Source: Methylocystis sp.
GTDB lineage: Bacteria > Pseudomonadota > Alphaproteobacteria > Rhizobiales > Beijerinckiaceae
Direction: 5' to 3'
DNA length: 48,042 nt
NCBI GenBank assembly: GCA_022843405.1
Contig: JALHNQ010000024.1
Location: 1-48,042 of the forward strand
Of the stretch, positions 1 through 48,042 are shown one piece after another. A model generated the notes under the pieces. The model was not told the DNA's origin and did no database searches. It saw nothing but the letters and a program-made list of their open reading frames with translations. How positions within the stretch are numbered: the first letter of the stretch is position 1; each line of letters opens with the position of its first letter. The translations under genes and the position numbers were made by a program.

Positions 1-1968
<1,968 letters not shown>

Positions 1969-1990
1969 TCCATTCGTCGCGATCATCGCC

Positions 1991-2074
1991 CGTCATTGCG
2001 AGCAGCGAAGCGACGAAGCAATCCAGGAAGGCCGCTTCATGGGCCTGGATCGCTTCGCTTGGCTCGCGATGACG
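1991..2074. repeat. Palindromic intergenic repeat between infB and rbfA
   Basis: The left arm (1991-2027) begins CGTCATTGCGAGC and ends ATCCAGG. The right arm (2044-2074) is its imperfect reverse complement, beginning CCTGGATCGCTTCG and ending CGCGATGACG. Together they can fold into a long hairpin of about 30 pairs with a short loop. This is a REP/palindrome-type element of a sort I recognise from alphaproteobacterial genomes. Placed between infB and rbfA it could end or process the transcript, but that is inference. Confidence 0.8.
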
Positions 2075-2108
2075 ACTTTTTTCAAGCTTACGCAACCCAG
2101 CAGCTGTT

Positions 2109-2537
2109 ATGTCCAGAGCGCATCACTCACACGCCGGCGCGCCGTCGCAGCGCATGTTGCGCGTCGGCGAACTCGTGCGCCACGCTCTGGCGCAGATGCT
2201 CTCGCGCGGCGACATCAACGATCCCGTGCTGGACAAGCACGTCGTCACGGTTTCGCGCGTGAAGATGAGTCCCGATCTTAAGCTCGCGACGATTTACGTC
2301 ATACCGCTCGGCGGTCAGGACGAGCCTGAGGTGCTCGCCGCGCTCGATCGCCACAAGCGGTTTCTGCGCGGCGAAATTGCACATGAGGTGAATTTGAAAT
2401 TCGCGCCGGAAATCCGCTTTCGCATCGACGACACATTCGACAATGTTTCGCGCATCGACGCGCTGCTCAGCTCCGACCGTGTGAAGCGCGATCTCGCCGA
2501 CGGCGACGACGCCGAAGAGGATGGCGTCAAGGAATGA
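2109..2537 (+). CDS. rbfA: Ribosome-binding factor A
   Basis: RbfA binds the 30S subunit and helps mature the 5' end of 16S rRNA, and is needed for growth in the cold in other bacteria. The 142-residue product has the family pattern: an N-terminal [10 protein letters not shown] helix, the [10 protein letters not shown] strand, the helix around [12 protein letters not shown], and the C-terminal [18 protein letters not shown] segment, followed by an acidic tail. The ATG at 2109 gives the short Ser/His-rich N-terminus usual for rhizobial RbfA; no strong Shine-Dalgarno is visible. The stop overlaps the truB start (ATGA at 2534-2537), so the two are probably translationally coupled. It lies downstream of infB as in most bacteria. 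Confidence 0.96.
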
Positions 2538-3436
2538 GCAAAAAAAAATCGGACCGTGTCGTCGTCGACGGTTGGGTGGCGCTGGATAAGCCTGTCGGCC
2601 TCACTTCGACGCAGGCGGTGTCGCGCCTCAAGCGCATTTACAATGCGCAAAAAGCCGGCCATGCCGGAACGCTCGATCCGCTCGCTTCCGGCATTCTTCC
2701 GGTCGCCTTTGGCGAGGCGACCAAGACCGTGCCTTTCGTTCAGGACGGCGAGAAAGCCTATCGCTTCACCGTGCGGTGGGGAGTCGAGACCGACACCGAC
2801 GATTCCGACGGACGCATGACGCAAGAGAGTGCGGCGCGGCCGGAGCGCGCCGCCGTCGAAGCCTTGCTGCCGCAGTTTACCGGCGAGATTTTGCAAACCC
2901 CGCCGCAATTTTCGGCGATCAAGATCGCCGGCGAGCGCGCCTACGACATTGCCCGCGAGGGCGAGCATGTCGAGTTGAAGCCTCGCGCGGTCAGGATCGA
3001 CTCGCTGACGCTGATTGAAGCCTCGCGCGACGACGCGACCTTCGTCATGGAATGCGGCAAGGGCGCCTATGTGCGCGCGCTCGCCCGCGATCTTGGCCGC
3101 GTGCTGGGCTGTTTCGGCCATGTCACCGCGCTGAGACGCACGCGCGTCGGCCCCTTCATGGAAGAAGACGCCTACACGCTCGATGAGATCGAAACTCAGA
3201 ACATGGCCGGAGCGGCGCTGCTGTCGGTCGAGGCCGGATTGGCGGATTTGCCCTGCGTCGTCGTCGATCGCGACACGGCGGCGCGGCTGCGGCGCGGCGG
3301 CTCGGTGATTCTGCGCGGCCGCGACGCGCCGCATGAGGGCGTCGTCTATGCGGCATGCGGCGGCGTGCCGGTCGCCTTCGGCGAGATCGTCCAGGGCGCG
3401 CTCGCGCCTGCGCGCGTCTTCAACCTGCCGTTCTGA
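2534..3436 (+). CDS. truB: tRNA pseudouridine(55) synthase
   Basis: TruB converts U55 in the T-loop of tRNAs to pseudouridine. The 300-residue protein has the N-terminal motif [13 protein letters not shown] (residues 13-25) and the catalytic motif [12 protein letters not shown], with the nucleophilic Asp at residue 48. The motif [10 protein letters not shown] lies in the middle of the protein, and the C-terminal part has the PUA-like extension expected for bacterial TruB. The start ATG overlaps the rbfA stop by four bases. In many alphaproteobacteria rpsO and pnp follow truB; here the next gene is a convergent toxin gene whose stop lies only 3 bp away, so the usual order is broken. Confidence 0.96.
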
Positions 3437-3439
3437 ACC

Positions 3440-3841
3440 CTATTCGACCAGCGTAACGCCTTCGCCGAGGGCGGCGCGCTCCAATTCGGCGTCGAGGGTC
3501 GCAAGCGCGACGCCTTCCCGCAAGGCGAGTTCGAGATAGGCGGCGTCATAAGCGGTCAGCCTGTGCTTACGTGCAAGCGGCATCAGGCGTCTCTCGTCGC
3601 AGTCGAAGTCGATCGCTATCGGCAAGCGCGCCAATATCCGAAGAAATTCTTCGGTTCCTGTTGGCGTTATTTGATGACGCCGCTCGCCGACGAGCAAGAC
3701 ATTGCGGATCTCAAAAAACAGCACGGATGGCGCGAGGGCCGTCTCCTCGCGGAGGCGTTCCACAGCCGCAACCGCGCGCGACGAACGTTCGTCGGCAAGC
3801 GCAAATCCCGCAAGGATCGACGCATCGACCACGAAGGCCAT
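3440..3841 (-). CDS. vapC: PIN-domain ribonuclease toxin (VapC-like)
   Basis: This is a 133-residue PIN-domain protein, most likely the RNase toxin of a VapBC toxin-antitoxin module. The expected acidic metal ligands are visible: Asp6 (VVDAS), Glu44 (FFEIRN), Asp99 (AYDAAYLELA) and Asp117 (ATLDAEL). The length matches VapC toxins. Its ATG shares one base (3841) with the stop of the upstream antitoxin gene (TAATG), the usual coupling for such pairs. It faces truB tail to tail with a 3-bp gap. The target RNA cannot be read from sequence; many VapC enzymes cut initiator tRNA or 23S rRNA. The active site looks complete, so nothing suggests decay. Confidence 0.88.
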   Translation of the reverse strand: MAFVVDASILAGFALADERSSRAVAAVERLREETALAPSVLFFEIRNVLLVGERRHQITPTGTEEFLRILARLPIAIDFDCDERRLMPLARKHRLTAYDAAYLELALREGVALATLDAELERAALGEGVTLVE

Positions 3842-4086
3842 TAATATTTGTGGCCGCGATGACGCGCGCTCAGAATCTCGGCCAGCGGCGCTTTTCCTGC
3901 ACGTTCTTGAAAGCGTGCGAGATCATCGATCGCTCGCTCGATCTCAGCCTGTCTAAAACTTGTTTCCGGGGCCAGGCGCGCGACTCGGCGTCCATGCCGG
4001 GTGATAATGATTGTTTCGCCTCGCTCCACGGCGGTCAGCAGTTCCGCAAGGCGGGCCTTCGCGTCGGAGGCTTGCACTTCTCTCAT
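3841..4086 (-). CDS. vapB: Phd/YefM-type antitoxin (VapB-like)
   Basis: An 81-residue protein with an N-terminal Phd/YefM DNA-binding fold: EVQASDAKARLAELL then a basic hairpin (ITRHGRRVARLAP, residues 28-40). The C-terminal half is a charged helix plus a short basic tail, the part that normally wraps and blocks the toxin. It is first in a two-gene operon with the PIN toxin and would also repress it. A promoter-like pair of boxes spanning a palindrome sits just upstream and would place the RNA start only a few bases before this ATG, so the message may be nearly leaderless; no Shine-Dalgarno is visible. An in-frame GTG three codons later is an alternative start. Confidence 0.87.
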   Translation of the reverse strand: MREVQASDAKARLAELLTAVERGETIIITRHGRRVARLAPETSFRQAEIERAIDDLARFQERAGKAPLAEILSARHRGHKY

Positions 4087-4094
4087 GCGGAAAG

Positions 4095-4123
4095 GGTTTA
4101 GACTGGTTAAACCAACTAGTCAA
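4095..4123 (-). promoter_or_regulatory. Promoter and operator of the vapBC-type module
   Basis: Reading the minus strand, a -35-like TTGACT (4118-4123) is followed after exactly 17 bases by a -10-like TAAACC (4095-4100). The spacer contains the perfect palindrome TGGTTAAACCA (4104-4114). A repressor on that palindrome would cover the spacer, which fits autoregulation by the antitoxin/toxin complex. The sequence elements are seen directly; the assignment to the antitoxin is inference. Confidence 0.6.
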
Positions 4124-4184
4124 TACTAGCAGCATTGATCTTGTTACGGGGAGCTTGTCCTATTCGCTTCGAGATTCGCCGCGC

Positions 4185-5018
4185 ATGACTCGTCCGCCCA
4201 AACTCCTCGTCTTTGATTCCGGCCTCGGCGGCCTCACGGTCTTTGCCGAGATCGTCAAGCTGCGGCCGCATGCGGACTACCTGTATTGCGCGGATGACGC
4301 TGGCTTTCCCTATGGGTCCTGGAAGGAGCCCGAGCTCGTCGCGCGCGTGACGAAGCTCATGGGCGAGCTGATCGCCGCTCATGCGCCGGATGTCGCCGTC
4401 ATCGCCTGCAACACCGCGTCGACGATCGTCCTGCCCGATCTGCGCGTGCATTGGCCGAACTTGCCCTTTGTCGGCACGGTGCCGGCGATCAAGCCGGCGG
4501 CAGAGCGCACGCGGTCAAAGATGATCTCGGTGCTCGGCACGCCGGGCACGGTGGCGCGCGATTATACGCAAAACCTCATCGCGACATTCGCGGCGCATTG
4601 CGCGGTGACGCTCGTCGGTTCGAAGCGCCTGGCGAGTCTCGCCGAGCGCTACATGCATGGCGAAAGTGTCAGCGACGCCGACATCGTCATCGAAATTGCG
4701 CCCTGCTTTAAAGAAGAAAGCGGCAGGCGCACCGACGCCGTCGTTCTTGCGTGCACGCATTACCCGCTGCTCGTCGGCGAGTTCGAACGGCTTGCGCCCT
4801 GGCCGGTGGAATGGATCGATCCCGCGCCGGCGATCGCGCGCCGCTCAGATCAGTTGCTCGGCGAACGCTTCGGCGCGGATGCGGCGGCGGACAAGCCGGC
4901 GTTTCGCCGCGCCATCTTCACCAGCGGCGCGCAACCTTCGGGAACCCTCGCCGAAACGCTCGCCCGTTACGGTCTTGGCGGGGACTTCGTATCGACGCCG
5001 GCGTCGCAACGCGCATAA
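4185..5018 (+). CDS. murI: Glutamate racemase
   Basis: MurI interconverts L- and D-glutamate and supplies D-Glu for peptidoglycan. The 277-residue product has the N-terminal DSGLGG motif (from Asp11) and the two catalytic cysteines in ACNTAS (Cys75) and ACTHYP (Cys190), all in normal spacing. An open frame continues upstream to about 4011, but that stretch overlaps the divergent antitoxin gene and its promoter and has no family similarity, so the ATG at 4185, which begins MTRPPKLLVFDSG, is chosen. The gene is transcribed away from vapB. It faces the TPR gene convergently with a 38-bp gap. Peptidoglycan genes murA and pbpC lie elsewhere in this window but are not in the same operon. Confidence 0.95.
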   Translation: MTRPPKLLVFDSGLGGLTVFAEIVKLRPHADYLYCADDAGFPYGSWKEPELVARVTKLMGELIAAHAPDVAVIACNTASTIVLPDLRVHWPNLPFVGTVPAIKPAAERTRSKMISVLGTPGTVARDYTQNLIATFAAHCAVTLVGSKRLASLAERYMHGESVSDADIVIEIAPCFKEESGRRTDAVVLACTHYPLLVGEFERLAPWPVEWIDPAPAIARRSDQLLGERFGADAAADKPAFRRAIFTSGAQPSGTLAETLARYGLGGDFVSTPASQRA

Positions 5019-5056
5019 TCTTGGCGCGCAGAGCGAAAAACCGGGGCGCGCGTCGC

Positions 5057-6241
5057 CTATGGGCTGTTCTGCAGCGTGGCGGCGCGCGCCGCCTGCGCGG
5101 AGAGGCGGGTCAGTCGCTCCTCGCTCATTCCGGCTCGCGTCAGAAAGGCGCGCGCCTTATCGGCGGCGGCGTCGTCGCCCGCCACGACGGCGGACTCATA
5201 CAATATGCGTGCGTCCGCCGGCGTGCGCTGCACGCGCCAGTTCTGCTCGGCGAGACGCAGCGCTTTGGTCGGATCGCGCAGCAGATAAAGCGTGAAACGC
5301 GCCTCGTCGCCAAGGTGGAACGCCTCGCCGCGACGCCGGGAGGCGGCAAAGCGCTCCTCGATGAGCGATACATGCTCAGCGAGACCTTCCGAGCCGAGCC
5401 GCCGCTCGGCGAGCGCGAGGCGCAGCAGCGCAGCGTCGATGCGGACCTGTCCGGCGAGCAGCGCCGCCGCGTCCGCGAAACGCTCTTCGTCAAGCAGGAA
5501 ATCGGCGTAAGCGGCGAGGAGATAGGCTGTCGGCTTGGCGGCCTCCAGCGCCGCCTTGAACGAATGTTCGGCGCGCTGCGCTTCGCCCCGCCTTGCAGCG
5601 ATCTCAGCGAGAATGGTCAACGCCCATCTTCGTCTCTCGGGCGTCGCTCCCGGCCGCGCTTCAAGCGTTTGCTCGAGCGCCTCCGCCGCTTCGCGCGATC
5701 CTCCCATGAGGCTCGCGGCGTCGGATACGCAGGCGACCGCCAGCAGCGGCTCGCTCGATGCGGCAAGCGGCGCGCAGCTCGCGCGCGCCTCATCCAAACG
5801 GCCGAGGATTTTGCTGATCGCCGCGCGCATAAGCCATGCTTGAAGATTGGCCGGATCGGATTTTATCACGGCGTCGACATCGGCGAGCGCGTCATAAAAG
5901 TCATGCCGATTCTGTGCGATCATCGCGCGCAGCAGAAGCGCCTTTACCGGAGGAACCGACAATTTCCACAAGGGCGCAAGAACGCCGGCCGCATATCCGA
6001 AATAGCGCGGATCAGAATCTTCGCTGCCGAGCGTCACAAATTTTTGCGCGAGTTCGATTGAGGCTGAGAGATCGCCCGACCGCGCTCGCAGATCGCGCAA
6101 TTCCGCCGCTATCGGCGCGGCGGCGCGAGGCAATCGCTCTAGAAACTGATCGTCGTCACTGGGAACGAAAGGCGCGGCGAATGCGTTCATGCAGGCGACA
6201 ACCGCTATGCACATACATGACAAAGGAATTAAATGTCGCAT
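5057..6241 (-). CDS. Exported TPR-repeat protein
   Basis: A 394-residue protein with an N-terminal export signal (about residues 1-23). VVAC ending at Cys17 fits a lipobox, so it may be an outer-membrane or periplasmic lipoprotein; cleavage after AFA is the alternative. The rest is mostly helical with TPR-like pairs, for example around residues 105-155 (ALADVDAVIKSDPANLQAW), then further Ala/Leu-rich helical repeats to the C-terminus. TPR arrays bind proteins; no catalytic motif is seen. It is divergent from the DUF4331-like gene with 179 bp between the two chosen starts. I recall, without being able to check it, that TPR genes occur near DUF4331 and HupE/UreJ genes in other phyla, so it is treated as part of this block. 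The specific function is unknown. Confidence 0.8.
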   Translation of the reverse strand: MRHLIPLSCMCIAVVACMNAFAAPFVPSDDDQFLERLPRAAAPIAAELRDLRARSGDLSASIELAQKFVTLGSEDSDPRYFGYAAGVLAPLWKLSVPPVKALLLRAMIAQNRHDFYDALADVDAVIKSDPANLQAWLMRAAISKILGRLDEARASCAPLAASSEPLLAVACVSDAASLMGGSREAAEALEQTLEARPGATPERRRWALTILAEIAARRGEAQRAEHSFKAALEAAKPTAYLLAAYADFLLDEERFADAAALLAGQVRIDAALLRLALAERRLGSEGLAEHVSLIEERFAASRRRGEAFHLGDEARFTLYLLRDPTKALRLAEQNWRVQRTPADARILYESAVVAGDDAAADKARAFLTRAGMSEERLTRLSAQAARAATLQNSP

Positions 6242-6420
6242 CAGCGCTCGCCCATTTCACGCTCGCAACAGGGCGTCGAGATCGAGACGCGGAAATTTTT
6301 TTTGAGCCTTGTAAAAAATATGAACCGATCGTATCGTGCGCGCAACTGAAAGTTACTGTTCGATAACTTCCCGCGGAGCAACATTTCTTAGCGGTGAAGC
6401 CTTATTTGAGTGAGGGTTTG

Positions 6421-7575
6421 ATGGCTCGATCGATGATGGCCAATATGGCCAAGAAATTATTCGTCGCGCTCCTCCTGTTCTTTGCCTTGCTGATCCCCGG
6501 AACAGGGCGCGCCTCGGACCACGCCGATCCCATGTGGCTCGCGGAGGACGAGCAGGAAGCCAACATCACTGGCCTCTTCTTCTATCCCGACGGCGACCGA
6601 TGGATCGCAATCCTCGACGTGCGCCGCTCGCTGATCGGGGCGCCGCCATACAATCTCGAGCCCTTCGAATTTGACATCCATGTGGATTTTCACACGAAGC
6701 TCCGCTTCGACAATGCCGAAGACGTCGCGCGCTATGGCGCCACGATCGAAGCGCCCGAAGGCATAGCGCCTGACGCCACCATCCGGGTCCGTCTCAACAA
6801 TGACGCGACGGTGAAGGAAAAATCCTTCAAAGGACTCGGCGATACGCAGGACATCCAGGCCTATTCCGGCATTCGTGACGATCCGTTTATCTTTCCCCGA
6901 TTCTTCAAGGTGAACGTCATCACCATGGCGTTCAGCATTCCGAAATCCGCTTTTCCCGAACATGCGGAGAGTTGGCTTTTGTGGGCCACAAGCAAGCGCG
7001 TCAGCAACGGCGAGCAGATCGACCATGTCGGACGATCGAACCGCACACAGCTCGGCCGCTTCGAAATTTTAAATACCATTCCGCCCTCGCAGCACGTGGC
7101 GGAGATTCGCGAAAAGGGCGAGTCTCGGGCCAAGGTTCAGGACTTTCTCAAGCAATGGTTGCCGCCGCTCGCCAATTTGAATCAGCTGAGCGGCTTTTTT
7201 ATTCGCCATTATGACTTTGTGCCCGACGTGATGGTGTTCACCAAGACGCGGCCGGCCGGATTTCCGAATGGCCGTCGTCTCGAAGATGACGTAGCGCTGC
7301 TCACCTGCGCGCAGGGCGATTGTCCGCTGCAGGAAAACGCTTTCATCGACACGACGCAATGGCCGCGCGCAACGGTCAACGACAAGCCTCTGTCGAGCAA
7401 GTTTCCCTATCTAGCGGAGCCCTGGCCCTTCATGCCCCAGCCTGCGGGCGCGCCCGGGCCTTACGTCTATCGCTTTTTTGCGCGGCCGGCCGTGCAGATC
7501 GGGATTGTCGCGCTTGTCTTGCTTCTCATTCTTCTCAGCGTGATTCGCTGGTTCAAACGACGGGCCGCTTTCTAG
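6421..7575 (+). CDS. DUF4331-like periplasmic protein with C-terminal membrane anchor
   Basis: A 384-residue exported protein. A signal peptide spans about residues 1-32 (AKKLFVALLLFFALL core), and the mature part begins with the DUF4331-like signature SDHADP followed by ANITGLFFYPDGDRW. A hydrophobic segment (about 355-375) followed by RWFKRR at the C-terminus would anchor it with the bulk in the periplasm. Two cysteines (LLTCAQGDCPL) could form a disulfide. The ATG at 6421 is preferred over an upstream GTG at 6394 because GAGGG lies just before it. DUF4331 has no established biochemical role. The gene is 134 bp upstream of the di-haem cytochrome, in the same direction. Family assignment is from recognition of the N-terminal motif and is moderately sure. 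Confidence 0.72.
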   Translation: MARSMMANMAKKLFVALLLFFALLIPGTGRASDHADPMWLAEDEQEANITGLFFYPDGDRWIAILDVRRSLIGAPPYNLEPFEFDIHVDFHTKLRFDNAEDVARYGATIEAPEGIAPDATIRVRLNNDATVKEKSFKGLGDTQDIQAYSGIRDDPFIFPRFFKVNVITMAFSIPKSAFPEHAESWLLWATSKRVSNGEQIDHVGRSNRTQLGRFEILNTIPPSQHVAEIREKGESRAKVQDFLKQWLPPLANLNQLSGFFIRHYDFVPDVMVFTKTRPAGFPNGRRLEDDVALLTCAQGDCPLQENAFIDTTQWPRATVNDKPLSSKFPYLAEPWPFMPQPAGAPGPYVYRFFARPAVQIGIVALVLLLILLSVIRWFKRRAAF

Positions 7576-7709
7576 GCGTGAAGCGGTTTTCGCAGCGCCA
7601 CGACTCGCGTGGCGCAACTTTTTCTTCGATTGGGTCGTCGATCGACGCGGAGATTTCGGCATAGCGGACAGGCGACGAATATTAGGCATTCGACATTGGG
7701 GAGGGAACG

Positions 7710-10322
7710 ATGCTCGAAAGAATCCTGCGGAGCTTGGTGGTCGCAGCGGCGTTGAGTGGCGCCTATGGATCGATGGGCGGCGCGGCGAACGCCGGCCAGA
7801 ATTGCGGCTCCGGCGCCGGCAACGTCAAGGACGAAGCCATGTGCGTCGGACGCACGCCGGAATCTATGCCCGGCGCGGATGACGATTATTACGCCGACAT
7901 GGATTACGGCGCGACCAAACATCCGGAAGACCTGGCCAAGGCCTTGCAACCTTATGCGCCTGGCGTCACGCCCGAGGATGCGCGCAAGGCGGCGGTGATT
8001 GGCCGCAATAACTGGGTGGTGTGGACCGCCGGCAACGACCGGCTGTGGGACGTCTTGAACAAGAGATCCTTCGGCGGGCTCGACTTCCTGAAGACCCTAT
8101 CGAGCCATCCGAGTCTTAAGAAATTCAGCCGCGACAATCGCTGGAGCTATTTGGGTCTCGTCAACGAGCCCTGCTTCAAGAAGGCGGCCGGCCCTCGCGC
8201 GGATCGCTTCGGCCTCTGGCTCGACATGCGCGATCCGAACTGCTCGCCCGATCCTTTCGAGAACGAAGCGAAATATCCTGGCGTCAAGATCGGAGCGCGC
8301 GGACGCAGCGACAAGTTTCCGGTGGGTTCCTACTACGGCTATGCGACCGGCATCGTCGGTTTGAGATTATTCCCAAATCCTGACTTCGACGAAGCGGCCG
8401 AAAGGAAATGGGATCCGGAGCGCTTTTACACCGATCCCGACTATTACAACGATAAGGACCTGGTGCGCCCCTATCGCGTTGGCATGTCTTGCGGCTTTTG
8501 CCATGTCGGACCCAATCCGACCAATCCGCCGGCCGACCCGGAAAATCCGAAATGGGAGAATTTGAACTCCAATCCGGGCGCTCAATATTTCTGGTGGGAC
8601 CGCATTTTCACCTATGCGGCCGATCCGAAGGATTTCTCCTGGCAATTTTTCCACGTTTCGCGGCCGGGCGCGCTCGACACATCGCTGGTCTCAACCGACT
8701 ACATCATCAATCCGCGAACCATGAACGCGATCTACCAGCTCGGGCCGCGCGTGGGACTCGCCTTGAAATTCGGCCAGGAAAAGCTCGCTGGCGGCGAGAA
8801 GCAGAACAAGCAGTTCAACGAGTATGTTCCCGCCAATTCGCCGCTCACGCAGTTCTTCAAGGCGCCCGATACGGTGTTCACGCCACGCGTTCTCAAGGAC
8901 GGCGCGGATTCGGTCGGCGCGCTGGGCTCCTTCAACCGGGTCTTCGTCAACATCGGCCTGTTCAGCGAGGAATGGCTCGAGCACTTTAACGCCGTGATCG
9001 GCGGCAAACCGATCACCGCCATTCCGATCGCGACGGGACGCGCCCATTCCACCTATTGGCAGGCGAATGAAGCGCAGACTCCCAACACCGCGCTGTTTTT
9101 CGTCGCAACCGCCAAGCCCGACTATCTGAAGAACGCGCCGGGCAGCGACAAATACCTTACGGCCGATTCGGCGACGCTCGAACGCGGCAAGGAAGTGTTC
9201 GGCGAACGCTGCCTGCGCTGCCATTCGAGCAAGCTGCCGGAGAAGACCTTCAGCTACTTCCCGAACAATGGCTGCGTCGGCAAGGATTATCTGACCTGCT
9301 GGAACAATTATTGGTCATTCACCAAGACCGACGGGTTCAAGCAGGAGGCGAAGAAGATCGCCAAGGCAAGCGACTTCCTCACCGATAATTTCCTGTCGAC
9401 CGATCTCCGCGTGCCGGTGACTCTGCTGGAAACCAACGCCTGCAGTCCGCTGGCCACCAATGCGATCCGCGACAACATCTGGAACGATTTCTCTTCGAAC
9501 TCGTACAAGGAGTTGCCGTCGGTCGGAAAGATTACGGTTCACGATCCCTATACGGGCGCGCCGCGCCCCTACGATATGCCGGCGGGCGGTCGCGGCTATA
9601 CGCGGCCGGCGTCGCTGGTCAGCCTGTGGTCGACGGCGCCCTTCCTGCTCAACAACAGCGTCGGCGCATTCTACGAGAGCCCATCGGTCGAAAGCCGGTT
9701 GAAGTCCTTCGACAGTTCGATCGAACAGATGCTGTGGCCGGAGAAACGCGCCGGCTCATATGGGCAATATAGCGAGAAATATGGCCAGAAGGACATCGAA
9801 TATGTCACGGCCTCAGGCAAGAAGCTGCATGGCGTCGTCGATGTGACGACGGAGCGGAGCTATCTGCGCGTGCCGAAGGGCTATGTCCCCGATCTGCTGC
9901 AGGCGGGCTTCGACGCCGGCGAGGACGTGAAATGGCTGGTCGACGCGCTGCGTCTCAGCAATTTCGTCGACAAGGACGGCATCGCCATCGGCCCAATCCC
10001 GAAAGGCACGCCGGTGCAGCTGATCGGCAATATTGATCTCGATAAGCGAGAAGATCCGCTCGAAAATCTGTTGCACAAAGCGAGAGTGCTGAAGCTGCTC
10101 GCCAAGCTAAAACTTACGTTGAAGTTGCTGCCGCCGGATCCGAGCGACGAACAGGCGCGCGCGGCGTTCGCCCGTTCATATGACGATCTGCTCGAACTCA
10201 ATAAATGCCCGGACTTCGTCGTCAATCGTGGTCATTACTTCGGCACCGATTATTTCGCCGAGGAGCCGGGGCTGAGCGACGCCGACAAAAAGGCTCTGAT
10301 CGCCTTCTTAAAAACCATGTGA
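7710..10322 (+). CDS. Large periplasmic di-haem cytochrome c
   Basis: An 870-residue exported protein with a signal peptide ending near ANAG and two c-type haem sites: CGFCH (Cys261, Cys264, His265) and CLRCH (Cys501, Cys504, His505). The first is followed by a Pro-rich stretch (VGPNPTNPPADPENP), the second lies in a more ordinary cytochrome c domain. The roughly 240 residues between the two sites and about 365 after the second are too large for a simple electron shuttle, suggesting a catalytic or scaffold role. A strong Shine-Dalgarno (GGGAGGG) precedes the ATG. The next gene, 63 bp downstream, is a GMC flavoprotein, for which this cytochrome could accept electrons. Substrate and partners are not known. 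Haem attachment is certain; the exact family name is not. Confidence 0.85.
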   Translation: MLERILRSLVVAAALSGAYGSMGGAANAGQNCGSGAGNVKDEAMCVGRTPESMPGADDDYYADMDYGATKHPEDLAKALQPYAPGVTPEDARKAAVIGRNNWVVWTAGNDRLWDVLNKRSFGGLDFLKTLSSHPSLKKFSRDNRWSYLGLVNEPCFKKAAGPRADRFGLWLDMRDPNCSPDPFENEAKYPGVKIGARGRSDKFPVGSYYGYATGIVGLRLFPNPDFDEAAERKWDPERFYTDPDYYNDKDLVRPYRVGMSCGFCHVGPNPTNPPADPENPKWENLNSNPGAQYFWWDRIFTYAADPKDFSWQFFHVSRPGALDTSLVSTDYIINPRTMNAIYQLGPRVGLALKFGQEKLAGGEKQNKQFNEYVPANSPLTQFFKAPDTVFTPRVLKDGADSVGALGSFNRVFVNIGLFSEEWLEHFNAVIGGKPITAIPIATGRAHSTYWQANEAQTPNTALFFVATAKPDYLKNAPGSDKYLTADSATLERGKEVFGERCLRCHSSKLPEKTFSYFPNNGCVGKDYLTCWNNYWSFTKTDGFKQEAKKIAKASDFLTDNFLSTDLRVPVTLLETNACSPLATNAIRDNIWNDFSSNSYKELPSVGKITVHDPYTGAPRPYDMPAGGRGYTRPASLVSLWSTAPFLLNNSVGAFYESPSVESRLKSFDSSIEQMLWPEKRAGSYGQYSEKYGQKDIEYVTASGKKLHGVVDVTTERSYLRVPKGYVPDLLQAGFDAGEDVKWLVDALRLSNFVDKDGIAIGPIPKGTPVQLIGNIDLDKREDPLENLLHKARVLKLLAKLKLTLKLLPPDPSDEQARAAFARSYDDLLELNKCPDFVVNRGHYFGTDYFAEEPGLSDADKKALIAFLKTM

Positions 10323-10324
10323 CG

Positions 10325-10368
10325 CGTCGGAGGCCCGGGCCGCCAAGGCGCGTCCGGGCCAACCGACG
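10325..10368 (+). promoter_or_regulatory. Hairpin between cytochrome and GMC genes
   Basis: The 63-bp gap holds a strong potential hairpin: CGTCGG (10325-10330) and GGCCCGG (10332-10338) pair with CCGGGCC (10354-10360) and CCGACG (10363-10368), leaving a 15-base loop and a small bulge. No T-run follows, so it is not a classical terminator; it may protect or process the mRNA and set the ratio of cytochrome to oxidoreductase. Confidence 0.6.
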
Positions 10369-10385
10369 AAGGAGGGGGAACGACC

Positions 10386-12284
10386 ATGAGCCTCAGCGAC
10401 AAGGCGAGCTTCGAATATGTGGTGGTCGGCTCGGGCGCGGGCGGCGGCACGGTGGCGGCGCGTCTCGCCGAGGCCGGCTGCAAAGTGCTGGTGCTCGAGG
10501 CAGGCGGCGATCCGCGGACGCTTTCGGGCGGCGACGCGGCCTATCCTGACGAAGAGCGTCTACCAGACGATTATCGCGTTCCGGTATTTCACGCTTGCTC
10601 GACCGAGAATCGGGCGATGCAGTGGGATTTTTTCGTCCGTCATTATGGAGACCAGGAGCTCCAGAAAAAAGACCAGAAATATGTGGAACGCGATCATAAT
10701 GGCAAGCGCGTCGACGGTGTGCTCTATCCGCGCGCCGGCTGTCTCGGCGGCTGCACCGCGCATAATGCGATGATCATGGTCTATCCGCACAATGCGGACT
10801 GGGACCATATCGCCGATCTCACCGGCGACGCCTCCTGGCGCGCCGACAATATGCGGACCTATTTCGAAAAGCTCGAGAACTGCAATCATCGCTTCTTCTT
10901 CCGCCTGCTCGGCATGCTCGGGATCAATCCCACGCGCCATGGCTGGAAGGGCTGGCTGCATACCGAGAAGAACGTCCCCGCCGCCGCGCTCGGCGATTTC
11001 GACCTCGTCAAAGCATTGAAGGTGTCGATCCTGGCGGCGATCGGCCGGTCGCCCTCGCTCCTGCAGCGGACACTCTGGTTTCTCCTCGGCAAGGGCGATC
11101 CCAATGATTGGCGCCTCGTCCGCGAGAACGCCTTTGGTCTGCATTACCCGCCGCTCAATACGCGCAAGCACGAGCGCATGGGCACGCGCGAGCGCCTAGT
11201 CGAGACACAGCAGAAATATCCCGACAATCTGACCATCGAGCTCGACGCGCTGGCGACGCGCGTATTGTTCGACGACAAAAATCGCGCGATCGGCGTCGAA
11301 TATCGCAAGGGCGCGAAGCTCTATCAGGCGCATTACGATCCGAGCGGAGAGCCGGGCGAGACGCGCACCGTCCATGCCACGCGCGAAGTGATCCTCGCCG
11401 GCGGCGCCTTCAACACGCCGCAACTGCTGATGCTCTCCGGCGTCGGCCCCAAGGAGGAGCTGGCGCCGCTCGGCATCTCGACGCGCATCGATCTGCCGGG
11501 CGTCGGTAAGAATCTGCAGGACCGCTATGAGGTCGGCGTCGTCAATCGCGTCACGGACGATTGGGGCATATTGAAAGGCGCAAAGTATAAGAACACTGAC
11601 ACCCAATACGCCGATTGGCTGCGCACCAAGAACGACTACACCGGCTCCGTCTATGGCACGAATGGCGCCGTGCTCGCCGTCATCAAGCGCTCGGCGAGCG
11701 AGCGGCCGCTGCCCGATCTCTTTTGCTTCGGCGTGCTCGCCGATTTCCGCGGCTATTATCCCGGTTATTCGCAGCGGGTCGTCGAGCGGCTCAACTGTCT
11801 CACTTGGGCCGTGCTCAAAGCGCACACCAACAATCGCGCCGGCTATGTGAAGCTCAAGTCCGCCGATCCGCTCGAGCGTCCGGAGATCAATTTCCGCTAT
11901 TTCGCCGAAGGCACGCCCGATCGCGACGAGGACCTCGATTCGGTGGTCGACGGCGTGAAATTCGTGCGCGCGCTCACGCGTCCGCTCATCGAACTCGGCG
12001 TCGTCGAAGAAGAAGAATCGCCTGGCCGAGACATGACGAGCGACGAACAGATTCGCGATTTCGTGCGCTATCAGTCCTGGGGCCATCACGCCTCCTGCAC
12101 CTGCGCGATCGGTCCTGACGGCGCCAGCGACGCGGTTCTCGATTCGAAATTCCAGGTGCGCGGCGCGAAAGGTCTGCGCGTCGTTGACGCTTCGGTGTTC
12201 CCACGCATTCCCGGATTTTTTATCGTGAGCGCGGTCTATATGATCGGCGAAAAGGCGGCGGATGCGATCCTCGCCGACCGCTAG
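10386..12284 (+). CDS. GMC-family FAD-dependent oxidoreductase
   Basis: A 632-residue flavoprotein of the glucose-methanol-choline family. The N-terminus carries the FAD-binding motif VVGSGAGGG (Gly15, Gly17, Gly20), then VLVLEAGGD. The GMC signature region is seen as YPRAGCLGGCTAHNAM and in the second motif GGAFNTPQLLMLSGVGP. The C-terminal catalytic region reads SWGHHASCTC (His567-His568), where HxxGT is usual, and then FPRIPGFFIVSAVY, which lacks the second catalytic His/Asn of typical members. No signal peptide is visible although the preceding cytochrome is periplasmic. A strong AAGGAGG precedes the start. The 3' end overlaps the next gene by 23 bp. An alcohol, sugar or aldehyde substrate is plausible but not identifiable. 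Confidence 0.87.
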   Translation: MSLSDKASFEYVVVGSGAGGGTVAARLAEAGCKVLVLEAGGDPRTLSGGDAAYPDEERLPDDYRVPVFHACSTENRAMQWDFFVRHYGDQELQKKDQKYVERDHNGKRVDGVLYPRAGCLGGCTAHNAMIMVYPHNADWDHIADLTGDASWRADNMRTYFEKLENCNHRFFFRLLGMLGINPTRHGWKGWLHTEKNVPAAALGDFDLVKALKVSILAAIGRSPSLLQRTLWFLLGKGDPNDWRLVRENAFGLHYPPLNTRKHERMGTRERLVETQQKYPDNLTIELDALATRVLFDDKNRAIGVEYRKGAKLYQAHYDPSGEPGETRTVHATREVILAGGAFNTPQLLMLSGVGPKEELAPLGISTRIDLPGVGKNLQDRYEVGVVNRVTDDWGILKGAKYKNTDTQYADWLRTKNDYTGSVYGTNGAVLAVIKRSASERPLPDLFCFGVLADFRGYYPGYSQRVVERLNCLTWAVLKAHTNNRAGYVKLKSADPLERPEINFRYFAEGTPDRDEDLDSVVDGVKFVRALTRPLIELGVVEEEESPGRDMTSDEQIRDFVRYQSWGHHASCTCAIGPDGASDAVLDSKFQVRGAKGLRVVDASVFPRIPGFFIVSAVYMIGEKAADAILADR

Positions 12285-12933
12285 GCGGGCGCAGGTTTCG
12301 CCGAGGCGGCGGAAGAGTTCTGCGCGCCGCGTCTCGGTGGTCTTGCTGCTGGCGCTTGCGTGCGGCGCGTTGGCGACCCCGGCGCATGCGCATACCGAAT
12401 TCGCGTCGCTCGGCGTGTTCTGGTCGGGCGCCGTCCATTTCCTGCTCAGTGTCGAACGCCCGGCGCTCGTCGTCGCTTTCGCGATCTGGGCGGGGACGCA
12501 GCAAGAGCGCGCCGACGCCGCTCTGGTCGGCGCGATCGGTCTCGGCGCCTTCGCCGCCGCGCTTGCGATGCGTCCGGACGGCGTCGAAAGCCATTCCGCT
12601 GTGACGATGGCGATCGTCGCTCTGGTCTTGCTCGGCGCCGCAGGCGTCGCTCGGCTTCAACTTGGCGTGCGGCCGGTTCTGATCGCGGCCCTATTCTGCG
12701 GCCTGATCGCGGGCGCGATCGGCGCCGCAGGCGAAACGATCGAGGATCGAGCGATCAACGCGAGCGCGTTGGCGCTGGTCGCTGCGGCCATCGCAGCCTA
12801 TGCGCTCATGGCGGCGTCCTTTGTCGCGCGATGGCGACACGCCCGCCTCGGTCTGACACTCTGCCTCGGCGCCGTCACGATTGCGGGGGCCGTTTGCGCT
12901 TCAGGATATTCGCGAATTTGTGGATACGGCTGA
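12262..12933 (+). CDS. HupE/UreJ-like membrane protein with altered metal motif
   Basis: A 223-residue membrane protein. A basic N-terminus and the hydrophobic stretch VSVVLLLALACGALA form a signal ending TPAHA, so the mature protein would begin at His44, as in the HupE/UreJ family. About five further hydrophobic segments follow. The family motif HX5DH is altered: His59 is kept but the Asp and His positions are Glu65 and Arg66 (HFLLSVER). It overlaps the GMC gene by 23 bp, with AAAGG upstream of the ATG, and itself overlaps the next HupE-like gene, so the genes are co-translated. It may be a degenerate subunit of a two-protein transporter. The family call is tentative; an unrelated small membrane protein is possible. 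Confidence 0.6.
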   Translation: MRSSPTARRAQVSPRRRKSSARRVSVVLLLALACGALATPAHAHTEFASLGVFWSGAVHFLLSVERPALVVAFAIWAGTQQERADAALVGAIGLGAFAAALAMRPDGVESHSAVTMAIVALVLLGAAGVARLQLGVRPVLIAALFCGLIAGAIGAAGETIEDRAINASALALVAAAIAAYALMAASFVARWRHARLGLTLCLGAVTIAGAVCASGYSRICGYG

Positions 12934-14036
12934 TCCTGTTCGCGCTTGCGGCGCAATTCGCCCTCGCTCTACAGATCGAACCCGCACGCGCGCATCTCTC
13001 CTCTGACAGCTATCTGCATGTTGAAATCGATGCAGACGGGCGCCCGAGCGGGCAGTGGGACATCTCGCTGCGCGATCTCGACGCCGCGATCGGACTCGCG
13101 CCCGACGACGGCGTCATCACCTGGGGCCGATTGAAAGCGCGGCGCGACGCGATCGAAGCCTATGCCTTTGATCGCCTGTCGATCGACGGCTGTGCGCTGC
13201 GCCCGGGCGACATGCGCGTCGACCGTCATGCCGGCGCCGCCTATGCGGTGCTGCGCTTTACGGCCGAATGTCAGCCTACGCGGGCGCCGCGGCGCCTCCA
13301 TTATCGGCTGCTCTTCGATTTGGATCCGACGCATCGCGGACTTCTCACGCTGGTGACGCCTTCCGGCGAACGGTCCGAAGTGCTCTCGCCCGATCGCGCC
13401 GACATTGGTCTCGATGGCGTTGATGATTCGACTTCCGGCTCCTTCCTTCACTTCGTCGGCTTCGGCGTCGGCCACATTCTTTTCGGCTATGATCATCTGC
13501 TGTTCGTCGCCGTGCTGATGATTTTCGCCGCTTTTCGCCGCAGCGAGGCCGGGTGGACGCCGATCGACGGCTTCGGCGCCAGCGCGCTTCAGACCTTGAC
13601 GATCCTGACGGCCTTTACCCTGGCGCATGGCGTCACATTGACGTTGTCGCTGTTTCATTTCATCGACGCGCCGTCGCGATTCGTCGAGCCTGCGGTCGCC
13701 GCGACGATCATGGGCGCGGCGATCGACAATCTACTGCCTCTTCTGTCAATTGCGCGTTGGACGATCGCATTCGGCTTTGGCCTGGTGCATGGCCTCGCCT
13801 TCGCGACGGCGCTCGGTCCGATGCGTCTGTCGACGTCCGGACTGCTGTATGCGCTTGCCGGCTTCAACGGTGGGGTCGAACTCGGCCAGATCGCTGTCGC
13901 CGCGTTGCTCATGCCGCTCGTGTTCACGGCAAGGCGCAAGAGTGTTTATGTCAGTTTTATTGCGCCGGCGCTGACAGTGCTCGCATTCCTTCTCGCGCTG
14001 CTTTGGTTCATTGACCGTATCGAAGCGCTACGATAA
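12894..14036 (+). CDS. HupE/UreJ-family membrane protein, exported N-terminal domain
   Basis: A 380-residue protein of the HupE/UreJ type 2 form. A signal-like segment (IRLILFALAAQFALAL) is followed by about 150 residues of periplasmic domain, then about six or seven membrane helices. The first helix bears the full HX5DH motif, GHILFGYDH (His194, Asp200, His201), and later helices carry LAHGVTLTLS and GLVHGLAFATALG. HupE proteins are nickel permeases for hydrogenase and urease in other bacteria; the substrate here is inferred only. No ATG fits; a TTG at 12894 with GGGGG upstream is the best start, and a TTG at 12918 is an alternative. It overlaps the preceding gene by 40 bp. The open frame reaching back to 12360 is antisense-free but is a shadow of the upstream gene. 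Confidence 0.82.
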   Translation: MRFRIFANLWIRLILFALAAQFALALQIEPARAHLSSDSYLHVEIDADGRPSGQWDISLRDLDAAIGLAPDDGVITWGRLKARRDAIEAYAFDRLSIDGCALRPGDMRVDRHAGAAYAVLRFTAECQPTRAPRRLHYRLLFDLDPTHRGLLTLVTPSGERSEVLSPDRADIGLDGVDDSTSGSFLHFVGFGVGHILFGYDHLLFVAVLMIFAAFRRSEAGWTPIDGFGASALQTLTILTAFTLAHGVTLTLSLFHFIDAPSRFVEPAVAATIMGAAIDNLLPLLSIARWTIAFGFGLVHGLAFATALGPMRLSTSGLLYALAGFNGGVELGQIAVAALLMPLVFTARRKSVYVSFIAPALTVLAFLLALLWFIDRIEALR

Positions 14037-14307
14037 GTTTCGCGTCATCTGCAAACGCACGCCGAGAAAAGCGTGAGACTCAATTTTCAGTGTGATTGAA
14101 CGGTAGACATTTGCATCGGCCATTTTCCGCGAATTGGCCGCGAAACTTCCTCCACGAACGAAACATCATGAGATCGACATGCAGTGCGACGAGTTCGGCC
14201 GCTTGTCATCGCACATGAGACAGGCGGGCGAATGTCCTTGACTGTTGCGCGCAACGCTCGGGCGTTGCGAATTCCGGCGCCCGCGCAAGAGAGAAGAGGA
14301 AACGAAG

Positions 14308-16452
14308 ATGCATCAACTTTCAGGCAAGGAATTTCAGATCGGCCTCACAATGTCCGGCGCGATTTCGGCTGGCGCCTATACCGCGGGCGTCGTCGACTTC
14401 CTGGTCGAAGCGCTGGAGTGTTGGGAAAAGGCGCGCGCCGCGGACCAGAACGGATCGGTTCCCAATCATCGCGTCGGAATCAAGGTGATCTCCGGTGCCT
14501 CGGCCGGCGCGATCACCGCGGCGATCGGCGCCATCGCGCTTGTCGACAAGACCGACGCCAAGACCTTTGAGTCGAACGGCTTCGTCTATCGTTACACGCT
14601 TCCAAAGCTCTATGAATCCTGGGTCGTCCGTCCGACGCTCGATTCGGGCGATGCGAACGTCCGGGATTTCCTCGCGCTCGACGATCTCGAGACGCGCCCG
14701 CCGGAGACGGCGGATTTCTCGCGGACCAGCAGCGTGCCTTTTCCGGGCGAGAACGATCCCATCGCGGTCGTCTCGCTGCTCAATTCGCGTCTGCTCGATG
14801 AAATTGCCGCGAACGCGATCGCCGTTGCGAAGGTCGAAGGACCGCGGCCCTATGTCTCGGCGAAGCTCCATATTTATCTCACGCTTTCCAATCTGCGCGG
14901 CGTGCCGTGGACCTTGCCTTTCAGCGGCGGCGACTATCACATGATCTCGCACGGCGACCGCGCCCATTATGTGCTGAGCGGCGTCGGCTCATGGGCGACG
15001 CACAGCGACTTCGCCGACAATGATCCGTCGCGCGACAATCTCGACATCGGGATGATCGCCAGCGCTGCGGCCAGAGACCAATGGAAGGATTATGCTGTCT
15101 GCGCTTTAGGCTCCTCCGCCTTTCCGGTGGGACTGGCGCCGCGCCTCATCGGCGCAAGGCCGAGGGAAGATTATTTCGGTCGCCGATATCCCAGCGCCGA
15201 CATCGCGGGAATCGACAATCTCAAGCCGCAATGGCCGCCGGCCGTCGAAGCTGAAAATCCCTTCTGGTTCACCTGCGCGGACGGCGGCATCATCGACAAT
15301 GATCCGTTCGAATATGCCCGCTTTACGCTGAAGGACAAGGCGACCGACGCCCGCCTACCCTGGGACCTCGATTCGGCGGACCGCGCGGTCATCATGATCT
15401 CGCCCTTTCCGGAACCGAAGCCGATCCGCAACGAAGGCGACCCTGCGATCGATATCGTCAGCCTGTTCTCTTCGCTGATGCCCTCGCTGATCGATCAGGC
15501 GCGCTTCAAGCCGAGCGAACTGGCGCTCGCCGTCGACCCCGATCACGGCAGCCGCTATCTGATCGGGCCGCGCCGCGTCATCGGGAACGAATTGCAGCGC
15601 TACGGCATCGCCAGCGGCCTGCTCGGCGGCTTCGGCGGCTTCGTCGCCCGCGCCTTCCGCGATCACGACTATCAGCTCGGCCGGCGCAATTGTCAGAAGT
15701 TTCTGATGACCTCATTCGCCGTCCCCGCCGATCATCCGATCGTGACGAACTGGCCGCCGCAGGTCGACAAGAAGCTGTTCGAAGCGATGCGGGAAAAGAC
15801 CGACGCTCCAGGCGCCGTCTCATACTGCCTCGCGCCGCTCTATGGCTCGGCAAAGGACACGATCGACCTCCCGCCTTGGCCGCAGATTACGCAAGCGGAC
15901 CTCGACCGGCTGATGACGCGCATCGGTTTACGCTTCGATCGCGTCGCGCCGATGGTGATCGGACAGAATGTCGGCGGCTTTCTCGGCCTGCTCCTCCAGC
16001 TGGTGCTGCTGCCCGGCATACGAAGTGCGCCGGGACTCATTCGCGACAAGGTTCTCAATTTCGCGAGGCTGACGATCCTCGGCGATCTCGTGCGCCGCAA
16101 CCAGATCACCGGCTGGGATCTGCCCGAGGGTCTTGGCGTCGATCCGGACGATGCGCGGCTGGTCATCGCCGAACTGCTCGTACCCAAATATGACGAGCGA
16201 AATGTCGAGGGCATTCGCCGGGCTGTCGCGCCGATGAGCGCCGCGCTAAACACCGCGAACATCACCCAGGTTCTCGAACGGCTGAAACAGACTCGCGGGC
16301 CGTTCCAGGTCTGGGAGGCTCCCTGGCGGGACAAGAACGGCGGCCGGCTCTTCACGCTGGAGAGCCGCAAGCCCAATCTCTTCGGCGGGAGATTGGGCGC
16401 TTCTCTCGGCCTCGGCTTCTTCAAGCCGACGGTTGATCCGCCGGGGATTTAA
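14308..16452 (+). CDS. Large patatin-like phospholipase
   Basis: A 714-residue patatin-family hydrolase. The nucleophile motif is GASAG (Ser65), the dyad Asp is in DGG (Asp325), and the N-terminal oxyanion loop reads SGAISAGAYTAG rather than the more usual GGGxRG. Patatins cleave acyl chains from phospholipids or other lipids with a Ser-Asp dyad. The domain occupies about residues 8-340; the rest is unassigned except for a hydrophobic stretch around 554-572 (GGFLGLLLQLVLLPG) that may touch the membrane. No signal peptide is seen. The ATG at 14308 has AGAGGAAACGA before it. It lies 271 bp after the HupE-like gene, far enough for its own promoter, so membership of that operon is uncertain. Confidence 0.88.
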   Translation: MHQLSGKEFQIGLTMSGAISAGAYTAGVVDFLVEALECWEKARAADQNGSVPNHRVGIKVISGASAGAITAAIGAIALVDKTDAKTFESNGFVYRYTLPKLYESWVVRPTLDSGDANVRDFLALDDLETRPPETADFSRTSSVPFPGENDPIAVVSLLNSRLLDEIAANAIAVAKVEGPRPYVSAKLHIYLTLSNLRGVPWTLPFSGGDYHMISHGDRAHYVLSGVGSWATHSDFADNDPSRDNLDIGMIASAAARDQWKDYAVCALGSSAFPVGLAPRLIGARPREDYFGRRYPSADIAGIDNLKPQWPPAVEAENPFWFTCADGGIIDNDPFEYARFTLKDKATDARLPWDLDSADRAVIMISPFPEPKPIRNEGDPAIDIVSLFSSLMPSLIDQARFKPSELALAVDPDHGSRYLIGPRRVIGNELQRYGIASGLLGGFGGFVARAFRDHDYQLGRRNCQKFLMTSFAVPADHPIVTNWPPQVDKKLFEAMREKTDAPGAVSYCLAPLYGSAKDTIDLPPWPQITQADLDRLMTRIGLRFDRVAPMVIGQNVGGFLGLLLQLVLLPGIRSAPGLIRDKVLNFARLTILGDLVRRNQITGWDLPEGLGVDPDDARLVIAELLVPKYDERNVEGIRRAVAPMSAALNTANITQVLERLKQTRGPFQVWEAPWRDKNGGRLFTLESRKPNLFGGRLGASLGLGFFKPTVDPPGI

Positions 16453-16497
16453 GCCGGCGAACTGCAGAATATTGGCGTCTATCTATTGCAGCGCCCA

Positions 16498-16737
16498 TCA
16501 GGCGACCGCCTGCTCGGCCTCTCGCAGCGCAGAAACCTGTAAGAATACCGATGCGGGATCGACGCCGGGATGATTATCCGCCAGTAGGTCGAGAGTCATC
16601 GCCGACATCTTCACGAACAATTCGTCGAGCGTCGGAGCGTCTGCCGCCGCCGGAATCTCATCGCAATGGCCGCTCCAGACCGAAGCCGCGTCATCCCATG
16701 CGGCGGAAATCGTGAAAATGACCGGTTTCTTTGTCAT
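16498..16737 (-). CDS. Small DUF1902-like protein
   Basis: A 79-residue protein with the pattern of DUF1902: a first strand [19 protein letters not shown], then a helix with [16 protein letters not shown] and a short C-terminal strand SVFLQVSAL. Such small beta-alpha-beta proteins resemble the HicB antitoxin fold, but no HicA-like partner is next to it. The ATG at 16737 is preceded by a G-rich ribosome site (GGGGG immediately upstream, GGAG further up). The open frame extends to a TTG that overlaps the rpoD stop, which is less likely. It lies 26 bp downstream of rpoD on the same strand and may be read through from it. Function unknown. Confidence 0.7.
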
Positions 16738-16763
16738 CCCCCGTTTCTCCGCCTCGCGTCGCG

Positions 16764-18779
<2,016 letters not shown>

Positions 18780-18939
18780 CCATAAGCTCCAAGCGCCTCG
18801 CCCCGGATCGGCTCCCCGAACCAGGCAAGGTGCAAGTTTTCTCAAAAAAACCTGAGAAGGCCGCCCCTCCCCAAGCTAAAGCGCGGCAAGCAGGCAAAAT
18901 AGCCAAGCCGACCGCATGAAACCTTCGCGCCGCCCCCTA

Positions 18940-18966
18940 GTATCGGCAATCACTGATTCCCGATAC
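18940..18966 (-). promoter_or_regulatory. Hairpin in the dnaG-rpoD gap
   Basis: GTATCGG (18940-18946) pairs with CCGATAC (18960-18966). Inside, AATC (18948-18951) pairs with GATT (18955-18958) around a 3-base loop, with one mismatch between the two helices. This gives an 11-pair stem. No T-run follows on the minus strand, so it may be a processing site, an attenuator or a protein-binding palindrome rather than a simple terminator. Confidence 0.65.
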
Positions 18967-18979
18967 GTCGCATTTCGTG

Positions 18980-19047
18980 AGCATCCGCTTATCGCCGCCA
19001 AAAGCGCGCGTCGCTTGGCGACCCACGCTATAGCTTCGGCGGATGCT
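18980..19047. repeat. Spaced 9-bp inverted repeat in the dnaG-rpoD gap
   Basis: AGCATCCGC (18980-18988) and its perfect reverse complement GCGGATGCT (19039-19047) are 50 bp apart. They could close a larger RNA structure or be two sites of a DNA-binding protein. A chance match of this length in GC-rich DNA cannot be excluded. Confidence 0.4.
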
Positions 19048-19097
19048 AGCGGCGCGTTTCTCGACCCCTCTTCGCCACCACGCTAACCTCTGCGAAT

Positions 19098-21002
19098 TCA
19101 CAAATTACGCGACGGCCGGCCGGAAAGCGATCCATATCCTTCCACCGCCGCTTCTGCGCCATCTAGCGCCGACAACTGAGTCTGAATATCCTTCAGCCGG
19201 GCATAATCCCGCTCGTTGGGATTGTCGGCCAGCATGGCTTGCACCGCGCGCAACTCCCTATTTAGCGCCAACGATCTGCGATGCAAGACGAAAGCCTGTC
19301 GCAGGCTTTCGCCGGCGTCGGCCGTCGCGGCCTCTGGGCGCACGCTCCAAAGCGTCGAATGCGCGGCCATCGCCTCGAGCCGGGCGACCGTCCGCTCGAG
19401 CCCCAGAGACGCCAGAAATTGGCGAAGTTCAATTCTAGCCGGGTCGTTTCGCTCGGCAAATCGCAGGAGCGCGTCGCGCAAGTCCCGCGCATCGGCGGAA
19501 TTGAGATCGAGGGTCGCGAACTCCTCGACCCGGGGATCAATCAGGTCGGGATGATTGATCAGAATCAACAGGATAAGCGCCTCCCGCGGCGTGATCCCGG
19601 ATTTGACGCCGCGAAACAGCGGCGAATTCGCCAATGCCGGTCCGATGGTCAAGGGCGCATCGGCAGAAGGGCGCGCCAAACCGCCGCGCCGCTGCCGCGA
19701 GGAATCCTGGCGCCTATATTTTGTGCGCCTGTCGCGGCCGAGGAGCTGGTCCAGCCGGTGCGCCAGTTCCTGCTGATAGTGACGCCGCAGGTCGGCGTCT
19801 TTGATCTGTTCCGCAATCTCATTCAGCCGCCTTTGGAGCGCGGCGCGGCGCTCCGGGGTGTCGAGCGTCGCCGCTTCCGTCTCGCGCATCCACAAGAGAT
19901 CGACGAGCGGCAGCGGCCGGTTCAGAGCGTCGGCGAGCGCCTCGGGACCGCTGGCGCGCAGCAATTCGTCGGGATCCTGGCCGTCGGGCAACAGGACGAA
20001 ACGCAGCGTGCGGCCAGGACCGATCAGCGGCAGCGCCGTGTCCACCGCCCGAAACGCCGCCTTCAACCCGGCCTTGTCGCCGTCGAAGCACAGGATCGGC
20101 TCCTCGGCCAGGCGCCAGAGCAGGGCGCACTGGTCGGCGGTCAGCGCCGTGCCGAGCGGCGCGACCGCGTTGGCGAAGCCCGCGGCGGTCAACGCAATGA
20201 CGTCGACATAGCCCTCGACGGCGATTACCGCGCCGGCCTCCTGCGCGGCCTTGCGGGCGTTATGCAAATTGTAGAGCGTCGCGCCCTTGTGAAAGAGAGG
20301 CGTCTCCGGCGAATTGAGATATTTGGCCTGGGCGTCCTTCTCCAGAGCGCGACCGCCGAAAGCGATGACCCGTCCGGCGCGGTCGCAGATCGGAAACATC
20401 ACACGGTTGCGGAACCGGTCGTAGGGAACGGCGATATCCTCGCCATGGACGAGCAGGCCCGCCTCGATCATGGTTTCGACGCTTGCGCCCTTGGCGGCGA
20501 GATGATCGCGCAGCGCATGGCGTTCGGGCGGCGCAAAGCCCAAGCGGAATTTTTCGCGCGAGGGTAAGGAAATCTGCCTCCGGTCGAGATAGGCGCGCGC
20601 CTCGCGCCCCGCCGCGCCGGCAAGCTGCCTTTCGAAAAACACCGCCGCCGCCTCCAGCGCCTCGCCAAGCGTCGCGCGGCGGCGATCCTGTTCCTGCTGC
20701 TCTTTGGTCTCGACGGGCAGCGCCAAGCCGGCGAGCGCCGCCAGCCGCTCCACCGCCTCGGGGAAGGAGAGCCCCTCGGTCTCCATGAGAAAATCGAAAA
20801 TATTGCCGTTCTTCCCCGCCGAGAAGTCGAACCAGCGCATTTTCTGGTCGTTGACGTAGAAGGAGGGGGTTTTTTCGGCGTTGAACGGCGAGAGGCCCCG
20901 CCACTCCCGGCCTTCTTTCCGAAGCTTCACCTTCCGGCGCACGACCTCCGAGACGGGCACGCGCGCCCGAATCTCTTCGAGGAAGGAAGGCGAAAAGCGC
21001 AT
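19098..21002 (-). CDS. dnaG: DNA primase without N-terminal zinc ligands
   Basis: DnaG makes RNA primers at the replication fork. The 634-residue protein has the usual order: N-terminal domain (1-100), RNA-polymerase core with TOPRIM motifs AVEGYVDVIAL (Glu263) and LCFDGDKAG (Asp307, Asp309), and a C-terminal helicase-interaction domain. The zinc-finger region is recognisable (GREWRGLSPFNAEKTPSF) but every ligand is replaced: the CPFH positions read Ser38 and Asn41, and the C-x2-C positions read Asp59 and Ala62 (WFDFSAGKNG). I recall similar losses in other alphaproteobacterial DnaG proteins. The gene precedes rpoD on the minus strand and lies 121 bp downstream of the TonB receptor gene. Confidence 0.96.
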   Translation of the reverse strand: MRFSPSFLEEIRARVPVSEVVRRKVKLRKEGREWRGLSPFNAEKTPSFYVNDQKMRWFDFSAGKNGNIFDFLMETEGLSFPEAVERLAALAGLALPVETKEQQEQDRRRATLGEALEAAAVFFERQLAGAAGREARAYLDRRQISLPSREKFRLGFAPPERHALRDHLAAKGASVETMIEAGLLVHGEDIAVPYDRFRNRVMFPICDRAGRVIAFGGRALEKDAQAKYLNSPETPLFHKGATLYNLHNARKAAQEAGAVIAVEGYVDVIALTAAGFANAVAPLGTALTADQCALLWRLAEEPILCFDGDKAGLKAAFRAVDTALPLIGPGRTLRFVLLPDGQDPDELLRASGPEALADALNRPLPLVDLLWMRETEAATLDTPERRAALQRRLNEIAEQIKDADLRRHYQQELAHRLDQLLGRDRRTKYRRQDSSRQRRGGLARPSADAPLTIGPALANSPLFRGVKSGITPREALILLILINHPDLIDPRVEEFATLDLNSADARDLRDALLRFAERNDPARIELRQFLASLGLERTVARLEAMAAHSTLWSVRPEAATADAGESLRQAFVLHRRSLALNRELRAVQAMLADNPNERDYARLKDIQTQLSALDGAEAAVEGYGSLSGRPSRNL

Positions 21003-21123
21003 AGGCTGTCCCTAGCACCACTTCTTCCTGGCAGGGAACAAATCCACCGCGATGCCCATGATTCACAGGCTGGACCCTATTCCCAGATGCTATGGGGCCG
21101 AGCGCAAGACGGGCTAAGCTCGG

Positions 21124-23553
21124 TCAGTCCGGCACGATCCGCAGCGGCGCTGAAAAGTCGGGCAGCGAGTCAAAACTGATCGGACCGCCGAAGGTGAAGC
21201 GCACCGCCGGCGGCTCGACCGGCTTGAAATGGCGATCCATGACGCCGACTCCGCAAACGGCCCCCGGAGCGACGCCGTTGGCGCATTGCTGATAGAGCGC
21301 GTCCGTCGGCAGCACCGAGCCATAGGCGTAAGTGATCTGGTCGGAACGCGAGTTGAAAATATTGAAGGCGTCGATCTGAAAGCGCCAGCCCCCATCCCAA
21401 CGATAGCCAAGCCGCGCATTGAAGGTGCCGGTGGCCGGCGAGGTGTAATAACCGTCGGGCGTCAACGGCCGCGTGCCGAAATAGCGGTATTTCATGCCGG
21501 CGAACCAGCCGGTGGCCTCGCCGATTTCGAGCCCGCCCATCGCCACGATCGCCGGGGCGTTGAAGAGATAATTGCCAGGCGCGTTGCCAAGAAAGGTTCC
21601 GTAAGGCAGCGCCTCGGGCGCGGTCAGTTCGACATAGCCGAGCCAGGCGTTCTGATCGACGCCGCGGAAGCGGGTGTTCACAAGCGCCACATTGCCGTCG
21701 AAGCTGACCCAGGAGACCGGGTGATAGTGGTTGGCGATTTCGATGCCGTAGCGGCGGCTCGGGCGGCCGAATTCCGTCGTGCCGGCGTCGCCGACATATT
21801 GGTTCTCGGAATCGAGATTGAGCCAGAACAGGCTGACGCTCGATTCCAGGCCGGGAACGAATTTCGTGCGCCAGCCGATTTCCGCGCCGCGCGACTTGAC
21901 GAGCAGCGGAATGCGCGCGGCGACCGAGAAACTGTCCAGGTCGAAACCTTCGATGCCGCCGATTTCCGCGCTCGAGAAGTTCTGCACCGTGCCGCGCGCG
22001 TCGGTCGAGTGGAACCCTTCGCCGAAATTCAGGAACATTTCGGTCGCATACCAGGGACCGAGAATGATCGACGCCTTGGGACTGAAAATCGCCGCGTCCT
22101 TCTGGCCATTGTTAAAGGGACCGGTCCACAGGAAGACCGGCGTCCCTGCGCTGTTGAAGACTTTCGGCGCGTCCCACAGCGTCTGTATCGAATTGGTGGC
22201 GGCTGAATAAAGGTCGACGCGCGCGCCCGCCACCGTGCGCAGCCACGGCGTCCAACTGACCGTCGTGTCGGTCCAGATGCCGATGCTGCCCTCGCCGACA
22301 TAATCGTTGCGGATCGCGTCGTAACTGGTGCGGCGGAAGCTTTCCTGCAGGCCTAGACGAATATCGTCATAGCGGCCCTGAAGCCCGAAGCGCGTTTGGA
22401 CCGGAAGACCGAATGAGCTCCAGGCGATGCCGTGCTGCGCGTTGACGCCGACGATCGTGCGCCGGTCGAATTGGCGGAACTGATCTCCGATGTCAGGATG
22501 CGCAAGGAAATAAGTGAAGTTGTTGTAGAGTTCCAGAGTCGAGCGGATCGCATAGGCTTCGACGCGCGAATAGTGATTGCCTTCTGTTTGGCTCCACCGT
22601 CCCGACAGCGAAAAACGGGTCGTGTCGCCGCCGTCGGTCGGGTCCATCGTGCCCCACAGCGACATCAGGCCGGAATTCACGGCGCGCATGGGAATCTGAT
22701 CGGTCGAATACCAGCGGTTGGCGTAAGCCATCGCGGTGAGCGACATGCCGTCGCTCTGGGTGCCGCGCGTCCAACGCAAAACGCCGTTGATCTTCTTTAA
22801 TTCGTCGCCGCGCTGCCACGGGCCGTTGTAGACGTTCATCTCCACGGCGCCATAGGCGTCGCCGCCATAGATATCCTTGTAAGGCTGGATGGCGAAGCCG
22901 CGGCCATAGCCGAAGCTGCCGCCGGTTCCGGAGAAATAGCCCTTGTCGATCTTATCGATGTATTGGATGTAAATGGAGCCAGCCGAAGAGAAATCGCCAT
23001 CTTCAGCTGCATAAGGCCCCTTGTGCACCAGAATTGACGACAACAGCTCGGGCATGAGGAAATTCGTGTCGGCGTAGCCCTGCCCGTGACCATGGGTGCG
23101 CATGTTGAGCGGCATGCCGTCAAGATAAAGCGCCAGATCAGTGCCGTGATCGAGATTGAAGCCGCGCAGGAAATATTGATTGGCCTTGCCGTCGCCTGAG
23201 TGCTGCGAGACGATCAGGCCCGGCACGATTTCAAGCGATTCGCTTGGACGCGCATAAGGATAGGCCGTCACTTCCGCGCCTGTGTAGAACTTGTCGCTGG
23301 AGGCGGTGAGCGGCGGCGGCTTTTGCGCCTCCGAAACTGTGGGATCCTGAATGACCGGCGCGGGCGCGGGACGAACCGGTCCGCGCGTCGCATGCCCGCT
23401 CGAACGCGAAGGCCGCGCAGCGGTGCTGGCCGCTGGGCGCTGACCGCCGACATTGATCGTTGGCAGCGCGGTGAATTGCGCCTGCGCCTCAGCGCCAATG
23501 AGCGAGATCGCGATGGCGACAGCGGATACGGAAGCGGCGTTTCTGCGGTTCAT
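21124..23553 (-). CDS. TonB-dependent outer-membrane receptor, probably nickel-regulated
   Basis: An 809-residue outer-membrane transporter. A signal peptide (ending AEAQAQ, about residue 26) is followed by a TonB-box-like LPTINVGG, a Pro/Ala/Arg-rich linker to about residue 75, the plug domain (PSESLEIVPGLIVSQHSG, then QYFLRGFNLDHGTDLALYLDG) and a long beta-barrel with many aromatic strand ends. The plug has HTHGHGQ-like histidines near residue 154 (RTHGHGQGYAD) that could contact metal. The upstream gene on the same strand is NikR, and a promoter-like pair plus a palindrome lie between them, so nickel or a nickel chelate is the best guess for cargo. Cargo is inference; the receptor class is certain. 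It ends in Asp instead of the common terminal Phe. Confidence 0.92.
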   Translation of the reverse strand: MNRRNAASVSAVAIAISLIGAEAQAQFTALPTINVGGQRPAASTAARPSRSSGHATRGPVRPAPAPVIQDPTVSEAQKPPPLTASSDKFYTGAEVTAYPYARPSESLEIVPGLIVSQHSGDGKANQYFLRGFNLDHGTDLALYLDGMPLNMRTHGHGQGYADTNFLMPELLSSILVHKGPYAAEDGDFSSAGSIYIQYIDKIDKGYFSGTGGSFGYGRGFAIQPYKDIYGGDAYGAVEMNVYNGPWQRGDELKKINGVLRWTRGTQSDGMSLTAMAYANRWYSTDQIPMRAVNSGLMSLWGTMDPTDGGDTTRFSLSGRWSQTEGNHYSRVEAYAIRSTLELYNNFTYFLAHPDIGDQFRQFDRRTIVGVNAQHGIAWSSFGLPVQTRFGLQGRYDDIRLGLQESFRRTSYDAIRNDYVGEGSIGIWTDTTVSWTPWLRTVAGARVDLYSAATNSIQTLWDAPKVFNSAGTPVFLWTGPFNNGQKDAAIFSPKASIILGPWYATEMFLNFGEGFHSTDARGTVQNFSSAEIGGIEGFDLDSFSVAARIPLLVKSRGAEIGWRTKFVPGLESSVSLFWLNLDSENQYVGDAGTTEFGRPSRRYGIEIANHYHPVSWVSFDGNVALVNTRFRGVDQNAWLGYVELTAPEALPYGTFLGNAPGNYLFNAPAIVAMGGLEIGEATGWFAGMKYRYFGTRPLTPDGYYTSPATGTFNARLGYRWDGGWRFQIDAFNIFNSRSDQITYAYGSVLPTDALYQQCANGVAPGAVCGVGVMDRHFKPVEPPAVRFTFGGPISFDSLPDFSAPLRIVPD

Positions 23554-23559
23554 TCGGCG

Positions 23560-23621
23560 TCACCAACATGCACATATTGTGATTTTTTTTAAAAATTGTC
23601 TTACGCAACGCGCCAGGTCAA
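23560..23621 (-). promoter_or_regulatory. Candidate promoter and operator of the TonB receptor gene
   Basis: On the minus strand a TTGACC box (23616-23621) is followed after 17 bases by CAATTT (23593-23598). Downstream, close to the expected RNA start, lies an imperfect palindrome (23560-23582) with arms TCACCAACATG and CATATTGTGA. It does not match the E. coli NikR half-site GTATGA. Given the nikR gene next door it is a candidate NikR site; that link is inference. Confidence 0.4.
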
Positions 23622-23675
23622 TCGGCTCGAAGCAATTTGCCGAAAGCGTTGCCGATTTGCCACAGAGGACGCGCT

Positions 23676-24143
23676 CTAGCTGGAATGATGCGCGTGATTT
23701 CGTTTGGGAAGATGATCGACATGGGGGGCTTCGCCCTGCGCGACATCCGCCGGCACGACGACGAGTTGCCCGTAGCGCACGCCGCGTTCGCCGATCAAAT
23801 GATCGGCGAAATGCTCTACGTCCGACTTCTGGCCCTTGAGCAGCGACACTTCGAGACAGGTGGCTTCGTCGATATGCACGTGGAGCGTCGCGATCGACAT
23901 ATCGGCATGAGAATGATGATCGTTCATCAATCTCTTCGACAGCTGTCGCGTCTCATGGTCATAGACATAGACGAGCGCCGCCATGCAGGAACGGGCGCTA
24001 TCGTCTGATTCGGGCGTCTTGAGCAGCCCGGCGCGAACGAGATCGCGCACCGCTTCGGAACGATTTCGATGGCCGCCCGCCTCCATATATTGGTCGAGCG
24101 CGCTCATCAGCTCTTCGTCGATCGTGATCGTTACGCGCTGCAT
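23676..24143 (-). CDS. nikR: Nickel-responsive transcriptional regulator NikR
   Basis: NikR is a ribbon-helix-helix repressor that binds DNA when loaded with Ni(II). The 155-residue protein has an N-terminal RHH domain (RVTITIDEELMSALDQYM, then RSEAVRDLVRAGL) and a C-terminal ACT-like domain. All four high-affinity nickel ligands are present: His77, His88, His90 and Cys96 (LHVHIDEATCLE), one residue offset from the E. coli numbering 76/87/89/95. The last 15 residues add five histidines (HVDHLPKRNHAHHSS), an extra tail that may bind metal. GGGAGC precedes the ATG. The TonB receptor gene follows 122 bp downstream on the same strand and is the likely target. Confidence 0.94.
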   Translation of the reverse strand: MQRVTITIDEELMSALDQYMEAGGHRNRSEAVRDLVRAGLLKTPESDDSARSCMAALVYVYDHETRQLSKRLMNDHHSHADMSIATLHVHIDEATCLEVSLLKGQKSDVEHFADHLIGERGVRYGQLVVVPADVAQGEAPHVDHLPKRNHAHHSS

Positions 24144-24389
24144 CAGTGGGCTCCCGGCTCTCCGCGCCTGTGCTTGTCGTCAACGGCTCCAGGGCGCGGC
24201 TGCTTATTGTATCGCCTAGCGGCGCAGACCGCCACTAGCTGGGCGCGCGCTCATCGCGCCGCTGGATCTCGGATTCATCGATCTGGAGCGGCAAAGTTTG
24301 CGGCCCCTCGGCAACCCGTTCGGCCCGAGGTTGTCACCCATGTCTTGGGAACAATTCGTCGCCTATGTCTTCAGACTGGACAGCTTCGA

Positions 24390-24466
24390 TGGCGGTCCCG
24401 AAGGGATTCGAACCCCTGACCTTCGGTTTAGGAAACCGCTGCTCTATCCTGCTGAGCTACGGGACC
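24390..24466 (-). tRNA. tRNA-Arg (anticodon CCT)
   Basis: A full cloverleaf on the minus strand, 77 nt including an encoded CCA (plus-strand TGG at 24390-24392). The acceptor stem is GGTCCCG/CGGGACC, the D-arm contains TAGCTCAG, the anticodon loop is TTCCTAA with anticodon CCT, and the T-loop is TTCGAAT. It reads codon AGG. The top base pair of the anticodon stem is an apparent G/A mismatch. No integrase lies beside it. Confidence 0.95.
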
Positions 24467-24527
24467 GCGCGTAGCGGCTTTTAGCATAGCGCCGGCGTTT
24501 GAAAAATTCCCCGCTCCTCCGCCGCGT

Positions 24528-25520
24528 TCAAACGCCGCCGCGCGCCATCAGGCGCTTCTCCCAGTCGAGCGCCTGGCGAACGATTTCGTCGAGATCGTCA
24601 TATTGCGGCCTCCAGCCGAGCGCCTGCTGAATTCTGCCATTCGCGGCGACGATCGCGGCCGGGTCGCCCGGACGGCGCGGCGCAATTTCAACCTCGAAAT
24701 CGACGCCCGAAACCCGCTTCACCGATTCGATCACTTCGAGAACCGAAAATCCGCGCTCATAGCCGCAGTTCGCCGTGAGATTGGCGCCGCCGTCGCGCAG
24801 ATAGCGCAGAGCGTCGAGATGCGCGCGTGATAGATCGGTGACCTGGATATAGTCGCGCACGCATGTGCCGTCGGGGGTCGGATAATCGTCGCCGAACACC
24901 TGCAGCTTCTTACGCAGGCCGAGCGTCGCCTGCGCCGCGACCTTGATGAGATGCGTGGCGTTCGGTGTCGATTGTCCCGAGCGTCCCTTCGGATCGGCGC
25001 CGGCGACGTTGAAATAGCGAAGCGCGACATAGGCGAGGCCGTGGGCGCGGGCGGTGTCCTCCAGCATCCATTCGACCATGAGCTTCGATCGCCCATAGGG
25101 TGAAACCGGCTTCAAGGACTCGTCCTCGGTCACCGGATTGTGCAGGGGTTCGCCATAGACGGCGGCCGTCGACGAAAAGATGAAGCGCTTGACGCCGCAT
25201 GCGACCGACGTTGCGAGCAGCGTGCGGGCTTTCGCCGTATTGTTGAGATAATAGCCCAGCGGATCGGCGACGGAGTCGGGGACGACAATTTTTGCGGCGA
25301 AGTGAATGATCTCGTCGACGCCATGGCGCTCGATCAAATTCGAAACGAGGCTTTCGTCGCCGAAATCGCCGATGACAAGCGGCGCGCCGTCGGGAACCGA
25401 CCAGCGAAAGCCGGTCGACAGATCGTCGAGCACGATGGGCGCTGATTCGCCGGCGTCGAGCAGTTCGAGAACCGTATGGCTGCCGATATAGCCGGCCCCG
25501 CCCGTCACCAAAACCGTCAT
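24528..25520 (-). CDS. galE: UDP-glucose 4-epimerase
   Basis: GalE interconverts UDP-glucose and UDP-galactose with bound NAD. The 330-residue short-chain dehydrogenase-type protein begins with the Rossmann motif GGAGYIG (residues 7-13). It has the catalytic Ser/Thr region FSSTAAVYG (residues 115-123) and the YxxxK pair Tyr142/Lys146 in SPYGRSK. RYFNVAGAD and the C-terminal PRRPGDPAAIVA motif are typical of GalE. The ATG at 25520 fits the Rossmann start. It is divergent from galU, which makes the UDP-glucose it uses, so the two may share control in supplying sugars for surface polysaccharide. Some GalE homologues act on N-acetylated or uronate sugars; this cannot be separated by eye. Confidence 0.94.
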   Translation of the reverse strand: MTVLVTGGAGYIGSHTVLELLDAGESAPIVLDDLSTGFRWSVPDGAPLVIGDFGDESLVSNLIERHGVDEIIHFAAKIVVPDSVADPLGYYLNNTAKARTLLATSVACGVKRFIFSSTAAVYGEPLHNPVTEDESLKPVSPYGRSKLMVEWMLEDTARAHGLAYVALRYFNVAGADPKGRSGQSTPNATHLIKVAAQATLGLRKKLQVFGDDYPTPDGTCVRDYIQVTDLSRAHLDALRYLRDGGANLTANCGYERGFSVLEVIESVKRVSGVDFEVEIAPRRPGDPAAIVAANGRIQQALGWRPQYDDLDEIVRQALDWEKRLMARGGV

Positions 25521-25677
25521 GCCGGCGCCCTTCCTCTAATGTGCTGCGTCTGACTTGCGCGCGCCGCGCCCCGACGTGGGTTAGCCTGCGACATTTACAG
25601 CAGGTTCTACCAACGGGCGAAACCGTGCTACACGCCCCGGCGTCGTCGCTACCCCCGTCATCTCAATGGAACTCTTC

Positions 25678-26562
25678 ATGAGCAAACGCATTCGCAAGGC
25701 TGTTTTCCCCGTCGCCGGACTCGGCACGCGCTTCCTGCCCGCCACCAAGGCCGTGCCCAAGGAGATGCTGACCGTCGTCGATCGGCCGGTCGTGCAGCAT
25801 GTCGTGGATGAGGCGCGGGAGGCGGGCATAGAACATTTTATTTTCGTCACCGGGCGCGGCAAGGGGGCGATCGAAGATCACTTCGACATGGCCTATGAGC
25901 TTGAGGACACGCTGCGCCGCCGCAACAAGTCGAAGGAATATGAAGCTCTGATGTCGGACCTGCCGGCCGCCGGCGCGACGAGCTTCACCCGCCAGCAGGC
26001 GCCGCTCGGCCTTGGCCACGCCGTGTGGTGCGCGCGCGACATTGTCGGCGATGAGCCTTTCGCGGTGCTGCTGCCCGACATGATCACGCTTCCCGCCAAG
26101 GGCAAGAGCGCGCGCTGCCTCGCGGAGGCGGTCGCGGCTTATGAAAAGCATGGCGGCAATATTATCGCGGTCGAGGAAGTGAAGCCGGAAGAGACGCATC
26201 AATACGGCATCGTGGCGCGCGGCAAGGATTATGGCGCGACCTTCGAAATCACCGGCATGGTCGAGAAGCCGCCGCAGGGAACGGCGCCCAGCAATTTCAT
26301 CATTTCCGGACGCTATATCCTCGAGCCGGAAATTTTTGCATTGCTTGAAAAGCATGAAAAAGGCGCGGGCGGCGAAATTCAGCTCACCGATGCCATGATC
26401 CATCTCGCCAAGACGCGGCCCTTCCACGCCGTGCGCTTCGACGGACGCACTTACGACACGGGCTCGAAGCTCGGCTTTCTCGCGGCCAATGTCGCTTTCG
26501 GCCTCGCGCGGCCCGATGTCGCCGATGGACTTCGCGCCGAATTGAAGAAGCTGCTCGATTAG
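25678..26562 (+). CDS. galU: UTP-glucose-1-phosphate uridylyltransferase
   Basis: GalU makes UDP-glucose from UTP and glucose-1-phosphate. The 294-residue product starts with the nucleotide-binding motif [20 protein letters not shown], followed by [22 protein letters not shown], the VLLPDM metal-site strand, and VEKPP in the sugar-binding half. The frame opens at an ATG at 25666, but the ATG at 25678 ([11 protein letters not shown]) is preferred because GGAA sits about ten bases upstream and the earlier ATG has no ribosome site. It is divergent from galE with 157 bp between starts. The product supplies glycosyl donors for envelope polysaccharides and glycolipids. Confidence 0.95.
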
Positions 26563-26719
26563 CGTGTATGTTCAACGCTTGTGCGCGTCTGTTGCGTGAG
26601 CGAAGGCCTGGTGCCTGCTTCCCCGGTTTGACGCAGGCGCGCGCGCTTCTCTAAAGATTGAAGAGTTCTTTTGAAATCGGCGCGAAGCCGCGCCTGATTG
26701 AAATCAAGCAAGGGATTGA

Positions 26720-27946
26720 ATGCTGATGCCGCAACAAGGCGCCGCAGGAAGAATCGTCATTACCGGAATGGGCGCGGTGTCCGCCGCCGGCGTTGGCGCC
26801 GCGGCGCTCTGGCGCGCGGCGCGTGACGGCGTGTCCTGCGTGCGGCCGGTAAAACTGCCGCGTCCGTTCACCGGACGAATCGGAATCGCCGCGCAGGTCC
26901 CGGATTTTGATCCCGCGGCCTATATCGGCGCCGAACTGCTTCCCTACTGCGATCCGTTTACGCAATTCTCCATCGTCGCCGCCGACGAGGCGCTGGCGCA
27001 GGCCGGGTTCGAGGGCAAAGAGGTCGGCGGGCCGCGAACGGCGGTCATTATCGGCACCGGCATCGGCGGCGCCACGACGATCGATAACAACGCCTATCAG
27101 GAATATAAGATCGAGACCCGGCCGGACACATTGACCGTGCCGCGTCTCATACCGAGCGCCGCGCCGACGACTCTCGGCATGCGCTATGGCGCCAAGGGTC
27201 CGACCTTCGCGCTCGCCTCCGCCTGCTCCTCCGCCACGCAGGCGATCGGCGAAGCCTTTGAAATGCTGCGGGCCGGCCGCGCCGATCGCGCCATCGCCGG
27301 CGGCGCCGAAGCCTGCGTGACCAATGGCGCGATTCGCTCTTGGGAGGCGCTGCGCGTCTTGACCCCCGATCTCTGCCGTCCGTTCTCGCAAAAGCGCAAC
27401 GGCATGACTCTCGGCGAGGGCGCGGCGGTCTTCATTCTGGAGACGCTGGAGGCGGCGCAGGCGCGCGGCGCAACGCCGCTCTGCGAACTCGCGGGCTACG
27501 GCACGACGAGCGACGCCTTCGATCCGCTGCGCGCCGATGTCGAAGGCCCATCGCGCTGCATGCGGCTCGCGCTCGAAAGCGCCGGACTGGAGCCCGGAGA
27601 CGTCGATTATCTCAACGCCCACGGCACGGCGACCTACGCCAACGACATCACCGAATCGCAGGCGATGCGCGCCGTTTTCGGCGACAGGCCGCCGCCGGTG
27701 TCGTCGACAAAGCCCGTGCACGGCCATGCGCTCGGCGCAAGCGGGGGGTTGGAGCTTGCGATCACGATTTTCGCGCTGCGCGATCAGATCGCGCCGCCGA
27801 CGATCAACTTTCTCGAGCCCGATCCCAAATGTGAGGTCGACGCCATTCCCAATGTCGCGCGCAACATGCCGATTCGCGTCGCGCTATCGAATTCTTTCGC
27901 CTTTGGCGGCATCAACGCCACGCTCGCCGTGCGGGGACTATCCTAA
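26720..27946 (+). CDS. Beta-ketoacyl-ACP synthase, FabF/KAS II type
   Basis: A 408-residue condensing enzyme that would extend an acyl chain with malonyl-ACP. The Cys-His-His catalytic set is complete: Cys169 in ACSSAT, His301 in NAHGTAT and His336 in the KPVHGHALGASG motif, which also contains Lys331. An extra His (334) stands in that last motif. The start has AGGGA a few bases upstream. There is no ACP, malonyl transferase or reductase nearby, and galU lies 157 bp upstream, so this is probably not the main fabF but a specialised copy, for example for a long-chain or modified fatty acid. NodE-like and secondary-metabolite synthases share these motifs, so the exact role is open. Confidence 0.87.
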   Translation: MLMPQQGAAGRIVITGMGAVSAAGVGAAALWRAARDGVSCVRPVKLPRPFTGRIGIAAQVPDFDPAAYIGAELLPYCDPFTQFSIVAADEALAQAGFEGKEVGGPRTAVIIGTGIGGATTIDNNAYQEYKIETRPDTLTVPRLIPSAAPTTLGMRYGAKGPTFALASACSSATQAIGEAFEMLRAGRADRAIAGGAEACVTNGAIRSWEALRVLTPDLCRPFSQKRNGMTLGEGAAVFILETLEAAQARGATPLCELAGYGTTSDAFDPLRADVEGPSRCMRLALESAGLEPGDVDYLNAHGTATYANDITESQAMRAVFGDRPPPVSSTKPVHGHALGASGGLELAITIFALRDQIAPPTINFLEPDPKCEVDAIPNVARNMPIRVALSNSFAFGGINATLAVRGLS

Positions 27947-27969
27947 GCGGCTCCGATCCAAATGGTTCG

Positions 27970-28395
27970 TCACGCCTCGCGCAGTTCCTTGTTGAGTCCG
28001 TCGACGCCGTCCGAAATCGCGTTGTCTATGAGCGCTACGATTTCGTCTCGATGCTCGGGGGCGACGTCGAAGGTCACCGTCCAGGACAGAACGCTGTGCG
28101 ACGCGCCGTCTTCTTGAATCTCGACCACGCCCGCATAGTCTTTCACCGGAAATGGGTGAAGCGGTCGCTCGTAACGTAGCCGACGCGCGGCGGCGTCGAT
28201 CTCGACGATGCGGTCGCGCATTTCTTCGCCGGTCGTCAGCGTCATGATTCGCCAGGCGCCGACGCCCACGCCTTCCAAGCGGCAGGCGGAGATGATCGGG
28301 AACCAGCGATCGAGCCCGCCGATGCCGGCGATCGCCGCCCAGGCTCTCTCGGCGGAGGCGTCGAGCTTTTTCGTTATGTTGACTGTCGCGTTCAT
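27970..28395 (-). CDS. SRPBCC (START-like) family protein
   Basis: A 141-residue protein with the START/polyketide-cyclase fold pattern: VNITKKLDASAERAWAAIAG at the N-terminus, the DRWFPIISACRLEG strand, and a long C-terminal helix HRDEIVALIDNAISDGVDGL. These helix-grip proteins bind small hydrophobic ligands. The start at 28395 has GGTGG upstream; an upstream in-frame ATG at 28422 is less likely. It is convergent with the ketoacyl-synthase gene (23-bp gap) and 94 bp downstream of a small membrane-protein gene on the same strand. No catalytic residues are identifiable. Confidence 0.8.
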   Translation of the reverse strand: MNATVNITKKLDASAERAWAAIAGIGGLDRWFPIISACRLEGVGVGAWRIMTLTTGEEMRDRIVEIDAAARRLRYERPLHPFPVKDYAGVVEIQEDGASHSVLSWTVTFDVAPEHRDEIVALIDNAISDGVDGLNKELREA

Positions 28396-28489
28396 TTGCT
28401 TGCCACCCCGCGTTCTCCGCAACCATCACGTCATATTTTTTGCCCGCGCCTTTATGCTTTGGCGACTCCGTGCGCCTTCGGGCGAGGCT

Positions 28490-28885
28490 TCAACTTGAAA
28501 CTGGCCAGAAGGCCGCAGTCAACAGCGCTAAGGCAATCCAGAAGCCGATTTCGAGCGTCTCGATGACCGGCTGAACGCGCTGGACCGCGCCAATGATGTG
28601 CACGACGATCATCAAGGTCCAAACCATCGCCATAAACTCGAATGTCGGCGTCATGGCTTCGGCCGTCAATGCGGCGCGGAACATGAAGAAGTTCAAGATG
28701 AGGGCGAACGCGCCAAGACATCGGCCGAAATAAAGCGCGAGGTCGCGGCTTTCGGGGAGGCGCCAGCCGACGAGGCGCGCCCACTGAAGCGGCGCGACGG
28801 CGATCGGAATCGAAAAGAGAACGAGGGTTAGCGCCGCGAGAACGAGCAGAAATGTTTGCGCATGTTGCGTCCAAAGGCCGATCAT
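28490..28885 (-). CDS. Small four-helix membrane protein
   Basis: A 131-residue integral membrane protein of unknown function with four hydrophobic segments, near residues 10-32, 52-72, 82-100 and 112-130. The last helix begins ETLEIGFWIALALLTAAFW. The only charged cluster is the loop RLVGWRLPESRD. A strong GAGGAGG ribosome site lies seven bases before the ATG, so translation is likely. It is divergent from the AraC-type regulator (107 bp between starts) and precedes the SRPBCC gene, suggesting a small operon that the regulator may control. I do not recognise a named family. Confidence 0.72.
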   Translation of the reverse strand: MIGLWTQHAQTFLLVLAALTLVLFSIPIAVAPLQWARLVGWRLPESRDLALYFGRCLGAFALILNFFMFRAALTAEAMTPTFEFMAMVWTLMIVVHIIGAVQRVQPVIETLEIGFWIALALLTAAFWPVSS

Positions 28886-28992
28886 CCAGTCGCCTCCTCG
28901 ATTTTGCCGACAAACCAGGCTAGGCGCAGAGGGCGCGAGAAACTTGCCATTTCGCGTCAGCGGTGAAACTTTCGCGGCGCAGGAGGCGATCA

Positions 28993-30042
28993 GTGGGCGC
29001 AGTCGGATTCACGAAAGCGCGTTCGATGGGACCGGTCGCAGAAGCTGTCGAGCGGGCCGGCGGCTCGGTCGCACGCGTCTTCCGCAAGGCGGAACTGCCC
29101 CTGCGCCTGATCGAGGCGCCGGAGCAATTCATCCTGCTGAGAGACCAGCTCGCGCTCGTCGAGCACGCCGCGCGCGAATTGGACGACGAGACGTTGCCGC
29201 TGCGCCTTTCCACTCAGGCCGGCATGGAAGGGCTCGGCGTCTTTGGCGGACGCGTGCGAACGGCGCCGACGCTCGAAGACGCCATTGAGCGCTGCAATTT
29301 TGGCATTCGCTCGATGTTGCAGTCCATGACGCATATGAGTTTGGCTGAGACTGAGGGCGGCGCGCGGCGTCTCATGGCTTGGACATACGAAATCTTGGAT
29401 GATGCGCCCATCGGGCGGCGGAAGAACGAATTGCTCGCCTTCGGCTATATGCTTTCGGCCCTCAAACATTTTGCGGCCGGCCCGCCGCTGCGGGCGACGC
29501 TGCCGCAAAAGCCGCCGGCGCGTGCGGCGCTGGAAGACATTCTGGGCTGCGAAGTCGCCGCCGGAGAAAAAGCCGCGCTGATCTTTCCGGCCGACTTCTT
29601 GCGCAACGCCAATCCCGCATGCGTCGATCCGATCGACGCGCGCATCGACGATGTTCCGGCGCCGACGGATTTTTCCGCAGGCGTCGAACGCCTCGTCGAA
29701 CTCGCGCTGCTGGAGCGCCATCCGACGATTGACTATATCCGCCGACGACTGGGGCTCTCCCCGCGCAGCTTGCAACGCCGGCTCGCTGAAGCTGGCGAGA
29801 GCTTCGAAGCGATTCGCCGCCGCGTCGTTCTTGCGAAGGCCCAAGCGCAATTGAGCGGCGGGGCGACGCCGATTACACAGATCGCCTATGAGCTCGGTTA
29901 TTCCGACGCCGCGCATTTTTCGCGCGCGTTCGTCGGCTGGACTGGCCAGACTCCGCGCGCTTGGCAGCGCGCCGCGTTGTCCGGGCAGGAAAAGCGCGCC
30001 TTGCCGCCCTCGGGACAAAGCTTTACTAGCCCAATGCCTTAG
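28993..30042 (+). CDS. AraC-family transcriptional regulator
   Basis: A 349-residue regulator. The N-terminal two-thirds match the AraC-type arabinose-binding-like domain of the OruR/ArgR-like group (a long helical ligand domain). The C-terminal part has the two helix-turn-helix motifs: HPTIDYIRRRLGLSPRSLQR then PITQIAYELGYSDAAHFSRA, with the WTGQTPRAW signature end. An upstream frame extends to 28963, but the GTG at 28993 is chosen because AGGAGG (28981-28986) lies six bases before it. The divergent small-membrane-protein and SRPBCC genes are the obvious targets. The short direct repeat GAAACTT at 28939-28945 and 28965-28971 in the gap could be half-sites. The inducer is unknown. Confidence 0.88.
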   Translation: MGAVGFTKARSMGPVAEAVERAGGSVARVFRKAELPLRLIEAPEQFILLRDQLALVEHAARELDDETLPLRLSTQAGMEGLGVFGGRVRTAPTLEDAIERCNFGIRSMLQSMTHMSLAETEGGARRLMAWTYEILDDAPIGRRKNELLAFGYMLSALKHFAAGPPLRATLPQKPPARAALEDILGCEVAAGEKAALIFPADFLRNANPACVDPIDARIDDVPAPTDFSAGVERLVELALLERHPTIDYIRRRLGLSPRSLQRRLAEAGESFEAIRRRVVLAKAQAQLSGGATPITQIAYELGYSDAAHFSRAFVGWTGQTPRAWQRAALSGQEKRALPPSGQSFTSPMP

Positions 30043-30051
30043 GAGCATCGT

Positions 30052-30264
30052 TTGCACGATATGGCCGGCGACGACGACGAGGAGCGAAAGGGTGCCCAAA
30101 AAGGGGCGGATTTTGGCCCGAAGCCTAGCGGCGCGTCAAAGAAGAAGGCGGCGCTCGCCGCCGCGCTACGCGCCAATCTCGTTCGCCGCAAGGCGCGCGA
30201 ACACGCGCTGAAAGAATCGGCGCAGGCGAAGCGCGGGCGCTCGAAAACCGACAGCGAGGGGTGA
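30052..30264 (+). CDS. Small basic protein upstream of murA
   Basis: A 70-residue protein with an acidic start (GDDDEERKG) and a strongly basic helical middle ([20 protein letters not shown]). I recall similar small proteins with an LAAALRxNLxRRKAQ core next to murA in alphaproteobacteria. The start is uncertain: a TTG at 30052 has AGGAG at a good distance, while an ATG at 30061 is farther from it. The stop overlaps the murA start (TGATG at 30262-30266), so the two are probably co-translated. Function unknown; a nucleic-acid or ribosome contact is only suggested by charge. Confidence 0.65.
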
Positions 30265-31559
30265 TGGACAAAATCAAGATCGTCGGCGGCAGCCGGCTTA
30301 ATGGCGTCATCCCCATCTCCGGCGCGAAGAACGCCGCCTTGCCGTTGATGATCGCGTCGCTTCTGACCCGCGAAACGCTGACGCTCGCCAATATGCCGCT
30401 CCTCGCCGATGTGACGCTCCTCGAGCGCATCCTCGGCAATCATGGCGTCGATTACGCCATCGCCGGCAAACGCGCCGGCGATTCCGTCGACGCGAGCCGC
30501 GTCGTATATCTCACCGCTCGCGACATCGTCGACACCACCGCGCCCTATGAGCTGGTTTCGCGCATGCGCGCGAGCTTCTGGGTGCTCGCGCCGCTACTTG
30601 CGCGATGCGGCGAGGCGCGCGTATCGCTGCCCGGCGGCTGCGCGATCGGCACGCGCCCGGTCGATCTTCTTCTCATGGCGCTGGAAAAACTCGGCGCGAA
30701 AATCGACATCGAAAACGGCTATGTCGTCGCTTCCGCCAAGAACGGCCTCGTCGGCGCCGAGATCGACTTTCCCAAAGTCACCGTCGGCGGCACCCATACG
30801 GCGCTGATGGCGGCGTCGCTGGCGCGCGGAACCACCGTGCTGCGCAACGCCGCGCGCGAGCCGGAAGTCATCGATCTTGCCGACTGTCTCGTGAAAATGG
30901 GGGCGCGAATCAAAGGCGCCGGCCAATCGACGATCGAGATCGACGGCGTCGGTTCGCTCTATGGCGCAAGACATGCGGTCATGCCCGACCGCATCGAGGC
31001 CGGCACCTACGCCATGGCGGTGGCGATGGCGGGCGGCGACGTTCTTCTCGCCGGCGCGCGCGCCGATCTCCTGCAAGCCGCGCTTGACGCGCTCGAAGAG
31101 GCCGGCGCCAGCGTGAGCGAGACCAACGAAGGACTGCGCGTAACGCGAAATGGCGCCGGCATTTCGCCGGTCAGCGTCGAGACCGCGCCGTTCCCGGCCT
31201 TTCCGACCGATTTGCAGGCGCAGTTCATGGCGCTGATGACCCGCGCCAAGGGCGTCTCGCGGATCACCGAGACGATTTTCGAAAACCGCTTCATGCATGT
31301 GCAGGAGCTTGCGCGGCTTGGCGCCCATATCAAGCTTGAAGGCGATACGGCGATCGTCACGGGCGCCGATCATCTCGAAGGCGCGCCGGTGATGGCGACC
31401 GATCTGCGCGCGTCGGTCTCGCTCGTCATCGCCGCGCTCGCCGCGCGCGGCGAGACGACGATCAACCGCGTCTACCATCTCGATCGCGGCTTCGAGCGGC
31501 TGGAGAAGAAGCTGCGCGGCTGCGGCGCCGAAATCGAGCGCATCAGCGGGCAGGGGTGA
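30264..31559 (+). CDS. murA: UDP-N-acetylglucosamine 1-carboxyvinyltransferase
   Basis: MurA carries out the first committed step of peptidoglycan synthesis, adding enolpyruvate to UDP-GlcNAc. The 431-residue protein begins [20 protein letters not shown], has the substrate motif [11 protein letters not shown], and keeps the catalytic cysteine Cys126 in [12 protein letters not shown], the residue that fosfomycin attacks. The middle has the motif [12 protein letters not shown] and the C-terminus ends with the usual [14 protein letters not shown]. The ATG at 30264 overlaps the small upstream gene; a GTG one codon earlier is also open. It is convergent with pbpC, with an inverted repeat in the 105-bp gap. 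Confidence 0.97.
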
Positions 31560-31568
31560 GTGCGCGAT

Positions 31569-31650
31569 GTCATTCCCGACGCGCGAAGTGCGATCGGGAA
31601 TCCAGCAAAAACGCTGATGATGACGCGGCCTTCCGCCTATCGGGAATGAC
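31569..31650. repeat. Inverted repeat between convergent murA and pbpC
   Basis: GTCATTCCCGA (31569-31579) is perfectly complementary to TCGGGAATGAC (31640-31650). A second partner, TCGGGAAT, lies at 31594-31601, so the left arm can form either a short or a long hairpin. The element sits between two convergent genes and may end transcription from both sides. It is a different family from the repeat at 1991-2074. Confidence 0.7.
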
Positions 31651-31664
31651 GCTTGGCGCTCTCT

Positions 31665-33968
31665 TCACTCGATCACGATCCTCACCGCGCGCGACGCGAC
31701 AGGCGCGAGCGCAAGCCGCGCCTGAATGCGATGCCGGCCGGGCGTCATCGGCCAGAATACGGTCTCGTCCGCCTGCGCCGTGGCGAAAGGCTCGCCGTCG
31801 ATCGTCCAGACGATCTGCGCATCTGCGCCCATCGGCGCGAGTTTCAACGCGAGACGGTTCAAGCGTTCCGGCTGCTCCGGGTTCCGCCAGATATGGGTGT
31901 TGTGCTCCGGCGTCGCGATGACGAGCGGCGCGGCGCCCGCCGCCTCGGGATAGGGCGCTTCAGCCATGCTCGTCCGCTGAGCGGGATTCGCTTGTAGGGC
32001 TTCGGCCTCCCGCGCTTCCGCCGGCTTCACCCATTCGCGCAGCGTTTGCGCACAGTCGCTCCCATCGCCGGCGCGGCAGAGGTCGATGGCGATTCGTCCC
32101 GGCGGCGGCGCGAATGATTCGGGCGCGATCTCTCCCGGCTTGGCGTCATGCAGTTTGGCGAGCACGGCATGGGCCAGCCGCGCCGCCGAGGATACGCCGG
32201 TCATCGCCCGCATGGCGCCGGCGTCGCCGCGCCCGATCCATACGCCGACGATGAATTTATGCGAGAAGGCGATCGTCCAGGCGTCGCGATAGGCTTGCGA
32301 CGTGCCGGTCTTCACCGCGACGGCGAACGGATATTCGAGCGGCCCGTAACGCGGAAAGGAGGGAAGCCGCGCCTGCGGGTCGGCGAGCATTGAGGCGACG
32401 AGCCGCGCGCTGTCGACCGACAATATGCGCCGCGGCGGCCGTCGCGATCCGTCACGCGTGAAAGCAAGCTCGCGCATCATCCCATCGTCGGCGAGCGCCG
32501 CATAGGCGCGCATCACATCCTCGAGCCGCGTCGGCAGCGCGCCGATCGCCATCGAAATTCCGAAACTCTCGGCCGGCGTTTCAAGATCATGCAGGCCGAG
32601 ATCGCGAAGGAAATTGAAATTCGCTTCAAGCCCCACGCGGCGCAGCAGATTGGTCGCCGGCACATTGCGCGAATTGGCGAGCGCCTGACGCGGCGTCAGC
32701 GGCCCGAGATAGAGTCCGTCGGCGTTGCTAACGCCGGACGCGCCTTCGGGAATGTCGTTCAAGAGATCGGTCGTCTTGAGAACGCCGCGCTCGAAGGCCA
32801 GCGCATAAATGAACGGCTTTAGCGTCGAGCCGGGCGAACGCCGCACGCGGGTGAAGTCGAAGGCGCCAGCCTGTGGGTCGTTATAGTCGGAAGAGCCGAC
32901 ATCGGCGATGACGGCGTTCGTTCCGCGTTCGACGACCATCACCGCCACCTGCCGCGCGCCGCGACTGCGAAAAGTCGCAAGATAGCGGCGCGCGAGACGG
33001 AGCGCGTCGCGTTCGATGTCCATATCGATTGTCGCGTGGATGCGCCGGTCGTCGTCAGCGACGGGCCGCGCCAGGCCTTCGCGGGCGAGCGCCTCGTAAC
33101 GCAGCGCGAGATGCAGCGTCTCCGGCCGGCGCCTGGCGTCGAACGGGCGCATATGATCGAGCTCGGCGCGCGCCAGCGCCGCTTGCGCGGAATCGAGCGC
33201 GCCTTCGGCTTCGAGCCGCGCGATGGCGTAGCGCGCGCGCGTCGCCGCCAATGTGAGGCCGCTTTCGCGCGCGATGTTCATCAGTCCCGGCGATTGCGGG
33301 ATGGCGGCGAGCAACGCCGCCTGCGCCCAGGAAAGATCTTCGACCGGCCTGTCGAAATAGAACCGCGCGGCATAGGAGACGCCATGTCCGTTCAGCCCAT
33401 AGGGCGCGAGCCGCAGATAATGGGCGAGCGTCGCCTCATGTCCGTGACGCGAGACGATGGCGAGCGCCGTCGCGGCCTGCACCAGCTTTTCGGCGAATGA
33501 GCGCGGCCGCTCGCCCTGCATGCGCGCGACCTGCATCGCGATCGTCGAGGCGCCTTCGCGTCTGCTCCGCGACGTGAGATTGCGCCATGCGGCGCGAAGC
33601 AGCGCGCGGATGTCGACGCCGGGATGCGCGTAGAAGCGGCGGTCTTCGAGAGCGAGCGTCGCTTGCGCGACGCGTTGCGGAATGGCGTTGAGCGGCCAAT
33701 AGCCGTAATCGACGCGCGGCTTCCCCGTCGCGGCGTCGCGAGTCTTCTCGCCGATCTGGGTGAGAAAGGCGCCGTTGCGATCGTAAACGATCGAACTTGC
33801 GCGGGGAGAGACGAGTTCGGCGCGCGACAGCGCCTTCTGCGAGAGCCAGGCGGCGGTTGCGATGAGGGCCACAGCAAGCGCAAGCGCGATGCCGCGCGCC
33901 AACCCTCTCCCCTTGGGAGAGGGTGGCTGCGGAGCAGCCGGGTGAGGGGTTGCGACGTTATTCGTCAT
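31665..33968 (-). CDS. pbpC: Penicillin-binding protein 1C
   Basis: A 767-residue bifunctional class A PBP of the 1C type. A membrane segment lies at about residues 26-43. The glycosyltransferase domain has its catalytic Glu108 in EDRRFYAHPGVD and the EGASTIAMQ motif. The transpeptidase domain has Ser381-x-x-Lys384 (SPGSTLKP), SRN (433-435) and KTGTS (553-557). A C-terminal BiPBP-type beta domain runs to the end. Residues about 6-22 are encoded by a repetitive element, and no good ribosome site precedes the ATG at 33968, so a downstream TTG start (LARGIALALAV) is possible. It follows the alpha-2-macroglobulin gene by 89 bp, a pairing known from E. coli and others. Confidence 0.94.
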   Translation of the reverse strand: MTNNVATPHPAAPQPPSPKGRGLARGIALALAVALIATAAWLSQKALSRAELVSPRASSIVYDRNGAFLTQIGEKTRDAATGKPRVDYGYWPLNAIPQRVAQATLALEDRRFYAHPGVDIRALLRAAWRNLTSRSRREGASTIAMQVARMQGERPRSFAEKLVQAATALAIVSRHGHEATLAHYLRLAPYGLNGHGVSYAARFYFDRPVEDLSWAQAALLAAIPQSPGLMNIARESGLTLAATRARYAIARLEAEGALDSAQAALARAELDHMRPFDARRRPETLHLALRYEALAREGLARPVADDDRRIHATIDMDIERDALRLARRYLATFRSRGARQVAVMVVERGTNAVIADVGSSDYNDPQAGAFDFTRVRRSPGSTLKPFIYALAFERGVLKTTDLLNDIPEGASGVSNADGLYLGPLTPRQALANSRNVPATNLLRRVGLEANFNFLRDLGLHDLETPAESFGISMAIGALPTRLEDVMRAYAALADDGMMRELAFTRDGSRRPPRRILSVDSARLVASMLADPQARLPSFPRYGPLEYPFAVAVKTGTSQAYRDAWTIAFSHKFIVGVWIGRGDAGAMRAMTGVSSAARLAHAVLAKLHDAKPGEIAPESFAPPPGRIAIDLCRAGDGSDCAQTLREWVKPAEAREAEALQANPAQRTSMAEAPYPEAAGAAPLVIATPEHNTHIWRNPEQPERLNRLALKLAPMGADAQIVWTIDGEPFATAQADETVFWPMTPGRHRIQARLALAPVASRAVRIVIE
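33903..33951 (+). repeat. REP-like repeat copy A, inside pbpC 5' end
   Basis: Reads CCCTCTCCCCTTGGGAGAGG, then GTGGCTGCGGAGCAGCCGGG and TGAGGGG. It contains two internal hairpins (CCCTCTCCC/GGGAGAGGG and GGCTGC/GCAGCC). Copy B lies 46 bp away in the opposite orientation. The element encodes residues about 6-22 of PBP1C if the annotated start is right. Confidence 0.8.
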
Positions 33969-33997
33969 GCCTCTGCGCCAATCCGGAACTATCGCTT

Positions 33998-34050
33998 CCC
34001 CTCACCCGACCCGGCTTCGCCGGGCCACCCTCTCCCATAGGGAGAGGGTT
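33998..34050 (-). repeat. REP-like repeat copy B, between alpha-2-macroglobulin gene and pbpC
   Basis: On the minus strand this reads AACCCTCTCCCTATGGGAGA, then a variable middle, then GGGTGAGGGG, matching copy A. It fills most of the 89-bp gap and could form a hairpin in the transcript between the two genes, reducing or protecting pbpC mRNA. Confidence 0.8.
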
Positions 34051-34057
34051 GCGCGCG

Positions 34058-37000
34058 CTACTTCCCGATCTCCACCCTCGCCCCCGCGCTCGTTGCGCGA
34101 AGTCCCTTCTTGTACATCGCCTCGACCAGCGCAGGCGGTTGCGTATAGGCGCCCGCCGTCTGCGCGCGCAAGCGAAAGGCGAAACGGTAGGTTCCCTTCG
34201 GCAGCGAATCATAGGCGTAGAACACGCGATCGTCGCCGAAGGAGACCCAGCTCGGCTGCAGCGTCGGCGCAATTGACGGCTGCGCCTCGGCGGGCGCCGT
34301 CGCGATGTTGGGGTTAAGCGGCTCGTAGCCGGCGGCGAGCGGGATCGAAATCGCGATATGGGTGCGATCCTCGGGATTGACCACTTCCGTCGTCTCCTCG
34401 ATCAAGTCGCCCTGCTTCACGTGCAAGGCGCCTTCGCTCAAGTCGATCTTCTCCGGCGCCTTGCCGCTTTCGACGCGCCAGCTTTGTCTCACGATCGTAA
34501 AGCCGTCGCTCGTCGGTTGCGCCCTCGCGCCGGGCTCGGCCGGCGTAAAGCTTGTCTCGATCATCGCGACGAGCGGCGCGTTCGAGCCGTTGGCGATCTT
34601 CAGCGGCGCGTCGCTCTTCGATACATGGCGGACGACCGGCGTGTTGGCGTCGAGCGTCAACGCCCGATCCTGTCCGCCATCACTGAAGCTCACGGCGATC
34701 GGCGCTGCCGGCCGCCGCCAGCCTTCGGCGAGCGCTTCGATCGCGGCGGCGTCGGCGTTGGTCGTGCCCCAGCCGTCGCCTTCGCCAAGCCGCAACAGCG
34801 CGTCGCGCAGCGCATTGGCGCGGGGATCGCCCGAGGCGGCGAGCGCCGCGGCGCGGACCATTTCGGCGAGGCTGCGGGTCTCGGAAGGTAGAATGAGCGG
34901 CGAGGCGCTCTCGGCCGCCTGTCCCGCATAGACCTCAACGCCGTTGCGGTTGGCGAATTTCACCCGGCTCCACATCGTTTCGATCAGCGATGCGAGGGCG
35001 CGCTGATCGACATTGGGAAGCAGCGCGGCGGCGGAGGCCATCTGCGCGACGCTGATATTGGGCAGAAAGTCGGCGCGGCGCGCGAATTCGGCGACGTAAG
35101 AATCATCGAGCTTGCCGCCTTCGGCGAGCGCCGACAGCGCCTCGACGCGTTCGCGCAATTCATCGCCCGACATCAGTCGCGGATAATCGGAGCGCAACGA
35201 CAATTTCAGTATGTTGCCGAGACGATCGAGAAGCGTCTTGTCGATCGGCTCGCCGGCGCGCTCGGCTCGCGCCAGGAACTCATAGGCCCAGGCGGTGAGC
35301 GAAACATTGCCGCGCGAACGCGGCCAGAAGGCGACAAGCCCATCGGCGTCGATCGACTGATCGATGATCTGCGCCGTCGATTTCACATTGGCGGAGACGC
35401 GATCCTCCAGCCCCGCCGCCGCGAGAATCGGCCCGAAGCTTTTGAGCACCAGTCCGCCGCGCGCGAGCGACAGGCGCTGTTCGGTGCAGCCATAGGGATA
35501 TTCGACCAGCGCATTCAATCCGGCGACGAGCTTCACCAGCGAAGGATCGGCGGCGACGATCGTTTCGCGCGAGAAACTGCCCGGCCGCGAGGCTTCGCCC
35601 GAAGGCGCGATCGTCTTGGTTTCGCCGGGTGCGATCTCGACCAGTTCGAAGCGGCGCGCCGCTTCGCGATCCGCCTTCACCGGCAGAGCGATTTCGACCG
35701 CGTCCTTCGCATGGTCGGCGTCGCGCTCGATACGGAAGCCGAGCGTCGTATCGCCGGCAAGCGCGGCGGGCGCCGAGGCGCGCAGATCGATGCGCACGGG
35801 CTTATTCTGCGTCCAGTCGATCTTGCGGCTTGTTTCGCCGGAGAGCGTCAGCGCCGGCGCCGCGATCGAGGCCTTGCCGACGCCGCCCGGTCCTTCGACG
35901 ATGCGGGCGACGAGGCCGATGTCGAAGGCGTCGCCCGGCCTGATGAAGCGCGGCAGCGCCGGCTGCGCGACGAGCGCCTGCCGGATCAGCAATTCGCCGC
36001 CTGCGGCGCCGAAGCGGTCGGGGCCGCTCACCGCCTTGGCGCGCAGCTTGAATACGGTCAATGTATCGGGAAGCTGCACCTTGATTTTGGCGACGCCATC
36101 TGGGCCGATCTTCACGCTCGGCAGATAGATCGGCACGGGCGTGAAATTCTTGCGCACGGAAATATTGTTCTCAGCGCCCCATTCCTGCAGTTCGTCGCCG
36201 TCGCCGCCGGCGATCTCTTCCAGCGGAATGACGCCAAAGGCCATGTTGCGCGTGTCGCGCGCCGCCATTTTGGTTTCGCGCTCGACGATGAAGTCGGGCA
36301 GGGGATCGAGCGGCCGTTCCTTGGCGAGCGACAGCACCGCCTGATCGACCATCCAGAATGTCGCTTCGCCTGCGAGCGGCTTGCCGGCATCATCGGAGAG
36401 CCGCAGCGCCACCTCGATCGTCTCGCCGGGACGCGACTTCGTCGGATGTTCGAGCTTCACATTGACGATGTTCTTGACCGGCGTCACCTCGATCCATTTC
36501 GTCGCCGCGATGGTGACGGGCTTGCCCTGGTCGAAAGTCGCCGTCGGCTGCGGCGGCGCGTCCTTCAACCGTCCACGCATGATCAGGAAATGCACGGCGA
36601 GCTTGGGCAGCTGCTCTTTCTTGACCGGCAGCGCATAGCGGCCGAAGCCATTGGCGATGTCGACGAATTCATAGTCGTAAACGCCGCTCGGCTGCTCGAC
36701 GATGGCGAGCGCGCGCGCATTCTGGAATGGCGATTGGATAATCAGCGTCGCCGTTTCGCCGGGCGCATATTTGTCCTTGTCGGTCGTAATCGTCGCGGAT
36801 TCGGCCGGCGGCCGCGCAAAGGTGACGGGCGTATCACCGCCGACAAAAAAGTCGACGCTCACCTGTTGCCGGCGCTTGAGCCTGTCATAGGCCTCAAGCT
36901 GCACGACATAGACGCCGGCGTCGCGCGCCTCCAATTCGACCTTCTGCGCCTCCTTGGCGCTCGTCACCTTGCGTTCGACAAGGACGTCGTCCTGCGTCTG

Positions 37001-39868
37001 CGTGACATATTTCGCCGCCCCTTGCGCGAAGTCGGAGGCCTGCAGCGTCGAAATCCAGTTGCGCTTGATGAGCCGCAGCGTCATCTTCAAGCCGACGACC
37101 GCGTCGCCTTTGCCGTCGATGGCGATGAGCTGCGGCGAGACGACACCCGGACGCTCCACATAGCGCGGCGTCTTTACGCCGAGCACGAAAGGCGGCAGCG
37201 CGATGACGTTTTGCACATTGCGCACTTCGACGCCGTCATCGCCCGTCACCGTCGCCTCGATCGAATAGCGGCGCGGTTGCGCGGTCGGCTCGATCGTCGT
37301 GTCGAAGGTTATGCGCGCGGCGCCGCCGGCGTCGGTGCGCTGATCGCGCTCCAGCACCGCGGTCGACTTGAACTTGCCGTCGCCCGAGAAGCGCGCGTCG
37401 GTCGAAAACAGAAAGCCTTCGCGGCCCGGCGGCGTGAAGACATGCGGAAATTGCGCGGCGCGCCATTTGACCGGACGATCCGCCGCAAGTCCGCCGGCGA
37501 AATAGCGGGCGAGAAGATCGACGTCGAAAGTTCCGTCAAGCGCCACTGTCTGCGGCGCATTGAGCACCACTTCGAAAGTCGGCAGCCGATAGGCCTCTTT
37601 CTTGAACGAGAATTGTCCGCAGGAAATGTCCTGAGCGGCTTCGGCCGCTTCGCTCTCTCCCTCGCCCGCTTCGTCCTTTTGCGCCTCCGCCTTTTTCGGC
37701 GCGTCGGGCTCGAACCTTGCGGAATAGTCGCCGGTCGCCTGAGTCTGCGCATCGAACTTGTGATAGAAGCCGCCGCTCGCGTCTAGCTTCACCGGAATGC
37801 GCCACTCCTGATTGCCGGGGCCGGTGACGACAAGCGTCCCGCCGGTCTTGGTCAAGCTCAGCGCGCCGCCGCGGTAGCTGCGCACGAAGCCCTTGATATG
37901 CGCGCTTTCCTCCGGCCGGTAGATCGGCCGTTCGGAGAAGAGATGGCAGAGCGTGCGCGGCTTTTCGGCGCGCGATTGTTCCGCTTCGTTCGTCCAGGCC
38001 AGCCATTCCGATTCCGGCTTCGACCAGATTTCGTGCGAATATTCCGAAGGCGCGCTGGCGGGGTCGACGACCAGCGTGTCGAGCCCTTTGTTCACCACGA
38101 TGCGACGCGCTTCGGCCCCGCCGCGCTTGTCCGGGGTCCAGGAATAGAAGCCGGAGGCGTCGGTGGCTCCGCTCGCCAGCGTGACGAATTTTTCGTCCCT
38201 GATCCCTTCAATGCGGACTTGCGCATTGCCGACCGGCTGCGTCGTTGCGAGCGAAGTGACGGCGAAGCGCACCCGCGTCGGCTCCTCGATCGCCGAGAGC
38301 GAGAGATCGGTGATTTGCACGCGCAGCCAGCGGCGCTTGTCGTCATCGACGGCGCGCAGACCGACGAGATAGGTTCCCGGCTGATCGCGGCCGGAGATTT
38401 TGGCGAAATCCTCTTTAAGATCGACGCCGAATTTCGCGTCGGGACCGTTGCGGCGGATCGGCAGGTCGACGAGCCGCGACACGGCGGGCGACCCCAGCGA
38501 CTTGATGCGTTCCTTGATCGCCTCCGCTTCGATGTTTGCGGGCTCGCTCCAAAGCTTCGGCTCATTGCCGGGCAAGGGCGGCGCGGCGGAGTCGCTCGTC
38601 TCGACGCCATGCGCCGGGAAGGGAAAGAAATCGCGCGACAGCGGATCGATGGCGTGGATGCGGATGTCGGCGCGGTCATAGCCGCGGCCGCGCAGCGGCA
38701 GGAGTTGCGGACCGAGCCGCTCGGCGACGCCATAGCCCGCATCCCACTGCAGCGCCGGGACATCGCGGGTGAAGGCGAAGCGCTGCGTGAAGGCGCTCGC
38801 GAGCGCGCGTCCTTGCGAGTCTTTCAGCGCGCCTTGCGCGATCGAAAGCTCATAAACCTGATCCGACAAGAATTTCGCGACGAGGCGCAGGCGTCTGCCG
38901 TCGGTCTCGACGGCAAGATCGTCGACCGGCGGCGTGATCCGCAGCGCTTCGCGCGCGCGCAGAATGTCGAGCGTCTCGGGCGTCGCGTTGAAGGAGAGCG
39001 CGAGTTGCCGCTTGCTCGCGGGCGCATAAGGGATGGCGGCGGCGGCGCCTTCGTCCTCGCCGTTCTCCGGCGACATGAGATAGGAGGCGCAGCGCAGCAC
39101 GTTGTCGGCGCGGTCGTCGCTCCAGCCGCGCCCGCAGCTCGCCTCGGTGGCGGCGAAGGGCGGCGCGGTGCGCAGCCGCAATTCATAGGTCTGGTCATCT
39201 AAGCCGACTTCGTCCGAAAGGCGCAGCCGCAGGATGGCGACACGGCCGTCGGCGATTCGCTCGCGAAATCGGATGACATAGGTCTGTTCCGCGGCGCGTG
39301 CGTCTCGTTCCAGCGGGCGAATTTCATAGGCCGAGGCGCCGAGCATCTGGCCGCCTTGCGGCGAGACGCCCGGCGATGGGCGGATTTCGATCGTGAGCAG
39401 CCGCGAGAGTGCAGCGACGTCGATCGGCTCGGCGAAGGTGAGCGCGATCTGCGTCAGTTCGAGTTGCGGATCGGCGCCCTCGGCAGGATTGGTGGAACGC
39501 GGCGTCGGCAGCAGCACGACGAGTCTGGACTGCGCCGAACCGAGCTTCACGTCGACGCGCGACAGCGGCTTCCAGGCGTCGGCGGGACGAAACTGCAGCG
39601 CGCGCGGTCCGAGCCAGCGCCATTCGCCGGCGGGCTGAGGAATCATCGCCACATATTTCTGCGGCGAATCCTCCGCGCCGCCGTTCTTTGGTCCGATCTC
39701 GGTCGGGAAGAAGACCGTCACCGGATCATAGGCGCGCAGAAAGCGGTCGGGCGCGACACGCGCACCGTCGGCGCGTTGCGCGCGATCGAAGATCGGCGGC
39801 GCCTCGGCGCGCAGCGGCGCCGCCGCGGCAAGGAGCGCGCAAAGCGAGAGAAGCAGCATTTTTTTCAT
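34058..39868 (-). CDS. Bacterial alpha-2-macroglobulin with thioester
   Basis: A 1936-residue periplasmic macroglobulin, a protease trap thought to guard the envelope in partnership with PBP1C. The signal peptide MKKMLLLSLCALLAAAAPLR is cleaved near AEA; SLC at Cys10 is a poor lipobox, so unlike E. coli YfhM it is probably not a lipoprotein. Serial MG domains are followed by the thioester-bearing helical domain with YPYGCTEQ, Cys1461 and Gln1464, so the covalent trap is intact. The bait region cannot be placed by eye. The chosen ATG (39868) has AAAGG upstream; an ATG at 39889 overlapping the previous stop (ATGA) is an alternative. It lies between the giant repeat protein gene and pbpC, all one direction. 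Confidence 0.95.
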   Translation of the reverse strand: MKKMLLLSLCALLAAAAPLRAEAPPIFDRAQRADGARVAPDRFLRAYDPVTVFFPTEIGPKNGGAEDSPQKYVAMIPQPAGEWRWLGPRALQFRPADAWKPLSRVDVKLGSAQSRLVVLLPTPRSTNPAEGADPQLELTQIALTFAEPIDVAALSRLLTIEIRPSPGVSPQGGQMLGASAYEIRPLERDARAAEQTYVIRFRERIADGRVAILRLRLSDEVGLDDQTYELRLRTAPPFAATEASCGRGWSDDRADNVLRCASYLMSPENGEDEGAAAAIPYAPASKRQLALSFNATPETLDILRAREALRITPPVDDLAVETDGRRLRLVAKFLSDQVYELSIAQGALKDSQGRALASAFTQRFAFTRDVPALQWDAGYGVAERLGPQLLPLRGRGYDRADIRIHAIDPLSRDFFPFPAHGVETSDSAAPPLPGNEPKLWSEPANIEAEAIKERIKSLGSPAVSRLVDLPIRRNGPDAKFGVDLKEDFAKISGRDQPGTYLVGLRAVDDDKRRWLRVQITDLSLSAIEEPTRVRFAVTSLATTQPVGNAQVRIEGIRDEKFVTLASGATDASGFYSWTPDKRGGAEARRIVVNKGLDTLVVDPASAPSEYSHEIWSKPESEWLAWTNEAEQSRAEKPRTLCHLFSERPIYRPEESAHIKGFVRSYRGGALSLTKTGGTLVVTGPGNQEWRIPVKLDASGGFYHKFDAQTQATGDYSARFEPDAPKKAEAQKDEAGEGESEAAEAAQDISCGQFSFKKEAYRLPTFEVVLNAPQTVALDGTFDVDLLARYFAGGLAADRPVKWRAAQFPHVFTPPGREGFLFSTDARFSGDGKFKSTAVLERDQRTDAGGAARITFDTTIEPTAQPRRYSIEATVTGDDGVEVRNVQNVIALPPFVLGVKTPRYVERPGVVSPQLIAIDGKGDAVVGLKMTLRLIKRNWISTLQASDFAQGAAKYVTQTQDDVLVERKVTSAKEAQKVELEARDAGVYVVQLEAYDRLKRRQQVSVDFFVGGDTPVTFARPPAESATITTDKDKYAPGETATLIIQSPFQNARALAIVEQPSGVYDYEFVDIANGFGRYALPVKKEQLPKLAVHFLIMRGRLKDAPPQPTATFDQGKPVTIAATKWIEVTPVKNIVNVKLEHPTKSRPGETIEVALRLSDDAGKPLAGEATFWMVDQAVLSLAKERPLDPLPDFIVERETKMAARDTRNMAFGVIPLEEIAGGDGDELQEWGAENNISVRKNFTPVPIYLPSVKIGPDGVAKIKVQLPDTLTVFKLRAKAVSGPDRFGAAGGELLIRQALVAQPALPRFIRPGDAFDIGLVARIVEGPGGVGKASIAAPALTLSGETSRKIDWTQNKPVRIDLRASAPAALAGDTTLGFRIERDADHAKDAVEIALPVKADREAARRFELVEIAPGETKTIAPSGEASRPGSFSRETIVAADPSLVKLVAGLNALVEYPYGCTEQRLSLARGGLVLKSFGPILAAAGLEDRVSANVKSTAQIIDQSIDADGLVAFWPRSRGNVSLTAWAYEFLARAERAGEPIDKTLLDRLGNILKLSLRSDYPRLMSGDELRERVEALSALAEGGKLDDSYVAEFARRADFLPNISVAQMASAAALLPNVDQRALASLIETMWSRVKFANRNGVEVYAGQAAESASPLILPSETRSLAEMVRAAALAASGDPRANALRDALLRLGEGDGWGTTNADAAAIEALAEGWRRPAAPIAVSFSDGGQDRALTLDANTPVVRHVSKSDAPLKIANGSNAPLVAMIETSFTPAEPGARAQPTSDGFTIVRQSWRVESGKAPEKIDLSEGALHVKQGDLIEETTEVVNPEDRTHIAISIPLAAGYEPLNPNIATAPAEAQPSIAPTLQPSWVSFGDDRVFYAYDSLPKGTYRFAFRLRAQTAGAYTQPPALVEAMYKKGLRATSAGARVEIGK

Positions 39869-39885
39869 CGTAGCGCCTTTCGCAA

Positions 39886-42800
39886 TCATTGCGCTTTGCT
39901 TTTCTTCAAGCCCGCTTTGTCGAGCAGTTCCGCGACGATGTCCGCTGGCGGCGCGTTGACCGGCGGCGACAGGCCGACGATCGCCGCGCGGATCGTCGTC
40001 GCCGGCGCGTCGGCGGGCGTTCGCGCCTCGAGGAAATAGCGGCCAGGCGGAAGCTTCATCGTCTGCGCGACGCCGTCTCCGAGCGTCTTGCCTTGCGCAT
40101 CGAAGAGGCGCGCCGTTACGCGATCGGGTTCGGCGCGCACGCCCAATCCGACATCGCGCGCTTCCTTCGCCTCGAAGCTGAATATCGCGGTCGCGCCGGG
40201 CGAAACCGCCACCGCATCATTCACGCCCTCATGCGCCTCGATGACGGGCTGCGTCGAAATATCGAGCGCGCCCGAGAGCGTTCCCTCATAGGGTGCGTAA
40301 ATGTCGAGCGTCGCTTCGCCCGGCGTCATGTAGCGATAAAGATCGACGCCATTGGCGAAGGCGAATGTCTCCCGCCGGCCGTTCTGCGTGAAGGCGACGA
40401 TCGCCGGCGCGCCGCCGCTCGCCTTCAACAGCGCCGGCTTGTCGCTCTTGATCGAAAAGCGCATCGCCGCGCCCTCCAGCGCGACGCGCTGCGGTAGATT
40501 GAGCGCGCGCGCCGTGGCCGCAGGCCAGGGCGAAACGCCGGCGCGCTCGATCCAAAAGGCGACGAGGCCGGGGCCGTGATCGATGATCGCTTCGCCGGCG
40601 CCGTCGAGCGCGATATTGTCGCCGCGCGCGATCCGGCCGCTGTTCGATATGACCGTCGCCTGCGCGCCGCTGACGATCAGCCTGTCGTTCTTCTGCGCGT
40701 CGAGCGGCAGCGAGATCTGCCCCGCAGCCGGGAAGAATCGCGTGAAGGCGCGGCTCGCGTCGAGTCGTTTGTTCTCGCCTGTCTCGCGCGCGATGCGCGC
40801 CGGCAGCGGCGTCTGCGTCAGATTAACGAGAAGCACGCGCGATTTGACGCCGTGCAGTATGCGCGACGTGGCGGCGCCGTCGCTAAAGACGACGCGCGGC
40901 TGCGCAAGAGCGGCGAGTCCGCCTGCAAGATCGAGCGCGAGCGGCCCGGCGGCGTCATCCATGTCGACAGGCTGCGCGCTCATCGGCGGAATAATCCCCG
41001 AAAACAGCGCGCCGCCTTTCATGACCGCCCGCGTGTCGACGTCGATCGCATTCAGCGCGACGCGCATCGGCATGACGCTTTCCGCGTTCCAAAGTTCGAG
41101 CGGGGCGTCGCCCGCGAGCGTTAACGCCGCTCCCTTTGCCGCGCCGACGCCACGGCCGCCGTCGAGCGCCGGCTGCGCAAAGGCCGAGCGCGCCAGCCAT
41201 AGCCGCAATTTGCCGGCGGGCGGGGCGAAGGGAACGAGATGGGCGCGCTCGCCCTCGCCGATGTCGAGTAAAATTTCGGCGCCTTTCCAGTCGAAGGCGG
41301 CGACGCCGATGCGCGACGCGCAGTCGCCGCGGCTCATCAGCCACAAATCCCGCGCTTGCGGCGCAAGCGTTCCGGAGCGCGCCCCGCGCAACAAGGCTCC
41401 AGGCGTCGAACCGGCGGCGATATTTTGCGGCGTCTCAAGCGTGACGAGCGAAGCGTCGGGCGTCGCGACTTTGCCGACGCAGACGCCGGGAAGGCCGTCG
41501 ACCGGCGCCAGGGTGATTTCGCCGAAATTTCGCGCGCGGCGCTCGATGGTCCTCGCGGCAAGCGCAATCGATGCTTCGCCGCCGTCGATCGCCCAGACGA
41601 CGGCGCGAAGGTTGGCGTCGCCTGATGCGGGCCAGGCGGCGACCGGCGCGGGGCCGCGCTCGACGCCAATCGCGCGCCATTTGCCATCAGCGTCACGCCG
41701 TTCGATCGATATGGCGGTCTCGCCTTCCGAGCGCGCCGCGACGAGCGCCAGACTTTCCGCGGGCGCAGGCGCGAGGGAAAGAACATGCGCGCCGGCGCCG
41801 TTCAACGTCTTCTCGCCCGAGAGCGTCAGCGCGCCGTCATTCCTCTCCTCAAGCAGCGACAGGCGGAGCTCGACGCCGCTAAGCGGCGCGTCGTCATTCG
41901 TCGCCGCTTCTTCTTCATTGGCGTTTCCTTCGTCGTTCGAAGCGTCTGGAGTTTCCTCGCTCGTCGTCTCTTCGGTCTCCTCCGCCTGCGCCGGCGCGCT
42001 CGCTTCGGCGCCGAGTCGTTCAAGCTCAAGGCGGTAAGTTCCGGCGGGCAGGCGCCGCGACAGCGCGAAGTTCCAATCGTCGGCGCGCGGCTGCAGACGT
42101 TCGATCACGTCGCCCTTGTCGTCTTTCAATGCGCCGATGGTTTCGATGTCGCCGAAACTCGAAAGATCGACGATGCTGTCCTTCGCCAGCGAGAAATCAA
42201 GGCGTGTCGGCGGTTCGACGATGCGCATCGCGTCGGGCTGCAACTGCTGCGAATTAAGCGAAATCTCATAGTCGAGACGATCGTCATGGGCGAGGCTGCG
42301 CGCCTCGACGAGGTATTCGCCCGCCGTCAGCTTCGACTTGAGCGGCCTTTCTGACGCGACTTTGCCGACGCTTTCCTTTTCGCCTTTGAAAATCTCCCCC
42401 ACCATGCCGTCGCCGATCGAAAGTTCGACGTCGGAATCGCCTTGGAGCGTGAAGCGCCAGATATCCGGCGCGCGCGTCGCGTCGCGCGCCTGCGGTTCGC
42501 GCCATTGCAGCCGCTGCGCTTTACCGAAGGGCAGGGGATGCGGACCATGGCCTTCGAGCGGCTTCGCGGCGACGACAGGCGTCAGCCGCGCCGCCATGCG
42601 TGCTTCGACATCCTTCGGCATGACGATCAGCCGATAGGCGCCCTTCTCGAACCGCCGCGTAAGGCGCTGCATTTCGCCGGGCGCCGCGAGCGGCCAGCCG
42701 TCAGCATCCTCCAATCGCGCGCGCCATTTCTGCTTCAGGCCGAGAATCTCAATGCGATATTCGCCGTCGTTTGTGATCTCGATCGGCACGATCGCGCCCC

Positions 42801-45141
42801 TGCCAGAATCGAGCGTCGCGCGCGCGATGCCGGCATCGATGAGCTTCGCCGTCGGCGCGAGGATCGCAGGCGAGACGGCGAGTCCGAGATGTCCGGCAGA
42901 GTCCTTCGCTGTCACCGCCGCGCGATAGGCGCCGGCGCGCAGAAAGGTCGTCACCAGCGCATTAGCGCCGGGTCCGTTCGCTTCCCCTTCGCCAAGTCGC
43001 GGCGAGACATTCGCGCCGATTCGCAGCGCCGTCTTCATGCGTCCGAGCGTTTCGACACGGTAGAGCCCGCCTTGCGGCACATCGAAGCGCAGTCTCTTCG
43101 TTTCATCGCGGGCGAGATCGAAGAAGGCCGGATGCGCGACAGCGGCGGAAAGCGCGGCGGTCGCCATTCTGCCCGGCTCTTCGGGCTTCGCCGGCGTCGG
43201 CTCGGGAATGAAGATAAGTCCGAGCGCGCGCGATTTTTCCGTTGTGCCGATCCTTATCGTCGCGAGACGCTGCGCGTTCTCTTCTCTCTGATCGGCGAGC
43301 GTCAGCGCGACATCCGCGCCATGCGCATCGCGCGCCATCGCTCTGCCGGTTTTGGGAAGCCGCACCGGCAGCGCAATGTCCTTGCCGGCCTCCTGCCAGA
43401 TCGCCAAGGGCGCCTTGTCGAGTTCAACGGGCAGCGCGACGACGCGCGGTCCGGTCAAGAGCTGCGGCGCGACATTCGTCAAAATGAGATAGGAGCCGTC
43501 CCGTTCGAGCATCTGCGTCCCGAAGGACATTGTTGCGTGCGCGGGCGCCGGCGCGGGCGCTGATACAGAGAGTCCGGGCGGACCGAGCGTCACATCGATG
43601 ACGCCGCCGGAATCGCCCTTCGGCGTGAGCTTGAGAAAATAATAGCCCGCCTGGAGGTCGTAACGCGCCGGGTCTTTGCCGTCGGCGCGCGCCGCAAGCG
43701 CGCCAAGCGCCGGTTCGATCGAGGCGTCGACCTTGATCCCTTTCGCGTCGATCGCCACGGGCCCGTCGCGCGTGGCTTCGAAGAGGATCGACGTCGGCCC
43801 GAACAGATTGAATTTGCCGCGCCACGTTTTTCCGGCGCCGATGCGCGGCGCGTCCGAGGCGATGACCCGCGTCTTGCCGTCCTTTTCGATCCGCGCGAAG
43901 AGCGCTGTCGCCGGCGCTTCGTCGCCGCCGTCGCCGGCGAGGTCGACGCTGACGAGATGCGGTCCCGACGCTTCGAATGTCTCCCGATCCGACTGACGCA
44001 GGCCGCGCACACTGAACGCCTGACCCTCATAGCCGGAGACTTCAAGACGCGCGTTGGTCTTGCCGTCTGCGGCGATCCGGACATTTGCCGACGGCGCGCG
44101 GCTGTTCTTCGAGATCGTCGCAATCTCTCTTGTGTCATTGCGCTGTGCTGCGAGCCGCGCTGGCGTTATCTGCGCGAGATCGAGACGGAAGGCGTCATAA
44201 CTTGCCGGCGCGTCGAAACGCGCGGCGCCGAAGGGACCAATTACGCCCTCGGCGACGCCAGCTGCGAGCAACGCCGGCTCCTCAAGCCGCAACATGAAGG
44301 GCTGCGCCGCATCGGACTGCGCCCAGACGAGCTTCTCGCCGCCATAGGCGGTGACGACATAACGCCCGGGCTCCAGCGCGCCTTCGAGACGCAGCCGGTT
44401 CATGGCGCGGCCTGGCTTGGTTTCGACCGTCTCTTGCGCGAAGGCGAGATCGACGAGTTCGCCGTCACTGCGCCAGACGCGCAGATCGCTGAGCGCGCGG
44501 CCGATCGCTTCGAGATTCACGCGACCTTCTCCGCCGACGTCGAAGGAAAATGAGCGTTGCTGCAGATCGCCGAGTTCGCCGCTTTGAATGCGTCCCGGGG
44601 CAAGCGTCGGCTTCGACGCGTCGGCTTCGACGAAAGGCTGCGCGGAAAGCGCGATCTTGCCATTTGCGCCTTTGACGCCGAAAGCGCGCAGCTTATAGAC
44701 GCCTTTGTCGAGCAGCGCGTCGATTCGTCCATCGCGCAGGCCGGGCGCGCCGCTCGAATCGAGCGGGCCGGCGATCATATCGACAAGTTCGATGCGCGCG
44801 CCCGAGGGACTCTTGGCGCGGATCGAATAGCGGCCGGGCGCGGGAACGGTAAGAAGACTCGCGCCGTCGCGATCCGCCGGCAGTTCGCCCGGCGCAAAGC
44901 TGATCGAGGCCTGTTTCGCTTTCGTCTCGGCGACGGCGCTTTGCGCCGCGCGCCACAAGGGCGGCGCAAAATAGGCCGCGCAGGCGGCGAGAAGAGAGAA
45001 AGCGATCCGCCGCATCAGCGCGCCGCGCGCCAGTCGGGAGCCCGCTGAAAAGCGAGCGTCGCGGCCAGCTTCAAGCATAGGCCGCGCGCCTCGATCGAGT
45101 GGAAAGCCGAGCGCCTCCCGCTGCGCCGACGATTTCTTCAT
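39886..45141 (-). CDS. Giant membrane-anchored beta-sandwich repeat protein
   Basis: A 1751-residue protein with no recognised family. Residues 1-43 are basic and cytoplasmic, a single membrane segment follows (about 44-62), and the rest should be periplasmic. At least eleven segments share a G-x-Y-x-hydrophobic motif ending a strand, as in pre-peptidase C-terminal-type beta-sandwiches: at about residues 103, 147, 259, 499, 692, 737, 793, 834, 941, 1034 and 1700 (for example PGRYSIRAK, AGEYLVEAR, PPGRYFLEAR). An acidic linker (about 1053-1085) divides it in two. Only a few cysteines and no catalytic motif are seen. It ends in ATGA overlapping a possible alpha-2-macroglobulin start, so it heads that operon. 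A scaffold, adhesin or bait-like role is possible. Confidence 0.85.
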   Translation of the reverse strand: MKKSSAQREALGFPLDRGARPMLEAGRDARFSAGSRLARGALMRRIAFSLLAACAAYFAPPLWRAAQSAVAETKAKQASISFAPGELPADRDGASLLTVPAPGRYSIRAKSPSGARIELVDMIAGPLDSSGAPGLRDGRIDALLDKGVYKLRAFGVKGANGKIALSAQPFVEADASKPTLAPGRIQSGELGDLQQRSFSFDVGGEGRVNLEAIGRALSDLRVWRSDGELVDLAFAQETVETKPGRAMNRLRLEGALEPGRYVVTAYGGEKLVWAQSDAAQPFMLRLEEPALLAAGVAEGVIGPFGAARFDAPASYDAFRLDLAQITPARLAAQRNDTREIATISKNSRAPSANVRIAADGKTNARLEVSGYEGQAFSVRGLRQSDRETFEASGPHLVSVDLAGDGGDEAPATALFARIEKDGKTRVIASDAPRIGAGKTWRGKFNLFGPTSILFEATRDGPVAIDAKGIKVDASIEPALGALAARADGKDPARYDLQAGYYFLKLTPKGDSGGVIDVTLGPPGLSVSAPAPAPAHATMSFGTQMLERDGSYLILTNVAPQLLTGPRVVALPVELDKAPLAIWQEAGKDIALPVRLPKTGRAMARDAHGADVALTLADQREENAQRLATIRIGTTEKSRALGLIFIPEPTPAKPEEPGRMATAALSAAVAHPAFFDLARDETKRLRFDVPQGGLYRVETLGRMKTALRIGANVSPRLGEGEANGPGANALVTTFLRAGAYRAAVTAKDSAGHLGLAVSPAILAPTAKLIDAGIARATLDSGRGAIVPIEITNDGEYRIEILGLKQKWRARLEDADGWPLAAPGEMQRLTRRFEKGAYRLIVMPKDVEARMAARLTPVVAAKPLEGHGPHPLPFGKAQRLQWREPQARDATRAPDIWRFTLQGDSDVELSIGDGMVGEIFKGEKESVGKVASERPLKSKLTAGEYLVEARSLAHDDRLDYEISLNSQQLQPDAMRIVEPPTRLDFSLAKDSIVDLSSFGDIETIGALKDDKGDVIERLQPRADDWNFALSRRLPAGTYRLELERLGAEASAPAQAEETEETTSEETPDASNDEGNANEEEAATNDDAPLSGVELRLSLLEERNDGALTLSGEKTLNGAGAHVLSLAPAPAESLALVAARSEGETAISIERRDADGKWRAIGVERGPAPVAAWPASGDANLRAVVWAIDGGEASIALAARTIERRARNFGEITLAPVDGLPGVCVGKVATPDASLVTLETPQNIAAGSTPGALLRGARSGTLAPQARDLWLMSRGDCASRIGVAAFDWKGAEILLDIGEGERAHLVPFAPPAGKLRLWLARSAFAQPALDGGRGVGAAKGAALTLAGDAPLELWNAESVMPMRVALNAIDVDTRAVMKGGALFSGIIPPMSAQPVDMDDAAGPLALDLAGGLAALAQPRVVFSDGAATSRILHGVKSRVLLVNLTQTPLPARIARETGENKRLDASRAFTRFFPAAGQISLPLDAQKNDRLIVSGAQATVISNSGRIARGDNIALDGAGEAIIDHGPGLVAFWIERAGVSPWPAATARALNLPQRVALEGAAMRFSIKSDKPALLKASGGAPAIVAFTQNGRRETFAFANGVDLYRYMTPGEATLDIYAPYEGTLSGALDISTQPVIEAHEGVNDAVAVSPGATAIFSFEAKEARDVGLGVRAEPDRVTARLFDAQGKTLGDGVAQTMKLPPGRYFLEARTPADAPATTIRAAIVGLSPPVNAPPADIVAELLDKAGLKKSKAQ

Positions 45142-45256
45142 GCCGCAGTCTCACATGTTTATTTGGCCGGTCCCATTTGGAGCCGGCGGGATTATCTCTT
45201 AGGCTAGCTTCCGCGCCCGGGGATTTGCGGGAGCGCACAGCAACCGGAAAATCGGC

Positions 45257-45649
45257 ATGCGTCGGTCATTATTCGCCTTGGTGCTTTTTTCTGCGGTCTT
45301 ATGTGGCGAGCAGGCGGCGGCAATCAAGTTGACGCTCGCCTATCCGGCGGTGCTGCGCGCCGGTCCGGAAGAACATTATGCGGCGATCGGAACGGCGCCA
45401 GCGGGGACCGAAGTCAAAATATTGCGCGACGATCCAAGCTGGACGCGCGTTGCGATCGACAACAGACGCTATTTCGTCGCGACGCTTGAGCTTGTGTTTA
45501 TGTCGTCGCGGGTCACCGAGACGTCGGGCTGCGATTTCGGCTATCCCTATTCGGGCAGCAGCCAATATTTCGCCTGGCCGCTGACGGAGTTGCGCCACAG
45601 CCCGCCCTTGGGCTCGCTGTTTGGCTATCACAACCGGTATCCCTGCTAG
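45257..45649 (+). CDS. Exported SH3-like domain protein
   Basis: A 130-residue secreted protein. A signal peptide (about 1-22, ending EQAAA) is followed by a bacterial SH3-like domain (about 25-80) with the typical AVLRAGPEEHYAAIGTAPAG and EVKILRDDPSWTRVAIDNRR strands. Bacterial SH3 domains often bind peptidoglycan peptides. The C-terminal 45 residues are aromatic- and Pro-rich (YPYSGSSQYFAWPL) with two cysteines. It is divergent from the giant-protein gene (115 bp) and convergent with the di-haem peroxidase gene (10-bp gap). The specific target is unknown. Confidence 0.82.
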   Translation: MRRSLFALVLFSAVLCGEQAAAIKLTLAYPAVLRAGPEEHYAAIGTAPAGTEVKILRDDPSWTRVAIDNRRYFVATLELVFMSSRVTETSGCDFGYPYSGSSQYFAWPLTELRHSPPLGSLFGYHNRYPC

Positions 45650-45659
45650 GCCTCGCTCT

Positions 45660-46967
45660 TCAAGGCTTCGGCCGATCGGTCAATGTTTCTAGGAAAGCGA
45701 CGATCGCGTCGATCTCCTTATCCGACAGCCGCGGCTTTTCCCCGAGCTTGCGATCATAGGGGACTTCATCGACATTGACGTTGTCATGCGCGGCGGCGGG
45801 CAGGTCGTCGAATTTTTGCGGCTTGCCGCGCCGGTCCTTCGGATACCAATGGCCGGGATCGGTGTCCCGCGTCGCATAAAAGGCGACGACGTCGCGCAGT
45901 CTGTCGAAGACGCCATTGTGCAGATAGGGGCCGGTCACGGCGATGTTGCGCAGCGTCGGCACCTTGAAGGCGCCGCAGACGCTCTCGACCTTGAAATCCG
46001 CCGGCGCCGCTTCGGCGAGCCCCGGTCGCGCGCACAGGCCGAGATCGGGGGCGGCGTCCGGTTTCGCCGCGCTCGGGATTGCGCTGTTCTTGGGGCCGCC
46101 GAGCGCGTCATAGGTGAAATCAGTGAACAGCCAGTCCTGCGAATCGCGCGACTCTTCCTTGCCGGCGTGGCACGCGAGGCAATTGCCTTTCTTGGGATCC
46201 TTGAAGAGTTCGAAGCCCTTCTTCTCAATGGCGGTCAACTGCGCCGCGCCGCGCAGATAGTCGTCGAACTTCGAGGCGAAGGGATGGAAGCGCGTAGTTC
46301 CTTCGAAAGCGACGATTGCTTGCGCAAGCTTCTCGAAGGCGGCGTCCGGGTCGGCGAAAACCTTTTCGCCATAGACCTCGCGGACAAGGTCGGCGTAAGC
46401 GCCGTCGCGCACCGCTTCGACGACGTAGCGTTTTGACGGCGCGTTCATCTCGAGTGGATCGAAGATTGGGCCTTCAACTTGAGCGAGGAGATCGCGCGCG
46501 CGGCCGTCGAGAAACTGTCCGCCCGCCGGAATCTTTTCGATTTTGCCAGTCTCTTCGTCCTTGTCGTCGATGAAGCCGAAAGGCGGCGCGAAGGACGCGT
46601 ACATGATCGAGGGCGTGTTGCGCTTGCCCAATGAGGTCGGCAGCGAGCCGCGGGCCACGGCAGGCACGCTCGAACCGTTGTTGCCTTGAAAAGCCTTCGC
46701 GGCGTCATGGCAGGAGGCGCAGGAGACGCCCGCCGGGCTCGAAAGTTTCGCATCTTCGAAAACGCGCTTGCCGAGCAGTTCCAGCGGCGTGAGGCCGCGC
46801 TCGTCGGGCGCGACCGCGCCCGATGGCGCAGCCTCGGCGCAGAACGCCGCGCCGAGCAATGAGAAGACGGCGCAAAGCGCAGCTCGTTGCGCCTTGCTTA
46901 AGCAGGATCGGGTCACTTGAAGCAGTCCGCCGGAAGAGGAAAAACGCGTTCCTCGCGCTTTCGACAT
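45660..46967 (-). CDS. Di-haem cytochrome c peroxidase / MauG-family protein
   Basis: A 435-residue periplasmic di-haem protein. After a signal peptide (hydrophobic core ALCAVFSLLGAAF, cleavage near AEA), the first haem site is CASCH (Cys83, Cys86, His87) and the second CLACH (Cys263, Cys266, His267). Between them is the family signature FLDGRARDL then GPIFDPLEMN. Late motifs KVPTLRNIAVTGPYLHNG and the C-terminal VAFLETLTD are typical of bacterial CcpA/MauG proteins. Members either reduce hydrogen peroxide with electrons from a cytochrome or oxidise protein side chains; these cannot be told apart here. The ATG at 46967 has no clear ribosome site, and a GTG seventeen codons in (start of VTRSCLSK) gives a cleaner signal peptide. 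Confidence 0.92.
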   Translation of the reverse strand: MSKARGTRFSSSGGLLQVTRSCLSKAQRAALCAVFSLLGAAFCAEAAPSGAVAPDERGLTPLELLGKRVFEDAKLSSPAGVSCASCHDAAKAFQGNNGSSVPAVARGSLPTSLGKRNTPSIMYASFAPPFGFIDDKDEETGKIEKIPAGGQFLDGRARDLLAQVEGPIFDPLEMNAPSKRYVVEAVRDGAYADLVREVYGEKVFADPDAAFEKLAQAIVAFEGTTRFHPFASKFDDYLRGAAQLTAIEKKGFELFKDPKKGNCLACHAGKEESRDSQDWLFTDFTYDALGGPKNSAIPSAAKPDAAPDLGLCARPGLAEAAPADFKVESVCGAFKVPTLRNIAVTGPYLHNGVFDRLRDVVAFYATRDTDPGHWYPKDRRGKPQKFDDLPAAAHDNVNVDEVPYDRKLGEKPRLSDKEIDAIVAFLETLTDRPKP

Positions 46968-47036
46968 TTAGAAATCGCGAAGCGCCAAGGTCAATTTCGC
47001 TAATCTGGATTGCTTCCAGCATGGGCGCGGATTTAT

Positions 47037-47051
47037 GTCACATGATGTAAC
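47037..47051. promoter_or_regulatory. Palindromic operator-like site
   Basis: GTCACATGATGTAAC is a 15-bp near-perfect palindrome (one mismatched pair) in the 263-bp gap between the divergent di-haem peroxidase gene and the final gene. The regulator is not known. The surrounding A/T-rich stretch (about 47086-47110) is a possible promoter zone, but no confident boxes were found. Confidence 0.4.
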
Positions 47052-47230
47052 CGACGCTCGCGGATCCCGCGGTCTAAGCTCAAATAAGATATTGATAAGA
47101 AATGTTTTAAACCTGGATTGGGCGACCGGCCCAGAACAGCCACATTTTTGCGTTTGCCTTGACGCGGATGGTGTGACCGCGCGCGACTCGTCGAGGAGTT
47201 CCTGGCGCGCGGCAATGAAAGGGTTCTGGC

Positions 47231-48042
47231 ATGATGGATATCGGCGACGACAAGGAGCTGATGGCTGAATTTGCCGAGTTTAAAGAGTTACTGCGTCGTG
47301 ACCTGGGCCATGCGCCTCCCTTGGAGCCGTCGGCCCGATTTGCCGACCGCGAGGTCGGCGAGCGCTCACCCGCCGGTGCGGCGATCGATGCGGGCCCGTC
47401 TCCTGAGGCGCCGCGCGCCGAGGATTCCTGGAGCGCGCTCCATGCGACGGAAGAGGAGTTCGACAACGAGCTCGAGGATGAGCGCGAAGGCGGACGCCGC
47501 GGACTGTTCTTCGCCGCGGCGGCGATCGTCATCATCGGTCTCGCAGCGTTGACCTGGGTCTTGGGCCCCTGGAGCGCGGTTGACCCGAACGACGATCCGG
47601 CGCTGGCGACGGCGCCGCCTCTGGTCGCTCCGGACGCCGCCGCGCCGGCGATCGACAGCGCCGCGACGCAGCCGCAGGACTCCGCGCCGGCGCTCCAACA
47701 AAGCGCCAAAGCGCCGGTCGAGCCGCTTGAAGACGCGCCGAAGACCGCCGCGGCGGCCGCCGAGCCGACTCTGACGGAAAGCCAGTCCGAGACTGCGGCC
47801 AGCGCTGCTCCGGCGAAGTCGGCCGAACGTCCCCCCGCGGTTGCGCCGATGGGCGGGTCAATTCCTGTTCCGACCGGCGCCGCCCTGGCGCCCAAGCTTG
47901 CGCCTCTGCCGACGGCGGCGGGGCCAACAGCCGCTCTCGCCGAGCCGCCACCGGCCATAGCCGCCGCCCCCGCCGAACCGGCGCCGCCCGTAGCGGTCGC
48001 TCCGCCGAAATCCGTTGCGCCGGCGAAGGCCGTAGCGCCGGA
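47231..48042 (+). CDS. Membrane-anchored Ala/Pro-rich protein (3' end outside window)
   Basis: The frame is open from the ATG at 47231 to the window edge without a stop, giving at least 270 residues. AAAGGG lies about seven bases upstream, and a second ATG follows at once. The acidic N-terminal 90 residues (MAEFAEFKELLRRDLG, ATEEEFDNELEDEREGGRR) are cytoplasmic. A single membrane helix spans about 91-111 (GLFFAAAAIVIIGLAALTWV), and the rest is a long Ala/Pro/Glu-rich, probably disordered periplasmic stretch. Proteins built this way often carry a C-terminal cell-wall or SPOR-type domain, which would lie outside this window. Function unknown. Confidence 0.8.
   Translation, partial: MMDIGDDKELMAEFAEFKELLRRDLGHAPPLEPSARFADREVGERSPAGAAIDAGPSPEAPRAEDSWSALHATEEEFDNELEDEREGGRRGLFFAAAAIVIIGLAALTWVLGPWSAVDPNDDPALATAPPLVAPDAAAPAIDSAATQPQDSAPALQQSAKAPVEPLEDAPKTAAAAAEPTLTESQSETAASAAPAKSAERPPAVAPMGGSIPVPTGAALAPKLAPLPTAAGPTAALAEPPPAIAAAPAEPAPPVAVAPPKSVAPAKAVAP

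Follow-up and report, generated by a model that had tools for sequence, protein, structure and literature searches.

Gene content and organization of the locus

A conserved unit of seven genes lies at positions 5057-16452 of the window, the whole 48,042-nucleotide stretch of Methylocystis sp. DNA analyzed here. The unit, found in the genome of a methanotroph, is not described in the literature found. Its features are:

5057-6241, minus strand: TPR protein with a signal-peptide-like N-terminus, homologous to the TPR member of the DUF4331-TPR-HupE triad
6394-7575, plus strand (likely start ATG 6421): DUF4331-like protein (PF14224) with a predicted signal peptide and a C-terminal helix
7595-7615, plus strand: terminator-like hairpin in the 134-bp gap between the DUF4331-like gene and CYT
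7710-10322, plus strand: CYT, an 870-aa exported di-haem c-type cytochrome with two CXXCH motifs
10386-12284, plus strand: GMC flavoprotein (PF05199, PF00732; WGHHA motif), no visible signal peptide
12262-12933, plus strand: HUP1, degenerate HupE-like membrane protein; ATG 12262 and GTG 12337 are both candidate starts
12918-14036, plus strand: HUP2, HupE_UreJ_2 permease with a periplasmic N-terminal domain, proposed start TTG 12918
14308-16452, plus strand: patatin-like protein (PF01734), outside the interval of the original prediction

The original prediction read this region as a candidate module of six adjacent genes, with no named system containing the set. Each of the six was confirmed in the sequence and looks real by dN/dS against relatives, and literature searches found no description of the set. 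The patatin-like gene had been missed, yet it travels with the unit, and the TPR gene is divergent rather than co-directional, which rules out a single linear operon running from TPR to HupE. Values of dN/dS were 0.08-0.31 for the TPR, DUF4331-like, CYT, GMC, HUP2 and patatin-like genes (one DUF4331-like pair, that with locus L079, was not computable) and 0.30-0.56 for HUP1, the fastest-evolving gene of the unit.

The reading frames had also been said to overlap from GMC onward. This would hold with the putative starts ATG 12262 for HUP1 and TTG 12918 for HUP2, giving overlaps of 23 bp (GMC/HUP1) and 16 bp (HUP1/HUP2), but a HUP1 start at GTG 12337 would abolish the first. CYT and GMC are 63 bp apart. 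The count of terminator-like hairpins in the region (two found, 1.7 expected by chance) is not above chance, and a promoter scan of 6150-7720 returned 0 sites.

The cytochrome and its flavoprotein partner

The large di-haem cytochrome originally predicted is indeed 870 aa long with two CXXCH motifs, and exactly two such motifs occur in 76/76 proteins above 790 aa in the CYT cluster, the window protein included. By its sequence, CYT is a predicted remote relative of the RoxA/MauG superfamily that falls under the curated cut-offs tested. It shares with RoxA/RoxB and RoxC-like proteins two c-type haem motifs, a W-x-x-x-P-[FY]-x-x-N tract and a C-terminal G-H ... KTL motif, and hhalign matched it to a RoxA-like alignment with a probability of 88.6. 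In contrast, CYT lies under all Rox models: those for RoxA, RoxB, RoxC and PF21419 were not listed for the window protein at E 0.1, and the Rhizobium CYT reached 17.1 bits against the 900 of the RoxB model. Neither the MbnH nor the MauG model matched the window CYT at E 0.1, and the score against the di-haem cytochrome c peroxidase model NF040606 was 34.3 bits for a cut-off of 150. On these profile scores, membership of the RoxA, MbnH or NF040606 families was rejected. CYT is also about 200 residues longer than the solved RoxA (870 versus 662 aa), has a GMC partner, and gave a confident structure model (pLDDT 83.5, pTM 0.87) without a Foldseek match to RoxA; against the PDB this model had no match at E <= 0.001, with MauG at E 4.5 and 5.8. 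According to PMC6797691, the distal Phe residues F301 and F317 of a rubber oxygenase surround haem-bound O2; no CYT region was alignable to the one holding these residues.

CYT and GMC form one evolutionary unit. GMC is present in 77 of the 85 CYT loci, within 1.5 kb of CYT in 72 and downstream on the same strand in 65, and the tree distances of the two proteins are correlated (Mantel r 0.80, a value reached in 0 of 2000 permutations; n=65). Of the 79 CYT rows and 70 GMC rows used for the trees, 65 are shared; short, merged and over-long ORFs were left out. CYT sampling kept 80 of 83 confirmed matches, corresponding to 79 loci; L001-L004 were left out of some locus comparisons, and L145-L149 lie outside the 85 CYT loci. 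Beyond Pseudomonadota and Acidobacteriota, the pair is found in a small number of further phyla. CYT sits in a clade common to alpha and gamma methanotrophs, and the GMC rows of that clade do not form one clade in the GMC tree (two changes). No pmoA-type gene was found for three members of the methanotroph clade, the MAGs of L012 and L015 and genome G186 (listed as 100% complete), while G414, outside the clade, carries one.

The GMC protein scored over the cut-offs of both its families (PF05199, 98.4 bits; PF00732, 81.2 bits). It had been called unusual. In the alignment the catalytic His is kept in 70 of 71 rows, the other having a gap, and the second catalytic residue, which is His or Asn in GMC oxidoreductases and Asn in the aligned choline oxidase, is Phe in 69 of 71. 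The sole other GMC compared (L066, 3126-4745) has Cys there and, as the second catalytic His/Asn is absent, is no canonical control. Tat-like signals on GMC were found only in L021 and L031; the window GMC shows no signal peptide and so may be in a different compartment from CYT. An extra C-terminal domain is fused to GMC in L073, L074 and L083 (as printed) and in L076 (by length). We took this domain and a 409-aa neighbour in L064 to be catalase-like in appearance, an identity dropped when neither Pfam nor the PDB, searched with the examples from L073 and L064, supported it.

The near-constant pairing of CYT with GMC, and the Tat-like signals in L021 and L031, would also suit a flavoprotein that oxidises an alcohol or sugar with CYT acting simply as electron acceptor. 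FAD-dependent gluconate/glucose dehydrogenase complexes, in which a GMC flavoprotein likewise adjoins a c-type cytochrome, would be the model. The cytochrome of these complexes carries three haems and a small Tat subunit accompanies it; neither feature was seen here, where CYT has 870 aa and two haem motifs. Haem number, cytochrome size, small subunit and GMC active site all differ, and with Phe at the second catalytic position and no visible signal on the window GMC, such a dehydrogenase appears somewhat unlikely.

The DUF4331-TPR-HupE triad and its union with CYT-GMC

DUF4331, TPR and HupE genes form a recurrent triad of their own: of 12 full-length DUF4331 genes, 10 have HupE nearby and 9 have TPR, and none is with CYT-GMC. 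An ECF sigma/anti-sigma pair was noted by eye in 7 of the 9 triad-type loci printed; beside the unit in the window none was seen. The window holds all three triad genes, with TPR on the opposite strand. Among the CYT loci, HupE is found in 10 of 13 with a DUF4331 or DUF4331-like gene versus 1 of 72 without, and TPR in 8 of 13 versus 0 of 72. L127 entered via the DUF4331 search; without it, DUF4331(-like) genes are in 12 of 84 loci, and the contrasts become 10/12 versus 1/72 for HupE and 8/12 versus 0/72 for TPR. Patatin genes follow (10/13 versus 15/72), a count that misses the Rhizobium patatins (L005, L006, L008) and a fused one (L007) because profiles were not built for these.

The locus is two modules joined. 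Co-occurrence of the families had been proposed as a check, and the gene neighbourhoods reveal a recurrent set rather than a chance row: L009, L018 and L070 (Methylocystis type), L079 and L145 each have TPR, DUF4331-like, CYT, GMC, HupE and patatin-like genes side by side in one neighbourhood. In L079 (Methylocapsa acidiphila) and L145 (another genus of the family) the full set stands in different surroundings. M. aurea (L010) keeps TPR, DUF4331-like, CYT and GMC, with no HupE seen, and 7 of 8 gamma-methanotroph loci with intact CYT-GMC are without the triad (L012, L014-L017, L019, L087), L013 being the exception.

The two modules could be independent in function and have travelled as a single accessory island. 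Each occurs without the other, genome G186 has a separate triad plus CYT-GMC-DUF4331-like, and the unit is patchy, CYT being found in 3 of 149 genomes of the family. Yet the combination recurs, with differing gene orders, in Methylocystis/Methylocapsa and the gamma methanotroph L013, and also in Nitrospirillum (L068, L069), Mesorhizobium (L007) and a deltaproteobacterial MAG (L071); in L007, L068 and L069 no TPR gene was seen with it. We consider independence of the modules unlikely.

Predicted envelope proteins and their amino termini

Pfam and NCBIfam TPR matches of the window TPR protein are weak and under cut-offs; by blastp it matched five of seven other TPR proteins (E 3e-37 to 3e-16), with no match to those of L126 or L013. 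The DUF4331-like protein scored 34.2 bits against PF14224 (cut-off 27) over 57 C-terminal residues only (287-343). The original description of it as tail-anchored stands as to the C-terminal helix, but as the N-terminus is signal-peptide-like too, a type I membrane protein is the better reading. With its structure model (mean pLDDT 66.8), Foldseek found nothing at E <= 0.001; the weak matches were to a CBM9 (7nwn, E 5.6e-3, prob 0.98) and an ethylbenzene dehydrogenase subunit (2ivf_C, E 5e-3, prob 0.60).

HX5DH is the HupE permease motif. Of the predicted HupE/UreJ-type pair, HUP2 stands, with 123.8 bits for PF13795 (cut-off 24.5) and the motif kept as HILFGYDH, whereas HUP1 is under the PF04955 cut-off (14.6 versus 23 bits) and has HFLLSVER in place of the motif. 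At the same position Methylocapsa acidiphila has an unmistakable HupE_UreJ gene (180.6 bits, HPLLGPDH), and HUP1 looks like a decaying second HupE. HX5DH is found in 8 of 11 members of the HUP2 cluster, being absent in L007, L068 and L069, and HUP2 is 28-44% identical to seven triad HupEs.

The predicted mature N-terminus of the DUF4331-like protein is Ser-Asp-His, and SDHADP is invariant in 11/11 DUF4331-like proteins. Ser-Ser-His is predicted in 9/9 triad DUF4331 proteins printed; the DUF4331 of L013 reads ADHNDP, not S-x-H. HUP2 would begin with His (PARA/HLSSD, read by eye), as would 10/10 triad HupEs, the cleavage sites coming from a simple rule, not a signal-peptide program. Within the CYT-linked HupE cluster this rule gives a clean site in 6 of 11 and none in L007 or L068; the window and L009 sites were read by eye, and L081 is a fragment. 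Such predicted termini suggest that DUF4331 and HupE carry N-termini of the kind that bind Cu or Ni elsewhere, and the N-terminal His strengthens a metal role for HupE. An N-terminal-His domain on a HupE/UreJ-2 protein of another bacterium binds Cu with a Kd of 73.6 nM and Ni with 220 nM (PMC12537917). HUP2 resembles this anglerase-HupE/UreJ-2 in its HupE_UreJ_2 domain, periplasmic part and predicted N-terminal His; as HUP2 had no PDB match at E 1, the solved anglerase domain included, homology to the Ang-1 domain (9GCE) is not demonstrated. DUF4331 is unmentioned in the main text of PMC12537917, and a literature search on DUF4331 as a term found no paper.

A metal site on the DUF4331-like protein could instead be built by CYT, oxidising one of its residues as MauG or MbnH would. 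Copper-linked pairs in methanotrophs, MbnH/MbnP and SACCP/MopE, offer the precedent: in PMC3621798, a MauG-superfamily di-haem enzyme stands beside a putative metal-binding exported protein, as in the window. However, a DUF4331(-like) gene is present in only 13 of the 85 CYT loci, on which count such maturation was rejected as the core idea. Triad DUF4331 loci are without CYT, neither the MbnH nor the MauG model picked up CYT at E 0.1, and the partner that CYT keeps constantly is GMC rather than the DUF4331-like protein. We regard a maturase pair as highly improbable.

A proposed role in oxidation and metal capture

The locus may join envelope oxidation of a hydrophobic substrate to a periplasmic Cu/Ni capture-and-uptake triad, a proposal that we favor tentatively and put at somewhat below an even chance. 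In the first part, periplasmic CYT and GMC would act one after the other on a hydrophobic substrate, probably derived from lipid. CYT would oxidise it through haem-oxygen or peroxide chemistry of the RoxA/MauG type and GMC by transferring hydride to FAD, while the patatin-like protein would release or handle lipid. In the second, the DUF4331-like protein, with its predicted free Ser-Asp-His, and HUP2, whose periplasmic domain is predicted to start with a free His, would trap Cu or Ni at the surface of the membrane, with the TPR protein as a scaffold, and the HupE domain would carry the metal across the inner membrane. In certain methanotrophs, and in a few further lineages, both parts came to share one locus. 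Against the proposal, 72 of the 85 CYT loci showed no DUF4331.

The original prediction had, as one reading, the HupE pair supplying metal to the oxidation enzymes. This is not supported: 74 of 85 CYT loci showed no HupE (some loci are truncated), the triad exists without CYT-GMC, and neither CYT (haem) nor GMC (FAD) is known to need Cu or Ni. CYT, GMC and the patatin-like protein might degrade, at the envelope, an organic or lipid ligand that holds metal, the freed Cu or Ni passing to the Ser-Asp-His of the DUF4331-like protein, then to the His of HUP2, and being imported. We think this quite improbable; if true, oxidative metal release and capture would give some alpha and gamma methanotrophs a shared and new way of acquiring metal, and DUF4331 would become a new family of amino-terminal metal-binding proteins.

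The analysis defines two recurrent modules undescribed in the literature searched, the CYT-GMC pair and the DUF4331-TPR-HupE triad. Methanotrophs rely on copper enzymes, so a putative accessory locus for oxidation and metal capture, with a cytochrome from a clade common to their alpha and gamma groups, can be tested directly. The predicted free N-termini, suggestive of Cu/Ni binding, also provide a concrete hypothesis for DUF4331.

The suggested lipid context comes from the neighbours. The patatin-like protein scored 35.8 bits for PF01734 (cut-off 27.7), and GASAG and DGG, read by eye, correspond to the patatin Ser-Asp motifs GXSXG and DG[GA]. GMC is fused to a patatin in L007, and RoxA-like neighbours occur in Rhizobium plasmids. 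C57 (L007, L071) matched no family, and DUF4198, a family of metal-binding proteins (PMC12537917), is present in the DUF4331-like loci L007, L029, L068 and L069.

A composite seven-gene locus

The window, contig C24 in a 3.34 Mb draft genome, carries a unit of seven genes between murI and rpoD:

5057-6241, minus strand: TPR protein
6394-7575, plus strand: DUF4331-like protein
7710-10322, plus strand: CYT, an 870-aa exported di-haem c-type cytochrome
10386-12284, plus strand: GMC, a GMC flavoprotein
12262-12933, plus strand: HUP1, a HupE-like membrane protein
about 12918-14036, plus strand: HUP2, a second HupE-like membrane protein
14308-16452, plus strand: patatin-like gene

This locus is very probably a composite of two parts, a CYT-GMC core pair and a DUF4331-TPR-HupE triad, and both parts are well supported. 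The functions in the full two-part statement, an envelope oxidation module joined to a Cu/Ni capture triad, are put forward tentatively, and the least supported element is that HupE feeds metal to the oxidation enzymes. A search of open-licence papers found no description of this gene set. Compared with up to six relatives, six of the seven genes have dN/dS values of 0.08-0.31 (one pair was not computable). The window CYT is closest to Methylocystis-type loci (93-94% identity).

CYT and GMC form a patchy accessory pair

A scan for CYT identified 79 loci in species genomes; 21 plasmid records also matched, and four of these were read. Together with those four, L127 and the window, the locus set numbers 85. 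GMC is present in 77 of the 85 and lies within 1.5 kb of CYT in 72, being downstream on the same strand in 65 of those 72. CYT occurs in 3 of 149 genomes of the window's family, the window's own among them, but in none of the five further genomes listed for the same genus. Nine of 398 phylum genomes match CYT. Five of these matches are counted as real (the window's own, G235, G186, G042 and, remotely, G078); the remaining four have E-values of 4e-4 or weaker. GMC adjoins CYT in five of the six genomes read around CYT (G433, G414, G235, G186, G042 and G078) and is absent beside the remote homologue in G078. CYT-GMC is a patchy accessory pair.

In a quick CYT tree, to which long-branch warnings apply, a fully supported clade of 17 rows comprises Methylocystis, Methylocapsa, G433, Methylobacter, other Methylococcales, a USCgamma MAG and G186. 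Testing 16 clade genomes for a pmoA-type gene gave 13 positives, and the window's own genome contains a pmoA/amoA-type gene; outside the clade 1 of 35 tested was positive (G414), a match in G561 falling below the family cut-off. The pattern is compatible with alpha-gamma exchange among methanotrophs, though it is not exclusive to them (G186).

CYT aligns remotely to RoxA-like proteins (hhalign probability 88.6, E 2.6e-6; RoxA is described in PMC6797691 and PMC10837239), two of which are CYT neighbours in Rhizobium plasmids. Its structure model is confident (pLDDT 83.5, pTM 0.87), yet Foldseek returned no PDB match at E 0.001, so the CYT fold may be new or much elaborated. In the GMC alignment the catalytic His is kept in 70 of 71 rows, and NLQDR has Arg in all 71; at the position of the choline oxidase Asn, 69 rows have Phe, and Asn is likewise missing from the single other GMC compared. 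Fusions of GMC occur with patatin in the Mesorhizobium locus L007, and with a TM segment plus a Cys-rich C-terminal domain in L073, L074, L083 and, by length, L076; the L073 domain has no Pfam or meaningful PDB match. Tat-like signals are present on GMC in L021 and L031. Near CYT-GMC on Mesorhizobium pOM4 (L007, 423-3984, minus strand) lie LodA/GoxA-type CTQ oxidase and PvdP-tyrosinase-like genes, both below curated cut-offs.

Alternative partner sets

The conserved proteins C2 (about 145 aa) and C3 (about 430 aa), neither with a Pfam or NCBIfam family over cut-off, adjoin CYT-GMC (for example L064, 14307-18758), and one or both occur in 43 of the 85 loci. These loci often carry a third protein, the single example tested being DyP-peroxidase-like (TIGR01413, 66.8 bits; cut-off 100.5). 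A DUF4331 or DUF4331-like protein occurs in 13 of the 85 loci and in none of the 41 with C2. HupE accompanies 10 of these 13 vs 1 of the 72 others (Fisher 1e-9). The corresponding counts are 8 of 13 vs 0 of 72 for TPR and 10 of 13 vs 15 of 72 for patatin. The p-values take no account of relatedness: the 13 include four Methylocystis-type loci that are nearly identical, and one, L127, came in via DUF4331.

The original prediction held that the six adjacent genes form a candidate new module, and the co-occurrence search partly supports this. The combination recurs, in several gene orders, in Methylocapsa acidiphila (L079), a gamma methanotroph with a fuller DUF4331 (L013), Nitrospirillum (L068, L069), Mesorhizobium (L007) and a deltaproteobacterial MAG (L071). 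A second genus of the window's family (L145) has the TPR gene, again divergent, and the DUF4331-like, CYT, GMC, HupE and patatin genes in the same arrangement but in different surroundings. No TPR was seen in L007, L068 or L069, and no HupE in L010, L029 or L127.

The triad without CYT-GMC

The DUF4331 family PF14224 has members in 17 of 299 genomes from the phylum. Profile searches around 12 full-length DUF4331 loci found HupE nearby in 10, TPR in 9 and CYT-GMC in none; neither TPR nor HupE was seen in L120 and L125. Of nine triad-type loci read by eye, seven carry genes resembling ECF sigma and anti-sigma factors, while a TonB-receptor-like gene is present in L117 and L120 (L117: TIGR01783, 90.7 bits; cut-off 223.5). 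The window TPR is homologous to triad TPRs (blastp matches to 5 of the 7 examined, with E-values between 3e-37 and 3e-16) and HUP2 to triad HupEs (28-44% identity to seven). Genome G186 has a triad and, at a separate place, CYT-GMC-DUF4331-like.

The window's own genome encodes a second DUF4331 protein (contig C16, L092, 6686-7693, minus strand; 335 aa, no visible signal peptide), with no TPR or HupE match in the 16 kb stretch read and a HupE about 25 kb off on the same contig.

Clues to metal binding

Amino termini of the form X-X-His bind Cu and Ni. The predicted mature N-terminus is S-S-H in nine of nine triad DUF4331 proteins read and S-D-H in 11 of 11 DUF4331-like proteins; that of the L013 DUF4331 is ADHNDP. 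By a simple cleavage-site rule, applied without a signal-peptide program, the predicted first mature residue is His in all ten triad HupEs, and 6 of 11 members of the CYT-linked HupE cluster have a clean site; the HUP2 site, PARA|HLSSD, was read by eye. Franco Cairo et al. 2025 (PMC12537917) report that the periplasmic N-terminal-His domain of a HupE/UreJ-2 protein has a Kd of 73.6 nM for Cu and 220 nM for Ni, and that a DUF4198 protein binds Ni. A sequence search of the PDB linked neither HUP2 nor the L007 DUF4198 protein to the solved domains or to any other entry. L007, L029, L068 and L069 each hold a DUF4198-type gene (annotated as such in L007) alongside the DUF4331-like gene.

The metal motif HX5DH is retained in HUP2 and lacking in the HupEs of L007, L068 and L069. 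HUP1 may be decaying: it has lost the motif and evolves fastest within the unit (dN/dS 0.30-0.56 in comparisons with up to six relatives), whereas its positional counterpart in Methylocapsa acidiphila retains the motif.

Other genes in the window

A nickel-import pair, a NikR regulator (NF002815, 178.9 bits vs 83) and an adjacent TonB-dependent receptor, occupies 21124-24143 (minus strand), past rpoD and dnaG; it lies downstream of the two HupE-like genes by about 7 kb. The loci L079 and L145 showed no such pair next to the unit. At 31665-45141 (minus strand) a PBP1C-like protein (450.7 bits; cut-off 494.2), a bacterial alpha-2-macroglobulin and an exported-looking 1751-aa protein, whose sole match is weak and below cut-off, lie in a row. 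At 45660-46967 (minus strand) is a CCP_MauG di-haem protein (PF03150, 110.2 bits), which scores 105.7 bits with the MbnH model, below its cut-off of 362.85.
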